Part shown: in pieces, positions 1 through 64,000 of the stretch
How the letters are laid out: each line of letters begins with the position of its first letter
Numbering within the stretch: the first letter of the stretch is position 1
Source of the DNA: Dyadobacter sp. 676
GTDB taxonomy: Bacteria > Bacteroidota > Bacteroidia > Cytophagales > Spirosomataceae
Assembly (NCBI RefSeq): GCF_040448675.1
Contig: NZ_CP159289.1
Coordinates: 6,989,001-7,053,000, forward strand
Length of the DNA: 64,000 nt
Reading direction: 5' to 3'
Position numbers and translations under genes: made by a program
Notes under the pieces: generated by a model
Told to the model about the DNA's origin: nothing
The model's database searches: none
The model's input: the letters and a program-made list of their open reading frames with translations, nothing else

Positions 1-1229
1 CCTGGTACCATGGTGTAACCGATGCCCCGGCTGTTGTTGGCCGCATTGGCCGTATTGGTAACGACCGTATTGGAAATGTAAACCGTGTAGAACGAATTGG
101 CAAAACGCGAATCGACGTCCCGGTTGGTAAACGCCTGATCCAGAAAGTAGTTTTTGCCTGCATGCGGGCCTGTGGGCCATTTGTCGGAATTCGGGCGCAT
201 GCGGATGTACGGGCGGCCGTAATACGAATCGCGGACCATGCCCGATGTGCCGCTGTTCACAAAAGCGCCCGCCGCATTTTTAAACGAGTTGATACCGCTG
301 TTGTTGGGATAATTCCAATTGGTGAACCAGGGCGTCAAGTTTTGCGCCGCACCTCCGCCGGCAGCCCCGCCCACATTGTAATAACCGTATTTCGGGTCCA
401 GCACGTGATCACTGACAAACATGGTTTCCTTGCCGTAGTCGTTGGCAGGCACAAAAGCATCGCCATAGTCCTGCCACAAGTCGAGGCCATAGGCCGATTT
501 GTTGGCGATGATATCGTCGCAAATAGTGGCTGCCTGCTTGAAATCGGAAGCGGTGTTGTTGAGCCATCCGCGGGTCAGGTAGGCCCTGGCCAGCAGGAAT
601 TGCGCCACCGGCTTGGTTGCGGCTTTGCCCAGGAAAGGGGCCGTGGGCTGATTGGGCAAATCGGCCGCAGCCTCGGTGAGGTCTTTGATAATCAGCTCGT
701 ATACCTGCGCTGCCGGCTGGCGCGATGCCGCCTGTGAGGGCTCCGTAATAAACTCAGTATGTAACGGAACGTCCCCCCAGGTTTGGACCAGATAGAAATA
801 CCAGAATGCCCTTAGAAACTTAGCCTGTGCCAGGTATTGCTTGCGTGTAGCTTCGGGCAATTCGATGGTTTGGCCGTATTGAAGCACGCCGTTCAGCGTG
901 TTGATATCCTGAAACGCAACGCCCCACGCGGAGCCGAAATTACTGCCGTTCAAGCCATTGTAGGTATATGGAATAGGCGTGCCGGCGCTCAGTCCCTGGA
1001 TAAATTCGTCGGTCCCCGCCTGCATTTCCACGGTAAATCCTTCGGTGCCCCATTGGCTCCGGATATCGTTGTACACACCTGCGATGCCTCCGAGCACCCC
1101 TGCCGGGCTGTTGAAATAGGACGGTACAATCTGCGACTGCGGATGTTCTTCCAGTATTTTTTCGCAGCCTGTGCTGCTGATCGCCAGAACCGACAGGGTC
1201 GCCAGCGTTTTGATCAATTTCATAGTCAT
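1..1229 (-). CDS. RagB/SusD family outer-membrane lipoprotein, 3' end outside window
   Basis: This is the glycan-binding surface lipoprotein partner of the SusC porin just upstream. The frame is open from the start codon to the left edge, so the C-terminus is missing and about 410 residues are visible. The N-terminus is MTMKLIKTLATLSV with a lipobox-like SSTGC at about residues 18-22, so a signal-peptidase II lipoprotein is expected. The conserved SusD region with AQAKFLRAFWYF and WGDVPL follows, which is the TPR-like helical part of the family. The start lies 9 bp after the susC stop; ATG at 1223 (MKLIK) is an equally good start. Co-transcription with susC is likely. The neighbouring GH67 enzyme suggests a glucuronoxylan ligand, which is inference. 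Confidence 0.9.
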   Translation of the reverse strand, partial: MTMKLIKTLATLSVLAISSTGCEKILEEHPQSQIVPSYFNSPAGVLGGIAGVYNDIRSQWGTEGFTVEMQAGTDEFIQGLSAGTPIPYTYNGLNGSNFGSAWGVAFQDINTLNGVLQYGQTIELPEATRKQYLAQAKFLRAFWYFYLVQTWGDVPLHTEFITEPSQAASRQPAAQVYELIIKDLTEAAADLPNQPTAPFLGKAATKPVAQFLLARAYLTRGWLNNTASDFKQAATICDDIIANKSAYGLDLWQDYGDAFVPANDYGKETMFVSDHVLDPKYGYYNVGGAAGGGAAQNLTPWFTNWNYPNNSGINSFKNAAGAFVNSGTSGMVRDSYYGRPYIRMRPNSDKWPTGPHAGKNYFLDQAFTNRDVDSRFANSFYTVYISNTVVTNTANAANNSRGIGYTMVP

Positions 1230-1237
1230 TTTCAGGG

Positions 1238-4200
1238 TTAGAATTTAAGGTTGACACCCAATGTAAACTGCCGCACCGGGGGATTGTTGAGGTTCACGGC
1301 GATCTGTCGCTCCGGCGTTCCGCGCTCGCTAGCTCCTTGCGGGTTCAGCGTCGACTGTCCGCTCGCATAGCTGTTTCCCTCCGGATCGATCGCCAGGTTA
1401 TCCTTCACCAGCGGCGAATAGATAATAAAAGGGTTGGTCACATTGACGTAAATCCTGGCCGAAGCAGCGCCGATCTTTTTAACCACATCGCCCGGAAATG
1501 TGTAGCCGAGGTTAATGCTCCGGCATTTGATGAAAGAGCCGTCGTAATATCCCAGTGTCGAGCCGAAGTTGGCCACGGCGCTGTTGGCGTCCGGCGCGGG
1601 GAACGCATTGGTGGGGTTCGTTTCGGTCCAGTAATCCACTTTCACCTGGTTTACGCGGCTTTGGTTAAAGAATGCGAAACCGCCCGAACCCGTGGAGTTC
1701 CCGGTAAGGTACGGCACGACCACTTTCATGCCCATCCGTGCATAGGTCACAATCGACGCATCGAAATTTTTAAAATTGAACCGGTTGGTAAGCCCTCCCT
1801 CCCATTTCGGCTGAAAGTTGCCCAGGATCTGGCGGTCGCCTGCATCGATCTTCCCGTCCCCATTCACGTCCTCCACCCTGATCTGCCCCGGAAACTGCAC
1901 GGGCGATGTTTGTTTTGCCAGCGTACCGTCCTCGGCATCGCTGAGCTGCCAGATTCCCAGTTTTTTATAATCGTAAATCACCGAAAGCGGCTGTCCCACA
2001 AACCATCCCGCTCCCAGATTGGCTTTTTCTTCAGGCGTGGTGAGCTGGGTGATTTTCTCGCGATTGAAGAAGTAGGTCAGATCGATGCTCCAATGGAAAC
2101 CCTTCGGTTTTCGCACCACTTCGAACGTGAAAGTGGTTTCCAGCCCTTTCCCTTCTGTTTTACCCAAATTTTTCAGCGTAGAGCCCGCACCGTTGCTCGG
2201 CGGAAGCGGTACCGAAAGCAGAATGTCCTTCGTTTTCTGGTGGTACCAGTCTACCGAACCGGTAATGCGGTTATTGAAAAGCCCGAAATCGATCCCGATA
2301 TCCACCTGAGCAGTCGATTGCCAGCTCAGGTTGGTCGCGGGGAGGCTCGTGACGGTGTAAGCCAGCTGCTGGCCCGCGGTGCCGGTGCCGAAGTTGTAAT
2401 AACCCGGCGACAACGCGCCGAGCGTCGAATAGGCGCCTACGTTCCGGTTGCCCGAAATTCCCCAGCCGCCCCGGATTTTCAGGTTTGAAATAACCGGCAC
2501 CGCCTTCATAAAGCCTTCTTCGATGACATTCCAGCCCAGGCCGATGGCCGGGTAGTTGAAATACTGGTTACCCGGCGACAAAGTCGAGGAGCCGTCCCTT
2601 CGCAGGGTCAACGTTACCAGGTACTTATCGGCGAAGCTGTAATTCAGTCTACCCATATAGGACAGCAGGCCTGTTTCGGAAAATGAATTGCCAAAATCCG
2701 AGCTGGCGACGGGTTGACCCGACGCAAGCGAAAAGTTGGAAGTTTTGATATAATCCGCGGGGACACCCGTTACCGTAAAGCGGCTTCCTAGCGAATGGTT
2801 TTTCGTAATTTCATAAAGCGCGGTGAAGCCCAGTTTGTGTTTATCTGCAAAAGTCTTGTCGAAATACAACAAGTGTTGCAGGTTTACGTCCCAGTACTCG
2901 GTATTGCTGATCTCGGCTGTAGACGACGACTGCACCGTGGCCGAATTGAAATAGGTGAGCGGCCCATTATACCCGTTGTAATTCGACTGGCTAAAATTAA
3001 GCCCCGCATTGAACCGGTATTTAAGCCCGGGCAGAATGTTCACCTCAGCGTAAAGGCTGTTGAAGGTCCTCAACGACCGCGTCCGTCCAAGAAACGAGTC
3101 CTTTTTTGTCAAAATGGTGAGCGGGCTCACCCCGGCAGCATCGATGGAGCCTTCGGCCGGGAACATATTCACGCTGCCGTCCGCATTGTAAGGCGCGGCG
3201 AGGGGCGTCAGCCGTACTAACCCGCCCGGCACACCACCGCCACCCGGCGTATTCTGGTAGGTTAATGTATTCAGCGTGTTAAGGCCGATTTTAACGAATT
3301 TGCCTATCTTCTGGTCGATCGTAGCCCGGATATTGAAGCGCTGGAAGTTCTGGCCGGGAATAATCCCCGTTTCGTTGAAATAGCCCAACCCCAGCGAATA
3401 CTGGGTATTCTCGGTTCCGCCCTGCATGCCCAGCTGGTGATTGGACATGTAGCCCGGCTTGTAAATCAGGTCCTGCCAGTCGGTGGAAATACCGGCGGCC
3501 AATGCCTCCTGTTCTTTCGGCGTAAGCAGGTAACCCGATGTACCCGGGCTGCTGCGGTTGTATTTGGCCGCATCCTGTTTGAATTGGGCATATTCCTGGC
3601 CATTCATCACGTTGAACTTGCCCATGATGCGCGTCTGGCCGTGATACCCGTCGTAGCTGAAAACCGGCAAGCCGGTTTTCCCGCGTTTGGTGGTGATCAG
3701 GATCACCCCTCCCGCACCTCGCGAACCATAAATGGCCGTAGCCGAAGCGTCTTTCAGAACTTCGAGGTTCGCGATGTCATCCGGGTTGATGTCGTTCAGT
3801 CCCCCGAACGGGATGCCGTCCACCACCACAAGCGGGCCGTCCAGGCCATCGCTGGAACCCGAGCTGGTAGTCAGCGTCCGGTTGCCGCGGACCCTGATCT
3901 GTCCCTGTGAGCCGGGCGTAGACCCGTTGCTGACGATAGAAACGCCCGCCGCACGTCCTTTGAGCTGGTTTATCAGGTTCGGTGCCGGTACTTCCTTGAG
4001 AGTCGCCTCGCTGACAGACACTACCGAGCCCGTTACATCGCGCTTGCGCTGCGTGCCATAGCCGACTACCACCACTTCTTCCAGCACCTTATGGTCGACG
4101 GCCAGGGACACATTGACGATCTTCTGCGTTCCCACCAATACCTCTTTCGAAGCATATCCTACCAGCGAAAACACCAGCGTGGCGTTCCCGTTATCCGGAA

Positions 4201-4513
4201 GCAATATTTTAAAATTGCCATTCGCGTCGGTAACCGTGCCCCGGGTGGAGCCTTTGATCAGGACATTCGCGCCGGGCAGACCTTCGCCGGTTTCGCCGGT
4301 AACCTTTCCGGTGACTTCCACATCGGCCACCAATACAGTAGTATCCGGCATTATGTCCCGGCCGGCGGCGTTGTAAATGCCCGCCGAAGCGAGCGCCAGC
4401 AGCAGCATCAGGCTCCGTCCGGCCGTCCCTGGTATTCCGGGGCCGGATCTCATGTTTCGTAGAAAGTAGCGCATAGGCTTGCAGGGTTTTTGTTGAAAAT
4501 TTTTATTTGTCAT
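1238..4513 (-). CDS. SusC/RagA family TonB-linked outer-membrane protein
   Basis: This is a TonB-dependent oligosaccharide importer of 1091 residues, normal for SusC. A signal segment is followed by a CarboxypepD_reg-like domain (residues about 65-150, ending VVVGYGTQRKRDVTGSV, the typical SusC TonB-box region), then the plug with DPLVVVDGIPFGGLN-like and GSRGAGGVILITTK sequence, then a long beta-barrel. It ends LGVNLKF, with the terminal aromatic residue typical of barrel proteins. It lies directly upstream of susD and is divergent from the hybrid two-component regulator at 4757. A -7 box on the minus strand at 4573-4580 and two TGTTCAAA repeats upstream suggest activation by that regulator. 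The exact start within the long N-terminal extension is uncertain (MRYFLRNM, 13 residues in, is possible). Confidence 0.95.
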   Translation of the reverse strand: MTNKNFQQKPCKPMRYFLRNMRSGPGIPGTAGRSLMLLLALASAGIYNAAGRDIMPDTTVLVADVEVTGKVTGETGEGLPGANVLIKGSTRGTVTDANGNFKILLPDNGNATLVFSLVGYASKEVLVGTQKIVNVSLAVDHKVLEEVVVVGYGTQRKRDVTGSVVSVSEATLKEVPAPNLINQLKGRAAGVSIVSNGSTPGSQGQIRVRGNRTLTTSSGSSDGLDGPLVVVDGIPFGGLNDINPDDIANLEVLKDASATAIYGSRGAGGVILITTKRGKTGLPVFSYDGYHGQTRIMGKFNVMNGQEYAQFKQDAAKYNRSSPGTSGYLLTPKEQEALAAGISTDWQDLIYKPGYMSNHQLGMQGGTENTQYSLGLGYFNETGIIPGQNFQRFNIRATIDQKIGKFVKIGLNTLNTLTYQNTPGGGGVPGGLVRLTPLAAPYNADGSVNMFPAEGSIDAAGVSPLTILTKKDSFLGRTRSLRTFNSLYAEVNILPGLKYRFNAGLNFSQSNYNGYNGPLTYFNSATVQSSSTAEISNTEYWDVNLQHLLYFDKTFADKHKLGFTALYEITKNHSLGSRFTVTGVPADYIKTSNFSLASGQPVASSDFGNSFSETGLLSYMGRLNYSFADKYLVTLTLRRDGSSTLSPGNQYFNYPAIGLGWNVIEEGFMKAVPVISNLKIRGGWGISGNRNVGAYSTLGALSPGYYNFGTGTAGQQLAYTVTSLPATNLSWQSTAQVDIGIDFGLFNNRITGSVDWYHQKTKDILLSVPLPPSNGAGSTLKNLGKTEGKGLETTFTFEVVRKPKGFHWSIDLTYFFNREKITQLTTPEEKANLGAGWFVGQPLSVIYDYKKLGIWQLSDAEDGTLAKQTSPVQFPGQIRVEDVNGDGKIDAGDRQILGNFQPKWEGGLTNRFNFKNFDASIVTYARMGMKVVVPYLTGNSTGSGGFAFFNQSRVNQVKVDYWTETNPTNAFPAPDANSAVANFGSTLGYYDGSFIKCRSINLGYTFPGDVVKKIGAASARIYVNVTNPFIIYSPLVKDNLAIDPEGNSYASGQSTLNPQGASERGTPERQIAVNLNNPPVRQFTLGVNLKF

Positions 4514-4572
4514 TTTGACAATATATTTTTAGAACATGATGATTCTAATAATTTTTAGTACTTGAATGCTGG

Positions 4573-4640
4573 CAAAAGTAGCGCAGTGCCCGCCCAGGCT
4601 GTGAGAACGTTTGTTCAAATGATGGGGACAAATGTTCAAA
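4573..4640 (-). promoter_or_regulatory. susC promoter with direct-repeat operator
   Basis: On the minus strand TACTTTTG (4580 to 4573) matches the Bacteroidota -7 box TAnnTTTG and lies about 60 bp before the susC start. No TTTG -33 element sits at the usual 19-21 bp. Two direct copies of TGTTCAAA (4612-4619 and 4633-4640) lie just upstream, 21 bp apart, which is two helical turns. A direct repeat with this period is what an AraC-type dimer, such as the C-terminal domain of the divergent hybrid regulator, commonly binds. The box and repeats are seen directly; the binding protein is inferred. Confidence 0.5.
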
Positions 4641-4756
4641 AACACCTTAAAAGTGCCGGATTTCGGGATGAAGTTGGATTAAACAGGTAATCCGGACCGG
4701 TAAGAGATGTATTTCCGTCGTCGTGTAAGTAACGCAATGCCAATCGAAGGATCACC

Positions 4757-7700
4757 TTGAAAAAGATCAACGCATTTTCCCTCCCGACCGTTTGCCTGAC
4801 GCTCATGTTCCTGTGCGTGTACTGGGCAGGTTGCGCTCAAACCGAGCTGCCCAAGTTTACCGCCATTACCTCGATGGACGGGTTGTCGTCGAACACCGTG
4901 ACCGCCATTTTGAAGGACCGGTACGGACTGATCTGGTTTGCGACCGACGACGGGCTGAACAAATTTGACGGAACCGGATTTACCGTGTACAGACATAGCA
5001 AAGCGGATACGACTTCGCTCGCGTCCAACGACATTTCCACATTGTACGAAGACGCGGCGGGCCGGATCTGGATCGGTACCGTCATGGGTTCCCTGCATTT
5101 GTACGACCGCCGGAAAGATTCGTTCGCACGGATCAGAACGCACCATACGATCAATTCGATTTGTGAAGACGGGCGCGGCGAATTGTGGGCAGGGACAACC
5201 CAGGGGCTTATCGTGATCGATCCGCGGAACCTTGTAGCTACCACGTCCGGCAAAAGCGGCAGCGTGCCCGCCAGGTTGGCCGAAAAGCATATTCACCGGA
5301 TATTCCGGGACCGTGACAACCAAATGTGGGTAGGCACCGCCAATGGCCTTTTCCGGTTTCTGCATGACCGGTTTGTGCGGGTGGAATATCCGGTGAACGG
5401 TCCGCAAAAAAAGAAAGTCGCTTCATAACCGCCATTGCCCAGGATAGCGTCGGGCATTTGTGGGTCGGTACCCAGGATGGCTTGCATAAACTTTCGGCGG
5501 ACGGGACCTGGTTGCAAAGTTTTCACTACCAGCACGGCAACCGGCATTCGATCAGCAACAATATGGTCTTCGCAATCGGGGTCCAGGGCCGTCATGAGCT
5601 ATGGATTTGTACGGATGGCGGGTTGAACATCATGGATACCAGAACCGGCCAGGTTACCCGGCACTCACCCGACCCCAGGCGGCCGTTCAGCATAACGAAT
5701 AAGTCTATACGCAGCATTCTCCCGGACCCCGCCGGCATCTGCTGGCTGGGGACCTATAAGGGGGGAGTCAATAAATACGATCGTAACCTGACTATTTTTG
5801 GTCTGAAACGTTGCGATCCCTACGATCCCTATGGATTAAACGCTCCGTTTGTAACCTCTTTCGCGGAGAACGCGAACGGTGATATTTTTGTCGGTACGGA
5901 CGACGGCGGATTGAACCTTTACCACCGAAAGACCAATCTGTTCAGCAAATACGTCATCAACCCCAGGAACAAGGCGGCATCTTCGGGACTGGCCGTCCTT
6001 TCGCTGGCGCTCACCGCCCCGGACGAACTCTGGATCGGCACCTTTCAGGATGGATTGTTTGTGCTGAATCCGGAAACGGGGCGCTTTCAACAGTTTACGC
6101 AGGGGGCCGACACCGCGTCGCTGGCGAGCAACGACATTTTTTCGCTTACCAAAGACAGCAAGGGACGGCTGTGGATCGGGACCAACGGCGCGGGTGTCAA
6201 TCTTCTCGACCTGAAAACCAGGCGCTTTGAAAGGCTGTTCGCACCCAATGTGGACCGGAGCCGAAGGCTCATTCCGTTGAATGCATACATTCGCGACATC
6301 CTGGAAGACCGGCACGGGAATATCTGGATCGCCTCGCATGGCACCGGCATCGCCGTTCTCGATCCCGAAAAACGCCGGGCGACCTTGCTCGACCGCGAGA
6401 CCTCCGGGCTGCCGGGTAACAATGTGCTAAGCCTTCTGGAAGACCGTGACGGCAACATCTGGGCCGGTACCGGCGGCGAAGGGCTGGCGTTTTATGACCG
6501 CAAGACAAAGAAGTTCATCACCTACGGAACAAGGGAGGGATTGCCCAGCGGGATGGTCAACAAGGTTTTGCAGGACATGCAGGGGCGCATTTGGGTGAGC
6601 ACCAACGAGGGCGTCAGCGCTTTTGACCCCATTAAAAAGAAATTCACCAACTACACGGCTTATAACGGCCTTCAAAACAACACATTTGCCCAGGGAGCCG
6701 GCCTGCGCGCCTCCGACGGCCTGCTTTTTTTCGGCGGCATCGCGGGGTTCAATTACCTCGATACCCGCAGCCTGAAAAAGACCGCCGGTGTGCCGCCGGT
6801 TATTTTGAAGGACCTCAAAGTCGGGAACCGCACGATTACTTCCGGGGATTCCAACCTGATCGACGCCGACATTTCGGTCGCCAGGTCCATCCGGCTGGAT
6901 TACAAGCAGAACTTCTCGATCGGGTACGCTGCGCTGAATTACACCAACCCAAAGCAGACCGTCTACCGGTACCGGCTGGCTGGCCTGCAACAGGAATGGC
7001 AGCAGGCAGGGCCCGGCAGCACGGCCAGCTACACCAACCTTAGTCCCGGCGATTACCGTTTCGAAGTGCAGGCCAGTACCAACGACACCGACTGGAGCCC
7101 GGCCGCCACCATCGACGTAACCGTGAAACCACCCTTTTATCTGACCATTTACGCCTACCTCTTTTATGTAGCGGCACCACTCGCCTCGGTGTTCTTCATG
7201 CGGCGACGTGGTATCCGAAGGCTGCAACGGAAATTCCGCGAAGAGCAGCAGCGGCGGGAAACCGAGCGCGCGCAGGAGCTGGACAGGCTGAAAATCAAGT
7301 TTCTGACAAACCTCAGCCACGAGTTCAGGACGCCCATATCCCTCATTCTGGCACCTGTGGAAAATCTGCTGGCCCAGCCCACTTCCCCCGATTCGCAGCC
7401 GCAAATCCTCGCCATTCGCCGCAATGCGAAACGGCTGCTGAACCTGGTCGACCAACTACTGGATTTCAGGAAATTGCAGGACCATGAACTCAAAGCGGAC
7501 CTGAAACGGGACGACATTGTGCCGTTCGTCCGCGACGCCTGCGATTCGTTCAACGACCTGTCCCAGCGAAAGCGTATCGGCTTTGTTTTCGACAGCGCCG
7601 TAGAACACCTGCCGATCGATTTCGACGCGGATAAAATGGAACGGATTCTGTTCAATCTGCTTTCCAACGCATTCAAATTCACGCCCGAGGGGGGCCAGGT

Positions 7701-8877
7701 ACGCCTGCAACTGACCTGCGGCCCGGATGACGCCGGGCGGCATTGGCTTCATATCCGCGTCTCCGACACCGGCATCGGCATTTCGCCGGAGCAGCACGAG
7801 AAGATCTTCGAGCGTTTTTTTCAGGACGAGGCCGACAACCCGGTACTCAACCAGGGCAGCGGCATCGGCCTGTCGATCGTCCGGGAATTTGTGCAAATGC
7901 ACGGCGGGTTTATAACCGTCGGCAGCGAGCGGGGCAAAGGCAGCGTATTCACAGTCGGGCTTCCATGCCCTGCGGCGCCTTGCAGCGCAGCGGAGACGCC
8001 AGCTGCTCCCCATTTCCGGCAAATACCCCTCCCGCCTTCCGAACCTGCGGAGACCGTGCACGAACCGGATGCCGGGGAAATGCGCAAGGTATTGATCGTG
8101 GAAGACAATGCGGAGTTCCGGCATTACCTGAAAGAGCACCTCGAACCGAACTACCAGGTCCTGGAAGCATCCGACGGTAAAGAAGGCTGGCAAAAAGCGC
8201 TCGGATATCACCCGGAACTGATCGTAAGCGACATTGCCATGCCCGGGATGGACGGGATCAGTTTAAGCCGTAAAATCAAGGCCGACAAACGCACGAGCCA
8301 CATTCCGATTATCCTCCTCACGGCCTCGACCGGCGAAGAGCAACAGCTTAAAGGACTCAGTTCGGGAGCCAACGACTACCTGACCAAGCCATTCAATTTT
8401 GATATACTGAATGTCAAGATCAATAACCTGCTGCTGCTCAACCGCCTTCTGAAAAACGTGTATTCGAGGCAGATTACCGTCACAGGCAGGAATGTTGAAA
8501 TCGAATCGGGCGATGTGAAGCTGCTCAGGGACATGCTTTCCTATATTGAGGACAATCTGAACTCGTCGCAGCTAAGCGTGGAAAACCTGGCCCGGCACGT
8601 GGGAATGAGCCGCGGTACGCTGTACAGCAGGGTGCTGGAAATGAGCGGTCAGACGCCAATTGAATTTATCCGGTCGATCAAGCTCGAAAAAGCGGCTATA
8701 TTACTGGAAAAGAGCGACATGAACGTTTCGCAGATTTCCTATACGGCCGGCTTTGCCACGCCCAATTATTTTACCAAATCGTTCAAGGCCAAATTCAATA
8801 TGCTGCCCTCGGAATACAAAGCCGTGAAACGGAAAACGCCCGTCCAGGCAGACATAATCCAAACCGTCATCCAATAA
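4757..8877 (+). pseudogene. Hybrid two-component system regulator (propeller, kinase, receiver, AraC), frameshifted at 5406-5412
   Basis: HTCS proteins sense periplasmic oligosaccharides and activate the adjacent polysaccharide locus. The restored protein is about 1373 residues: signal peptide, repeated Reg_prop propeller motifs (such as IWIGT and LWIGTNGAGVNLLD) to about residue 650, a Y_Y_Y domain at about 710-790, one membrane helix at about 795-815, HisKA with NLSHEFRTP (phospho-His near 854), HATPase with DTGIGISPE, a receiver with SDIAMPGMDG (Asp near 1158), and an AraC DNA-binding domain at the C-terminus. The frame breaks at an A7 run: the first part ends with TAA at 5426-5428 and the rest continues in the -1 frame from 5413. 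The start is TTG at 4757, because an in-frame TAA lies just upstream and the TTG begins a good signal peptide. The heptamer at the break is A AAA AAG, a known -1 slippery sequence, so a lesion, a sequencing indel or programmed slippage are all possible. Confidence 0.88.
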
Positions 8878-8885
8878 CCCCTTTT

Positions 8886-11018
8886 ATGCTATCTGTAAAG
8901 TTCCTTTTCCGAACTGCCAAAAATCCAGGGTGGCTGCTTTTACTGGCTTTCCTGGCTGCCTGCAAAACGGCATATGCCGATGACGGTTACCGTTTGTGGC
9001 TCAAATATGAGCTGATCGGGAATGCGGCTGTGAGAGAGGATTATATCAAATCGTTCCGTTTTATCGCAACGACGGATACCGGCGCGGTCGCAGGTCACGC
9101 GGTGCAGGAACTTCGGGCGGGTCTTTCGGGGCTAACCGGGAAGCAAATACCCTTGGTTAAAACCCCGGAACCGAATGCAAAGGGCATTATTCTGGCTATT
9201 TCTCCGCGCGGGCAAGCAAGCGGCGACGGCTTCGCGATTAACCTCCAAGCCGGCAACACCATTATTACGGCCGGAAGCCCGGCAGGCCTGTTATATGGCA
9301 GCTTCGCATTGCTACGGCATTTGCAACAGCATTTGCCCCTGGAAAAAGTGGTCGGCGAATCGCATCCGAAGGTACAACTACGGATGCTGAACCATTGGGA
9401 TAATCCCGAAGGCACTATCGAGCGGGGTTATGCGGGCTCGTCGTTGTGGAAATGGTACGAGCTGCCCGAGACGACCGATCCCCGCTATTACGACTACGCC
9501 CGGGCAAATGCGTCCATCGGCATCAACGGCACAGTAGTGAATAACGTGAATGCCAGCGCCCGTTTCCTGACGACCGAATATCTGCAAAAAGTGGCGGCAT
9601 TGGCAGGCATTTTCAGGCAGTATGGTATCAAAACCTACTTGTCCGTCCACTTTGCAGCCCCCAAAACACTCGGCGGCCTGAAAACATCCGACCCGCTCGA
9701 CCCGGAGGTAAGGAAATGGTGGGCCGACAAAGTAAAAGAAATTTACCGGATCATCCCCGACTTCGGCGGCTTTCTCGTGAAGGCAAACTCCGAAGGCGAG
9801 CCCGGTCCCCAGGATTACGGGCGTACCCATGCCGACGGCGCTAACATGCTGGCGCAGGCGCTCGAATCATTCGGCGGCGTGGTGATCTGGCGCGCATTCG
9901 TGTACAAGGCAGACCCGGCGGCTGACCGGTTTAAGGCCGCTTATGAAGAATTTGTCCCGCTGGACGGCCGGTTTGCGAAGAATGTGATCGTGCAGGTCAA
10001 AAACGGGCCCATCGATTTCCAGCCGAGGGAGCCTTTTTCGCCATTGTTCGGCAATATGCCCAAAACGCCGCTCGGTATGGAGTACCAGCTCACGCAGGAA
10101 TACCTGGGTTTCGCGACGCACTGGGTTTACGAAGCTCCGGTTTTCAAGGAATGCCTCGATTCCGATACCTATGTGAACGGTAAAGGATCGACCGTTGCCC
10201 GCGTCGTCGACGGTTCGTTGCATAATTATCCGCTAACCTGCATGGCGGGCGTAGCCAACACCGGTTCCGACCGCAACTGGACGGGCCACCCGATGGCGCA
10301 GGCCAACTGGTACGCATTCGGGCGATTGGCCTGGAACCACACACTGAGCCCCGAAACGATCGCAGAAGAATGGATACGACTTACACTGACGCATCGGGCA
10401 GAGGACGTAGCGACCGTTTCGGAGATCATGCAGCGGTCACGTGAGATTTATGTCGGCTATAACACGCCCCTCGGCCTCTCGCGCCCATGGACGGGCAGCC
10501 ATTACGCGCCGGAACCCTGGCAAAACCGCAGTTCCCGCCCCGACTGGACGGCCGTATATTACCACCGGGCCGACTCACTCGGTCTCGGGTTCGACCGTAC
10601 CGCCAGCGGCAGCAATGCATTGCAGCAATACAGCGGTCGGGCGCGCGAGGTGTGGCAAGATCCCCGGACCTGCCCGCTCCCCTATCTGCTCTGGTTTCAC
10701 CATGTGCCTTGGACACAAAAGCTGGGCACCGGCAGAAACCTGTGGGAGGAACTATGCAACAGGTTCTACACCGGTGCAGACTCGGTATTATGGATGCAGC
10801 GACAATGGACCCGGGTGCAGCCGTCGATAGACCCTGAGATTTTTGCCAATGTCAAAACCCGGCTTGCCAAGCAATACCGGGAAGCGATATGGTGGCGTGA
10901 CGCCTGGGTGCTGTACTTGCAGACGTTCGCACGGCAGCCCGTTCCCGCCATTTACGCCCGACCGACCCGGACATTGGAAGAGGTCAGGAAGAGCGTAAAT
11001 GCCTATCTGATCCGGTGA
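8886..11018 (+). CDS. aguA: Alpha-glucuronidase, glycoside hydrolase family 67
   Basis: GH67 enzymes remove 4-O-methyl-glucuronic acid from the non-reducing end of glucuronoxylo-oligosaccharides. The 710-residue length is normal. A hydrophobic N-terminal segment ends LLAFLAACKTA, suggesting secretion or a lipoprotein. An N-terminal beta/alpha domain is followed by the TIM barrel: NSEGEPGPQDYGRT carries the general acid (Glu near residue 303), and GPIDFQPREP with MEYQLTQEYLGF carry the Asp (near 377) and Glu (near 405) that match the base residues of characterised GH67 enzymes. It begins 8 bp after the regulator's stop, so co-transcription is likely. The enzyme is the best clue that the susC/susD locus handles glucuronoxylan. 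Confidence 0.96.
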   Translation: MLSVKFLFRTAKNPGWLLLLAFLAACKTAYADDGYRLWLKYELIGNAAVREDYIKSFRFIATTDTGAVAGHAVQELRAGLSGLTGKQIPLVKTPEPNAKGIILAISPRGQASGDGFAINLQAGNTIITAGSPAGLLYGSFALLRHLQQHLPLEKVVGESHPKVQLRMLNHWDNPEGTIERGYAGSSLWKWYELPETTDPRYYDYARANASIGINGTVVNNVNASARFLTTEYLQKVAALAGIFRQYGIKTYLSVHFAAPKTLGGLKTSDPLDPEVRKWWADKVKEIYRIIPDFGGFLVKANSEGEPGPQDYGRTHADGANMLAQALESFGGVVIWRAFVYKADPAADRFKAAYEEFVPLDGRFAKNVIVQVKNGPIDFQPREPFSPLFGNMPKTPLGMEYQLTQEYLGFATHWVYEAPVFKECLDSDTYVNGKGSTVARVVDGSLHNYPLTCMAGVANTGSDRNWTGHPMAQANWYAFGRLAWNHTLSPETIAEEWIRLTLTHRAEDVATVSEIMQRSREIYVGYNTPLGLSRPWTGSHYAPEPWQNRSSRPDWTAVYYHRADSLGLGFDRTASGSNALQQYSGRAREVWQDPRTCPLPYLLWFHHVPWTQKLGTGRNLWEELCNRFYTGADSVLWMQRQWTRVQPSIDPEIFANVKTRLAKQYREAIWWRDAWVLYLQTFARQPVPAIYARPTRTLEEVRKSVNAYLIR

Positions 11019-11165
11019 GCGGGAGAGGTTCCGGTGCAAATCGTCATTCCATTGCCGGGATGTTTGGGAGAAAATCCGTACAAAAGTAAACTCCGTACAA
11101 AACCGTCAATTCCGTTCTATTTTTTGAAGAACCGGCTGCCTAACATTGCGATGCGGATGGTATAA

Positions 11166-12372
11166 ATGAACGCTTCCATGAGACAACCTTTTCCCGAAAA
11201 CCACGCCCCGCGGTACACCCTGGGCGACCTTACCCGGTATTTTCTCAAACTGGGCACCTTCGGCTTCGGCGGCCCCGTGGCCCTGATCGGCTATATGCAC
11301 CGCGACCTGGTGGAGCAGCGCCAGTGGATCAGCGAGGACGAATACCGCGAAGGGTTGGCACTCGCCCAGCTCGCCCCCGGCCCGCTCGCCGCGCAACTCG
11401 GCATTTACCTCGGGTATGTGCATTACGGCATCTGGGGGGGCTACGCTCACCGGCCTGAGCTTCGTATTGCCATCGTTTGTCATGGTTGTGCTGCTCGGGA
11501 TCGCCTACCAGCTGTTTGGCGGGCTGCCGTGGATGCAATCCGTCTTTTACGGCGTCGGCTCGGCGGTGATCGGCATTATCGCCGTGAGCTGCTATAAGCT
11601 GACGGTCAAATCCGTCAGCAAGCTCGAACCGGGTGCTATCAAAGACCGCTGGCTGCTATGGCTCTTCTTTCTGCTCATGGCCGTGGTAACGGCCGTCACC
11701 CAACGCGAAGAAGTATGGCTTTTCATTATCCTCGGACTCGTGTATATGGTTATCCAGGCGCCGCCCCGCGGGCTTCGCCGCAATGCGCATTCCGTATCCG
11801 CGATCCTGCTTGCAGGAACAGGCTTCTGGCAAACCGACGGCGACAAATTGATCCGCATCGCATTATTTTTCACGGAAGCCGGCGCCTTCGTTTTCGGCAG
11901 CGGGCTTGCGATTATTCCCTTTTTGCACGCGGGTATCGTCAACGAGCTGCGTTGGCTCGACGAGCAGCAATTCCTTGATTCGGTTGCCGTTGCTATGATT
12001 ACCCCCGGGCCGGTCGTGATTACCGTAGGTTTCATAGGCTTCCTCGTTTCCGGCTTCCCCGGCGCTACCGTCGCCGCGCTGGGCGTTTTTCTTCCTTGCT
12101 TCATATTCACCGTCCTTCCCGCTCCCTATTTTAAAAGGATCGCAAAAAACGAAAGCATCAAGGCATTCGTGGACGGCATTACCGCCGCTGTGATCGGCGC
12201 GCTCGTGGGCTCGGTATTCGTGATCGCCAGCCGGTCCATCGTGGATGTCCCTTCGGCTGCAATTGCCCTTGTTACCGTGCTGGCGCTGGTTTATGTGAAA
12301 AAATTGCAGGAACCGTACATCATCGGAATTGCGGCAATAGCAGGAATTTGTTTGAAGGGAGGGTTGCTGTAA
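11166..12372 (+). pseudogene. chrA: Chromate transporter (ChrA/CHR family), frameshifted at 11434-11440
   Basis: CHR proteins are inner-membrane transporters; the characterised ones expel chromate. The restored protein has about 401 residues and two homologous halves. The first has FGFGGPVALIGYM and QLAPGPLAAQL; the second has EAGAFVFGSGLAIIPFL and MITPGPVVITVGFIGFL, as in full-length ChrA. A run of seven G (11434-11440) throws the frame. With six G the reading is GIWGATLTGLSFVLPSF, the expected family sequence, so one extra base is present. About 147 bp separate it from the alpha-glucuronidase, so it is probably a separate unit. The start at 11166 could instead be the ATG at 11178. Specificity for chromate cannot be read from sequence. 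Confidence 0.85.
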
Positions 12373-12439
12373 TCCGCTCGTATTTGTGCATTATTACAAA
12401 TTAATCATGCAAAATAGGGTGATTTGCCTGATCGGAACA

Positions 12440-12871
12440 CTAAAATTTTTGTCCTCGTGTGACATAACGGTTGTCACTGTAATCTTTCTCTTTCACGGTC
12501 GAGTCCGCATTGGCGGTGATCGTAAAGGAATATTCGCCGTTCTCCCGGACTTCCGCGCTGAAATCGGACAAATAATATCCGTATGTCCTGAACGAGGAAT
12601 TATTTTCCTCTTCGCTTTTTACCTGCTCTTCCACCACCTTGCCGCCCACGACTTTCACAGTCACCGAAAACTTCGTCTTCGAACGTGGCTTCGACCCGAA
12701 AAAGCATTGCAATTTGTTGCTCCGGACGAATACGCAATTGTGTACCGATATCTTCTCTCCTTTCCGCAATTCACGGAACAGAGGGTTTGCATTGTCGGAA
12801 GAGAAGGGAGAGAAGTCGGAAATCCAGTAAATCACCACCTTGCCGCCAAGTACCGGGTCGAACCTTTCCAC
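12440..12871 (-). CDS. Hypothetical protein, uncertain start, downstream of histidine kinase
   Basis: I do not recognise this family. The visible part is 143 residues, beta-rich, ending in a stretch (ITANADSTVKEKDYSDNRYV) that loosely resembles the end of CARDB or Ig-like domains. The frame stays open upstream of the listed GTG start and reads GAFIYLNPNAKNEFFSV, which looks like real protein. The true start may therefore be GTG at 12953, overlapping the kinase stop, with one extra base in the CCC near 12918. It follows the kinase on the same strand and could be co-transcribed with it. It is not a response regulator. Confidence 0.45.
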   Translation of the reverse strand: MERFDPVLGGKVVIYWISDFSPFSSDNANPLFRELRKGEKISVHNCVFVRSNKLQCFFGSKPRSKTKFSVTVKVVGGKVVEEQVKSEEENNSSFRTYGYYLSDFSAEVRENGEYSFTITANADSTVKEKDYSDNRYVTRGQKF

Positions 12872-12933
12872 GCTGAAAAACTCGTTTTTCGCATTCGGGT
12901 TCAGGTAGATGAAGGCGCCCGGTTTGCTTGGTT

Positions 12934-14786
12934 TCAGCTTCCTGCTTCTTCACGACCGGAACTTGCCGCCAATACCGGTAACTGATCCTGCATAGGTACC
13001 GTAACCAGGAAATTGCTTCCTTCGTTCGGAACCGAGTGAACCGTGAATTTCCCCGCAATCGATTCGACCCGCACCATGATGTTCCTGAAACCCATTCCTT
13101 TTAGCGCGATTCTCGCTCGTGATGCCGATGCCATTGTCCGAAACCCTTAAAATGACCTCATTTTCAAATCGATAGAGTTCCAGCAAGGCATGTGTCGCAT
13201 GCGAGTGTTTGAGTACGTTCGTGCACAGTTCAAGGGCAATACTGTAAAGTTCAAACCTTTGCTTCGTAGAAAGGTTTTGACTTACTTCATCGATTTTCAG
13301 CGATAATTTTAACCGGTCCGACTGGTTAATCGGTACCGAAAGTTGTTGCAGAGCGTTTTCGAGACCTTCCTTTTGCAGAACTTCCGGCATCATATGGTGT
13401 GCCAGCAAACGCACCTCCGAGTATGCCCTGCTGACCATGCCGTTTAGCTCGACGTAATTGTTCCCGCCCCTCCCCGGCTCGCTCCGTATCGCCATGGCAT
13501 CGAGGTACCATTGAATGGCCGTCAGCGTTCCACCGAGGTTATCGTGCAATTCGGCGGCGACCCGTTGTCTTTCCAGCGTCTGGCCCGTCAGCAGCGCTTC
13601 CTGAATATCCTTGTTTTTATATGCAAGTTCAAGGTTGGCTCTCTGCAGTTCTGCCGTTCGCTGTTCGATCCGCTCTTCAAGGAAACCGTTCAGAACAGAT
13701 ATTTCATTTTTTTGCCGCTCAATCTGCGCACGTTTTTTTCTAACCTGGATATAAAAAAACAGCACCACGCTTCCCATCAATGCACACACAATGGTGCCCG
13801 CCCACAAAAGCGTATTCTGTTCCCGCTGCAGGTTCATTTCCTCCCTGACTATTTCAAGGTCGGCACGCCGTTTTTCGCTCTCGTAACCGACCTTTACCGC
13901 CTCCAGCCGCTGTCTCTGGTCCTGCGACAGCATACTGTCGCGATACTGGTAAGACCTTGCCTGCGCTTCGTAGGCTTTCCTCCATTCGCCTTTTGCTTTC
14001 AACGCCTCGGCCAGGGTACGGTAGAGCAGCTGCAGCGTGTAATGGCCTTCTTTTCCCTGCACATATCGCTCTGCCGTTTGAGCCAGCCGAAGAGCTTTAT
14101 TCGGGTTGCCGAGCGAATTGTAGAGCCGGCCGAAATTGGCCATGGAAACGATTCTGTCCTCCCGGGTGAGGTATTTGTCATAGCGGAATAGTTCCGAGTA
14201 AGTACCGATGGCGAGGTCGTACAAGTGTAATGCCTGGTAAGTGCCCGCCAGGTTGATCAGGAACCAACACTGCCGGGCCGAATCTATCGGGACATTCAGC
14301 CGGATACATTGCAGGTACCTCCCTTTTGCAAGCAGAAACTCTTTGGCTGAAAAGTGTGTATTTCCAATTTCGTTCGCTACGGAAATATAGGCTTCCTTGC
14401 CAAACCTGATCGCAATTTTCTCCGCCGCTTTCAACGCATCCATACTCCTTTTGAAATCGCCGGCAGCGCTGTATGCTGCTCCCAAAGACTTATAAGTTTC
14501 TATCCGATAATTGCGGTCGTTAGTTTTTTCGGCGATGAGAAGTCCTTTCTGAAAGTAATAGGCCGCTTCCAGGAAAGCGCCCTTCCGCTGGTAATGAAGA
14601 CCTATTCCCCGGTAGGCAATCAGCAACCCCGATTGCCAATCCATTTCCCTTGCAATGTCGACAGCGGAAAGCCAATGACTCGTTCCTGCGTCCCAATTTT
14701 GATAATGCGCCGCGAGCTCCGTATTCCGGTAAAAGAAGTTTTGAAAGTAGGCATGCTATCGAGGGTTTAGAGAAGCTGGTGTTCAT
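12934..14786 (-). pseudogene. TPR-containing sensor histidine kinase (HisKA_3), frameshifted at 13099-13102 and probably near 14750
   Basis: This is a NarL-partner type sensor kinase. N-terminal tetratricopeptide repeats span about residues 40-290, then one membrane helix (LLWAGTIVCALMGSVVLFFYI), a coiled coil, a HisKA_3 domain with RVAAELHDNLGGTL (phospho-His in ELHDN), and HATPase_c with LCTNVLKHSHAT and SDNGIGI. The C-terminus breaks at a T4 run (13099-13102, A4 on the coding strand). Removing one base gives KGMGFRNIMVRVESIAG and NEGSNFLVTVP, the expected G2 region of the ATPase, ending at 12934. The clean frame begins at 14644 (MDWQSGLL), but TPR-like sequence continues upstream to a TAG. 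Removing one base near 14750 joins it to an ATG at 14786 (MNTSFSKPS). No response regulator is adjacent, so its partner must be elsewhere. Confidence 0.8.
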
Positions 14787-14996
14787 CGTCTCAATTTATT
14801 TCAACTTTCAAATATCCGGGAGAAAACTTATTAACCGGTCGTCGCAAGTGTTGTTATAAAGACAACACACCACCGACTTTTTCACCTTTTCATTGCTACG
14901 GCACCACTCAGTCAAAATCACCAGTCCCCAGCCGCATATTTCCCACTCCCCGGCGGATCATTCCCCGTTCCGGGGCGGATCATTCGATAACCTTTC

Positions 14997-15004
14997 TAAT
15001 TTTG
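14997..15004 (+). promoter_or_regulatory. Possible -7 box before the GNAT gene; rest of the 14787-15080 gap
   Basis: TAATTTTG matches TAnnTTTG about 76 bp before the GNAT start at 15081. No clear -33 TTTG lies at the right distance, so support is weak. In the rest of the gap I see only two direct copies of GGCGGATCATTC (about 14952-14963 and 14974-14985) of unknown meaning. Confidence 0.3.
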
Positions 15005-15080
15005 GACCTGTCGGAAGCACCTGGACCACCCACGTTTGGGCCCAACCGATTGTAACGAACTGAAAACCAAGACAAAAAAC

Positions 15081-15617
15081 ATGAATAAATTTCACATTTC
15101 AAGCGTATCGCCGCATGAGCTGGAAGCACTTCGGCAAATAGCGAGGCAAACCTTTTTTGAGACATTCGCGCAGCATAACAGCGAAAGCGACATGCAGCAT
15201 TACCTGAACGAGAGCTTTTCCAGCGAAAAACTCGCCCGGGAGCTCGGTCGTGCGGGTTCCGAATTTTACTTCGCGTCGCACGAAAACCGCGTAGTAGGCT
15301 ACCTGAAAATCAACTTCGGCTCCTCGCAGACGGAAATACAGGATCACAATGCGCTGGAGATCGAACGTATTTATGTATTGCAGGAGTACCAGGGGAAAAA
15401 AGTCGGACAACTGCTTTACGAACAGGCAATTGAGATCGCCGGTCAAAAAGCCCTGGACTATGTCTGGCTGGGTGTTTGGGAAAAGAATGTGCGGGCGCTT
15501 CGTTTTTATGAGAAAAACGGTTTCTCGAAATTTGGCCAGCATCGTTTCAAACTGGGGAACGACGTGCAAACCGACATCCTGATGAAGAAACCTTTGAAGC
15601 AGCGATCAGTCCAATGA
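15081..15617 (+). CDS. GNAT family N-acetyltransferase, PaiA-like
   Basis: This is an acetyl-CoA-dependent acetyltransferase of 178 residues. Conserved GNAT features are VVGYLKINFG (beta4), IERIYVLQEYQGKKVGQLL (acetyl-CoA pyrophosphate loop, here Q-x-x-x-K-x-G) and WEKNVRALRFYEKNGF near the C-terminus. The ending GNDVQTDILMKK resembles PaiA-type polyamine acetyltransferases, so a small amine substrate is plausible but unproven. I chose ATG at 15081 because the frame upstream of it is not GNAT-like and the ATG follows an A-rich leader. The stop overlaps the start of the EamA transporter by 4 bp (ATGA), so the two genes are translationally coupled. Confidence 0.88.
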   Translation: MNKFHISSVSPHELEALRQIARQTFFETFAQHNSESDMQHYLNESFSSEKLARELGRAGSEFYFASHENRVVGYLKINFGSSQTEIQDHNALEIERIYVLQEYQGKKVGQLLYEQAIEIAGQKALDYVWLGVWEKNVRALRFYEKNGFSKFGQHRFKLGNDVQTDILMKKPLKQRSVQ

Positions 15618-16510
15618 ATAAAAAGCTTTTACTTACGGCCCTGCTGATACTCGGCACGGCATTCTGGGGCATTTCTTTTTCCGTTACCAAAATGGCCGTA
15701 GGCGGTCTGTCGCAATCGACCTTCCTGCTCTACCGTTTTTTGCTGGCGACGCTCGTCCTGTCCGTCGCTTTTTATCGGCAACTGAAAAATACCGGCCCTA
15801 CCAGCATCGTACAGGGTATAATGCTGGCGATCCTGCTGACGGCCAGCATCAATTTCTCGACGCTGGGAATCAAATACGCACCGGCGTCGCAATGCGCCTT
15901 CGTAGCGGGTACCGGCGTTATTCTGATCCCCGTGCTGAAACTTCTCATTTACAAAAAACAGGTCGAGATGAACACCTGGCTTGCGGCGGCGGTCGCGCTG
16001 GCGGGATTGTTCATCGTGTCGGTCAGGTCCGATTTCACGGTCGGCGTCGGCGATATGTACACCGTCATCGCTACATTCGGGTTCGCCTTTTACCTGATCC
16101 GCGTCGAAAAATTCTCGGCGTCGGGCAATATAGTGCACACGATCGTTCCCATGTTCGCGACTTGCACGCTGATCATGTTTTGTATTGCCATGGCCGACAG
16201 CTCGGCCGAATGGCTTCCCGAAAGGCGGTCGTTCTGGATCGGCGTAATTTATTGCGCATTGTTTTCAACCGCTTACGTGTATACGGTGTCCAACGTTGCA
16301 CAGCGATACATTTCAGCGGAAAAAGTGGCCATCATTTACCTGTTCGAGCCAATTTTTGCCGCCGTAGCGTCGGTTATTATCCTGGGAGAGACACTTTCCT
16401 GGCGGCTTCTCGTCGGTGGTTCGCTTATATTTGCGGGGACGTTGATTTCAGAAATCAACTGGGCCGCGCTCAAAAAGAGCGATCGCATAGCCGGAGGCCC
16501 CGAAATGTAA
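15614..16510 (+). CDS. DMT superfamily (EamA) inner-membrane transporter
   Basis: This is a drug/metabolite transporter of 298 residues with about ten predicted membrane helices and the two EamA repeats. Typical signatures are GTAFWGISFSVTKMAVGG in helix 1 and LFEPIFAAVASVIILGETLSW near the C-terminus. It overlaps the GNAT gene by 4 bp. Pairing of an acetyltransferase with an exporter suggests handling of one small amine or amino acid, which is inference. The start is firm because of the ATGA overlap. Confidence 0.92.
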   Translation: MNKKLLLTALLILGTAFWGISFSVTKMAVGGLSQSTFLLYRFLLATLVLSVAFYRQLKNTGPTSIVQGIMLAILLTASINFSTLGIKYAPASQCAFVAGTGVILIPVLKLLIYKKQVEMNTWLAAAVALAGLFIVSVRSDFTVGVGDMYTVIATFGFAFYLIRVEKFSASGNIVHTIVPMFATCTLIMFCIAMADSSAEWLPERRSFWIGVIYCALFSTAYVYTVSNVAQRYISAEKVAIIYLFEPIFAAVASVIILGETLSWRLLVGGSLIFAGTLISEINWAALKKSDRIAGGPEM

Positions 16511-16545
16511 AACGCCATTCAACCCATTGTCCGTACCAAACCGGC

Positions 16546-17415
16546 ATGCAGAAGAAATTCAACCTGAAGTCCTTCAACCTCTACGAATTCCTCAAACACC
16601 AGAATTCCCACAGTCTGCAGGTTCCGTTTTTTCTGGCCGACCGGCATACCTATAAAAATGCCCACGTCAACTTTCCCTTCAGGACGTTCGCCTACGGACT
16701 GGGCGTTACCTATTCGGGCGGGGGCGATGTGTTCAGGATCGGCAGTACCGACTACCTGGTGACTGCCGGGTGCCTTACGACCGTCGGGCCTGGCATGGTT
16801 TGCCAGTGGACCGGCAACTACACGGCGGAACACGACACGGTCTATTTTACCGAAGCCTTGTTCGAAGGAATGCAGGGTAATGCCTTTTTGCAATCGCTTT
16901 CCTTCTTTTTTCACGGCGGCAAACATGTGATCGCATTGACCGACGACCAGCTCGCAAAAATCGCGTCGCTGTTCAATTTATTGAAAGAACTGAAAGGTGA
17001 CAAGGACGCGGTACCGGGCATTGTTCATTCGCTGCTGATGCTGACGCAATCCTTTCATGCCGATCCTGACGCCGCCGCCGGCAATGGAAAAATCTCCAAT
17101 GGAGGAAAAATAGCGCGGGTGTTCAGGCGGCTGGTAGCGGAGCATTTCCCCGAACACAAAGAGGTGGCTTTCTACGCCATGGCATTGAATATCACGCCGA
17201 AATACCTCAGCGAAGTATTGCAGGCCGAGCTCGGCAAACCCGCTAAAACATTCATCGACGAGTATGTAATGATGGAAGCGAAAAGCCTGTTGAGACAAAC
17301 AAACTTCTCCGTCCAGGAGATATGCTATTGGCTGGGCTTCGAGGACGCCTCCCATTTCACAAAATCGTTCAAAAAGCTGACAAACACCACGCCTACCGAA
17401 TATCGGAAAGGGTAG
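16546..17415 (+). CDS. AraC family transcriptional regulator
   Basis: This is a 289-residue regulator with a variable N-terminal ligand domain (about residues 1-175) and a C-terminal AraC DNA-binding domain: AFYAMALNITPKYLSEVLQAE (first helix-turn-helix) and EICYWLGFEDASHFTKSFKK with TTPTEYRKG (second). I start it at MQKKFNLKSF; the much longer open frame upstream is out-of-frame shadow over the EamA gene. It lies 35 bp after the transporter stop on the same strand and may regulate the GNAT/EamA pair or the epoxide hydrolase that follows. Confidence 0.9.
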   Translation: MQKKFNLKSFNLYEFLKHQNSHSLQVPFFLADRHTYKNAHVNFPFRTFAYGLGVTYSGGGDVFRIGSTDYLVTAGCLTTVGPGMVCQWTGNYTAEHDTVYFTEALFEGMQGNAFLQSLSFFFHGGKHVIALTDDQLAKIASLFNLLKELKGDKDAVPGIVHSLLMLTQSFHADPDAAAGNGKISNGGKIARVFRRLVAEHFPEHKEVAFYAMALNITPKYLSEVLQAELGKPAKTFIDEYVMMEAKSLLRQTNFSVQEICYWLGFEDASHFTKSFKKLTNTTPTEYRKG

Positions 17416-17482
17416 CGAAATCTTCGGAATTTTTTACCATCTTTCCCGACATCCTTCCTAACAGCGCGCCGGTCCGGGGCGA

Positions 17483-17490
17483 TACCTTTG
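17483..17490 (+). promoter_or_regulatory. Possible -7 box for the epoxide hydrolase
   Basis: TACCTTTG fits TAnnTTTG exactly in the 180-bp space after the AraC gene. Transcription from it would start near 17497. It precedes an ATG at 17515 with AGGGAG just upstream, and the preferred start at 17596. No -33 TTTG was seen. Confidence 0.4.
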
Positions 17491-17595
17491 TTAAACAAAA
17501 AATAAGGGAGCGCCATGAACAAATCCGGCATTCTCTTACAATTCCGCTCTCTCAGGGCAAAACCGTTCCGTATTCACAAAACGAAAACATCAACC

Positions 17596-18711
17596 ATGAA
17601 AAACGCAGAAGCATTCAAAGTAGCTGTTTCGGAAGAAGTGTTGAATGATTTAAAAAACCGTTTGCAGAACACCCGATGGCCCGGTGAAGCGGAAGGGTCC
17701 GGCTGGCATTTCGGCACCAGCGAATCCTACCTGAAAGACCTCGTCGCCTACTGGCTCATAGATTACGACTGGCGAAAACAGGAAGCCGAACTCAACAAAT
17801 ACCCGCAATACATCGCCGATGTGAATGGCGTAAAAGTCCATTTTCAATACATTAAAGGAAAAGGCGGGAATTCCAAACCACTCATACTGACGCACGGCTG
17901 GCCCGACAGCTATTACCGGTTCCACAAAATTATCCCGCTCCTCACCGAAGGTGACCAGAGCTTCGACCTTGTGATCCCGTCTATCCCGGGCTTCGGGTTT
18001 TCCGAGAAAACAGCCATTACCAGCGAAGCAGTAGCCGATTTGTGGAAAGTACTGATGACCGGGAACCTGGGTTACAGACAATTCTACGCAGCAGGAGGGG
18101 ACGTGGGGATGGGCGTAACCAAAGCATTGGCATCGAAATATCCCGATGTCGTGGCCGGCGTACACTTTACCGATGTGGGCTATCCCATGGGCCAGGAAGA
18201 CCCCGCCACCATGACCGAAGCCGAGAAACAATTCGCGCAGTTTGTGCAGCAATGGTGGTACAGTGAAGGGGCTTATGCAATGGTGCAAGCCACCAAGCCG
18301 CAATCGCTGGCCTACGGGCTCAACGATTCGCCTGCCGGACTGGCGGCGTGGATGGTCAGCTTCGGCAACGCAGGCGCATCTCCCGAAATCCTGGAAGCGG
18401 CATTTGGCGGGCGCGATGCCTTGCTCACCAACGTGATGATCTACTGGGTTACCCAAACCATCGCGACGTCGGTGAGGATGTACAAAGCCGACGCCATTGC
18501 GCAATGGAGCGGGGCCCGGCCGTTGCAGAAATCCAATGTTCCAGCCGGTGTGGCCGTATTCCCGAGGGAAGCGCAATTCCCGAAAGAATGGGCCGAACGC
18601 TTCGTCAACGTGGTCAGCTTCCGGATGATGACCGAAGGCGGGCACTTCGCGGCACTGGAAGTACCCGACATTTTCGCGGCGGAATTACGGCGTTTCTTTT
18701 ACAGTATTTAA
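17596..18711 (+). CDS. Epoxide hydrolase family alpha/beta-hydrolase (EHN domain)
   Basis: The family opens epoxides to diols; related members hydrolyse other small substrates. The restored start gives 371 residues. The N-terminal EHN domain (KVAVSEEVLNDLKNRLQNTRWPG) is followed by the alpha/beta core: HGWPDSYYRFHKIIP (oxyanion-hole motif), GGDVGMGV (Asp nucleophile near residue 168) and GGHFAALEVPD (catalytic His). I prefer ATG 17596, because EHN proteins usually begin just before this motif. ATG 17515 adds 27 basic residues but has a Shine-Dalgarno-like AGGGAG 6 bp upstream. The next gene starts immediately after the stop. Confidence 0.9.
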   Translation: MKNAEAFKVAVSEEVLNDLKNRLQNTRWPGEAEGSGWHFGTSESYLKDLVAYWLIDYDWRKQEAELNKYPQYIADVNGVKVHFQYIKGKGGNSKPLILTHGWPDSYYRFHKIIPLLTEGDQSFDLVIPSIPGFGFSEKTAITSEAVADLWKVLMTGNLGYRQFYAAGGDVGMGVTKALASKYPDVVAGVHFTDVGYPMGQEDPATMTEAEKQFAQFVQQWWYSEGAYAMVQATKPQSLAYGLNDSPAGLAAWMVSFGNAGASPEILEAAFGGRDALLTNVMIYWVTQTIATSVRMYKADAIAQWSGARPLQKSNVPAGVAVFPREAQFPKEWAERFVNVVSFRMMTEGGHFAALEVPDIFAAELRRFFYSI

Positions 18712-19623
18712 ATGGTGACACCTATGTTTTCAGGCAGCGCCGTCACCGGCATTCTCATGATCGCCGTAACCATGGTACTGGGTGGTTGCGGAAGGGAAGG
18801 TCAGCGCCCGATCGGCTACCCCGCTCCCATGCCCGACTCCGTCGCCATGCGTTTCCTTCCCGGCGTTGTCAGCGACGATTCTCTGGATTTCAATTCGGCT
18901 TTCTCCCCCGACGGCAAGCGGTTTTACTTTTCGCGGTCGGGCAAAGGGAAATGGATAATCTATGTGACGGAAGAACAGAATGGAACCTGGACCCAACCTG
19001 CGCCAGCGCCATTCAATGAGCCGCAATACTCTCAGGCCGATCCTTTTATCACAGCCGACGGAACTCTCTACTACATTTCGAACCGGCCGCGCGACCTTGC
19101 GGATAGCATTCCCGACTACGATATCTGGCGGGTTCGTCCACGGGCCGACGGTTCCTGGACCAGCCCTGAAAACCTCCTGGCCGTCAATTCCGATAGCACC
19201 GAATATTATGTGTCGCTTTCTGCCAATGGTAATCTGTATTTTGCCAGCAACCGAAATGGCACGTTGGGTTCACACGACATTTATGTAAGCCATTACGCGA
19301 ATGGGAAATACACCACGCCTGAAAACCTGGGGCAGGCCGTCAACTCCGATAAAATGGAACACGACCCGATGGTTTCGCAGGACGAAAAATACCTGATTTT
19401 CACGTCTGTCGACCGTGCAGACTCGTTCGGCAGCGGCGATCTGTATTATTCCGTCCGTAATGCAAACGGCACCTGGGCACAGGCTGAAAACATGGGGAGT
19501 AAGTTCAATACGGATACCTACGAATATTGTTCGTACCTCACGCCGGACAATCGGTATCTCTTTTTCAGTGCGGATTACGATGTAAAGTGGATCAGCGCAC
19601 AGCAGTTGCCCTGGTTTAAATAA
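18712..19623 (+). CDS. TolB-like PD40 beta-propeller lipoprotein
   Basis: This is a 303-residue secreted protein with a lipobox-like LGGCG at about residues 22-26, then WD40-like PD40 repeats such as FNSAFSPDGKRFYFSR, ADPFITADGTLYYISNR, LSANGNLYFASNRNG and DPMVSQDEKYLIFTS. These fold as a propeller of the TolB C-terminal kind. The enzymatic role is unknown; such proteins are common periplasmic or surface proteins in Bacteroidota. The ATG abuts the epoxide hydrolase TAA, so the two form an operon. An internal ATG at 18724 is an alternative start. A strong terminator follows. Confidence 0.85.
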   Translation: MVTPMFSGSAVTGILMIAVTMVLGGCGREGQRPIGYPAPMPDSVAMRFLPGVVSDDSLDFNSAFSPDGKRFYFSRSGKGKWIIYVTEEQNGTWTQPAPAPFNEPQYSQADPFITADGTLYYISNRPRDLADSIPDYDIWRVRPRADGSWTSPENLLAVNSDSTEYYVSLSANGNLYFASNRNGTLGSHDIYVSHYANGKYTTPENLGQAVNSDKMEHDPMVSQDEKYLIFTSVDRADSFGSGDLYYSVRNANGTWAQAENMGSKFNTDTYEYCSYLTPDNRYLFFSADYDVKWISAQQLPWFK

Positions 19624-19640
19624 GGTGTCATTTTGAGTGC

Positions 19641-19680
19641 GGGCCCTGGAATCAGAACGATTCCGGGGCCTGCCTTTTTA
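19641..19680. terminator. Bidirectional intrinsic terminator between convergent genes
   Basis: A 12-bp stem, GGCCCTGGAATC (19642-19653) with GATTCCGGGGCC (19659-19670), has one mismatched position and a 5-nt loop, and is followed by TGCCTTTTTA. It lies between the convergent PD40 and PQQ dehydrogenase genes and overlaps the latter's last codons only at its edge. Confidence 0.75.
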
Positions 19681-20877
19681 CTTTTTACCTATCCGGTACA
19701 ACCTTCCCTGATCGGTTACGGCGTAAAGCGCGCCGTCCTTGCCTTCGGTAATGTCGCGGAAACGCTGGTTCTCGCCGGAGAGGAGCCGTTCTTCGCCGGT
19801 AACTTTGTTGCCCTCAATCACCAGGCGGCACACATGCATGCCGCTAAGCGAAGAAATGAACAGGTTATTTTTCCATTCGGGAATCTGTTTTCCGCTGTAA
19901 AACGTGATACCGCTCGGCGAAATGACAGGGTCCCAGTAATAAACCGGCTGCTCCAGTCCCTCCTTTTGCTGAATAGCCGCGCCGATCTTATCGCCGCTGT
20001 ACTCGATCCCGTACGTAATGGTAGGCCATCCGTAGTTTTTGCCGGGTACGATGCGGTTCAGCTCGTCGCCGCCCCTCGGACCAAATTCCGTCTCCCACAA
20101 TTCGCCGGTAACCGGGTTGATGGCAATCCCCTGTACATTCCGGTGGCCGTACGAATACAGTTCCGGGCGCGCATTGGGCTTTCCCGCAAAGGGGTTCCCC
20201 GCCGCCGGTTTTCCGTCGCGGGTAATGCGGATTATTTTACCTAAACCCGAATTGATATCCTGCGCCTGCGGCCGGGTAACGAGGTCGGACCGCTCGCCCG
20301 TCGACAAAAACAAATTACCGTCCTTTGAAAAAATCACCCTTCCTCCGTAATGCAGGTTGCCTTTGTAAGCGGGCGTAGCACGGTAAATGACCGTCACATT
20401 TTCCAGCCGGGCCTCGTCAGCCGACAGTTTGCCTTTGGCGACCGATGTTATATTTCCCTCGGAAAGCGGTTCGGAAAAAGCCCAGTAAACCATCCTGTTT
20501 TTCGGGAAGTCCGGATCGATACAAAGCCCGAGCAAACCGCCCTGGCCATCACTGTTTACTTTTGGCACACCGCTAATCGCTTTACCCACAGTGCCGGTCG
20601 TCGAGACGATGCGCATTGTACCGCCTTTCTCCGTCACAAGGAACCGGCCGTCCGGAAGCGAGGTAATACCCCATGGCCTTTCCAATGCGGAAGTGATGAC
20701 TTTGCCCTCGTAGGCAGACTTGGTGGAAACGCTTCCTATGCGTGTTTGTCCATTGAAGGCCGGCTTATACTCCGAATTAGCCTTCTTGGTTTCAACCGGG
20801 GATTGCTGCGCTTCGGATCGGAACGGCGCCACAATGGCTGCCGCCCCCGCAAAAAAGATGTAAATTGCTTTTCTCAT
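19678..20877 (-). CDS. PQQ-dependent soluble sugar dehydrogenase
   Basis: The family (GSDH, like E. coli YliI/Asd) oxidises aldoses in the periplasm with pyrroloquinoline quinone. The protein has 399 residues, with a signal peptide ending near FRSEAQQ. Characteristic sequence includes RPWGITSLPDGRFLVTEKGG, LLGLCIDPDFPKN, SYGHRNVQGIAINPVTGELW and FGPRGGDELN, as in the six-bladed GSDH propeller. It is convergent with the PD40 gene and has its own upstream region shared with the divergent AraC gene at 20962. PQQ biosynthesis genes are not in the window. Confidence 0.93.
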   Translation of the reverse strand: MRKAIYIFFAGAAAIVAPFRSEAQQSPVETKKANSEYKPAFNGQTRIGSVSTKSAYEGKVITSALERPWGITSLPDGRFLVTEKGGTMRIVSTTGTVGKAISGVPKVNSDGQGGLLGLCIDPDFPKNRMVYWAFSEPLSEGNITSVAKGKLSADEARLENVTVIYRATPAYKGNLHYGGRVIFSKDGNLFLSTGERSDLVTRPQAQDINSGLGKIIRITRDGKPAAGNPFAGKPNARPELYSYGHRNVQGIAINPVTGELWETEFGPRGGDELNRIVPGKNYGWPTITYGIEYSGDKIGAAIQQKEGLEQPVYYWDPVISPSGITFYSGKQIPEWKNNLFISSLSGMHVCRLVIEGNKVTGEERLLSGENQRFRDITEGKDGALYAVTDQGRLYRIGKK

Positions 20878-20961
20878 TGTTGGATTTGTTTACGCCCGTG
20901 CCCTTGAAAGAGCCGGCAACTAAAAATAGGCAAATTCACCCGAAAGATACTACCTTTCCCA

Positions 20962-21780
20962 ATGCAGCACCAGGAATTTGAACCGCCGGAAGCCTTACAG
21001 GACGCCATTAAATGCTTTTGGTACGACGATCGCGACCTCGGAAAGGCGCAGACGGCCTTCCGGGTAATCCCCGATGGCTATGCCGAGATCATCTTTCACT
21101 TCGGAAGCGAACTGCATATTTCTTCCGATACAAACCTATACCCGTTGCCTTCCCCCTTTATGGTGGGACTGCTCGACCGGCCTGCGGTATTTTCTTCGAG
21201 AAACCGGCTGGAAATCATAGGCATCAGATGCTTTCCGTGGGCTGTGTTCGATCTGCTCGGCCTACCCGCCGGCAAAGATGGCGTCCGTGTTTTCGAGCAT
21301 CCCGTCGCCCGCCTGCATTCCAACCTCGAAAAATTAGTCGGCACAGGTAAAATCCACGAGGCGGTGTCACAAGTGGAGCAGTACTTTACGGACCTGCGTT
21401 CCCGGGTTACTGTCGACGGCATGCTGTCCAAAGCGGGGACCGCAATGCGGCAGACAAACGGCACCTTGCCTGTCAGCCGGGTAGCGGCCGCAGCCCACGC
21501 GACGGTACGCACACTGGAAAGGAATTTCAAGCAATCGTCCGGTCATACGGTAAAAGACGTCTCGGCACTGATGCGTTTCGAGCAGGTACGAAACCGTTTA
21601 TGGCACGATCCCGATTCCGGCATCGCCGCCCTGGCGTATGAGCTGGGTTATGCCGATCAATCTCATTTGAGCAGGGAATTCAAGCGTTATACCGGCACCA
21701 CTCCCGCGGCATTCGCACGAAACGCCCGGAAAGCAAGACTCGCCTTGAACCAGGATTTTGTCGCATTTGTACAAGCCTGA
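20962..21780 (+). CDS. AraC family transcriptional regulator
   Basis: This is a 272-residue regulator. The N-terminal domain (residues 1-150) with CFWYDDRDL and FRVIPDGYAEIIFHFG is the DUF6597-type domain seen in many AraC proteins. The C-terminal AraC domain reads AAHATVRTLERNFKQSSGHTVKD and LAYELGYADQSHLSREFKRYTGTTPAAF. It is divergent from the PQQ dehydrogenase and 64 bp upstream of the FAD monooxygenase, which is its most likely target. Confidence 0.9.
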   Translation: MQHQEFEPPEALQDAIKCFWYDDRDLGKAQTAFRVIPDGYAEIIFHFGSELHISSDTNLYPLPSPFMVGLLDRPAVFSSRNRLEIIGIRCFPWAVFDLLGLPAGKDGVRVFEHPVARLHSNLEKLVGTGKIHEAVSQVEQYFTDLRSRVTVDGMLSKAGTAMRQTNGTLPVSRVAAAAHATVRTLERNFKQSSGHTVKDVSALMRFEQVRNRLWHDPDSGIAALAYELGYADQSHLSREFKRYTGTTPAAFARNARKARLALNQDFVAFVQA

Positions 21781-21844
21781 GGCAAGCGCATTCCGGAATT
21801 TTGTGTCCTGATCATTTCATTACGAGTACGACACAAAAAGTTTT

Positions 21845-23383
21845 ATGCACGACGTAATCATCTCCGGTGCGGGTCCTGTGGGCCTGTTGCTCGCCTGTGA
21901 ACTGGCCCTGGCCCAATGTTCCGTTTTGATTCTTGAAAAAAATGAAAGCCCGCATTCGCCCTTGAAGCGGCTCCCGTTCGGGATACGCGGCCTTTCGGCG
22001 CCAAGCATCGACGCATTGTACCGCCGCGGTCTGCTGAATGGGCTGGAAATACATAAACGCATCAAAAGTCCGCACGCAGGCAACGGAAAGCCAGGTCCGG
22101 CCCAGGCGGGCCACTTTGCCGGTATTACCATTTATGAAGAAAACATAGATACCTCCCGCTGGACGCTCCGGCTGCCCGGCCCCGCCGGCACACATCTGCT
22201 TTCGGAAATGGAGGAGCTGGAAACGATACTGGCCCGCCGCGCAGCGAGTCTTGGTGTGGAAATCAGACGCGGGCTTGCAATTACCGGCCTCGAACAATCT
22301 CGGGACAGCGTGACAGTGCATTCGGACGGGCAATCGTTTGCCTGCCGATGGCTTGTGGGCTGCGATGGCGCGCGCAGCGTGGTCCGGAAAGCAGGCGGCT
22401 TCGAATTTGAGGGGACCGAACCGACATTTACCGGCTATTCGACCCGAATTGAGGTTGCCGACCCCGAAAAACTGAGGCCAGGCCGAAATATAACGCCCGC
22501 AGGCATGTACCTGCAATCGCAACCGGGTTATATAATCATGCAGGATTTTGACAACGGCGCTTTTCACCATTCAAAAGCGCCGGTAACAGCCGCACATATA
22601 CAGGAAGTACTGCGCCGCATATCCGGCACCGACGTCACGGTAACGGCGCTGCATCTTGCGGTCACCTGGACCGACCGCGCGCGCCAGGCCACTACCTACC
22701 GCAACGGGCGCGTCCTTCTGGCAGGCGATGCGGCGCATATCCATTCGCCGCTTGGCGGCCAGGGACTCAACCTCGGCTTGGGCGATGCCATGAACCTCGG
22801 CTGGAAGCTCGCCGCAACGATCCGGGGCAAGGCCCCGGCGGGCCTTTTGGATAGCTACACCATCGAAAGGCACCCCGTTGGCGCACAGGTTCTGGACTGG
22901 TCGCGGGCGCAGGTTGCGATCATGACGCCCGACCCGCACGCACGTGCGTTACGCACGGTCGTAAGCGACTTGCTGGATACCACCGATGGCGCCACTTACG
23001 TTGCCGGAAGGTTGTGGGGGATTTCCAACCGCTACGAGCTCGGCGGCAGCCATCCGCTCACCGGCCGCAGCGTTCCCGATTTCGAGTTTCAAGACGGGAA
23101 AAGAATCGGTGAGTTTATGCACGACGGCCGGGCTATACTCCTTGATTTTGACGGAAATACTTCCCTACGCACACTGGCGGACGAATATGACGGGCAGATC
23201 GGGTACATTTCGGCCAATGCGAAAGACCGGCCCGCCACCGATGCCCTGCTGATACGTCCCGACGGCATCATTGCCTGGGCCGCAGGCGATGACGCCGGTC
23301 GCGACGACATCGAAAAAGCAGCCGACCGCTGGTTCGTCCGCAGTTTACCGGCCCGTAAAGTCGCAGGCGGCCGGTTTCCCTAA
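21845..23383 (+). CDS. FAD-dependent monooxygenase (PheA/TfdB type)
   Basis: This is a flavoprotein hydroxylase of 512 residues. It has an N-terminal Rossmann motif (IISGAGPVGLLLACELA), the DG motif (LVGCDGARSVVRKAG), the GD motif (VLLAGDAAHIHSPLGGQGLN) and a C-terminal thioredoxin-like domain. This is the layout of phenol hydroxylases and of antibiotic-modifying monooxygenases such as TetX and Rox relatives. The substrate cannot be told. It follows the AraC gene and is convergent with the AhpD-like gene, whose stop lies 13 bp away. Confidence 0.9.
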   Translation: MHDVIISGAGPVGLLLACELALAQCSVLILEKNESPHSPLKRLPFGIRGLSAPSIDALYRRGLLNGLEIHKRIKSPHAGNGKPGPAQAGHFAGITIYEENIDTSRWTLRLPGPAGTHLLSEMEELETILARRAASLGVEIRRGLAITGLEQSRDSVTVHSDGQSFACRWLVGCDGARSVVRKAGGFEFEGTEPTFTGYSTRIEVADPEKLRPGRNITPAGMYLQSQPGYIIMQDFDNGAFHHSKAPVTAAHIQEVLRRISGTDVTVTALHLAVTWTDRARQATTYRNGRVLLAGDAAHIHSPLGGQGLNLGLGDAMNLGWKLAATIRGKAPAGLLDSYTIERHPVGAQVLDWSRAQVAIMTPDPHARALRTVVSDLLDTTDGATYVAGRLWGISNRYELGGSHPLTGRSVPDFEFQDGKRIGEFMHDGRAILLDFDGNTSLRTLADEYDGQIGYISANAKDRPATDALLIRPDGIIAWAAGDDAGRDDIEKAADRWFVRSLPARKVAGGRFP

Positions 23384-23395
23384 AGATCGTAGGAA

Positions 23396-23932
23396 TCAGA
23401 TCTCTTCGACTGCGGGGAAATCAAGCGGAATCTTCGTCAGCGCGTAGGCATAGTTCGTAAAAGTGCGCAAGGTCGCCAATGCGGCAAGCTCCATCAGGGC
23501 TGCCTCGTCGTAACCGGCGTCGAAAAACGCGTCCCTGACCGCTTCATCGGCTTTCCCTTTGTTTTCTACGATGGCTTTGGCGAGTTGAATGGCGGTATTC
23601 AGCCTGGGATCTGTGGCAAATCCTTTGCGGAAGTTTATAATTTCTTCATTGGAATACCCCCTTTTTCTCGCGAGAATACTGTGCGCGGCCAGGCAATATT
23701 CGCAGCCATTCACCTGCGACACCGTGAGATAAACAGCCTCCCTTTCCCTGGCGGAGAACACGCTGTGGGTAAGAGTGTCCTCAAAATCGAGCATCGCTTT
23801 CAGTGCATGGGACGAATAGCCCATCGTCGCGTACAGATTGGGGACCCTACCTATTCTTTGGGAGATCGTATCGAAAATTTCCTGTGATTGCGGGCCAACC
23901 TGCTCGCGCGCGGGAACGGAAATGGTTTTCAT
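23396..23932 (-). CDS. Carboxymuconolactone decarboxylase family / AhpD-like protein
   Basis: This is a 178-residue alpha-helical protein of the CMD family. It carries the redox motif GCEYCLAAHS, the C-x-x-C plus His of AhpD-type alkylhydroperoxidases. It is likely a peroxidase-type antioxidant. A -7 box lies about 52 bp upstream. It is convergent with the FAD monooxygenase and divergent from the PCMD lipoprotein. Confidence 0.9.
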   Translation of the reverse strand: MKTISVPAREQVGPQSQEIFDTISQRIGRVPNLYATMGYSSHALKAMLDFEDTLTHSVFSAREREAVYLTVSQVNGCEYCLAAHSILARKRGYSNEEIINFRKGFATDPRLNTAIQLAKAIVENKGKADEAVRDAFFDAGYDEAALMELAALATLRTFTNYAYALTKIPLDFPAVEEI

Positions 23933-23983
23933 TGTTTGAAATATATGATGGGGTTAAAATACGGAACGACTGCCGGTGATCGT

Positions 23984-24017
23984 CAAAAGTAAACAATTCC
24001 TTTCCACCATCCGCAAA
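23984..24017 (-). promoter_or_regulatory. Promoter of the AhpD-like gene
   Basis: On the minus strand TACTTTTG (23991 to 23984) matches TAnnTTTG. A TTTG -33 element (24017 to 24014) lies upstream with a 22-bp spacer, slightly longer than usual. It starts transcription about 45 bp before the gene. The rest of the 23933-24153 gap shows nothing else. Confidence 0.4.
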
Positions 24018-24153
24018 ACTGCCGGGACGCCTGGACCAGCAGACGGAATTTCCGGGCAAACCGACGCGGGCGCACACTCTGAAAATCCGTCGGACTTTGT
24101 AACCGGTGTGCTATCGCAGTTCAGATAAGCGGAAAAATTGCTTAGTATTGCAT

Positions 24154-25248
24154 ATGAAGAATGTAATACTACCGGCTTTTGTGGGCGCAATGCTGGCCTT
24201 GTACGGGTGCATCAAACCGGAAGCGGAAAACATGGAGGCCGATATCCTTGCGATGACGTTACCCGATTCCGTACTGATCTCTCCCCCTTCCATTACCAAT
24301 ACCAGCATTACCGCCTTCGTTAATTTCGCCAAACTCGATATCAAGGCAGTTTCGCCACAATTTACCCTGACGGAAGGCGCCACGATCCAACCCGCTTCGG
24401 GCACCCCGCAGGACTTCTCCAAACCGGTCACTTACGTGGTGACGTCCGAAGACGGCCATTGGAAAAAAGAATACCGCATTAGCTTGCTGCAAAATACGGC
24501 TCCCGATAATTTTCCTTTCGAAAACTGGGCTGTTAACCCCGATGGCAATTATTATACACCCTATGAATTGGTCGATGGCGAGCACCAGAACATATGGGCG
24601 TCTGGCAATAGCGGTTATTCGCTGATCGCACCCGAGAAAAAGCCCGAAGCATACCCTACCCAGCGTACCACCGAGGCCACCCAGGGGCAGTACGCTGCCT
24701 ACCTCGAAACCAAATCTACCGGCTCGCTCGGAGCGCTGGTGGGAATGCCTATTGCACCCGGCAACCTGTTTCTCGGTAGTTTTGATGCGTCAAAGGCCCT
24801 GACGGCGCCGCTGGAAGCAACTATTTTCGGCATTCCATTCAATAAGAAACCGTTACGGCTCACCGGCTCTTACAAATACACATCCGGCGGGCCTGTTACG
24901 GACAAAACGGGCAAACCCGTCGTCCCCGAGCGGCAGGACCTTTGCGATATTTACGCGGTATTCTTCAAGGCATCTGCCGACAAACCGCATCTGAACGGCG
25001 CCAATGTGCTTACCGATCCGAGCGTGGTTGCCATCGCGCAACTCGCATCCGGCGCCCCCACCCCCGGCCCGGGCTATCATGCCTTCGACCTCGCATTTAA
25101 CTACAAATCGGAAATTAACCAAGCGGACCTGGCCGCATTCGCATACAAAATCGCGGTTGTTTTTACGTCGAGCAAGAATGGCGCGGTGTTCGAAGGGGCG
25201 ACCGGCAGCAAGCTGTACGTCGACAACGTGAAGGTCGTAACGCAATAG
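24154..25248 (+). CDS. PCMD domain lipoprotein (putative carbohydrate metabolism domain)
   Basis: This is a 364-residue lipoprotein with a signal peptide and lipobox LALYGC (Cys near residue 18). It has an N-terminal DUF4959/BACON-like Ig region, then a C-terminal PCMD domain (FPFENWAVNPDGNYYTPYE, then AAYLETKSTGS and FKASADKPHLNG). Such proteins occur near glycan and outer-membrane proteins in Bacteroidota; the biochemical role is unknown. I chose ATG 24154, since the longer frame starts at GTG and would bury the signal peptide. The beta-barrel gene follows after 11 bp. Confidence 0.85.
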   Translation: MKNVILPAFVGAMLALYGCIKPEAENMEADILAMTLPDSVLISPPSITNTSITAFVNFAKLDIKAVSPQFTLTEGATIQPASGTPQDFSKPVTYVVTSEDGHWKKEYRISLLQNTAPDNFPFENWAVNPDGNYYTPYELVDGEHQNIWASGNSGYSLIAPEKKPEAYPTQRTTEATQGQYAAYLETKSTGSLGALVGMPIAPGNLFLGSFDASKALTAPLEATIFGIPFNKKPLRLTGSYKYTSGGPVTDKTGKPVVPERQDLCDIYAVFFKASADKPHLNGANVLTDPSVVAIAQLASGAPTPGPGYHAFDLAFNYKSEINQADLAAFAYKIAVVFTSSKNGAVFEGATGSKLYVDNVKVVTQ

Positions 25249-25259
25249 TACATTCCATT

Positions 25260-26015
25260 ATGCTGATAAAACTCCCCTATATCCTTGCGCTGGCGTCTCT
25301 ACTGGCTTTACCAGCCGGGTCGGCGGCCCAGACTGACGACAAGCTGACGTTCCATGCCCGTGCGGGTGTGGCCGTGGGCGGGGCTACGCCCATCGGTATG
25401 CCGGCCTCGATTCGCAAAATAGAATCCTACGATCCCGGTTTCCTGCCGAGCCTTGAAGCTGGCCTGGGCTACCGGTTTTCCCGGAAATTCGGCGTGGCCG
25501 CGGCAATCCGGTTCGAACAAAAGGGAATGACCACGGAGGCACGGGTCAAGGGCTATTACACCACTTTCAACGAAGGCAGCAATGGGGACCATGACAGCGT
25601 AACGGGCTATTTTACGGGAGATGTGGAAACGAAAGTCAGAAACCGTTACCTCACTGTCCCCCTCCATTTAACTTACCAACCGGCGGGCCGTTTTGTGTTG
25701 AAAGCGGGGGGATTCGTATCGCTGTCGGTAAGCAAGCGCTTCACGGGCAGCGCGCGCGACGGATACCTGCGCAACGAAACACCCGTCGGCGAACGGGAGG
25801 ATATCGATGTCGCTTCCTACGATTTTTCGGGCAATGTGCGCCGGATCGATGCAGGTGCTGAAATCGGGGCCGACTGCCATTTTGCTTCGCGACTATACGC
25901 CTCGGCCAATCTCAGTTATGCACTGACACCACTCATGGAACGGCATTTTAAAAGCATCGGCTTCGGCCTGCACAACATTTATCTTAATCTCGGAATCGGA
26001 TACCGGTTTCACTGA
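25260..26015 (+). CDS. Outer-membrane beta-barrel protein (PorT-like)
   Basis: This is a 251-residue protein with a signal peptide ending LPAGSAAQ and alternating hydrophobic strands with terminal aromatic residues, ending NLGIGYRFH. It looks like an eight- to ten-stranded barrel of the OmpW/PorT outer_membrane_beta-barrel type. It sits in the same orientation between the PCMD lipoprotein (11 bp) and the M61 peptidase (17 bp) and is probably in one operon with them. Function unknown. Confidence 0.82.
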   Translation: MLIKLPYILALASLLALPAGSAAQTDDKLTFHARAGVAVGGATPIGMPASIRKIESYDPGFLPSLEAGLGYRFSRKFGVAAAIRFEQKGMTTEARVKGYYTTFNEGSNGDHDSVTGYFTGDVETKVRNRYLTVPLHLTYQPAGRFVLKAGGFVSLSVSKRFTGSARDGYLRNETPVGEREDIDVASYDFSGNVRRIDAGAEIGADCHFASRLYASANLSYALTPLMERHFKSIGFGLHNIYLNLGIGYRFH

Positions 26016-26032
26016 ACGCTGTTAAACTGAAT

Positions 26033-27898
26033 ATGAAATCACATTTTTTGCCCGGCTTGCTGCTTACCGCATTGCTGTACTCCTGCGCCGGAAGCAAGCC
26101 GGGGCGGGTATCGAACGCCAACCAACCGGTAGAAGTGGATATCGACCTCGTCAATGTCACCGCCGACCGAGTACGCGTGACGGTCAGGCCTCCGGCTCAG
26201 ACTGGCGAGGTAGCTAACTATCAATTCCCGAAAATCATCCCCGGCACCTACGCCATTGCCGACTACGGCCGGTATGTGCGTGATATTCAGGCATTTGACA
26301 GAAAAGGAAAACCATTGCGCGTGACGCGCACCGATTCCAATACTGTGGCCATCTCGCCCGGGAAGAAACTCGCCCGCATTTCGTACCTGGTGAGCGACAC
26401 CTTCGACACAGAGGAAGAAAGCGACCCTTTCGCCGAAAAAAGTAAAACCATTTTTTCTCCCGCGGGCACCGATATCGACGCAGGAAAACACTTTTTGCTT
26501 AACATGGCCGGATTCGTGGGTTATTTTTCGGGACAAACCGAGACGCCCTACCGGATCGCCGTTTCGCATCCGGAAACGCTCTATGGCACCACCGCGCTGG
26601 TTGACAGCGACAACGACAACCGCAAAGATGTGTACACACTGCCGCGCTACCCCGACGTGATCGACAACCCGGTCATGTACGCGGCTCCCGATACTTCGGC
26701 ATTCAAAGTGGACGGCATGGAGGTGTTATTGGGCATCTATTCCCGCCGTGGCAATGTTCACGCTTCAGCATTACGGCCCGATCTCGAGAAAATGATGCGT
26801 GCACAGAAAAAATTTCTCGGGAAAATCAACGACACACCGAAATATGCGGTGCTTACTTACATCTCGTCCGGCGCGGCCGACGACGCGAAAGGCATAGGCG
26901 CGCTGGAACACAACGCATCCACCACGGCCGTTTTCAGGGAGCCGATGAAAAGCAAGGACCTGATCCACGTGATCAGCCACGAGTTCTTCCACACCATTGC
27001 GCCGCTGAAAGTGCATTCGAAGGAAATCCATTATTTCGATTTCAACGCACCTAAAATGAGCCGCCACCTGTGGTTTTATGAGGGTGTTACCGAATACTTT
27101 TCCAATCTGTTTCAGGTAAACCAGGACCTGATCGAGGCCGACGCCTTCTATGACCTGATGGCGAAGAAAATGGAACAATCGCAGGCCTTCTCCGATAGCC
27201 TGTCCTTCACCGAAATGAGCAGTAATATCCTGGACCCCAAGCTGAAATCCCAATATCCTAATGTGTATGAAAAGGGAGCGCTCATTGCAATGTGCCTCGA
27301 TATCGTGATCCGCGAACAGACTAACGGGGAACGGGGACTGCTATGGCTAATGGGAGAGTTATCAAAGCAGTTCGGTCCGGAAAAACCCTTCGACGACGCC
27401 GAACTGATCCCGGTGATTACCCGCATCGCCGGCTCGGCAGCCGGGGCATTTCTCGAAAAACACGTGGTGCAGGGCGAACCGATCCCTTATGAAAACTTCC
27501 TCGCCAAGGTGGGCCTGAAAAAACAGATAGTCCCGTTCGCCGAGCCGATCGTCTTCCTGCGCGAGGAAGTCATTTACATTAAACCCGATGCTTCCCGCAC
27601 CCACGTGCTCGCGAATGTAGCCGATAACAAGAACGCGTTTTACAATAACCTGGGCATTCAGGATGACGACGTCCTGCTCGAATTCAACGGCATTCCGGTG
27701 GACCCGAAAAACCTGATGTCGGTCGTTTACCTCGGTTACGACCTCGACGAAGACAGCCCGGTCACCGTCAAGGTCAACAGAAACGGCCAGGACATGGAAC
27801 TGAAAGGCACGGTCAAACTCAATTATAAAGACGGTGACGGCTTCCGTTTCGGCGACGACTCCAAACGGAAATTGAACGAGGCATGGCTTAAAAACTAG
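26033..27898 (+). CDS. M61 family metallopeptidase with PDZ domain
   Basis: This is a glycyl-aminopeptidase-type zinc peptidase of 621 residues, with a lipoprotein signal (LLYSCAGS). An N-terminal beta domain is followed by the zinc site HEFFHT (HExxH, near residue 320) with the downstream Glu in WFYEGVTEYFSN, a helical domain, and a C-terminal PDZ-like domain (GIQDDDVLLEFNGIPV). It is likely periplasmic. Its stop overlaps the convergent phosphotransferase gene by 4 bp. Confidence 0.93.
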   Translation: MKSHFLPGLLLTALLYSCAGSKPGRVSNANQPVEVDIDLVNVTADRVRVTVRPPAQTGEVANYQFPKIIPGTYAIADYGRYVRDIQAFDRKGKPLRVTRTDSNTVAISPGKKLARISYLVSDTFDTEEESDPFAEKSKTIFSPAGTDIDAGKHFLLNMAGFVGYFSGQTETPYRIAVSHPETLYGTTALVDSDNDNRKDVYTLPRYPDVIDNPVMYAAPDTSAFKVDGMEVLLGIYSRRGNVHASALRPDLEKMMRAQKKFLGKINDTPKYAVLTYISSGAADDAKGIGALEHNASTTAVFREPMKSKDLIHVISHEFFHTIAPLKVHSKEIHYFDFNAPKMSRHLWFYEGVTEYFSNLFQVNQDLIEADAFYDLMAKKMEQSQAFSDSLSFTEMSSNILDPKLKSQYPNVYEKGALIAMCLDIVIREQTNGERGLLWLMGELSKQFGPEKPFDDAELIPVITRIAGSAAGAFLEKHVVQGEPIPYENFLAKVGLKKQIVPFAEPIVFLREEVIYIKPDASRTHVLANVADNKNAFYNNLGIQDDDVLLEFNGIPVDPKNLMSVVYLGYDLDEDSPVTVKVNRNGQDMELKGTVKLNYKDGDGFRFGDDSKRKLNEAWLKN

Positions 27899-30504
27899 TC
27901 CTGCAAAATCTCGACGAATCCTTCCGTTCCGTTTACCCGGATACGCTGCCCGTCCCTGATCAGGCGGGTGGCGTTTTCCACTCCTACGACGGCCGGCAAG
28001 CCGTATTCCCTGGCGATTACAGCGCCATGCGTCATCAACCCGCCCACTTCCGTAACCAGGCCCCTGGCCGACACGAACAACGGCGTCCAGCTGGGATCTG
28101 TAAACGTGGTAACCAATATATCCCCCTCTTCCAGGTCCGCGTCTTTCATATCCACAATCACGCGTGCCCGGCCTTCGGTCACACCGGATGAAACGGGCAG
28201 TCCCGCGATAGCGCCGGCAGGGAGGTTTTCGCGACTGTATTTGCCGGTAACGATTTCGCCCTCGGAAGTTATCACACGAGGAGGCGATAGCCGTTCATAA
28301 ATCTGTTGCAGTGCTTTTCGTTCGGCGATCAATGTATCGCGGGCTTCTTGTGTCTCTACCAGTTCGCGGAGCTCTCCGAAAGTAAGATAATAAATATCTT
28401 CCCGGTCCCGGAGCACGCCTTTTTGTTCCAATCGGGCGGCTTCTTCCAGCAGCGCCTGTTTGTATATGAAATAACGGCTGACGATGTCGTACTTGGGGTA
28501 TTCTCGATAGCCGGCAAGGTTTCGGAGCAGATCGATCATCCGCTTTGTCTCTGCGGCTTTCCAGTCACCGTCGGGCAAATGCCTCAAACGGTCCAGCAAC
28601 TCCCCCTCCTTGTTCGACGCTTCCCGCTTTCCATGTTCGAATTTTTGTTTGCTGGTGCCGGGGGGCAGGTTTTTGATATTGCCCAGAATCACCGGTACGA
28701 GCGTCGCGGGCTTTTCGGTCCACCGGCTTTTTGTGATGTCGATTTCGCCCGCACACCGCATACCGTATTTTTCAAGAAAGCCTGCGATAGCTCCCCGCGT
28801 GACCTCGCCTCCATGCAAATGTGTCAAATCATCCAGGCACAGCTCCTCTTTCACATTTTGCAAGTAGTCTATTACCTCCGGATAGGGACGGATCGCATCG
28901 GCGACGTCCAGCAGATCGAGGCCCATTTCGGACGTAACATTGTTCGGGACCGATTGCGAAAGCACATCCGCGACATTCTTTTCACCCAGCCATTCGTCCA
29001 TCCTGTCGTTCAGCCAGAATGCGGCGTTCATAGCCGTCATGATCACCCCGAGCGTTTTGGGGTTCGATAAATCTTTCCGCAATTGCCCGATCTCCGCCAG
29101 GATACAATCCATCAACTCCGGCCCCGACTTTGAGCGGATGTTTTGTTTCAGTGCTGCGATGGACGCCCTGCTGTTTTCAATCAGCTCGGTGACCACAGCG
29201 GGGTCGTACCCGATAAGCGTATCGAAATCGATAGGCCGCGGGACTTCCTTACCGGCGCCCGCCGGTGGTTCCTCTTCATTCAACCGGATGAAATCGTCCC
29301 GTTCGAGGAGGCTCGTCAATGCGCCATGCATAAGGGGATCGGATTTCGCCATGGCGTTCATCATCATGCTCTGGCGCGCGGGCGATGCGAGTTCGGGCGC
29401 AATATCTACAAACAGCCTTCCACCGGCAATGCTCATGGGCCTGGTGGCCGTCAGTTGCCATATCGACAAGCCGAGCGGTTTCATTGCGTCGGTCATCATC
29501 TGCTGGTGGCCTACGGAAATGTACACATGGTTTTGGTCGTCGCCCGCCTCGGGAACCGGAAACAAAGTTGTGATCGGCCGGCTCTGGACTATGTATATGA
29601 CATCGTTGGCGATGCACCATTCGATATCCTGCGGAGAGCCAAAATGCGCCTCGATGCGCCTGCCTGCCCTTTCAAGCGCCAGAATCTGCATGTCCGTCAG
29701 CACCTGCCTGGTTTGCCGCCCGGCTTCGACCTCTTCTATCCGGGTACCGCCGTCCGCTGCTGCATAAACCGCCACCTTCTGGGTGGAAATTTGCCTTTCT
29801 GCTATCCTGCCGTCGCGAACCTTGTAGCTGTCGGCGTTCACCAGGCCGGATACCAACGCCTCTCCGAGGCCGAAACCGGCGTCGATAGACACTACCTTCC
29901 TGTTCCCGGTAACGGGGTCGGCCGTGAACAGTATCCCTGCCGATTCGGGGAAAACCATCCGCTGGACCACCACCGCCAGCCGGACCTTGCGATGATCGAA
30001 ACCGTTCCGTATCCGGTAAATGATGGCACGGTCGGTAAATAACGAAGCCCAGCATTTGGCGACATGCTTCAAAACGGCCTCTGTTCCGACGACATTCAGA
30101 TAGCTGTCCTGCTGCCCGGCGAATGATGCACCCGGCAAATCCTCCGCCGTTGCACTGGAACGCACGGCATAGGCCGCATCGGGGCCGGAACCGGCGAGTT
30201 GGTGAGCGATTCCGTCGCGGATCGCATCCGGAACAGGCGTCGCCTCGATGGTCCGGCGGATTTTAGCGCCCAGTTCGGCGATCTCGTCGCTGTTTTCGGC
30301 GGTCAGAGCCGACAGCCGATCGAGTTCCGCCTGTACCCGCGCTTCCCGCATTATTGTTTGAAAAGCCTCCGTGGAAACACAGAATCCCGCCGGTACATGT
30401 ATCCCTTCGATGCGGCATAATTCGCCTAGGTTCGCGCCTTTTCCTCCGGCCTCGGGCAGCATTTCCTTGCCGATCTCCCGAAGATCGATTACATACTTGT
30501 CCAT
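27895..30504 (-). CDS. rph: Rifamycin phosphotransferase-like PEP-synthase family enzyme
   Basis: The enzyme is built as in RPH: an ATP-binding (PPDK_N) domain at about residues 1-315, a substrate domain at 330-750 and a swivelling His domain at 770-869. RPH enzymes inactivate rifampicin by phosphorylating the C21 hydroxyl with the beta-phosphate of ATP; many relatives are annotated PEP synthase. The swivel motif GGLMTHGAVIAREYG puts the catalytic His at residue 826 with the start used here, close to His825 of Listeria RPH. Length (869) also fits RPH and lacks the PEP-binding barrel of true PpsA. I start at MDKYVIDL, 7 bp after the MarR stop; an upstream in-frame start would overlap marR. It is in an operon with the MarR gene. 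Resistance is inferred, not shown. Confidence 0.88.
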   Translation of the reverse strand: MDKYVIDLREIGKEMLPEAGGKGANLGELCRIEGIHVPAGFCVSTEAFQTIMREARVQAELDRLSALTAENSDEIAELGAKIRRTIEATPVPDAIRDGIAHQLAGSGPDAAYAVRSSATAEDLPGASFAGQQDSYLNVVGTEAVLKHVAKCWASLFTDRAIIYRIRNGFDHRKVRLAVVVQRMVFPESAGILFTADPVTGNRKVVSIDAGFGLGEALVSGLVNADSYKVRDGRIAERQISTQKVAVYAAADGGTRIEEVEAGRQTRQVLTDMQILALERAGRRIEAHFGSPQDIEWCIANDVIYIVQSRPITTLFPVPEAGDDQNHVYISVGHQQMMTDAMKPLGLSIWQLTATRPMSIAGGRLFVDIAPELASPARQSMMMNAMAKSDPLMHGALTSLLERDDFIRLNEEEPPAGAGKEVPRPIDFDTLIGYDPAVVTELIENSRASIAALKQNIRSKSGPELMDCILAEIGQLRKDLSNPKTLGVIMTAMNAAFWLNDRMDEWLGEKNVADVLSQSVPNNVTSEMGLDLLDVADAIRPYPEVIDYLQNVKEELCLDDLTHLHGGEVTRGAIAGFLEKYGMRCAGEIDITKSRWTEKPATLVPVILGNIKNLPPGTSKQKFEHGKREASNKEGELLDRLRHLPDGDWKAAETKRMIDLLRNLAGYREYPKYDIVSRYFIYKQALLEEAARLEQKGVLRDREDIYYLTFGELRELVETQEARDTLIAERKALQQIYERLSPPRVITSEGEIVTGKYSRENLPAGAIAGLPVSSGVTEGRARVIVDMKDADLEEGDILVTTFTDPSWTPLFVSARGLVTEVGGLMTHGAVIAREYGLPAVVGVENATRLIRDGQRIRVNGTEGFVEILQD

Positions 30505-30511
30505 GCTGCGG

Positions 30512-30967
30512 TTATTGTTTGTTGAGCGTTGCGGTTGTCTCATTCATCAGATCGATCGCTTTCAGGAAATAGGTCTCGATAACCCGCATTTCTTCCTCCG
30601 AAAACGAGGCGATCAGGGCTTCCGACTGCCTTCGAAACTCCCGGTAGAGAGGTTCCAGCAAGGCCATGATCTTCTCCGTGTCCGGCTCGACAAGCACTTT
30701 TCGTCTGTCCTCCTCCGCGAAACGCCTCTTAACCAGGCCTTTCTTTTCAAAACGGTCGATCAAACCCGTAACCGCGCCGGTAGTGAGGCCAGTCAGACCG
30801 GCAAGCTCGCCGGCCGACATTTGTCCTTTTTGTATTAAAAACCCAAGGTATTTATGATCGGTACCCGAAAGTCCCGCCCTGCGGCCGACGGCCTCGTGCA
30901 TTCGAATGGAGTCGTATGCGTACCTTTGGCTGAGCCTCCGTACCCGCGTTACCAGTTCCTCTTTCAT
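30512..30967 (-). CDS. MarR family transcriptional regulator
   Basis: This is a 151-residue winged-helix repressor: QMSAGELAGLTGLTTGAVTGLIDRFEKKG is the recognition region in outline and KRRFAEEDRRKVLV the wing. It is the first gene of a two-gene unit with the RPH-like enzyme, 7 bp apart. A perfect inverted repeat overlaps its own promoter (30983-31028), so it most likely represses itself and rph. The inducer is unknown; a rifamycin-like or other aromatic compound is plausible. Confidence 0.92.
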   Translation of the reverse strand: MKEELVTRVRRLSQRYAYDSIRMHEAVGRRAGLSGTDHKYLGFLIQKGQMSAGELAGLTGLTTGAVTGLIDRFEKKGLVKRRFAEEDRRKVLVEPDTEKIMALLEPLYREFRRQSEALIASFSEEEMRVIETYFLKAIDLMNETTATLNKQ

Positions 30968-30982
30968 TATATCTCAAAAGCT

Positions 30983-31028
30983 AAATATCTTAGCTGCAAA
31001 GATATTTGCGTTCCGGTTCATATCCAAA
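30983..31028 (-). promoter_or_regulatory. marR-rph promoter and palindromic operator
   Basis: AAATATCTT (30983-30991) and AAGATATTT (30999-31007) form a perfect 9-bp inverted repeat with a 7-bp spacer, typical of a MarR site. On the minus strand TATCTTTG (31004 to 30997) is a -7 box inside the repeat, and TTTG (31028 to 31025) is a -33 box with a 20-bp spacer, an ideal Bacteroidota promoter. Repressor binding would block the -7 box. Confidence 0.7.
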
Positions 31029-31141
31029 CACGGAAACCCTCGGATTCTGATCGCCACAATTTTTACGCTTACCCTTCGCTTTTCGCCCTCTCGCGCAACG
31101 CAGGTGCCCCGGCCGGCGTTGCGCATCCGCGGCCCGGTCCT

Positions 31142-33550
31142 CTACTCCGTTCGCAGCGAAACGACCGGGCTGACGAGCGCCGCCCGGATGCTCTGGAAAC
31201 TCACCGTACCCAGCGTGATCGCCATCGCCCCGACGCCCGTCGCCGCGAAAACCCACCACGAAGGCTCGATCCGATAAGTATATTTTTGAAGCCAGGTATT
31301 CAGCAAATAATAGGCAAGCGGCGTGGCGATACCGAACGCTATCGTAACGAGCAAGATAAATTCGTTCGACAGGAGCCGCCAGACACTTGCAACCGAGGCG
31401 CCGAGCACCTTCCTTACACCGATTTCCCGTGTGCGCTGCTCGGCGACAAACGAGGATAATCCGAAAAGCCCGAGGCAGGAGATACCGATCGCCAGCACCG
31501 CGAAGAAATAGGCCAGCTTACCGACACGCTCCTCGGCGGCAAACTTCAATGCGTAGTCCTGGTCGGCAAATTTGTATTCGAATGGTGCCAGCGGGACCAG
31601 CCTTTTGAATACGGCCTCGATCCGGGGCAGCGCTTCGCCGATGCTCATCTTCGGGTTAATGCGGATATGCATCCAGTTCGGGCCTCCGTGTGCTTTGATC
31701 ATGAAAATGGTCGGGAGCGTAGGTTCATAAGGCGATTCCATTACCACGTCCCGGATGACCCCCAGAATGCGGTAATGCATTACAGGCCGGTCCTGGAATT
31801 TCCAGCTCACGGGTTCTCCGACCGGCTTACGCAGGCCCATGTAACGTGCGGCTGCTTCGTTGATGACCATACCCGAGGAATCGGAAGAGAGGTTTTCGGA
31901 AAAATCCCTTCCCTGTACAAACTGCCAGCCGACCGTACGTCCGTATTCGGAGGTAACCATCAACGTTCCGAAACTCTTATTGGCGGCGGGATTCTTTCCA
32001 CGCCACTCGAAGCCGTCGTTACCCGACCACACCTCCGTCACTTTTCCCATCGATTCGGCGATATCGGTAACCGCCCCGCTCCGGCGGAGCTCGTTTTTAA
32101 GTATCTCATGTTTGCCGTAGAAGTCGGCCGATTTCATTTCGATCATCAAAAGTCCTTCCCTCGTGTATCCGGCGGGCCTGTTTTTGGCAAATTGTATTTG
32201 TCGGAAGACGACGATCGTACCGATTACCAGGGTAACCGAAACTGTAAATTGCACCACTACCAGTACTTTCCGCGGTAAGGACGCAAAACGCCCCGCCCGG
32301 AATGTGCCTTTCAACACCTTTACAGGCTGGAACGACGACAGGTATAATGCCGGGTATCCGCCTGCCAGGATGCCCGTTACCATAATAAACGCCAGACTGA
32401 TGGCCCAAAACCATGCATTCGCCCAGGGTATAACCATCTGCTTGGCGGCGATCTGATTGAACCACGGCAAAGCGAGCGAAGTGAACCAGACCGCAAGCAC
32501 GAATGCAAAGCCCACCACGAGGAACGATTCGCTGAAAAACTGGCTGACCAGTTGCGCCTTCACGGACCCGATCGACTTGCGGATGCCGACCTCCTTCGCG
32601 CGCTTTTCCGAACGGGCAGTGGAAAGGTTCATGAAATTAATACAGGCAAGCAACAGCACGAACGCGCCGATGATGCTGATCAGCCATACCATTTGCATTG
32701 GGGCTGTATCGGGCTCTCCCCTTTTAAAATTACGCAGATGCCAGTCGCGCATAGGTAATAGAAAGACCTCGGGCCTGTTTTTGGCCACTTCGGGAAAGTC
32801 GGCGAGATTTTTCATTTCCGCATTTTTAATATCCGCCGAAACCCGCGCCAGGTCCACATCCGGACGAAGTTCGACGTACACTTTCATGAAGTGGTTTCGC
32901 CAGTCGGTCATGGCCCGTTCCCGGATCCAGGGGTTATCGAGCTCCCAGAGCGCGAACGGAGCCACGAATTTGACCCGGCTGAACTGGGTGTTCTCGGGGA
33001 GATCTTCATACACCCCGGTTACAGTCACATCGAGTTTGTTGTTGAGCCGCATCACGCGGTTCACGGGATCGGCATCCCCGAACAGTGCCAGGGCCGTCGA
33101 TCGGGAAAGCAGCACCGAATGCGGATCGCTCAGACCGGCGCGGGTGCCGTACACCATTCCGAGCGTAAGCATCTCCGGCCCGCCGGGGTCCATAAACAGC
33201 CCCGGCCGGGAAATCCTGGTCTGACCCGCGGAAAGTACCATATCGACATCCCATGAAACACTCACAATATGTTTGAAATATGCCGAATAGTGGGCTTTGA
33301 GCTCGGTCATCAGCGGGTACTGCAGTGAGGAATTGATCCCTACCCCATGCTCGCCGAACTCGCGCGTACGTACCTGTGCAATGCGGTCGTAGTTGTCGTG
33401 ATAGGTATTGAACGACAGTTCGTCGTAAACCCACAAACCGATGAGCATGGCAACGGCCATTCCGGCAGCTAAGCCGCCGATATTGATAAACGAATAGGCC
33501 CGGTTCCTGGCCAATTGACGAAAGGCGATTTTCAGGTAATTGTGTAGCAT
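31142..33550 (-). CDS. ABC transporter permease (MacB/FtsX family)
   Basis: This is an 802-residue inner-membrane protein with the common Bacteroidota duplicated layout: a helix near the N-terminus (FINIGGLAAGMAVAMLIGLWV), a MacB_PCD periplasmic domain, an FtsX core of three helices (about residues 285-440), a second periplasmic domain, and a second FtsX core ending the protein (LAIGISCLGLFGLSSFVAEQ, then REIGVRKVLGAS). No ATPase or MFP subunit is adjacent, so those partners are encoded elsewhere. Likely role: export of peptides or lipid-like stress compounds, or tripartite mechanotransmission as for MacB. Confidence 0.93.
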   Translation of the reverse strand: MLHNYLKIAFRQLARNRAYSFINIGGLAAGMAVAMLIGLWVYDELSFNTYHDNYDRIAQVRTREFGEHGVGINSSLQYPLMTELKAHYSAYFKHIVSVSWDVDMVLSAGQTRISRPGLFMDPGGPEMLTLGMVYGTRAGLSDPHSVLLSRSTALALFGDADPVNRVMRLNNKLDVTVTGVYEDLPENTQFSRVKFVAPFALWELDNPWIRERAMTDWRNHFMKVYVELRPDVDLARVSADIKNAEMKNLADFPEVAKNRPEVFLLPMRDWHLRNFKRGEPDTAPMQMVWLISIIGAFVLLLACINFMNLSTARSEKRAKEVGIRKSIGSVKAQLVSQFFSESFLVVGFAFVLAVWFTSLALPWFNQIAAKQMVIPWANAWFWAISLAFIMVTGILAGGYPALYLSSFQPVKVLKGTFRAGRFASLPRKVLVVVQFTVSVTLVIGTIVVFRQIQFAKNRPAGYTREGLLMIEMKSADFYGKHEILKNELRRSGAVTDIAESMGKVTEVWSGNDGFEWRGKNPAANKSFGTLMVTSEYGRTVGWQFVQGRDFSENLSSDSSGMVINEAAARYMGLRKPVGEPVSWKFQDRPVMHYRILGVIRDVVMESPYEPTLPTIFMIKAHGGPNWMHIRINPKMSIGEALPRIEAVFKRLVPLAPFEYKFADQDYALKFAAEERVGKLAYFFAVLAIGISCLGLFGLSSFVAEQRTREIGVRKVLGASVASVWRLLSNEFILLVTIAFGIATPLAYYLLNTWLQKYTYRIEPSWWVFAATGVGAMAITLGTVSFQSIRAALVSPVVSLRTE

Positions 33551-33602
33551 GGCTCGAGGAATTTAGAAGTTCGGGAATAGCCGGTCGGCGGTAGCTCTTC
33601 AT

Positions 33603-33644
33603 GCTAAAAAAGCAGGCCTGTGCTATGGCTAACGCGTTTTTAGC
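33603..33644. repeat. Inverted repeat in the 33551-33837 intergenic region
   Basis: GCTAAAAA (33603-33610) and TTTTTAGC (33637-33644) flank an inner AGCAGGCCTGTGCT that can also pair. It lies between the divergent permease and sigma-factor genes. It could be a stem-loop in a leader; nothing else stands out in this 287-bp gap. Confidence 0.3.
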
Positions 33645-33837
33645 CCCGAGCACAAAATTTCGGTTCCCGGCAGCCCGAACGGGTGTCCGTATCCGGACAT
33701 CGCATGTACGCACCCGGACTATGGCTTTCTGAACAATACATCCCCGATAGTCACAAAAAAACATAAAAATTTCACAAACAGGCGAGGGTATGCCCGGTAG
33801 AACATACTCTTGTGAATAACCTATTTTCAACGTCCGC

Positions 33838-34515
33838 ATGAATCACAAGTATACCTTAGAGAGCAAAACAGGCACAAACGACACAGGCGGTCCGTATCCC
33901 GAATTCCCGGACGTCAAGAAAATACAGACGGATTTTGTCGATTCGGAACTGTTTATCAAGCAAGCATTTGACACAGATCCGGTGCGGGGATACGAGTTGC
34001 TTTTCAAACGCTATTACAAGCAGCTTTGCAGCCATGCCGTGCGTTTTGTGTATGCGCGGGATGTCGCCGAGGACATTGTGGTGGAAGTTTTCAGTCAGTT
34101 CTGGTCCAAACAGCTCCATACCTCTGTAACGACGTCATTCAGGGCTTACCTGTTCACGACGGTCAGGCATGCGGCATTCCATTATATGCGACGGAACTTC
34201 GGGAAAGAGGCGGTTACCGGAGAACTGGAAGACCTGCATCTGGCCACTCCCGAGAGCTCGCCCCAGCAGGAATTGCAGTTTCAGGAACTGGTGCTCAAAA
34301 TCGAGCAAGTGATCCGCTCGCTATCTCGTCAAAATCAGAAAGTATTCCTGATGAGCCGGTTCGAGGGAAAACGCAACGCCGCCATCGCCGAGGAACTGGG
34401 AATCTCCGTTAAGACAGTGGAAGGACATATTACCAAGGGACTGGCAGTCCTGCGGAAAGCATTGCAAGACCACGGGCTGCTCTCGCTTATCCAGATTTTA
34501 CTCCTATTCATTTGA
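33838..34515 (+). CDS. ECF-subfamily RNA polymerase sigma-70 factor
   Basis: This is a 225-residue sigma factor of the Bacteroidota family-1 type. Region 2 has GYELLFKRYYKQLCSHAVRF and AEDIVVEVFSQFW; region 4 has RQNQKVFLMSRFEG and IAEELGISVKTVEGHITKGL. It is followed by an overlapping or adjacent FecR anti-sigma gene and a SusC with an N-terminal STN domain, the classic trans-envelope regulatory triad. It probably directs transcription of the downstream arabinoside locus when the SusC is loaded. Confidence 0.95.
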   Translation: MNHKYTLESKTGTNDTGGPYPEFPDVKKIQTDFVDSELFIKQAFDTDPVRGYELLFKRYYKQLCSHAVRFVYARDVAEDIVVEVFSQFWSKQLHTSVTTSFRAYLFTTVRHAAFHYMRRNFGKEAVTGELEDLHLATPESSPQQELQFQELVLKIEQVIRSLSRQNQKVFLMSRFEGKRNAAIAEELGISVKTVEGHITKGLAVLRKALQDHGLLSLIQILLLFI

Positions 34516-34553
34516 GGGCCCACGGCCATCAATATATGTCATACAGAACTTCC

Positions 34554-35597
34554 ATGAACATGAAAAAATCAATACTTTCCAAACAGGTGATCCAGAACTT
34601 CTTCGAAGGAAAAACTACCCGGATGCAGAATATTCTGATCCGCGAGTGGCTGGAAAACCCCGCCAACCGCGAACTGTATTTTCAATGGCTGGACGAATGG
34701 GAAACAGAAAATCCGCAGTTTACGCCCGATGTGGAACTGGCCTACCAACGTTCATTGCATACCGTTCAAGACGGCGCCGGTTTTCCGGTACCGGAACCAG
34801 CTCCGCGAAGGTCATTCCCCGGTGCGCCCGCCGGGCGGCTTTTTGTGTTCAAATGGGCGGCGGCTTCCGTGGCGCTGATCCTCGGTGCATACCTTCTTTC
34901 CGATTTCTGGCTTTATAAACAATACGAGACGGGCTATGGGGAGATCAGGACGATCGTATTGCCCGATAGCAGCCGCGTTACACTGAATGCCAACTCCGTC
35001 CTCAGCGTCCCGCGGTTCGGTTTCGGCGGGGGCACACGCGAAGTGAAGTTGCGGGGAGAAGCCGATTTCGCGGTGAAACACACCGTCAATCACAGCAAAT
35101 TCATCGTCCGCACGCCCGATCAGCTGGAAGTGCGGGTATTGGGCACGGAGTTTATTGTTTACAGCCGGGAGCGCGGCTCAAAGGTGGTTTTGAGCCAGGG
35201 AAGCGTACAGTTGCGCTCGCTCCATGAAGCCGAACCAAGGCCCGTCCTGATGAAACCCGGCGACATCGCCACAATGTCGGCACAGGGAAAACTGACCCTG
35301 CGCCGCAGCCAGAGCCTGTCGGCGTACCAGGCCTGGAAACAACGCAGGTTTATGTTCGAAAATACTCCCGTCTCCGAAATCGCATATCAGATCAGCGAAT
35401 ACTTCGGCGTAAATGTGGTGGTGGCCGACTCGACCCTCGCCAGACGAACCATCGGCGGCACATTCAATGCGAGTGATCCCGCCAATGTCCTGAAAGTCCT
35501 GTCCGACGTCCTGAATGCACGGGTCACCCGGTCGGCGGCGGACGACGACGGCCCCGAAACCTTCATCCTCGATGTCAACCATCCGTATTATCCTTAA
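34554..35597 (+). CDS. FecR family anti-sigma factor
   Basis: This is a 347-residue inner-membrane protein: a cytoplasmic sigma-binding N-terminus, one membrane helix (FKWAAASVALILGAYLLS, residues about 100-118), a periplasmic FecR domain (IVLPDSSRVTLNANSVL, GEADFAVKH, VRVLGTEFIVYS) and a C-terminal DUF4974 domain (FENTPVSEIAYQISEYFGV). It relays ligand binding at the SusC STN domain to the sigma factor. I chose ATG 34554; ATG 34536 or 34560 are alternatives, and a TTG at 34512 overlaps the sigma stop. Confidence 0.93.
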   Translation: MNMKKSILSKQVIQNFFEGKTTRMQNILIREWLENPANRELYFQWLDEWETENPQFTPDVELAYQRSLHTVQDGAGFPVPEPAPRRSFPGAPAGRLFVFKWAAASVALILGAYLLSDFWLYKQYETGYGEIRTIVLPDSSRVTLNANSVLSVPRFGFGGGTREVKLRGEADFAVKHTVNHSKFIVRTPDQLEVRVLGTEFIVYSRERGSKVVLSQGSVQLRSLHEAEPRPVLMKPGDIATMSAQGKLTLRRSQSLSAYQAWKQRRFMFENTPVSEIAYQISEYFGVNVVVADSTLARRTIGGTFNASDPANVLKVLSDVLNARVTRSAADDDGPETFILDVNHPYYP

Positions 35598-35610
35598 TCC
35601 ATTATAAACC

Positions 35611-38600
35611 ATGACGAAACTATTACACTTTAAAATGCTGGTCATCCTGATGGCAGGCTGCCTGCTGGACGTGGCGCCGCTGAAAGCCCAGTTAATGGCC
35701 CAAAACCGCCCGAAACGTACCTCTGTGCCGATTTCCAGGCTTAGCCTGAGAGATGCGCTTATGCAGGTCAGGAAGCAATATAAAGTGGATATCCTGTTCG
35801 AGGAAAAGCTGCTGGAAGGCATCTTTGTCGCACCGGCGCAGGTGCAGTCGGGGCAAACCGTCGAGCATAAGCTGAACAGTGTCCTAGCGCCTTCCGGCCT
35901 CCGCTATAAAAAGGTCAGCAAACAGACCTATCTTATCCTTACGACGGTCGGCGAACCCAAATCAACCATGCAACAAACGCAGCCCGGCACGCCCGAAGAA
36001 GCTCCGCCGGCAACGCAGCCCGCGCTTTTCAACTCCGGCACCCGCCATACGCTTAGCGCCGAAACTGCCGACCCAATTGCGGACAGGACGATCAGCGGCG
36101 TGGTGAAAGGCGATGGCGAAGAAGTACTGCCCGGAGTGAGCGTGCTCATCAAAGGCACCACGCGCGGAAGCACCACCGATGCGAACGGCAAATACAGCAT
36201 TTCCATCGGCGACGACCCGCAAGCGGAAATCACACTCGTATTCTCCTATGTGGGTTATCAAAATCAGGAAGTGGCCGTCGGTAAGCGCTCGACCATCGAT
36301 ATTACTCTGCTGCCCGACCTGAAAAGCCTGGAAGAGGTGGTCGTGGTGGGCTACGGTACGCAAAGGCGCGAGCAGATTACAAGCGCTATCGCGAGCGTCA
36401 AGGCGGAGGATTTTGTAAAAGGCCCAGTCCAGGATGCAGCCCAGCTTATCCGGGGCAAAGTCGCCGGTTTGAGTGTGATCACGCCCAGTGGCGACCCCAC
36501 TGCCATTGCGCAGATTTCGCTAAGAGGCAATGCGACCATCAACGCAAGTTCCGAACCGCTCGTGCTGATCGACGGTGTTCCGGGCGCGTTGAACACCGTT
36601 GCGCCCGAGGACATCGAGTCCATCGACGTGCTGAAAGACGGCTCCGCCGCCGCTATTTACGGAACCCGCGGGACAAACGGGGTAATCCTCATCACCACCA
36701 GAAAAGTAAAAGGCGAAACGCCGGCAACGTTGGAAGTAAACTCCTACTTCACCACGCAAAGACTTACCCGCAAGCTCGATTTCATGAATGTAGACCAATA
36801 CCGCGCCCTGGCGGCACAGGGCAAACCCGGCGCAATCGATTACGGCCACAACACCGACTGGCTTGAAGCGGTCACCCGGAAACCATTGTCGCAGGTCCAC
36901 AATGTCAGCCTCCGGGGCGGCTCCCGGACAACCAACTACATCGTCAGTATGGAATACCGCCGGTTGAACGGGATTATGAAAAAATCCGACAATGCCACCG
37001 TATTTCCCCGTATCGAAGTCAATCATTCGATGTTCAATGGCTTGCTGAAAATCAATGCGAACCTGAGCGGTTACCAGCAGAAATACTTCTCGGTCGACGG
37101 AGGTCCCTACTCCGGGCTGGTCTATCGCAACGCGCTGACATTCAATCCGACCGAGCCGTTGAAAGACGCCAACGGAAAATGGACGGAGCGCACCGACAAA
37201 ACCGACTATATGAATCCGGTGGCCCTCATCGAGGAGTCGCACGGACAGAACCGGAACAACAACCTCCGGACGTACGGCACCATTTCGCTGACGCCGGTAG
37301 AAGGGCTGGAAGTCAAGGCATTGTTTGCAAGGGACATGTTCAACGGCACCCGGGGCTACTATGAAACCAAAAACCACTATTCCACCAGCCGAAACGGGCG
37401 CAATGGCTTCGCTTCGCGCGGGACCACGCGCTCACAGGACGACCTGTTCGAATTCACTGCCAACTATAACAAATCCATTCGGGACCACAATTTCGTGATC
37501 CTGGCCGGCCATACCTGGCGGCGCTACAACACGGAGGAATACTGGATGCAGAACTGGGATTTCCCGACCGACAATTTTTCCTACAACAATATCGGCGCGG
37601 GGCTCGCGCTGCGCCGGGGACAAGCGCCGGAGTATTCGCTCCAATCGGAGAACAAGCTGATCAGCTATTTTTTCAGGGTCAATTACAGCTTCATGAACAA
37701 ATACCTGTTGATGGCCAGTTTGCGGCATGAAGGTTCGTCGCGCTTCGGGGCCAATCACAAATGGGGCAGCTTCCCGGCGTTTTCGGTAGGCTGGAATTTG
37801 AAAAAAGAGGCATTTCTGGAAAACTCCCGCGCCGTTTCGAACCTCAAACTCAGGGCAGGTTACGGTGTAACCGGTACCGAACCCGGCAGTTCCTATATTT
37901 CCTTGAACAAGATCAATTTCAATACCAATGTGCTCATCGACGGCGAGTGGGTGCAGGCTATCAACCCATCCAACAACGCAAACCCCGACCTCCGCTGGGA
38001 ACGCAAGGAGGAAGTGAACGTGGGTATCGACTATGGCTTTCTGAACGAGCGCCTTTCGGGCTCGGTCGATTTGTACCGCCGCACCACCCGCGACCTGATC
38101 GCCAATTTCCCGGTGCCGACCCCGCCTTACCTGTACAGCACCATCACGGCCAATGCGGCTTCGATGGAAAACAAGGGAGTTGAAATACAGGTAAATGCGA
38201 TTCCACTGCAAACGGCGGCTTTCAGGTGGACCACCTCCGTCAATTTCTCGACGAATGCCAACAAGATCCTTTCCCTTTCGAACGAAAAGTTTGCATTGGC
38301 AAGCGGCTATTTCGATACCGGCAATACGGGGGAGCCTATCCAGCAAACCACCCACCGCGTCCAGGTAGGCCAGCCTCTCGGCAATTTCTGGGGTTTCAAA
38401 ACCATCGACATCGACGAAACCGGCCACTGGATCATCGAGGGCAAAAACGGCGAGCCGAAACCCATTGCGCAGCAGCAGGCGGACGACAAACAGGTGATCG
38501 GCAATGGCCTGCCGAAACGCTACCTCAACTGGAACAATACGTTGGCTTACAAAAATTTCGATCTGAACATCACCATGCGCGGCGCGTTCGGCTTCCAGAT

Positions 38601-38976
38601 CCTGAATATGACCGAAATGTTCTGGAGCGCGCCGGTAATGCTTACCCGAGGTAACCTGCGGGCCAACGCCTACGACCCGGTTTACGGCAAACGCCCGCTC
38701 GCCGACGACCAGTCGCTGAACTATGTGAGCTATTACATCGAAAACGGCAATTACTGGAAAATCGACAACATTACGGCGGGGTACAATCTCCGGTTGAAAA
38801 ACAAATACCTCCGTCATGCGCGCATTTACCTGGCCGTAGCCAACCTCTACACTATCACCGGCTACAAGGGCATCGATCCGGAAGTCGGTATAAGCGGCCT
38901 CGCGCCGGGCGTCGACGACAAGAACCGCTACCCGGCCACTACCAGTTTCACGGCAGGCGCCACGCTCACATTCTAG
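35611..38976 (+). CDS. SusC/RagA TonB-linked outer-membrane protein with STN domain
   Basis: This is a 1121-residue TonB-dependent glycan porin. After the signal peptide a secretin/TonB short N-terminal (STN) domain spans about residues 35-110 (LSLRDALMQVRKQYKVDILF), then CarboxypepD_reg, the SusC signature VVVGYGTQRREQITSA, the plug (SSEPLVLIDGVPGALN, GSAAAIYGTRGTNGVILITT) and a beta-barrel ending SFTAGATLTF. The STN domain is what contacts FecR, so this protein is both importer and sensor. It is followed 17 bp later by its SusD. Confidence 0.96.
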   Translation: MTKLLHFKMLVILMAGCLLDVAPLKAQLMAQNRPKRTSVPISRLSLRDALMQVRKQYKVDILFEEKLLEGIFVAPAQVQSGQTVEHKLNSVLAPSGLRYKKVSKQTYLILTTVGEPKSTMQQTQPGTPEEAPPATQPALFNSGTRHTLSAETADPIADRTISGVVKGDGEEVLPGVSVLIKGTTRGSTTDANGKYSISIGDDPQAEITLVFSYVGYQNQEVAVGKRSTIDITLLPDLKSLEEVVVVGYGTQRREQITSAIASVKAEDFVKGPVQDAAQLIRGKVAGLSVITPSGDPTAIAQISLRGNATINASSEPLVLIDGVPGALNTVAPEDIESIDVLKDGSAAAIYGTRGTNGVILITTRKVKGETPATLEVNSYFTTQRLTRKLDFMNVDQYRALAAQGKPGAIDYGHNTDWLEAVTRKPLSQVHNVSLRGGSRTTNYIVSMEYRRLNGIMKKSDNATVFPRIEVNHSMFNGLLKINANLSGYQQKYFSVDGGPYSGLVYRNALTFNPTEPLKDANGKWTERTDKTDYMNPVALIEESHGQNRNNNLRTYGTISLTPVEGLEVKALFARDMFNGTRGYYETKNHYSTSRNGRNGFASRGTTRSQDDLFEFTANYNKSIRDHNFVILAGHTWRRYNTEEYWMQNWDFPTDNFSYNNIGAGLALRRGQAPEYSLQSENKLISYFFRVNYSFMNKYLLMASLRHEGSSRFGANHKWGSFPAFSVGWNLKKEAFLENSRAVSNLKLRAGYGVTGTEPGSSYISLNKINFNTNVLIDGEWVQAINPSNNANPDLRWERKEEVNVGIDYGFLNERLSGSVDLYRRTTRDLIANFPVPTPPYLYSTITANAASMENKGVEIQVNAIPLQTAAFRWTTSVNFSTNANKILSLSNEKFALASGYFDTGNTGEPIQQTTHRVQVGQPLGNFWGFKTIDIDETGHWIIEGKNGEPKPIAQQQADDKQVIGNGLPKRYLNWNNTLAYKNFDLNITMRGAFGFQILNMTEMFWSAPVMLTRGNLRANAYDPVYGKRPLADDQSLNYVSYYIENGNYWKIDNITAGYNLRLKNKYLRHARIYLAVANLYTITGYKGIDPEVGISGLAPGVDDKNRYPATTSFTAGATLTF

Positions 38977-38993
38977 TACTTGTTCCATTCCAA

Positions 38994-40616
38994 ATGTCAA
39001 TCCCGATGAAACCATTGAAAACATACATAGGAACGGCTCTGCTCCTGACCATCGGCGCGAGTTCCTGCAACAACGACCTCACCGAAAAAATTTACTCAGA
39101 GGTGACGGAAGACACCTACAACTATTCCAATGCTTACCAGGCAATGAGCATCGCCTATGCGAACATGCGCAACCTGATCTCCCACACGCATTGGTACATG
39201 GCGCAGGAATCCACCGCCGACGGCATTGTGATGCCTGCCAACGCTTCGGGCTGGGACGACGGCGGCATTTACAAACGCATGCACCTGCACACCTGGAATT
39301 CGGAAAACCCGCAGATCAACAGCATGTGGAACACGTTCTATTCCGGTGTGATCAATGCCAACCGGGTGATCGACCAGTTGCAGAACGATAAAATCACGGT
39401 CCCTGCGGGTATCACGAGGGAAGCTCTGATCTCCGAAATGCGGACGGTGCGGGCATTCTTTTACTGGATGCTTTGTGACAATTTCGGCGACGTGCCGCTT
39501 ATCACCACGCGGTCCGAGGGCCTTCCCGGGAAAACCGGCAGAAAGGAAATTTACCAGTTCGTCGTAAAAGAACTCACGGAATCCATCCCTGCATTGAGCG
39601 AAGAGCGCAACACGCTGATGTACGGGCGTTTCAACAAATGGGCGGCCAAAACGCTGCTCGCGAACGTATACCTGAACGCGAGCGTATACGCAGGCGAAAC
39701 CCGCTGGGAGGAATGCCTCGCCCAATGCAACGAGGTGATCGCTTCCGGCAAATACCGGTTAGAAACAAGCCTCTCCGCGCCTTTTGTGACTGAAAACCAA
39801 AATTCCGCGGAGATCGTGTTTGCCATTCCTTTTGAAGAAAACCTGGCCGGGGGGTTCAGCGCGCACATGTTCTCATGGCACGCGGCGCTGAAAGCGAAGG
39901 TCAATATGCTGGCCACACCCTGGGGTGCGGGCTCGGCAAAAGGCATTCCGCAGTTTATCGATACTTATGACGCCGACGATCAACGGTTAAAGGCCACGTG
40001 GATGACCGGCCCGCAGTTTGCTGCCGACGGTATCACGCCCTTGAAAGGATCGTACGACCAGGCGGGCAAGGATGTGGTACTCACCAACGCACTCCCCGAC
40101 GGCCTCTATACCGGCGAGGCGGAAGGTTACCGGATGAATAAATTCGAAGTAAAAGTGCAGGCCCAGGGCAGTTTGGGTAACGACTTCCCGGTTTTCCGTT
40201 ACGCACAGGTACTAATGATGAAAGCCGAATGCCTTCTGCGCACAGGCAAGGCAAACGATGCCGCCATGGTGGTGTCGCAGGTGCGCGCACGGGCATTCGC
40301 CGAACCCGCCAAAGCAACGGTTACCGGAGCCGATTTGCAGGAGGGCAGCACTTACCATTATGGTTATGTCGAAAATTACAAAGTGGTCGATCCCGGCAAC
40401 ACGGCGGCGGTACAGTACGGCAGGATGCTCGACGAGCTGGGCTGGGAATTTGCCTGGGAGGGCTTCCGCCGCCGCGATATGATCCGCTTCGGAGTGTATA
40501 CAACCAAAAGCTGGCTGTCGCACAAGCCCAACGGCGATTTCAGGGCGGTATTCCCTATCCCGCAGATCGCCATCAATTCAAACCCCGAACTCAAACAAAA
40601 CCCCGACTACAACTAG
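38994..40616 (+). CDS. RagB/SusD family nutrient-uptake lipoprotein
   Basis: This is a 540-residue surface lipoprotein with lipobox GASSC (Cys near residue 24). Typical SusD regions are SEMRTVRAFFYWMLCDNFGDVPL, the TPR-like helices, and the C-terminal WEGFRRRDMIRFG and FPIPQIAINSNPELKQNPDYN, a nearly diagnostic SusD ending. It pairs with the SusC upstream to bind arabinose-containing glycans, as inferred from the GH127 enzymes downstream. ATG 39006 is a possible alternative start. Confidence 0.96.
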   Translation: MSIPMKPLKTYIGTALLLTIGASSCNNDLTEKIYSEVTEDTYNYSNAYQAMSIAYANMRNLISHTHWYMAQESTADGIVMPANASGWDDGGIYKRMHLHTWNSENPQINSMWNTFYSGVINANRVIDQLQNDKITVPAGITREALISEMRTVRAFFYWMLCDNFGDVPLITTRSEGLPGKTGRKEIYQFVVKELTESIPALSEERNTLMYGRFNKWAAKTLLANVYLNASVYAGETRWEECLAQCNEVIASGKYRLETSLSAPFVTENQNSAEIVFAIPFEENLAGGFSAHMFSWHAALKAKVNMLATPWGAGSAKGIPQFIDTYDADDQRLKATWMTGPQFAADGITPLKGSYDQAGKDVVLTNALPDGLYTGEAEGYRMNKFEVKVQAQGSLGNDFPVFRYAQVLMMKAECLLRTGKANDAAMVVSQVRARAFAEPAKATVTGADLQEGSTYHYGYVENYKVVDPGNTAAVQYGRMLDELGWEFAWEGFRRRDMIRFGVYTTKSWLSHKPNGDFRAVFPIPQIAINSNPELKQNPDYN

Positions 40617-40620
40617 CAAT

Positions 40621-41746
40621 ATGAAACGAGTGCTGACGGCATGTGTCTTGCTGACCACCGCGGGCTTCGGCTTTGCGCAGAGTACCGGCAACACCGAAGT
40701 TTCCCAAAAGGTAATGCAGGAAATATTCGAGGAAATCAAGACACCCTACAAATACGGCGTAGTAATCCCCCAGCCCGACAGCGGCAGGATGGTCGACAGC
40801 CCGACGGTGTTCCGCAAGGACGGCGTCTGGTACATGACCTACATCGTTTTCGATGGTAAGGGTTACGAAACCTGGCTCGCCAAAAGCGACGACCTGTTGC
40901 TATGGACGCAGCTCGGCAGGATCATGTCATTCACCGAGGACACCTGGGATGCTACGCAGAAAGCCGGCTATGTAGCATTGGTAGATACGCAATGGGGAGG
41001 CAGTTACGAGGCCGAAAGGTTTGAAAACAAATACTGGCTCTCATATCTCGGCGGCTCAGAAAAAAGGCTACGAAGCGGGCCGGCTCGGCATTGGCGTCGC
41101 CGCGAGCACGGATCTGACCAAAGCGGGCGAAGTAACGCGCCTGCCCGGACCGGTACTGTCCGCCGCAGATAAAGATGCCCGCTGGTATGACGATAAAACC
41201 ATTTACAAAAGTCTGGTCATCCGCGACAAAGTTCGCAAAACCGGCCATCCGTTTGTGATGTATTACAATGCCAAGGGTGAAAAGGGCGACGCGAAAGGCC
41301 AGGGTTTCGAAAGTATCGCCATGGCTGTTTCCGACGACATGAAGCATTGGAAACGCTTCGGCGACAAGCCATTGATCACCCGGAATACCGGCATTTGCGG
41401 CGACGCCCAGATCGCCGGGATCGGAGCTGTTTATGTGATGTTCTATTTCGGGGCATTCTGGAAACCGGGCGCATTCGAACGCTTCGCCTGCTCGTACGAC
41501 CTCGTGAACTGGACCGACTGGACCGGTCCCGACCTCATTTCCCCCACCGAGCCCTACGATAAAACTTACGCCCACAAGCCCTGGGTTATCAAATGGAACG
41601 GCGTCGTATACCATTTCTATAACGCCGTAGGAGATCAGGGCCGCGTCATCGCATTAGCCACCTCCAAAGATTTACGAGCCCAAAACACCCCCCTGATCCC
41701 CTCCAACAACACCCGATCAAACCTGACAACACCTGACCAAACCTGA
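40621..41746 (+). pseudogene. Secreted five-bladed-propeller glycosidase (GH43/GH130-like), frameshifted at 41060-41065
   Basis: The restored protein has about 374 residues. A signal peptide ends GFGFAQS, then propeller blades with DSPTVFRKDGVWYMTYI (candidate catalytic Asp region), YETWLAKSDDLLLW and DLVNWTDWTGPDL. The architecture is that of GH43, GH32 or GH130-like clans, in which an invariant Asp near the N-terminus acts in catalysis; I cannot pick the family with certainty. An A6 run breaks the frame. With five A the reading is GGSEKGYEAGRLGIGVA, which rejoins the two halves. A short tandem repeat of ACCTGACCAA-like units spans the stop. It follows susD by 4 bp and belongs to the arabinoside operon. 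Confidence 0.75.
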
Positions 41747-41764
41747 CCACACGCAACCACCGCA

Positions 41765-43778
41765 ATGAAAAAACGCCTGTTCTTCGCAGCCCTGCTGATC
41801 ACCCTGCAAGCCACCGCCCAGAGAGAAGCCGGTTACACCCCGGCCAAAGCCCCGCTGCGCTCCAACCCTTACAGCGAGCTGCCTTTGGGCACCATCAAAC
41901 CCCACGGCTGGCTTAAAGAAATGCTCATTCGCCAGAAAAACGGCGCCACCGGCAAACTCGACGAGCTTTACCCGCTCGTGATGGGGAAACGCAATGGATG
42001 GCTCGGCGGAGACGGCGACCAGTGGGAACGTGGCCCCTACTGGATCGACGGCCTTCTTCCCCTCGCCTACATCCTCGACGACCGGGAACTCATCGCCAAA
42101 ACGAAACCCTGGATAGAATGGGCCATCGCCAGTCAGCAACCAGATGGCTATTTCGGTCCTTCGAAAGATTATGGCCATGAACCGGGCGTCCAGCGCGATA
42201 ACAGCCGCGATTGGTGGCCCAAAATGGTCATGCTCAAAATCCTGAAACAGTACTATTCGGCTACGGGCGATCAAAGAGTGATCGCGCTGATGACCAACTA
42301 CTTCAAATACCAGTTGCGGGAACTGCCCTCGAAACCGCTGGATAACTGGACGTTCTGGGCAAAGTACCGGGGGGGCCGACAACCTGATGGTCGTTTACTG
42401 GCTCTACAACATTACCGGCGAGGAGTTTTTGTTAGATCTGGGCGACCTAATCCATCGGCAGACTTTCGATTACACCCATGCCTTTCTCAACACCGACCTG
42501 CTCTCGACCACGGGCAGCATCCATTGCGTAAACCTGGCCCAGGGGATCAAAGCGCCGCTGATTTATTTCCAGCATCACCCGGAACAGAAGTATCTCGATG
42601 CCACAAAAAAGGGTTTCGCGGACATCCGCAAATTCAACGGCATGGCGCACGGGCTGTACGGCGGCGACGAGGCGCTGCACGGCAACGACCCTACGCAAGG
42701 CTCCGAACTGTGCTCCGCCGTAGAGATGATGTTCTCCCTGGAAAGTATTCTCGAAATCACCGGCGACGCGGGTTATGCCGACATGCTCGAAAAAGTAGCT
42801 TTCAATGCATTGCCGACGCAGGCTTCCGACGATTTCATGACGCGCCAATACTTCCAGCAGGCCAACCAGGTGATGATGACACGGCACCAGCGCAATTTCG
42901 ACGTAAACCACGGCGGCACCGACCTCTGCATGGGGTTGCTTACCGGCTATCCCTGCTGCACTTCCAACATGCACCAGGGCTGGCCGAAATTTGTACAAAA
43001 CCTCTGGTACGCCACGGCCGACAAGGGCATTGCCGCATTGGCCTATTCGGCGAGCGAAGCGAATATCGACCTGCCGGGCGGTGTCCGGGTAGCTGTAAAG
43101 GAGGAGACTTCCTATCCTTTTGAAGAGACCATCAGATTTACCGTGAATCCAACCGCCAAAGCCGTATTCCCTTTCCATCTGCGGATTCCGGCCTGGTGTA
43201 AAAAAGGTGCGATAAAGGTAAACGGAAAGCGCTGGCTGGAACCGGAAGGCAACCAGATTGTGAAATTAACCCGCGAATGGGAGAAAGGCGACATCGTGGA
43301 GCTGACGCTTCCAATGCACATTTTCAAAAGCACGTGGGCGGAAAATTCAATTTCCGTGGAACGCGGGCCGCTTACGTATGCATTGAAAATCGGGGAAACG
43401 TCGAAACTGGTGAAGAACGACAAAGACCCTGTCGACTACGGCGCCAGTTATACGGAGATTCGCCCGACGACCCCATGGAATTACGGACTGATCCTCACGC
43501 CCGACAGCAAGCTGGAAGAGCAATATAAATGGGAGGTCGTCAAACCGTTTTCCCATTATCCGTGGAACCCCGAAAACGCACCTTCGCGGATCAAAACGAG
43601 GGCCCGGCGCATTCCGTCGTGGGGACTGTACAACGAAATGGCCGGCCCGGTCCCGTACAGCGTTACTTATCAGCTCGAAACCGAAGACAAGGAGGAGGAT
43701 ATCGTGCTCATCCCCTACGGTTGTACCAACCTTCGCATTTCGCAATTCCCGGTTATCCGTAAAAAGCAGGATTTTTGA
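41765..43778 (+). pseudogene. GH127-type beta-L-arabinofuranosidase (DUF1680 family), frameshifted at 42369-42375
   Basis: The restored protein is about 670 residues with a signal peptide (ITLQATAQ). An (alpha/alpha)6 barrel is followed by beta-sandwich domains. GSELCSAVEMMFS supplies the Glu and Cys, and YPCCTSNMHQGW the paired Cys, matching the Zn-thiolate site (Glu338, Cys340, Cys417, Cys418) of Bifidobacterium HypBA1; Cys is the nucleophile there. A run of seven G interrupts the frame. With six G the reading is YRGGADNLMVVYWLYN-like, the family sequence. It is diverged from the GH127 next door, so a different arabinoside linkage is likely. Confidence 0.85.
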
Positions 43779-43794
43779 TTAAACAGAATCTCAT

Positions 43795-45762
43795 ATGCAG
43801 CATACCATTAAAATATACCTTGGCGCGACCGTCGCATGGTGCATTCAGGTATTCCCGGCCGAAGCACAGCAGCGCGTCCAGCCCGTGCATTTCTCGGAAG
43901 TGACCATTACCGATCATTTCTGGAAACCCAAACAGGAGAAAGTCGCTACCGCGACGTTGAATGCCTGTATTATCCAGACAGAGGAGAAGTCGGGCCGTAT
44001 CCGGAACTTCGAAAAAGCGGGCCGCAGGCAGGGCGAAAAACACGAAGGCATCTACTACGACGACAGCGATGTGTATAAGGCTATCGAAGCCATGGCTTAC
44101 TCGCTCAAAAACCGCCCCGACGCCGAACTGGAACGTAAAGCCGACGAATGGATCGACAAAATCGCCGCTGCCCAGCTTCCGGACGGGTACCTGAACACCT
44201 ATTACACGTTGACCGACCTCAAACTACGCTGGACCGACATGGAAAAGCATGAGGATTACTGTGCAGGACATTTGATCGAAGCGGCCGTCGCCTATTACAA
44301 CACAACCAGCAAACGGAAGTTACTCGACGTCGCGATCCGCTTCGCCGACCATATCGATTCCACTTTCCGCGTCGCCAACCGCCCGTGGGTATCAGGACAC
44401 CAGGAAATCGAACTGGCATTGATGAAACTCTACCATCTCACGCGGGAAGACCGTTACCTGAAACTCGCCGACTGGTTTCTCGAACAGCGCGGGCATGGCC
44501 ACGGCAAAGGCAAGATCTGGGACGAATGGAAAGATCCCAAATACTGCCAGGACGATGTGCCGGTCAAACAACAGAAAGAAATCACTGGTCACGCCGTGCG
44601 CGCGATGTACCAGTACACAGGCGCGGCCGACGTCGCCTCCGTGACCAGAGACCCTGGCTATCTGAACGCCATGACGGCCGTTTGGGAAGATGTGGTGTAC
44701 CGCAACATGTACCTTACCGGCGGAATCGGCTCATCGGGCCATAACGAAGGCTTCACCGACGACTACGACCTGCCCAATGGCGCGGCTTACAGCGAAACCT
44801 GTGCCTCGGTAGGTATGGTTTTCTGGAACCAGCGCATGAACTCGCTCACCGGCGACGCCAAATACATCGATGTTCTGGAAAGAAGTCTTTACAACGGCGC
44901 ATTGGACGGCCTGAGCCTTGGCGGCGACCGCTTTTTCTATGGTAACCCGCTATCGTCGGCCGGCAACAATGCCCGGAGCGCGTGGTTTGGAACGGCCTGC
45001 TGCCCTTCGAACGTCGCCCGGCTGGTGGCTTCCGTGGGCGATTATATTTACGGAAAATCAGAAAGCCGGATATGGGTAAACCTGTTTATCGGAAGCAATA
45101 CCGATTTCCGGATCGGGAAAACCACGGTGCCGCTGAAAATGGAGACGAATTATCCGTGGGAGGGCAACGTCAGAATCAGGGTTACGCCGGCGCAAAAAGT
45201 AAAGTATGCATTGAATCTCCGCATTCCGGGCTGGGCCACGGACACGCCCGTACCCGGCGGGTTGTACAATTTCGCGGCCGCCGGCAATGGAAAAGTGGAG
45301 ATCCTGCTGAACGGAAAACCGGTTAATTATGAAATGGATAAAGGTTACGCGGTGATCGACCGCACCTGGCAGAACGGCGACGAGATCGAAGTGCGGCTGC
45401 CGATGGACGTCCGGCAAATCAGGGCGCGCAAGGAGGTCAAGGCCGATGAAGACCGCATCGCACTCCAACGCGGGCCGATCGTGTATTGTGTGGAGGGCGT
45501 CGACAACGCCGGGGAGGTGTGGAACCTGCTCGTTCCGGCAAATGCCTCGTTTACTACAGGAACAGGCCGGGTACTCAACGAACCGGTCGTCACGATTCAG
45601 GCCAACCTGCAAGTTGTCAAAGCCGCACCGGACGGTTTAAATATCAGAACGGAGCCGCAAACGGTAACGGCCATCCCCTACTACACCTGGGCCAACCGCG
45701 AACGGAGCCCGATGCAGGTGTGGCTGCCCATGAAGATCAAAAATATCAAAATTGCGGAGTAG
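43795..45762 (+). CDS. Beta-L-arabinofuranosidase, glycoside hydrolase family 127
   Basis: This is a 655-residue secreted enzyme with signal peptide VFPAEAQQ. HypBA1-type features are present in order: [10 protein letters not shown] near the N-terminus, [29 protein letters not shown]-like [12 protein letters not shown], the Zn/catalytic [10 protein letters not shown] (Glu near 334, Cys near 336) and [12 protein letters not shown] (Cys near 402 and 403), then C-terminal beta-domains ending [14 protein letters not shown] and QVWLPMKI. It is expected to cleave terminal beta-L-arabinofuranose from arabino-oligosaccharides or hydroxyproline-rich glycoproteins. It is the last gene of the operon; its 3' end overlaps the convergent HisD-like gene by 17 bp. 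Confidence 0.95.
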
Positions 45763-47038
45763 CCGCATTTTTGTAACGTCTTACGCGCAATGCGGCCTGC
45801 TCCTTGTGCCCCATAAATCCCTCGATTTCGCACAAACGCATGCCATATTCCCCGATGACCACGCTCGCTTCCGGCGTACAACGCTGGTAAGTGCAGTTTT
45901 TCAGAAACTTTCCGACCCACAGTCCGCCGGTATACCTGGCCGCCTGGCGGGTCGGGAGCGTATGATTTGTACCGATCACCTTATCCCCGTACGCCACGTT
46001 CGTTTCCGGCCCCAGGAAAAGCGCCCCGTAATTGGTCATATTTTCAAGAAAATAGTCGGGATTGCGGGTGAGCACCTCCACATGCTCGTAAGCGAGCCTG
46101 TCGGCCTCCGCAAGTGCCTCCGCTTCGTCAGCAACCAGGATTACCGCACCATTGTCCCGCCATGCTACGCCCGCTATGTCGGCAGTGGGCAGGGTTTCCA
46201 GTTGCCGCTCTATTTCGGCCAGCGTTTTCCGGGCGAGTTTTTCGGAAGTGGTGATCAGCACGCCCGGAGACGTTGGCCCGTGCTCGGCCTGGCCCAGAAG
46301 ATCGCAGGCGACCATTTCGGCGTCGGCGGTTTCATCGGCGATGACCAGGATTTCCGTCGGTCCGGCAAACAAATCGATCCCCACGCGGCCGTAAAGTTGT
46401 CGCTTGGCCTCTGCCACGTAAGCGTTGCCCGGTCCGACGATCATGTCCACGGCAGGGATCGTTTCCGTTCCCAACGCCATGGCAGCCATAGCCTGCATGC
46501 CGCCGAGCAGGTAAATCTCGTCCGCACCCGCCATATGCATCGCGGCGACAGTCGCAGCGGGGATTTGCCCCTTGATAGGCGGCGTACAGGCGATTACCCG
46601 CTTTACACCTGCTATTTTGGCGGTAAGAACGCTCATATGTGCCGACGCGACCATCGGGTAGCGCCCACCAGGAATGTAGCAGCCTGCACTGGCGACAGGG
46701 ATGTTCCTGTGCCCCAAAATGACACCGGGAATAGTCTCGACCTCGATGTCGCGGATCGACTCGCGCTGCTGTTGGGCAAAAAAACGGATTTGCCGTTGCG
46801 CGAAGGCAATGTCGTCGATCACCTCCCGCGGGACCGTCGCTATAATTTCGCCGATCTGCTCTTCGCTCAGCTTGAACGAACCGGGCGACCAGTTGTCGAA
46901 CTGCCCGGAATATTTTCGGACGGCGGCGTCGCCGTTGGCTTCGATATCCCTGATAACCCCGGCCACGACTGCTTTCACCTTTTCGTCGGCCTCATGCTGC
47001 TCGGCGGCGCTTTTGCCCGCTTTTATAATGGTTGCCAT
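45746..47038 (-). CDS. Histidinol dehydrogenase-like NAD-dependent dehydrogenase
   Basis: This is a 430-residue HisD-family enzyme (E. coli HisD is 434). It keeps the HisD landmarks [39 protein letters not shown] (Gln and His zinc ligands), GTNHTLPT (catalytic His region) and [11 protein letters not shown] (C-terminal His). HisD oxidises an amino alcohol to an acid in two NAD steps; paralogues act on other hydroxy substrates such as sulfolactate. No his genes are nearby, and it sits divergent from an AraC regulator in a catabolic cluster, so a non-histidine substrate is likely. I chose the ATG at 47038 (MATIIKAG). Confidence 0.88.
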
Positions 47039-47062
47039 ATTTGGAACTGTATTTTTGGTATT

Positions 47063-47129
47063 CAAAAGTAAAATTCCCGCCGCCGCATTGCTATTACTTT
47101 TATAGCGGTTTGTAATACAATTTTTCAAA
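47063..47129 (-). promoter_or_regulatory. Promoter of the HisD-like gene with cluster-wide operator
   Basis: TACTTTTG on the minus strand (47070 to 47063) is a -7 box 24 bp before the start. No -33 TTTG is present. TAATACAATTTTTCAAA (plus strand 47113-47129) lies 42 bp upstream of the box and matches 13 of 17 positions of the motif TGATACTATCTTTCACA found at two other promoters in this cluster at the same distance. This suggests activation by one regulator. Confidence 0.55.
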
Positions 47130-47159
47130 CCCCAAAAATCATTGAGGCAGTGCTACTTT

Positions 47160-47227
47160 CCTGCTCAATCATGATACTATCTTTCACAAAATAGCAGGTT
47201 TTGAAAAATTGTATTAGTTTACAATAC
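47160..47227. promoter_or_regulatory. Operator array upstream of the AraC gene
   Basis: Four nested signals occupy this stretch. TGATACTATCTTTCACA (47172-47188) is the cluster motif, bracketed by CCTGCT (47160-47165) and AGCAGG (47193-47198). TTTGAAAAATTGTATTA (47200-47216) is the exact reverse complement of the motif copy at 47113-47129. ATTGTA (47209-47214) and TACAAT (47221-47226) form a smaller palindrome just before the start. They fit autoregulation of the AraC gene or looping with the HisD-side site. Confidence 0.5.
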
Positions 47228-47244
47228 AATCCAAAACCCACCTT

Positions 47245-48114
47245 ATGAAAGCTGTTGAATTCCATTTGCCACAGGACGTCGACAAGTCCTTCATTGTATT
47301 TCGCGAAACGGGCGATTTCTTCCCTGCACCGTGGCATTATCATGCTCACTACGAATTCGTTATGGTCAACAAAAGCACGGGCAGGCGGATGGTGGGCGAC
47401 CATATCGGATACTTCGAGGAAAACGACCTTGTGTTTATGGGTTCGTTGCTGCCGCATGTGTGGGTCAACGATCCGATCTACCTCGAGCGCCGCGCACCGG
47501 AAAAAGCCGATGCCCTGGTGATCCACTTCACGGACGATTTCCTGGGAGAGGATTTTATGAATATTCCGGAAATCGATGATTTTAAAAAAGTGCTCAAACT
47601 GGCCGACCGCGGTATGGCTTTGCGAGGGGAAACGAGGGACAAAATCAATGCGCTGATCCGCCAAATGCCCGCACAGAATGGCCTGCAAAGGTTATCGTCG
47701 CTGATGCTGATCTTCGATATCATGTCAGGCACCACCGAATTCGACCTTTTGGCCAGCCCGCGCTTCGTCCAGAATTTCCATTTCGGCTCGTCGGATCGCT
47801 TTAAAAAAATCACGGGTTACATTATGCAGAATTTCGACAAGGACATCAGCCTCGCCGAAATCGCGTCCGTCGGCAATATGGGCGTCACCGCTTTTTGTAA
47901 CTTTTTCAAGGAACAGTTCCGCGTCACTTTTGTGGAATACCTCACCACCGTGCGCATCGGGCACGCCTGCAAGCTGCTTTCCCAGCACGACCGCAATGTC
48001 GTCGAAGTCGCCTACGAATGCGGGTTCAACAATCTGGCCAATTTCAACCGCCAGTTCAAGAAACTCAAAAATATGACGCCCAGCGATTACCGGAAGACGC
48101 TTATCATCCGGTAA
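47245..48114 (+). CDS. AraC family transcriptional activator with cupin domain
   Basis: This is a 289-residue regulator. The N-terminal cupin sensing domain has WHYHAHYEFVMVNKSTGRRM and DHIGYFEENDLVFMGSLLPHVW. The C-terminal AraC domain has ISLAEIASVGNMGVTAFCNFF and VAYECGFNNLANFNRQFKKLKN with MTPSDYRK. It is divergent from the HisD-like gene and convergent with the large minus-strand operon. It is the only regulator in the 45.7-64 kb cluster, so I infer it binds the repeated 17-bp motif and activates the cluster. Confidence 0.92.
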   Translation: MKAVEFHLPQDVDKSFIVFRETGDFFPAPWHYHAHYEFVMVNKSTGRRMVGDHIGYFEENDLVFMGSLLPHVWVNDPIYLERRAPEKADALVIHFTDDFLGEDFMNIPEIDDFKKVLKLADRGMALRGETRDKINALIRQMPAQNGLQRLSSLMLIFDIMSGTTEFDLLASPRFVQNFHFGSSDRFKKITGYIMQNFDKDISLAEIASVGNMGVTAFCNFFKEQFRVTFVEYLTTVRIGHACKLLSQHDRNVVEVAYECGFNNLANFNRQFKKLKNMTPSDYRKTLIIR

Positions 48115-48129
48115 CGGCCGGGGAGGCAT

Positions 48130-48146
48130 TGTGAAATATAGTATCA
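48130..48146. promoter_or_regulatory. Extra copy of the 17-bp cluster motif at an operon end
   Basis: TGTGAAATATAGTATCA is the reverse complement of the cluster motif with one mismatch (16 of 17). It overlaps the stop codon of the ceramidase-like gene, between two convergent genes, with no start nearby. It may be a looping or accessory site, or chance. Confidence 0.35.
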
Positions 48147-49514
48147 GGCTCGCAGCGTCCGGATCATTGCCAGCAGCTTCTCGCGGATTTTCGCCTCCGT
48201 TCCCGGCGCCATACAACTGTACCGGCAACGCCAGGTTTCATAGCCGCCGCGTTCCATTTCATGCCGGGGCGGCACGTAGCCGGCATTCCCGTTGGCCATC
48301 GTAATGGTAAAATAGCTGCCGGTACCGGCCTGTGTTTTCAGGTAGAGTCCGGTTTCGGAGAAAAATTCGCCCGCTAAGCCACCTATAATCCCGCTTCCGA
48401 TCCTGATCGCCTGCGCCGGGCATTCGCGGATAGCCGGCATTTCGGCCAGCAACAGCTGTTCTCGTGCATAAATCCGCTTCAAACCTTCGTCGTCGCAGTC
48501 AATGGTTTCAAAACGCGCCCCCGCTATCATCCGGGCGGCATTTTCCAGTTCTTGTGCCGACGGTTTTACGATTTCGCAGGGTATGGATTCGAATATTGCC
48601 TCCAATACGGGTTCGGGCTGCCATTCCAGGCTGCCGAGGCTATCCACCAGCCGGTCGGCCAGGTCGTGGCCGATGAACTTGCTTTTTTCAAACTGTGCCT
48701 GCGGGTAACGCCCCCCATCCACGAAATCCCAAATATTGACGTCTCCGCTGGTACCGTTGCTCATCATTCCAACGAACTCCCCGCCGGCATTCAGCCGCTC
48801 GCGCAAACGGTGGGAAAAGCAACCAAAATAATCCGCGGAGATGTTACCGTTTTCCCAATCTCCCACATAATGCAGCGAATAATTTCCCAAAATGCCGATC
48901 CACCGGCCGTCAAGCCCCTGAACAGCCAGAAAACCCAGCTCGGGATCGGTGGGAGCCACGCTATGGTCGATATATGCCTCCACGCCGAACGGATTGGTCT
49001 TTACCTGATCGGTCCCGCCGGTTACCGGGTTCAGGGGCATGTAGCCGGGCTTCATCGTGTAACGCCTGCATCGCAGGTGCTCCGGCGCCGCCACCGAGCC
49101 GAACGCGACCCGGGCAGGGCGAAGTTGCTGCAAGGCCGCCTGAACAGCCTCCGCAATACGCCCGGGCAGCATTTTCTCGTAAGCGGGATCGAGGCTGCCC
49201 AAATGTACATCCGCCACGGAGCCCGCCGCGTGCGTATGCGTGCTCGCTATAAGCACATGGGAATGGGCAATGCCCGTGCGGGAAGCGATCAGCGTTTTTA
49301 CACCGTCTACAAATTCCTTCGGCATTACACAAATATCGACGATCACGAGCGCGACCGTCTCTTCTCCGCTTTTCATGACCAGCGCTTTCGCAAAAAGATC
49401 GTCATGAATGTGCGTTGCGTAATGTGTTATAAAATCGCCATTGATGCGCGTGCCGAGAGGTGGCGTGGTTTTAACCTCGGCGGCGCCGGCCAGGAATGGG
49501 GTTACGAAGTTCAT
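48144..49514 (-). CDS. Neutral/alkaline ceramidase-like hydrolase, cytoplasmic
   Basis: This is a 456-residue protein of the neutral ceramidase N-terminal domain family, without a signal peptide. It has GAAEVKTTPP near the N-terminus, VDICVMPKEF, and the zinc motif STHTHAAG (ceramidases have THTHSGPG). GNYSLHYVGD and SNGTSGDVN match the conserved His and Asn-Gly regions. Bona fide ceramidases are about 650 residues and secreted, so this shorter cytoplasmic relative probably cleaves another amide. It is the last gene of the ridA operon, 28 bp after the dipeptidase. Confidence 0.8.
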   Translation of the reverse strand: MNFVTPFLAGAAEVKTTPPLGTRINGDFITHYATHIHDDLFAKALVMKSGEETVALVIVDICVMPKEFVDGVKTLIASRTGIAHSHVLIASTHTHAAGSVADVHLGSLDPAYEKMLPGRIAEAVQAALQQLRPARVAFGSVAAPEHLRCRRYTMKPGYMPLNPVTGGTDQVKTNPFGVEAYIDHSVAPTDPELGFLAVQGLDGRWIGILGNYSLHYVGDWENGNISADYFGCFSHRLRERLNAGGEFVGMMSNGTSGDVNIWDFVDGGRYPQAQFEKSKFIGHDLADRLVDSLGSLEWQPEPVLEAIFESIPCEIVKPSAQELENAARMIAGARFETIDCDDEGLKRIYAREQLLLAEMPAIRECPAQAIRIGSGIIGGLAGEFFSETGLYLKTQAGTGSYFTITMANGNAGYVPPRHEMERGGYETWRCRYSCMAPGTEAKIREKLLAMIRTLRA

Positions 49515-49542
49515 TTGGTTTAACTAAAACAGGATTTCTAAC

Positions 49543-50623
49543 TCATTTCCAGGCATTTCTCAGAAAACGAAGCCAGTTTTGATTCAATATGTTATCGATG
49601 TCCTCGTCCTTGTACCCCCGGTCGGCCAGCATGCTTTCGAATTTTTGCAGATCGGCGATGGAGTTAAGGTCCCAGGGCGACTGCTCGGTTCCGAAAATGC
49701 CGTCGAGGTCGCTCCCGATAGCCACGTGCCGGCTGTTCCCGGCAATCTGGCAAATATGGTCCCAGTGGTCGATCAGATTGGCCAGCCGGATATCCAGCTG
49801 CCACGGATCGGAAACCATATCGATAAACCGGATATCCATTGCCCAGCAATCGAGCATTCCCCCCGATCACCGCGCCGCGGCCGATCAGCCGTTTAATCTG
49901 CTCGTCGGTCAATTGCCGCTGGTTGGGCACAATTTTACGCACATTATGGTGACTCGACCAGACCGGCCCCTCATAAAAATCCATCACCTGGTCAAAGCCC
50001 TCGTCCGTTAAATGGGTGGTGTCGAGGATCATGCCGAGCTTCGACATTTCGCGCATAAGCTCAAAACCCGACGGCGTTACCGGCCCCCGGGTTTTGGTCC
50101 CCGGCGCATACCGCCCCGGCCCGAAATGCGAAAGCCCGACGGCCCGCAGACCGTACGCGTAAGCACGGTGCAGGTACGATACATCCACCAGCGAGTCGGC
50201 GCCTTCCAGGCTCAGAATATAGCCAACAGGCCGTTTCTCGCCTTCTGTTAAAGGTTTGTCCCAAAGTTTTAAATGGGCTTCCAGGCCGGTAAGATCGGTA
50301 ATCTGCGCCATTTCGCCTAACGCCTCCATTTCGCGGTACCAGGCCAGTTGCGCCTGCGTCATCGCCCATGCCTGTTGCGGCGAATGCCAGCCTGCCAGCG
50401 CGCTGCCGAAGGGTGTGTACCGGGCCAACTGCGTCGCCACGACGATGGCTACATTGCCTTTTCGCAGTTCGGGCAGACAAACGGTGCCCTTTCCGCGGTC
50501 GTTTTTATCCGTCATGTGCATTTCCCGCTGCCGGATTTCGTCCAGCGGGCGCGTAAGGTCCCGGTTCCACTCGATCGCGTTCATCGCCAGGTCGAGGTGA
50601 GCGTCGAATATCCATCGGCCCAT
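49543..50623 (-). pseudogene. Membrane dipeptidase family (peptidase M19), frameshifted at 49859-49864
   Basis: The restored protein has about 359 residues. M19 metal ligands are all present: DAHLDLAMN (His, Asp), LEGADSLVD (bridging Glu), DTTHLTDE (His), SSHHNVRK (His) and IGSDLDG (Asp). The family cleaves dipeptides, including those with D-residues, and some N-acyl amino acids. A run of six C (G6 on the coding strand) breaks the frame. With five the reading is VIGGMLDCWAMDIRF and continues to the stop at 49543. ATG 50623 is chosen; the gene start overlaps the stop of the upstream HCDH-like gene. Confidence 0.83.
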
Positions 50624-50625
50624 CG

Positions 50626-51486
50626 TCAATTCGATCCGTTTTTAAGTTGTAAGGCTACTTCTTCGGGTTGGTTGTATCTGCCGATCAGGTCGCGGATTTC
50701 GAGGCTGAATTTGCCCAGCAGCGCTTTCCATTTGTCCGCTTCACCGGGCCGGTAACTATAAAATCCCTCTCCCTCCGCCATTCCCCACTTACCCTTTTCC
50801 ATCATTTCACTGAAAAAAGCCGGTAATACGGCATCGGTTGCCAGTTCGCGGTTCAGGTCTTTCATTACCATTCCGTAGGCATAGGTGCCCATCAGGTCCA
50901 TATAACGCAGGTTTCCCGCAAAAGGGAGATAGTACCCGGCATCGTTCCGGCAGGCGCGGTCGATGTCCTCTGCATTGGCATAGCCATTCTGCACCAGAAA
51001 AAAGGCCTCGCGTATGAGCGCGCCCAGGAGACGCATACGTATGCCCGTGTTCCCGCGTATCACGTAAGGGTCTTTGTTCCAATGCCGCCTCGCGAGTTCT
51101 TCGAGCCAGGCGGCCCGGGAAGTACCGGTTATGTCGTTGGCGATGATTTCGAGAAAAAACGTCGTATCGGCAGGTTCCGTCCAGTTCAGACCTATGATGC
51201 GTTCGGGATACAAGGCGTTTTCCTGCAACACGTCCAGGCCGATGGACTCCGTATTCACGCAGATCAGCGTTTCGCCGGGCACCGCTCCTTCGATCGCCCG
51301 AATCCAGTCCGTTTTAACGGCTTCGTTTTCTTCGGTTACCAGGATCACCAGGCCGGCCTCTTGTAACCGCTCTCCTTTCAACTCCGTCAGTACCCGAAAC
51401 CCGGCCCCGTTCAGGCAGCTTGCGATACTGTCCGCAATGGGATGTGTCCCCAGCAGGAGCGCCGGTTCATGGCTGCTTTCTTTCAT
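50626..51486 (-). CDS. 3-hydroxyacyl-CoA dehydrogenase-like protein with degenerate NAD motif
   Basis: This is a 286-residue protein of the 3HCDH family. The C-terminal helical domain is clear: RGNTGIRMRLLGALIREAFF, DIDRACRNDAGYYLPFAG and LMGTYAYGMVMKDL. The N-terminal Rossmann region begins LLLGTHPIADSIASCL, where the G-x-G-x-x-G loop is lost, so NAD binding is doubtful. It is a paralogue of the gene at 52809, two genes upstream in the same operon; the pair may form a heteromer. ATG 51486 is chosen. The stop overlaps the dipeptidase start region. Confidence 0.78.
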   Translation of the reverse strand: MKESSHEPALLLGTHPIADSIASCLNGAGFRVLTELKGERLQEAGLVILVTEENEAVKTDWIRAIEGAVPGETLICVNTESIGLDVLQENALYPERIIGLNWTEPADTTFFLEIIANDITGTSRAAWLEELARRHWNKDPYVIRGNTGIRMRLLGALIREAFFLVQNGYANAEDIDRACRNDAGYYLPFAGNLRYMDLMGTYAYGMVMKDLNRELATDAVLPAFFSEMMEKGKWGMAEGEGFYSYRPGEADKWKALLGKFSLEIRDLIGRYNQPEEVALQLKNGSN

Positions 51487-51512
51487 CGGCTGACAGGCCC
51501 GCGGCCCGGTTT

Positions 51513-52812
51513 TCAGATTTGTTTCAATGCTTTTCCGGCGGCGGCGATCGCCGTTTCGATATCTTCGTCGGTGTGTACAGCGCTGATGTACCAAAGCCCC
51601 CGCCCGATTACCCGCACGCCTTCCTCGTGCATGGCGGCGATGAATCTGCCAAGTTTGGCTTTGTCGGCAGTCAGCGTGTCGCGATAATCGCTGGTTTTTT
51701 CGAGGGTGGTGAAACTTGTCGCAAACATCGGTCCCGGCCCTTCTGCGAGCATGGGGTGCCCGCTTTCGGCTGCGGCTTTCCGCAAACCGGCCATGAGCTT
51801 TCTCCCCAGCCGGAACATTCGTTCGTGAGGCCGGTCGTTTTCCAGCACCGAAATCGTAGCCAATGCCGCGGCGACCGTCGGGTTACCGGCATTCATTGTG
51901 CCCGCGTGGATCACTTTCGCCTGCTCGATCAGCCGCATCCACTCATACTTACCCACAATGGCGCTGATAGCGTAGCCGCTGGCTATGGCCTTGGCGAAAA
52001 CCGAGAGATCGGGTGTGACGCCAAAATACTCCTGCGCGCCCCCAAGCGACAACCGGAAACCGGTAATGACCTCGTCGAAAATCAATGCGATATTATTCCG
52101 GGAACAAATATCCCTTAATCCCTGCAGGAAGCCGGGTCCTGGTTCGATGCATCCGTTATTGCACATCACCGGCTCCGTGATGACGGCCGCAATTTCGTGG
52201 CCCCGCCGGGCGACGGTCCGCTCAACCAGCGCCAGGTCGTTCCAGGGTAAAATAATGAACTCGTGCTCCACACCTTCCGGCAACCCCTCTGTCCAGGGAA
52301 AGACATTAGGCTGCTCGCGGCTGCCCAACGCCTCCGCCGACGGCGTACTGACGCCCCAGCAGACGTTGTCCATCCAGCCGTGGTAATGCCCCTCGAAACG
52401 CAAGAACTTGCTTTTACCGGTCCGGGCGCGCGCCACGCGAAAAGCGGTTTGTACAGCCTCGGACCCGTCCAGGCAGAACCGCATCATCTCCGCCGAGGGG
52501 ATCAGCAGGTTCAGCTTTTCGGCGAGTTCCACTTCGCGGATATGCTGACCGGCGAAGAGCTGTCCCGCCCGGGAATATTCCTCTACGGCCCGTAGCACCT
52601 CGGGATGGGAATGTCCGAGAATGAGGGGCCCCTGGCTGAGCGTAAAATCGAGGTACTCGTTACCATCGACATCGTATATAAGGCTCCCGCGCCCGTGCGT
52701 ATAAAAGAGTGCGTGCGGGTGGTTGTATTTCCTGAATTCGGAAGAAACGCCGCTGGCGAGCACTTTTTTTGGCCCTTTCAAGCAATTCGGCGGATTTCTG
52801 GTAGGTTTTCAT
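51513..52812 (-). CDS. Class III (glutamate-1-semialdehyde type) aminotransferase, N-terminal frameshift at 52764-52770
   Basis: This is a PLP-dependent aminotransferase or aminomutase of about 432 residues. It has LILGHSHPEVLRAV, FCLDGSEAVQTAFRVAR, HYHGWMDN, LIFDEVITGFR (PLP-binding Asp) and VFAKAIASGYAISAIVG with the Schiff-base Lys. An ATG at 52812 (MKTYQKSAELLERAKK) is joined to the rest if one T of the T7 run is removed, giving AKKVLASGVSSEF as in GSAM proteins. Its start overlaps the HCDH stop by 4 bp (ATGA), supporting this start. It is far from heme genes, so transamination of a pathway intermediate is more likely than tetrapyrrole synthesis. Confidence 0.88.
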
Positions 52813-53781
52813 TGCAAATAGGCTTTAACTTTTTCGGCTGAGTATTCTTCCGCCAGGTCACGGATCTCCTGGTTGAACCGGGCAAATGCTTCGTCCCACC
52901 GGCGGCCTTCCCCATTTTCGTAGGGATAAAGTCCGAGATTGTTGTGAACACCCCGCGCACCTTCCCGTACCATACGCTGCATGACCGCCGGGACGTCGGT
53001 ACTGTTGTCGAGTTGCGGGAAAATCCGGGCGAGTATTTTTTCATAATCATTCAGCCCCATGTAATCCAGGCGCCGGAAAATACCCATGAGCGTCATCCAC
53101 GAACCCGCATCGTAACGGAAGGCCTTATCGATTTCCTCACGGGTGGCATTTCCGGCTTCGAGCTGGTGAAATATTTCCCGGTAAACGGCGTACATCAGGC
53201 GGTTGGTAATGAAGCCCCGGATGTCTTTTTTCAGCAATGTAGGCTCCTTGCCCCAATGGTGCGCCATTTCAAAAACCTGCTCCGCGAACCGGGGATCGGT
53301 TTGTCCGCCGCAGGTAATTTCCAGAAAGCGGGTCATGAATGCCGGCTCGGCCCAATGAATACCGAGGAACCGTGCGGGGTGCTCCACATACTTCTGGAAG
53401 CTCGCTGATCGGTATCGCCGAAGTGTTGCTGCCGATAACGCAGTCGCGGCCGACCGAACCGGTAATTTTTTGATACACAGCAGATTTTATCTCAGGCTTT
53501 TCGATCACGCATTCGATCACGAGAACGCAGTCGCTCAGAACCGAATAATCCTCCGAAACGGTCAGAGCGTCCAGGCAAGGTTGTACCGAACCGATCAGCC
53601 CTGCTCCGACGCATTGCCGCAGCTGGGCCGCAATCCGCTCCGGCGCTTCCCCGGCTTCCGGCGCGATGGGCGCGATGGCTTTGACCGGGTGCCCCGCCGC
53701 AAGCAACGCCGCGACAATGCTGCTACCCATCAGCCCCAGCCCCACCACGCCCACCGGAGCCAATTTCGACGGTTCGTTCAT
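52809..53781 (-). pseudogene. 3-hydroxyacyl-CoA dehydrogenase family protein, frameshifted near 53396
   Basis: The restored protein has about 323 residues. The N-terminal Rossmann domain has GVVGLGLMGSSIVAALLAAGH (intact G-x-G-x-x-G) and SNTSAIPISEL, followed by the C-terminal 3HCDH domain (HPARFLGIHWAEPAF, IRGFITNRLMYAVYREIFH, DAGSWMTLMGIFRRLDYMG). The frame breaks at TTCC on the coding strand near 53396; dropping one base gives ISELQKYVEHPARFLG. Family relatives include L-carnitine and L-gulonate dehydrogenases, which oxidise free 3-hydroxy acids rather than CoA esters. It starts 9 bp after ridA. Confidence 0.83.
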
Positions 53782-53790
53782 AGCGATGGA

Positions 53791-54174
53791 TCAGGCGGGC
53801 AGTTTGACGATGCAGTCTATTTCGACTTTGATATTTTCGGCCAGCACCGACTGGACCGTCGTGCGGGCCGGCTTGATGCCCGGAAAATAGGAGGCGTAAA
53901 CCGCATTGTAGCGGTCGAAGTCATCGATATCAGCCAGGTGTGCCGTGCATTTGACCACATTTTCTATGGTTCCTCCGGCTGCACGGATAATCGCCGCGAT
54001 GTTGTCCAGTGTGCGTGCGGTCTCCTCTTCGATCGTGCCGAGAATGAACTGCGACGTTTTGAAATCGACCGAAGCCTGGCCGCTGACAAACAGGAAGCCA
54101 TCCACCACCACGCCGTCGGAATAGGCGCCGGTTGCGAAGTCGGGATCACGATCAGGATGAGCTATTTTTTTCAT
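53791..54174 (-). CDS. ridA: RidA/YjgF family enamine-imine deaminase
   Basis: This is a 127-residue RidA protein with the diagnostic PARTTVQS (conserved Arg that binds substrate carboxylate) and the FVSGQASVD and EEETARTLDNIAAI regions. RidA hydrolyses reactive 2-aminoacrylate-type enamines and imines. As the first gene of a six-gene operon with an aminotransferase and two dehydrogenases, it probably clears an imine intermediate of the pathway. Confidence 0.93.
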   Translation of the reverse strand: MKKIAHPDRDPDFATGAYSDGVVVDGFLFVSGQASVDFKTSQFILGTIEEETARTLDNIAAIIRAAGGTIENVVKCTAHLADIDDFDRYNAVYASYFPGIKPARTTVQSVLAENIKVEIDCIVKLPA

Positions 54175-54210
54175 GAAAACAAAATATAATTCTATAAAAT
54201 ATCATCTTCA

Positions 54211-54278
54211 CAAAAGTACATATCACCCCTCTTCGCGTTCTCCTACTTTTCGCTGGATTACTGATACTATTTTTTACC
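54211..54278 (-). promoter_or_regulatory. Promoter of the ridA operon with cluster operator
   Basis: On the minus strand TACTTTTG (54218 to 54211) is a -7 box 37 bp before ridA. No -33 element is visible. TGATACTATTTTTTACC (plus strand 54262-54278) lies 43 bp upstream, the same placement as at the HisD-like and aldolase promoters. Confidence 0.6.
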
Positions 54279-54283
54279 CGCTT

Positions 54284-55064
54284 TCAGGCGTTCAGACCGC
54301 CGTCCATGAGGATATTTTCGCCATTGATGTAGGCCCCCGCATCGGACGCCAGCAGTACCACCAGTCCTTTGATATCGTCCTGATTCGCCATCCGACGAAG
54401 CGGGACTTTTTTTGCAGTAGTTGCTTAAAAACGCTTCCGGCTGGTTGTTGAACAGCCCGCCGGGACTGATGCAGTTGAACCGCACGTTTTTTCCGGCATT
54501 CATCTGCGCCATGTAGCGCGTAAGATTGATGAGTCCGGCGTTATGAAAAAAGTAGTCGGGCGGCAGATCGCCCATACCTGCGATGCCTTCATAGTTGGAT
54601 AAATCGGGACCGAACATGCCCATCATCGAGGCAATACTGATTACGCTTCCGCCTCCGCTCCGAACAATCAAATCCGTCATTTCCCTCAGGATGTCGACCA
54701 TTCCGGTCGCATTCACCTGCATCGATTCCTCAAACTGGCTCAGCGGCGCATGGTAACCCCTCATCGGCCGCGACACCGCGTTGTTCACGAAGCAATCCAG
54801 CCTTCCGAATTTCTCCATAACGCCGGCTTTCAACGCCATCACCGATTCATGCACGCCCTGATCCGCCTCCATCGCGTGCACATCCAGCCCGCGCCCACGG
54901 AACACCGCCGCCGTTTTCTCCGCCGATGCCAGCTCCCTGGACGTCGTAATCACCGTGGCATCGGCCTCCCCGAGCCCCTCCACAATGCACTTCCCATAAT
55001 TTCCCGAACCGCCCGTAACAAGTACAACTTTGTTTTTAAGGCTTAGTAGTTGTTTGACGTTCAT
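54284..55064 (-). CDS. SDR family oxidoreductase, C-terminal frameshift at 54407-54413
   Basis: This is an NAD(P)-dependent dehydrogenase. Without the frameshift it has 259 residues, the same length as the other SDR at 59302. It has VTGGSGNYGKCIVEGL (cofactor loop), VNNAVSRPMRGY, VISIASMMGMFG (Ser) and NCISPGGLFNNQ. The catalytic Tyr motif is DYFFHN: the usual Y-x-x-x-K Lys is Asn here. A T7 run shifts the frame; with six the end reads YCKKVPLRRMANQDDIKGL and INGENILMDGGLNA, typical of SDRs. It is the last gene of the aldolase operon. Its relatives are PtmA-like sugar dehydrogenases. Confidence 0.85.
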
Positions 55065-55070
55065 TGGAAT

Positions 55071-55108
55071 TAGCTGTAAGCTGTAAGCCGTAGGCTGTAA
55101 GCTGTAAG
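55071..55108. repeat. Tandem GCTGTAAG-type repeat
   Basis: Four or five near-copies of GCTGTAAG lie just upstream of the SDR start on its coding strand. The same AGCTTAAAGC/GCTTTAAGC vocabulary recurs at 55152-55191, 56111-56155 and 56204-56228. Confidence 0.6.
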
Positions 55109-55175
55109 TTTTATAGTAATTTAATTCTTGGACGATCTTGAACGGCCCCGGAATCGCTTAAAGCCTAATGCTTAA

Positions 55176-55191
55176 AGCTTAAAGCTTATAG
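55176..55191 (+). repeat. 16-bp direct repeat, left copy
   Basis: AGCTTAAAGCTTATAG overlaps the stop codon of the Gfo/Idh/MocA gene and is identical to 56213-56228. It is part of a wider AGCTT-rich patch (55152-55191). Confidence 0.7.
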
Positions 55192-56106
55192 CCCCACAAA
55201 AACCTCCTGTCCATCTCGCTCCAGACTTTCCTTCGCTCCGATAATCACCTGCATGATCCGCTCGGTTTTCTCGAAATCCAGGCGCGGCCTGCCCTCTTCC
55301 AGCGAGCGGACAAACTCGATGATAGTGTCGCGGAACATCGAGTAGGAATTGCGGATATCGATCAGTTTCCAGCTGTTTTCTCCGAAAAGCGAAATCTGGA
55401 AGGTGCCTGTTATGTTCATAAATAAATGCAGCATAATGTCAGGCCCGTCCTGTATCCTTAACTGAATAATCTCCCTGTCGGGTCCGCCGATATGTCGCAC
55501 CGAATGCGGTATGGGATCGCCGAGAATGGCGAAAACGCCTTCCAGTAAATGCACACCGTACTTTTTCCAGTCTTTCTTTCCTACCGCCGTCACCAGTTCC
55601 AGCCTGCCGAAAGACCGGATCTCCTGCCGCGCAATGCGGCATTCGTTTGCGTAACGCATGGACGAACACGACATCAGGAACTTCCCGGCGCGGTGCTGCT
55701 CCGCGAACCAGGCAAGGTCCTCGCGGGAATAAGCCAGGGGTTTATCGATAAAAACCGGCACACCGGCTTCGAGAAATGGCCGCGCCATTTCGCGGTGGTT
55801 TTCAGGGTCGTCGCGCGCCAGGATCACCGCATCGACCTCGCCGGCCATCTCCGCCAGGCTCTCGCTCACGTTTTCGATGCCCGCGCTCTTCGCGATGCTT
55901 TCAGCGATTTCCGCCTCCTGCGCCCACACATGCGTGACCCGCGCCCCGCGAATACCCAGCGTATCGCGGTTAGCTTCGAGATAAGCCGTCACCGCCGGAT
56001 ACCCTACCCGGGCAATTTCCTCCCCGTCAAATACCCCATTGATAATCGCCGACCAGGAGTAAGGATGCGCATTGCCGGCGCTCATGCCGATGATGCCAAT
56101 GTTCAT
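55186..56106 (-). CDS. Gfo/Idh/MocA family oxidoreductase
   Basis: This is a 306-residue NAD(P)-dependent sugar-type dehydrogenase. The N-terminal Rossmann domain begins MNIGIIGMSAGNAHPYSW, with a variant nucleotide loop. DAVILARDDPENH and VPVFIDKPLAYSREDL correspond to the conserved EKP motif (here DKP). A C-terminal alpha/beta domain follows. It sits between the aldo/keto reductase and the SDR in the aldolase operon. Exact 16-bp direct repeats lie at its 3' end and beyond its 5' end. Confidence 0.87.
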   Translation of the reverse strand: MNIGIIGMSAGNAHPYSWSAIINGVFDGEEIARVGYPAVTAYLEANRDTLGIRGARVTHVWAQEAEIAESIAKSAGIENVSESLAEMAGEVDAVILARDDPENHREMARPFLEAGVPVFIDKPLAYSREDLAWFAEQHRAGKFLMSCSSMRYANECRIARQEIRSFGRLELVTAVGKKDWKKYGVHLLEGVFAILGDPIPHSVRHIGGPDREIIQLRIQDGPDIMLHLFMNITGTFQISLFGENSWKLIDIRNSYSMFRDTIIEFVRSLEEGRPRLDFEKTERIMQVIIGAKESLERDGQEVFVGL

Positions 56107-56110
56107 AGTT

Positions 56111-56155
56111 GGGCTTTAGGCAATAAGCTTTAAGCAATAGGCTCTAAACTTATGC
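56111..56155. repeat. AGCTT-rich repeat patch before the Gfo/Idh/MocA gene
   Basis: Several imperfect copies of GGCTTTAAGCAATAAGC-type units sit directly upstream of the Gfo/Idh/MocA start, related to those at 55071-55108 and 55152-55191. Confidence 0.5.
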
Positions 56156-56212
56156 TCACGGTTAAAACTGTCCACAATAAAAATTCTCCGAATAAAATCT
56201 ACCTAAGCATAC

Positions 56213-56228
56213 AGCTTAAAGCTTATAG
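56213..56228 (+). repeat. 16-bp direct repeat, right copy
   Basis: AGCTTAAAGCTTATAG is identical to 55176-55191 and in the same orientation. It lies just after the aldo/keto reductase stop on the coding strand. Confidence 0.7.
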
Positions 56229-56229
56229 G

Positions 56230-57186
56230 CTACCTAAGCCACCCCTCCCTGTCCCAATGCGGCAGGTCCAGGAACTCGGGGTTGGGGTAGGCCATGCGGC
56301 TGGCGGTTTGCAAGGTCTGGTGGTCCATGTCCGGGCCGCCTGCGGTCGCCAGCGCCTGGTACAGGTATTCCGGCTTGTCGATCCCTACCAGCACCGAGGC
56401 GATACCTTCGAACGACAGCGCGAAACGGGTGGCAAGCGTAGGCAAGTCGGAAAACGAACCGCCCAATAACGAATGGTAGCCGGCAATATGCCGCTCTACA
56501 TCCGCCAAAGCCGGATGCAGGCCCTTTCCACGATCGCTCAGCAAACCCTTCATCAGCACCGACCGCGCCACAATGCCCACCCCGCTTTTGCCGGCATCCC
56601 CGAAACAGGCCGCATGCCGCTGGTCCATCAGGTTGAACGGCAGCTGGATCACATCCCAATGCCCTCTGGCGATAGCTGAGGCGGTTTCCGAAGCCAGATA
56701 TGTCGAAACGCCCGTCGCACGGATAACGCCCTGTTTTTTCAAATCCTGAAAAGCATCGGCAATCGCCTCGTTTCCAAGTATTTCCAAATCGGCATAATGC
56801 AGCATGTAAATATCCACAAAGTCCGTTTGCAGCTCGTGGAGGCTTTCTTTTAGTGAGTTTTGAATAAAATTTTTGAGTGCATGATCCGGCGGAAGGGCGC
56901 CGCTTGAATCGCGGAAGTGCCTGCATTTGGTCGCCAGCACGATATCCTTCCGTTTCGAGGCAAAGGCCTTGCCCATAATGGTTTCGCTCTTACCGTATAA
57001 CCTCGCCGTGTCATAGAAGTTGATGCCTTTTTCCAGCGCCTCGTGCAACAATGCGATCGCCTCGCGCTCCGAAAGCATATCCGCGTGACTGCGAACGCCT
57101 ATGCCATACGGAACACCGATTTCCACACCGCCGAAGGCGATTTCCGAGACCTCCAGACCCGTCCGTCCCAATGCCTTGCGTCTCAT
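56230..57186 (-). CDS. Aldo/keto reductase
   Basis: This is a 318-residue NADPH-dependent oxidoreductase with an (alpha/beta)8 barrel. It has LGRTGLEVSEIAFGG at the N-terminus, NFYDTARLYGKSE (catalytic Asp and Tyr), VLATKC (Lys) and YMLHYAD (His). This subgroup acts on sugars such as L-fucose or galactose. Its start overlaps the aldolase stop by 4 bp (ATGA), so the two are co-translated. ATG 57186 (MRRKALG) is chosen for this reason. Confidence 0.93.
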   Translation of the reverse strand: MRRKALGRTGLEVSEIAFGGVEIGVPYGIGVRSHADMLSEREAIALLHEALEKGINFYDTARLYGKSETIMGKAFASKRKDIVLATKCRHFRDSSGALPPDHALKNFIQNSLKESLHELQTDFVDIYMLHYADLEILGNEAIADAFQDLKKQGVIRATGVSTYLASETASAIARGHWDVIQLPFNLMDQRHAACFGDAGKSGVGIVARSVLMKGLLSDRGKGLHPALADVERHIAGYHSLLGGSFSDLPTLATRFALSFEGIASVLVGIDKPEYLYQALATAGGPDMDHQTLQTASRMAYPNPEFLDLPHWDREGWLR

Positions 57187-57998
57187 TCGGCGTTCTGGTT
57201 TTCGAGATAGGAAGAAGATCGCGCGGCGGCCGACGAACCGAAGGCATTTGCCAATTCCTGGCAATACCTCGTAAGTCCCACTACGTCCGCGCCCACGCTC
57301 ACGAACTGGTAGCCCATCGCAACCAGGTCGCCGAGATTGCCCGGGCCGCCTACCGTTCCCGCAAACTTGCCGTATTTACGCGCCACCTCCGCGACGCGCC
57401 TACGCGTTTCGAGCAACTTGGGATGGTCCCACCGGCCCGGCGCGCCGATGCCCTGGCTGAAATCACCGGGACCAAAGAAAAGCATATCGTAACCATCCAA
57501 TGCGGCAATCGCTTCAAGGTCTTCGAGCGGTTCGGGGTCTTCGATCTGGAAAATAACGAACCGTTCCCGGTTGGCTTCGTCGAGGTAAGCATTGAAATCC
57601 ATCGCGGTATAGGCGCCGTCGGCATTACCGCCATCTATCGGCCGGCGGCCGACGGGATGGAACCTGGTCATCTCAACGACTTTACGGGCATCCTCGAGAC
57701 CCATGATATGCGGTACCATAATGCCCGTGGCGTCCATTTCCAGGGGTCGCACATAATCGCTGTAACTCCCGCGCGGCACGCGAACGAGCAGGTCCGTATC
57801 CTGCGATTTCGAGGCCCACACACACGCCGCCAACGTCGACCAGTCGAGCCCGATATGCTCCTGATCGGCCCAAACGCAGTCGAAACCGCTTAATCCAGCA
57901 ATTTCGGCCACCCTTGGTTCGGAAAGATTCATTTTGAAGCAACTGACAGTTTCGCCTGCCCGCAATTTGCGCAGTACCCGGCTCGCACGCATTTTCAA
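57183..57998 (-). CDS. HpcH/HpaI family class II aldolase
   Basis: This is a 271-residue aldolase of the kind that splits 2-keto-3-deoxy or 4-hydroxy-2-oxo acids into pyruvate and an aldehyde using a divalent metal. FQIEDPEPLEDL supplies the metal Glu and MLFFGPGDFSQGIG the metal Asp; the early WADQEHIGLD and LVRVPRG are also conserved. It is the first gene of a four-gene operon (aldolase, aldo/keto reductase, Gfo/Idh/MocA, SDR). Members include 2-keto-3-deoxy-L-rhamnonate aldolase. The substrate here is not known. Confidence 0.92.
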   Translation of the reverse strand: MKMRASRVLRKLRAGETVSCFKMNLSEPRVAEIAGLSGFDCVWADQEHIGLDWSTLAACVWASKSQDTDLLVRVPRGSYSDYVRPLEMDATGIMVPHIMGLEDARKVVEMTRFHPVGRRPIDGGNADGAYTAMDFNAYLDEANRERFVIFQIEDPEPLEDLEAIAALDGYDMLFFGPGDFSQGIGAPGRWDHPKLLETRRRVAEVARKYGKFAGTVGGPGNLGDLVAMGYQFVSVGADVVGLTRYCQELANAFGSSAAARSSSYLENQNAE

Positions 57999-58037
57999 TG
58001 GATGTTCGGATTAATATTAATCGGATGTAATGTAACC

Positions 58038-58104
58038 CAAAAGTAGCGGCTCGCCAATTGGTCCGCTATTACTTTTATGGTTGATTCTGATACTATCTTT
58101 CACA
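58038..58104 (-). promoter_or_regulatory. Promoter of the aldolase operon with cluster operator
   Basis: On the minus strand TACTTTTG (58045 to 58038) is a -7 box 40 bp before the aldolase start, without a -33 element. TGATACTATCTTTCACA (58088-58104) lies 42 bp upstream and is identical to the copy at 47172-47188. Confidence 0.62.
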
Positions 58105-58129
58105 TTTGCGAATGCGCTGCAAATCCGTT

Positions 58130-58146
58130 ACTTTAAGATAGTATCA
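58130..58146. promoter_or_regulatory. Inverted partner copy of the cluster motif
   Basis: The sequence ends AAGATAGTATCA, the exact reverse complement of the first 12 bases of the motif at 58088. The two face each other with about 25 bp between them, as at a divergent promoter, yet no intact plus-strand gene follows. Confidence 0.5.
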
Positions 58147-58331
58147 AATCGCACGTTCATGACGGTTCCGCTTCCAGGTTTGCCGAGGAGCGGCACAGTG
58201 AATGTTCCAACGACCTCATCCGCGAAGTAATTAAGGGAGAAGCGCAGTATTACAAAGGCTATAAAGATGTGATAGCCGGCACTATAAACAGGAAGAAATC
58301 ATGGGTAGCAGCGCCCTGCAATCCGTGCTGA
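58137..58331 (+). pseudogene. Possible gene relic in the 57999-58360 gap
   Basis: This is a 64-codon open frame with no ATG. It reads FAEERHSECSNDLIREVIKG, then EAQYYKGYKDVIAG, and ends WVAAPCNPC. The amino-acid pattern (charged amphipathic helices) looks like the tail of a real protein, but I do not recognise the family. It starts inside the inverted copy of the cluster motif, so it may be what remains of a divergent gene. Confidence 0.3.
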
Positions 58332-58360
58332 TCAATGGTCCAAGCCAAACAAATTGAATA

Positions 58361-59302
58361 TTAGCGTTGTTCAATTTTCAAAATCGCATAGGCCGCCGCA
58401 GCCATTACATCGTAATCAGCTACGGTATCGCCTAACGGGTCTCTGTTTTCAAACATCCCTGCCAACAAGGGCAGATCATCCCTGTTTCCCTTAGCGGCTA
58501 ATGCCATGGCCATTTCGGAGCGTTCTGCTTTTGTTTTGGCTGAATGGTATTTCAAAACGGACGACCTGATCGCCGAAACGGCCGCCCCGGCTGCATTTGA
58601 CGCCGTCAGCCATGCTGCGCTCAGCAGGAATACTCGGGCAGGCGAAGTTTCCGGCTCCCTCGACGCGGCTTCGGCCAGCCGTTCCCATTGTGCCGCATTC
58701 AGGTCTCCAAACTGTCGGAGCGCGTAGGCAGAGATCGACTTTTTTGTCCAATCCGAACCCGATAACGGTGTTAAATTTTCTATCAATTCATTCTTCACCA
58801 CATCGGGCCGCAGCGCCGGGTCGAATGCGGTGCTCCACAGAGTATAGATCGCCAGGGCCGGTTGACTGCCCCCGAGCGCCCGCATCGTAACACCGGGCGC
58901 TTCGGCTTGCACCGAAGTGCGGAGTTTAGCCAGCGTTTCAGCCGCATGAATACGGTCCGGGCCGTTTTCATCGAGAAAAGCCGCCTTGATCCGGTTTAAC
59001 CAAACCACCCTTTCATACTCGCTATCAGCACATTGAAACAACACCCGCCAGATACCGACCCGGTATGGCGGCTCCGTTCCATGGTACTTTTCCTCATTCA
59101 GGAACACCTGCTTCACACCGTCGGGATAACCGGCCCAAAGCAGGTATTCCGCTGCGTGAACTTTTACCCATTCGGCCTGTTCGTTCAGCACTTTGCGCAG
59201 CAGCGCTACGCAGGCTTCGGGTTTTACCGGTTCCTGCGCGACAACGTTGTTTGAAATAACCATAACCAGGAAGATGATACCGAAGCGCATGTTTTTTCGC
59301 AT
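58361..59302 (-). CDS. Secreted HEAT-like repeat protein of unknown function
   Basis: This is a 313-residue, signal-peptide-bearing (IIFLVMVISNNVVAQ) helical protein. Repeats such as VHAAEYLLWAGYPDGV, RIHAAETLAKL, SISAYALRQFGDL and MAMALAAKGNRDDLPLLAGM resemble HEAT/PBS lyase repeats. No catalytic motif was seen. The ATG overlaps the stop of the SDR at 59302 by one base, so it is the last gene of that operon. Confidence 0.75.
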   Translation of the reverse strand: MRKNMRFGIIFLVMVISNNVVAQEPVKPEACVALLRKVLNEQAEWVKVHAAEYLLWAGYPDGVKQVFLNEEKYHGTEPPYRVGIWRVLFQCADSEYERVVWLNRIKAAFLDENGPDRIHAAETLAKLRTSVQAEAPGVTMRALGGSQPALAIYTLWSTAFDPALRPDVVKNELIENLTPLSGSDWTKKSISAYALRQFGDLNAAQWERLAEAASREPETSPARVFLLSAAWLTASNAAGAAVSAIRSSVLKYHSAKTKAERSEMAMALAAKGNRDDLPLLAGMFENRDPLGDTVADYDVMAAAAYAILKIEQR

Positions 59303-60081
59303 TACCAGCTCGTCCAGCCGCCGTCTACCGCAAGGTTATGCCCGGTAATATAAGTCGAAGCACCGGAAAGCAGGAATGCCACCGCCCCGGCGATTTCGGG
59401 TGCGCGGCCAATACGGCCCAGCGGTGATTTGGCGGAGAGCCGGGCGATAAAACCAGGGTGTTCTTCCTGTACCTTCGGGTTAGGGAACGGTCCGGGCGAA
59501 ATGCAGTTGCAGCGAACCTGCGATTTACCGTAATGAACGGCCAGGTAGCGTGTCATTTGGATGATACCGGCCTTGCCGACGCCATACTCGACCGGATTGC
59601 GGTGCATGGGCTGTTCATAAATCTCGGGATAAGGCGATACCGACCCGTACATGCTCGAAAACAACACCATACTACCCCTTCCCGCCGCGGCCATCGCATC
59701 GCCTACCTGTCGTGCAAGCGCCCATGTGGCAGTCAGGTTGCCATGATTGACGCGGTCGAAATCGGATTCGGTCAATGCGTCCATAGCCTTCGCCGTAGTA
59801 AATGCGGTCAGGTTTACCAGCCCGTGCGGCGCGCCCGTTTTCGCGATCCATTCCCGCACCAGACCTTCACAGGCGGAGATATCGGCCACATCCGCACCGG
59901 CGGTTGCCACTTTTCCTTCGAGCCCCGCCTGTCCGGCAAAAGTACCCGCCCGATCATCCAGGTCCACGCACAAAACCTCAGCGCCGAGCCCGTGTAATGC
60001 CGTTACGACCGGCTGGCCCAGATAACCGGCCCCACCGAAAACCCAGATCCGCTTCCCGGTCAGGTCAAACAGCTCTTTCAT
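59302..60081 (-). CDS. SDR family oxidoreductase
   Basis: This is a 259-residue NAD(P)-dependent dehydrogenase with an intact fold: VFGGAGYLGQPVV (cofactor loop), VDLDDRAG, LVNLTAF, VLFSSMYGS (Ser), EYGVGKAGI (catalytic Tyr and Lys), NCISPGPFPNP and the typical end ITGHNLAVDGGWTSW. It resembles PtmA-type sugar dehydrogenases and is a paralogue of the SDR at 54284. It lies 23 bp after the sialidase-family gene. Confidence 0.93.
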   Translation of the reverse strand: MKELFDLTGKRIWVFGGAGYLGQPVVTALHGLGAEVLCVDLDDRAGTFAGQAGLEGKVATAGADVADISACEGLVREWIAKTGAPHGLVNLTAFTTAKAMDALTESDFDRVNHGNLTATWALARQVGDAMAAAGRGSMVLFSSMYGSVSPYPEIYEQPMHRNPVEYGVGKAGIIQMTRYLAVHYGKSQVRCNCISPGPFPNPKVQEEHPGFIARLSAKSPLGRIGRAPEIAGAVAFLLSGASTYITGHNLAVDGGWTSW

Positions 60082-60104
60082 TTGATTATTAATTTAGAAA
60101 TCAA

Positions 60105-61286
60105 TCACTTGCCAATTTCGAGAATCGTTCCTGCAATATGCCTTGTACCATTATCGATGTTGAAGTAATAGGTTACCAGCACCTGCTTGTCGTTCAACTG
60201 AACGGCCCACGGGTAGCCGATGTCGTAACCACCCCCATCTTCCCTCAGTACGATTTCCTTTGCAGTCGCGAAGTCGGTGCATTCGGCGTTCAGCACACGT
60301 GCCCGAATCCCGAATGGTTTGTGCCGGTAACCGTAAACCAGCAATACGCGCTTGTCTGGCAGGCGCATGGCTTGCAACGGATGGCCCTGGAAGCCCATTT
60401 TTTCCCATTTCCCAAACGTTTTGCCCCCATCGGCAGAGCGTGCGATGCAAGCCTGATCATCCAGGTCGGCGGTGCGCAGGAAGGCCACCAGGTCGCCCTT
60501 CGGTGTCTCGTAAACCGAAGTTTCGTTGAATGACGCTTTCTCGTCGGAGGCCACCACGGACGAATATTTCCAGGTAAGGCCTTTATCGTCCGACACAAGC
60601 AGATGATTGGAGGTTCTTTTCGGTTTATTGGACTCGCTTGCCGCAACTACCCAGAAAATACGTCCGTTCTTTCCTTCGTACATCGCTCCGCGGTTATAAG
60701 CCGCAACCGGTTTTCCAAAAACGTCCAGATTGATTTCAGGCTCGATATGCGGCGGATAAACGGGCCCTTTCCACGTTTTGGCGCCGTCGGTCGAACGGAG
60801 CAGGTAGCCGCCAAGGAAAACTGCTCCGCCGGTTTCAAAATACGGCTGTCTCAGTTTTTCCATACCATCGGGGCGCAGGAATGCCCAGCCGTAGCTCGCG
60901 CAGAGCAGCGTGCCGTCGCGCAATTGCAGCAAACACGGGTCCTGCGACCCACCCCAGGCATGTGCGTACAGCAAACCGGGCTCCTTCGACCAGTTGACGC
61001 CATCCCTGGACGTTACCGTCACAAGGTAGCTGTTGGGATCGACGTGACTGCTCGATTTCTCGCCGAATTGCCGTCGCTCCGGCGCACGCCGGAATGCGAC
61101 AAGGATTTCTCCGTCTTTTTTCTTTACTACCGAAGGAAATGTGGAGTAAAATTGCTTGTCTTCGTAAATAACCACATCACGCACCTTTCGAATGCCCGGT
61201 ACGCTGTCGGCGGGCATGCCGGCCATCGCCATTTGCGAGGCGAGCATTAATGTAGCAAACAGTTCTTTTTTTAAGATATACCTCAT
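60105..61286 (-). CDS. Sialidase-family (BNR repeat) secreted protein
   Basis: This is a 393-residue secreted six-bladed propeller. A signal peptide ends MAMAGMP, then FRRAPE near the first Arg, and Asp-box repeats SRDGVNWSKE, STDGAKTWKG, SDDKGLTWKY and SADGGKTFGK. The Asp boxes make a sialidase-like fold certain. True sialidase activity needs an Arg triad, Tyr/Glu and Asp, which I cannot confirm, so it could act on another acidic glycan. It is between the acyltransferase and an SDR. Confidence 0.88.
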   Translation of the reverse strand: MRYILKKELFATLMLASQMAMAGMPADSVPGIRKVRDVVIYEDKQFYSTFPSVVKKKDGEILVAFRRAPERRQFGEKSSSHVDPNSYLVTVTSRDGVNWSKEPGLLYAHAWGGSQDPCLLQLRDGTLLCASYGWAFLRPDGMEKLRQPYFETGGAVFLGGYLLRSTDGAKTWKGPVYPPHIEPEINLDVFGKPVAAYNRGAMYEGKNGRIFWVVAASESNKPKRTSNHLLVSDDKGLTWKYSSVVASDEKASFNETSVYETPKGDLVAFLRTADLDDQACIARSADGGKTFGKWEKMGFQGHPLQAMRLPDKRVLLVYGYRHKPFGIRARVLNAECTDFATAKEIVLREDGGGYDIGYPWAVQLNDKQVLVTYYFNIDNGTRHIAGTILEIGK

Positions 61287-61315
61287 CTGTCGTCTGTTGT
61301 AATTCGAACAATCCT

Positions 61316-62002
61316 CTAAAAAAGTCGCTTACCCGGCCAATCCTCCTCCTGCCACGAGCCATCGCCCGGGCGGTTGTCCCACAGATCGGCGCCTTCGAAG
61401 ATTTGCCTCGGATCATTCCCTTTACCGAACTTCTCCGGGAGCGGACGATATGAGGCGGGAACGCCATAAGCCAGGGAATCCGGCGGGATATCGCTCATTA
61501 CCACCGCTCCGGCCCCTACGAAAACGTTATCGCCGATGGTCACTCCGGGCCCGATCGTGACGCCCCCGCCGATCACCGCATGGTTACCGATGATCGCACC
61601 GGTCACTTCCGGCCCGCGCATCGGCATCATGGCATTCAGAAAATTGACACCCGGACCAACAAATACCATATTACCGATGACCGTACGGCTCGGGATGTAG
61701 ACGTGCGCCATGATCTTCACGCCCTTCCCGATCCGCAGCCTTCCTTCCAGCGTCGTACCATGGAGGATCACTACCCTGTCGCCAATTTCGCATTCCGCGC
61801 GTATGAGCACATTATGCCCGCATGTGAAATGGTCGCCTATAACGGTATCAGCATAAATGACCGTTCCGCTGTGCACGCGCACCCCGGCGCCGATTACCAG
61901 CGGCTTGCGCCAGCCCGGGTATCGATAACCCAGCATTACATTCGGCTCGATTCCCGCATCAGGGCCGATCCGGCAATTTCTCATTTCCGGGACGTTTTGC
62001 AT
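61316..62002 (-). CDS. Left-handed beta-helix (hexapeptide repeat) acyltransferase
   Basis: This is a 228-residue protein with many I-G-x-x-V-x hexapeptides (VIGAGVRVHSGTVIYADTV, CEIGDRVVI, GVTIGPGVTIGDNVFVGAGAVV), similar to WbpD/PglD-type sugar N-acetyltransferases. As printed, it is read through in one frame with the ceramidase-like gene, but this is only because of a one-base frameshift in the latter. ATG 62002 (MQNVPEM) is chosen; ATG 61984 is possible. Confidence 0.82.
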   Translation of the reverse strand: MQNVPEMRNCRIGPDAGIEPNVMLGYRYPGWRKPLVIGAGVRVHSGTVIYADTVIGDHFTCGHNVLIRAECEIGDRVVILHGTTLEGRLRIGKGVKIMAHVYIPSRTVIGNMVFVGPGVNFLNAMMPMRGPEVTGAIIGNHAVIGGGVTIGPGVTIGDNVFVGAGAVVMSDIPPDSLAYGVPASYRPLPEKFGKGNDPRQIFEGADLWDNRPGDGSWQEEDWPGKRLF

Positions 62003-62081
62003 CTCATTAGCATTTTGTGGCCCCACGGTAAATCCGGACCTTAAATCTTTGTGGAATCCTTCACGTCGGTTTCGACGGCGG

Positions 62082-63565
62082 TCACCGGGCAAACTGGGCG
62101 AGTTTGTTAATAGCCACCACCGAGCAGGCATCGCCGCCCGGGGCCTTATAAGGCGGTACGTTGCCGCGGTAACGGAAGTAGCCGGGTCGTCGCAAGCGGT
62201 GGCGTCGGGAATGTAGCCGTACGAGCCGTCGGTGTAGCCACCGGTAAGCACGCAAGGCAATGCCGCTTCCTGCTTGATTTTCAACCCTGTTTTTACGAAA
62301 GGTTCGTAAGGCAACCCGACAAATCCCACATCGCCGAAACGGGCTACGACGATGCTGATCGGCAGCTCTGTGGGGACGTTCCTGAGGTTGCGGGTTTTAT
62401 GCTGGTCCAGTGCCCACACATACCACGGCCGCACCGACTGCACCAGCCGGGCACGGTAAGGTGGAGTGAGGGCCTTCGGAAAATTCATACCCACGCATTC
62501 GTAGGTATTTTCATCGCCGGCATCGCCCCTCTTTACAAAATCGTCTATCGACTCGAGGTCCCTTCGCAGGCTCGCCTCGTCCGGTAACGGCGCCAGCGGG
62601 ATATACACCGGCTCGCGGCTCCATTCCAGTCCCGAACGTTTCGATTTCCGCAAGGATTTGGCGGCAATCACGAAGGTTTCGCCCAGCTGTTCGCCCAGCA
62701 GACGTGCCTGTGCGATGGTGCCTGTGAGCATATGTTTGGCATTGATATCGCCCCCGCAGCCCTGCACGAAAGCCACCGGCGCACCGCCGAGGTATTCCGA
62801 CAAAATCTCCGAAGCCACCTGAGGAAATTGTCCGTAACTCATCATTTTTTCGGGATTGTAGGCCGCTACGGGATGTCCGGTAAAGAACGAGAATGCGGCA
62901 ACAGGCCTGTCGGACCGGTTTTTAAACACCACCACCATAGCCTCGGGGTCGATCAGGCCACGGTAACCTTCGCCAACCAGCATGCGGTCTTCCTCGCGCA
63001 TAAAATAGGTTTTGCCATTGGGCCGTCTGCCGCGGCGGTTGTAAGTAATGCGGTTTTCCTCGGCCATGCCCCATTCCACCGTCACCGGTTCGAGACTTCC
63101 GGCCATTTGCACAGCGGCTTTCCGCAGTTTTTTCAAAAAATCCTGTCCCAATTCATAATTCAGCATCTGCGGACTGCCTGTTTCGGGAACCGCAGCGCTG
63201 TCCACATGCATCCAAGGAATGGTATGGTTATGCGACGAGGCCGTAACCACCGCCTCCGGCGGAATCCTGAAAACCTGCGACAGGATGTTCACACAGGCGT
63301 TATGTACGAGGCCGCTCTCGACAGTTAATGCGGAAGTAAGGAAACAGAGGCGGTCCGGGCCTTCTTCGAGCAGGATGATCGTCGTTTTCAGATCCCCGTG
63401 CACCACTTCGATTTTGTTGCCGGTTTTGGTATGACCGGCGGGAGTGCCTGGTCTGGGCGTAACGGCGAATGTCCGGCCTGCCGCTTTCAGCCCGTCGGCG
63501 GCCCCCGGGTGTGCAATACCCGATGCCAGCGCAATGAGAATACCAACGCAGATTTTTTTCATCAT
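62082..63565 (-). CDS. Secreted neutral/alkaline ceramidase-like hydrolase, frameshifted near 62182
   Basis: The restored protein is about 494 residues with a signal peptide (CVGILIALASGIAHPGAA). It has ASSHNHTIPW (metal His region, ceramidase THTH position), FTGHPVAAYNPE, FVQGCGGDINAKH and GFVGLPYEPFVKTGL as in the neutral ceramidase-like family. The C-terminus needs one more C at 62182-62183 (CC to CCC). It then reads ACDDPGYFRYRGNVPPYKA and ends LAQFAR at a TGA (62082). Without it the frame runs on into the acyltransferase. It is a paralogue of the cytoplasmic protein at 48144. The substrate is unknown. Confidence 0.83.
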
Positions 63566-63593
63566 TTCATAAAGGTTCGGGAATAACAAGGTA

Positions 63594-64000
63594 TTATGGC
63601 TGGTCCGCCGGTTCCAGCGTGGTAACCGGTTCGGGCAGATTTTTAGGTTTGATTCGGAAAAGAAGCCAGGCGCAAAAGAGCATCGTCAGCGCAGCCACCT
63701 GGAACATCGCGCTCAGGTTCACGTCGGCATCGCGCAGGGCCCCGCCCGCATAAATGCCGATGCCTCCTACCACGCAGCTGAAAAGGTTCAGAATGCCGTA
63801 ACCCGTCGCGAGGTAGCGCTGGTCGGCTACCATGCAGAGGATGGGCATCATATTGGCGTCCAGGAACGGCCGGGCAAACGCATAAATCATGAAAGCGGCC
63901 ACAGCGACCCACAATATACCTGTATTGCTGGCAATGAAAACCGCGGGTGTGGCGACCACAAGCCCCAACGCCGGCAACAGTATCCGTGCCCGTTTATTGG
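63594..64000 (-). CDS. MFS transporter, C-terminal part (5' end outside window)
   Basis: This is the last ~135 residues of a major facilitator protein. Helical segments VAVAAFMIYAFARPFLDANM, LATGYGILNLFSCVVGGIG and FQVAALTMLFCAWLLF are visible, and the frame is open through the right edge. It is upstream of the secreted ceramidase-like gene and probably imports the product of the secreted enzymes. Confidence 0.85.
   Translation of the reverse strand, partial: NKRARILLPALGLVVATPAVFIASNTGILWVAVAAFMIYAFARPFLDANMMPILCMVADQRYLATGYGILNLFSCVVGGIGIYAGGALRDADVNLSAMFQVAALTMLFCAWLLFRIKPKNLPEPVTTLEPADQP

What the first reader, a model, noticed from the sequence alone, without database searches (positions are those of the whole stretch)
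47063..58146. A repeated 17-bp operator at a fixed distance from three promoters defines an unrecognised regulon
TGATACTATCTTTCACA occurs identically at 47172 and 58088, with variants at 47113 (13 of 17), 54262 and 48130 (16 of 17), and inverted copies at 47200 and 58130. At the HisD-like, ridA and aldolase promoters the motif lies 42, 43 and 42 bp upstream of a TACTTTTG -7 box, in the same orientation, and none has a -33 element. Equal spacing at three independent promoters is hard to explain by chance and suggests a class-II-like activator. The AraC protein at 47245 is the only regulator in the cluster.
Basis: partly seen in the sequence, partly recalled or inferred. Interest (0 to 1): 0.8.

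Follow-up and report, generated by a model that had tools for sequence, protein, structure and literature searches.

The report
AraC regulon with fixed-spacing operator
A repeated DNA signal sits at the same distance from a set of gene switches in a Dyadobacter-like bacterium and its relatives, and very probably marks where one AraC-type protein turns on a gene set for taking up and breaking down some carbohydrate; the regulon appears new, but it is built on a known plan.

Summary
The 17-mer is the upstream half of a ~39-bp operator: two half-sites in direct repeat, best read as 21 bp apart, core AAWAGTAWCAG. It lies 42 or 43 nt from a TAnnTTTG -7 box at the hisD-like, ridA and aldolase promoters, and at two promoters just past the window (MFS transporter, SusC).

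A model holding no site of this genome (its training sites were picked by likeness to four of this genome's sites) gives 5 hits at E<=0.006 in 7.28 Mb, all in one 26-kb cluster. In 150 family genomes, all 18 with an AraC orthologue have 2-6 hits; of the other 132, ten have one weak hit, none more. Of 28 hits outside the training loci, 25 have the box at exactly 42/43 nt; 0 of 10 control hits do.

Most likely this is a regulon activated class-II fashion by the AraC protein at 47245. Binding, activation and inducer are inferred. 21-bp direct repeats are published for Bacteroides AraC-type regulators: a new member of a known kind. Corrections: 54262 matches 14 of 17, not 16; 48130 is an orphan half-site; 58130 is not conserved; lack of a -33 element is uninformative.

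The parts
47090..47129 (-). operator of the hisD-like gene: upstream half 47129-47113 (13/17 to the 17-mer), downstream half AAAAGTAATAG
   Evidence: R1 E=0.58, chance level by itself; sites of the same kind with gap 42 or 43 in L117 (6523), L118 (4951), L119 (4959) (their downstream gene was not checked there)
47063..47070 (-). -7 box TACTTTTG of the hisD-like gene, gap 42
45746..47038 (-). HisD-like (histidinol dehydrogenase family) gene, regulon target
   Evidence: Pfam PF00815 E=7e-141
47149..47188 (-). araC-proximal operator: exact 17-mer plus weaker downstream half, no -7 box at 42/43; 17-mer ends 56 bp before the araC start codon
   Evidence: (E=4.2e-5); exact 17-mer at this place in 10 of 12 Dyadobacter loci
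47245..48114 (+). AraC-family regulator, 289 aa, proposed cognate activator
   Evidence: HTH_18 E=2.7e-21; orthologues of 62-90% identity in 17 other genomes of the 150 searched
48130..48146 (+). orphan half-site (16/17) just past the araC stop codon; no downstream half, no -7 box; 8 of 9 genus-g17 loci have a full operator and susC promoter at this place
54239..54278 (-). operator of the ridA operon; best R1 hit in the own genome (E=1.3e-7)
54211..54218 (-). -7 box TACTTTTG of ridA, gap 43
53791..54174 (-). ridA-like gene, first gene of a catabolic operon
   Evidence: PF01042 E=9.4e-28
58065..58104 (-). operator of the HpcH/HpaI aldolase gene
   Evidence: E=0.0057
58038..58045 (-). -7 box TACTTTTG of the aldolase gene, gap 42
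57183..57998 (-). HpcH/HpaI-type aldolase gene, regulon target
   Evidence: PF03328 E=7e-24

Best explanation
The AraC-family protein at 47245-48114 binds, probably as a dimer with its monomers on one face of the DNA two helical turns apart, to a ~39-bp operator: a direct repeat of a half-site with core AAWAGTAWCAG, 21 bp apart. At target promoters the downstream half-site covers about -43 to -33 and the upstream half about -71 to -54, counted from a TAnnTTTG -7 box placed at -12 to -5. From there the protein contacts RNA polymerase and makes up for a missing -33 element (class II activation). In this genome it controls at least five promoters in one 26-kb cluster: hisD-like gene, ridA operon, aldolase gene, an MFS transporter gene and a SusC/SusD pair; a further site upstream of araC probably serves autoregulation. 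The cluster looks like an uptake and catabolic locus for an unidentified carbohydrate-like substrate. Shown by computation: operator, spacing, conservation, co-occurrence with AraC. Inferred: AraC binding, activation, autoregulation, inducer, substrate.
For: Own genome: five R1 hits at E<=0.006, all in the cluster; two of them (susC, araC-proximal) were neither seeds nor training sites. 150 family genomes: all 18 with an AraC orthologue have 2-6 hits; 10 of the other 132 have exactly one (E 7e-5 to 0.0098). Loci around AraC (17 other genomes, two distant homologues, own cluster): 53 sites, 45 with TAnnTTTG at 42 (39) or 43 (6) nt; only two other TAnnTTTG within 150 nt; background 2.9e-4 per position. 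All 28 R1 hits of orthologue genomes outside the training loci: 25 with the box at 42 (24) or 43 (1); 0 of 10 control hits and 0 of 7 weak own-genome hits. 18 more sites with the box at 42/43 in 10 loci of further genomes. PWM compared with itself peaks at 21 bp. First genes downstream: ridA operon, aldolase, SusC, BNR-repeat gene, MFS, hisD. The HTH half of AraC is more conserved than the N-terminal half in 30 of 32 relatives. 21-bp direct repeats are published as predictions for AraC-family RhaR regulators (Bacteroides among them) and for HTCS (PMC3870299 passages, PMC3878776 passages and section 8).
Against: No binding, expression or start-site data. R1's training sites were found with a matrix seeded by four own-genome sites (hisD, ridA, aldolase, MFS), so finding ridA, aldolase and MFS again is partly built in. 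AraC presence is confounded with presence of the cluster: its aminotransferase is found in 21 of 150 genomes, the 18 orthologue genomes plus 3 with only 40-46% AraC homologues. The 28 sites are not independent (several come from close relatives). 3 of the 28 lack a canonical box (L158, L160, L163). The own hisD site scores at chance level (E=0.58). L133 and L135 have an AraC relative but no site in the sequence held; L134's site is found by the matrix only, not by R1. By the best 11-column window, the 21-bp offset (9.5) is only a little ahead of 24 bp (8.3). One search used stricter filters that lose weak matches.
Confidence: 0.85

Rival explanations
1. AraC binds these sites but acts as a repressor, or as a dual regulator released by inducer.
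For: A site also lies close upstream of araC, where repression is common (recalled). No expression data exist.
Against: The operator lies upstream of the -7 box at one helical phase (42 or 43 nt in 45 of 53 sites; 25 of 28 outside the training loci). Such rigid spacing is expected of a protein that touches RNA polymerase, less so of a roadblock.
Confidence: 0.08
2. Another regulator, encoded elsewhere, binds these sites; AraC only travels with the cluster.
For: AraC and cluster co-occur, so co-occurrence alone cannot separate them.
Against: The 21-bp direct repeat is the form predicted for AraC-type DNA-binding domains (PMC3870299, PMC3878776). No other DNA-binding family was found in the 26 other protein pieces of the cluster scanned with Pfam. 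In the 3 cluster-bearing genomes whose AraC homologue is only 40-46% alike, the stretches fetched hold at most one weak site each.
Confidence: 0.06
3. The copies are chance matches or a dispersed AT-rich repeat without regulatory role.
For: At 3 mismatches the 17-mer has 19 further hits genome-wide.
Against: The complete operator is concentrated in one cluster, present across genera, and its spacing holds at sites outside the training loci.
Confidence: 0.01

Closest known systems
AraC-family RhaR of Bacteroides and its predicted regulon (PMC3870299)
   Same: AraC-family activator in Bacteroidota; [quoted passage not shown] catabolic regulon
   Different: Its motif is called unique there; rhamnose targets. 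I compared neither the proteins nor the letters of the motif
Hybrid two-component systems (HTCS) of B. thetaiotaomicron (PMC3878776)
   Same: AraC-type HTH; predicted direct repeats averaging 21 bp between tandem sites; control SusC/SusD loci
   Different: HTCS carry periplasmic sensor, kinase and receiver domains; this protein is 289 aa with only HTH families found
E. coli AraC at araI1-I2 and XylS at Pm (recalled, from no call)
   Same: Direct half-sites 21 bp apart, downstream half next to the core promoter; class II activation
   Different: Sigma-70 promoters with -35/-10 there; here a Bacteroidota TAnnTTTG box

Membership tests
AraC/XylS family regulators | C-terminal HTH domain of the family (HTH_18) | tested here: met
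   PF12833 E=2.7e-21, residues 210-284
AraC/XylS family regulators | Half-sites in direct repeat, 21 bp apart | tested here: met
   PWM of 46 distinct sites compared with itself at offsets 5-30: sum 12.1 at 21, 0.4 at 24, negative at all others; by best 11-column window 9.5 at 21 and 8.3 at 24
Class II activator | Downstream half-site abuts or overlaps the -33/-35 region at fixed spacing | tested here: met
   gap 42/43 in 45 of 53 sites and 25 of 28 outside the training loci; position relative to the start inferred from the -7 box
Class II activator | Activates transcription | not testable with these tools
   no expression data
Bacteroidota housekeeping-sigma promoter | -7 box TAnnTTTG | tested here: met
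Bacteroidota housekeeping-sigma promoter | -33 TTTG | tested here: not met
   0 of 45 with TTTG 15-25 nt before the box; [quoted passage not shown] johnsoniae (PMC7366714, passage)
HTCS | Sensor, kinase and receiver domains | tested here: not met
   only HTH families found in the 289-aa protein
PUL-type regulon | SusC/SusD pair under the same operator | tested here: met
   operator at 7062441 upstream of the SusC ORF L074:6106-9378 and SusD ORF 4596-6167
Bacteroides RhaR | orthology to RhaR | not tested
   protein not compared

The most novel reading that the evidence does not exclude
A promoter class of Bacteroidota: promoters without a -33 box in which an AraC dimer at a rigid 42-43-nt distance from the -7 box replaces the missing element. 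It is kept across at least two and, by record labels, probably three orders, and rebuilt at new genes as clusters are rearranged, with orphan half-sites left at old positions.
Probability: 0.4. Interest if true: 0.55.

Novelty: new member of a known kind. Interest (0 to 1): 0.45.

Why it matters
The spacing rule between an AraC-type operator and the unusual Bacteroidota -7 box rests here on 88 sites (45; many from close relatives) and can be tested directly. It names a gene set (SusC/D, MFS transporter, aldolase, RidA, aminotransferase and others) as one regulon, which helps to find its substrate. Among the titles and passages that the eight answered paper searches showed I saw no report of this regulon; subscription journals are mostly not in that library.

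Tried and rejected
Chance: rejected. Absence of a -33 box as evidence for an activator: dropped, because control boxes mostly lack it too (7 of 85 have one, against 0 of 45). Inverted copy 58130 as part of the system: by eye not conserved upstream of the aldolase-type operator in 7 relatives (only 58 nt held for L118). 47200: not evaluated. 48130 as a promoter operator: no downstream half, no -7 box. Genome hit 4176057: inside an ORF, no -7 box. A direct-repeat offset of 24 bp (my first reading by eye): weaker than 21 over the whole overlap, close by best window. HTCS membership: rejected on domains. Substrate: Pfam/NCBIfam names do not settle it. Literature: searches found no paper; others listed none on this regulon by title. 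Papers opened: PMC3878776 (passages and section 8), PMC3870299, PMC9723704, PMC7366714 (passages); the rest seen in listings only.

Rows dropped: of 47 other-genome sites (40 distinct), 36 distinct went into the model; the 4 lowest-scoring were left out (L058 4929, L062 13511, L061 4944 and 18012). L147 fell outside the script's range and was read.
Full report
Observation. Both exact copies, the 1-mismatch copy at 48130 and the spacings 42/43/42 to TACTTTTG are in the sequence. One figure is wrong: 54262 matches 14 of 17. All three promoters read on the minus strand, towards the hisD-like, ridA and aldolase genes. Chance gives 0.03 matches (<=3 mismatches) in the window; 5 were found.

The real element. 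Laying the promoters side by side showed a second block, AAAAGTARNAG, starting at one fixed place, 11 nt past the 17-mer. The full element reads as a direct repeat: AATAGTATCAG (positions 8-18) and AAAAGTARCAG (29-39). Comparing the position weight matrix of 46 distinct sites with itself at offsets 5-30 gives its maximum at 21 bp (sum 12.1; 0.4 at 24; all others negative); by the best 11-column window 21 (9.5) leads 24 (8.3) only narrowly.

Genome-wide test. A sequence-only model R1 was built from 36 distinct operators of 17 other genomes. No own-genome site is in it, but those operators had been collected with a matrix seeded by four own sites (hisD, ridA, aldolase, MFS), so it is not blind to them. 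On the window's own genome (7,284,078 bases, one contig) R1 gives 13 hits at E<=10. The best five, E 1.3e-7 to 0.0057, are all at 7036151-7062441: ridA, susC, araC-proximal, MFS and aldolase. The hisD operator is seventh (E=0.58); the 7 remaining hits lie elsewhere and none has a -7 box at 42/43 nt.

Conservation. AraC orthologues of 62-90% identity are in 17 further genomes of the 150 family genomes searched (own included); the next match is 46%. Named relatives in genome contigs are Dyadobacter, Spirosoma, Runella, Rhabdobacter and, at 60-64%, MAGs labelled Sphingobacteriales, Chitinophagaceae, Bacteroidetes and Pedobacter. Scanning the 17 loci, two loci of distant homologues (L072, L073) and the own cluster gave 53 sites above the matrix cut-off, none in L072/L073; 45 have TAnnTTTG at 42 (39) or 43 (6) nt, and only two other TAnnTTTG lie within 150 nt downstream, against a background of 2.9e-4 per position. 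Seven of the eight exceptions are araC-proximal sites; the eighth (L067) has TAATTTTA at that place. The first genes after the sites with a box are the ridA operon (the script often named the longer dehydrogenase ORF behind ridA; in L056 no ridA was found), aldolase, SusC, the BNR-repeat gene, MFS or hisD.

Co-occurrence. R1 at E<=0.01 hits 28 of 150 genomes, with stricter filters that lose weak matches: all 18 with an orthologue (2-6 hits each) and 10 of the other 132 (one hit each, E 7e-5 to 0.0098). One of those ten (G008) lies inside a diverged copy of the same cluster, upstream of a SusC gene, with TACCTTTA at gap 43. Because training sites came from these genomes, I fetched all 28 hits in orthologue genomes that lie outside the training loci: 25 have TAnnTTTG at 42 (24) or 43 (1); L158 and L163 have near-boxes at 42 (CAACTTTA, TATTTTTA), L160 none. 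The 10 control hits have none at all. Several of the 28 are orthologues of each other in close relatives, so they are fewer independent events. A confound remains: the cluster's aminotransferase occurs in 21 of 150 genomes, the 18 plus three with only 40-46% AraC homologues, so AraC and cluster cannot be fully separated this way. In those three, the stretches fetched hold a site upstream of SusC (G008), a weak site with a box at 42 (L073:2142, G088) and a weak site beside an AraC paralogue (G028).

Wider relatives. With the matrix at cut-off 12, ten of these 14 hold 18 sites with the box at 42/43: L117 (3), L118 (3), L119 (2), L121 (2), L123 (2), L125, L132, L134, L136 (2), L137. L134's is not found by R1 at E<=1, L132's only at E=0.012. 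L120 and L138 show only the araC-proximal site; L133 (15 kb) and L135 (6.5 kb) show none. At ridA the gap is 43 in the Dyadobacter, Runella and Spirosoma loci, but 42 in Rhabdobacter (L061), L062 and genus g17.

Mechanism. The -7 box is placed at -12..-5 in Flavobacterium (PMC9723704, passage). That puts the downstream half-site at about -43..-33 and the upstream half at about -71..-54, the layout of a class II AraC-type activator (that layout is recalled from E. coli AraC). Predicted AraC-type motifs in Bacteroides are direct repeats with 21-bp periodicity (PMC3870299 passages; PMC3878776 passages and section 8); the latter suggests for HTCS dimers with monomers on the same side of the DNA two turns apart. 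Activation, binding and inducer remain inference. The absence of a -33 TTTG (0 of 45) says little, since 78 of 85 control boxes lack it too.

The protein. Pfam finds only HTH families in AraC. The C-terminal part (186-289) is more conserved than the rest in 30 of 32 relatives compared (exceptions L059, L060). Of 26 other protein pieces of the cluster scanned with Pfam, none shows a DNA-binding family; not every ORF was scanned.

Extra sites. The araC-proximal 17-mer ends 56 bp before the araC start. It is exact at this place in 10 of 12 Dyadobacter loci (L119 two mismatches, L121 absent) and 0-1 mismatch in Runella and Rhabdobacter, absent in Spirosoma (L057) and L062, though no divergent -7 box follows in the non-g17 loci. 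In all nine g17 loci the same place holds the divergent ridA promoter. I read it as retained for autoregulation. The half-site at 48130 recurs just past the araC stop in several Dyadobacter loci (clear in L055, L117, L118, L119, L120, L123; weaker in L056 and L058; not seen in L121, L125; by eye), where 8 of 9 g17 loci have a full operator driving susC. I read it as a relic of an older gene order or a retained half-site.

Verdict. The finding is supported, sharpened and extended: a new AraC regulon of a known architectural kind, with good comparative support and no experimental proof yet.

Noticed in passing
42371 (GH127), 49858 (M19 dipeptidase), ~53376-53404 (3-hydroxyacyl-CoA-dehydrogenase-like), ~54401-54462 (SDR): Genes that are single open frames in relatives (L118; the last three also in L055) are split over two frames in the window; four such breaks in 12 kb suggest assembly indels (genome completeness 95.3%, same-genus relatives 99-100%).
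   Followed up: partly
48130-48146: Half-site conserved just past the araC stop codon in several Dyadobacter loci, where 8 of 9 genus-g17 loci have a full operator and susC promoter.
   Followed up: partly
47196-47225: A stretch between the araC-proximal operator and araC (half-site-like TTTGAAAAATTGTATTA then GTTTAC) looks alike in L055 and L056 and may belong to araC's own promoter (by eye).
   Followed up: no
L138:10001-10183: In Dyadobacter sp. MSC1_007 only residues 2-62 of AraC match, yet the araC-proximal 17-mer is intact.
   Followed up: no
L171:1634 (G028:C288): Weak operator-like hit just upstream of a 39% identical AraC paralogue, which may mean that related AraC proteins use related sites.
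   Followed up: partly
L149-L165 (genus g17 genomes): Further operators away from the araC locus, eight of the 17 on other contigs, precede other genes (BNR-like, twin-arginine-signal and others; names by eye), so the regulon looks larger in genus g17.
   Followed up: partly
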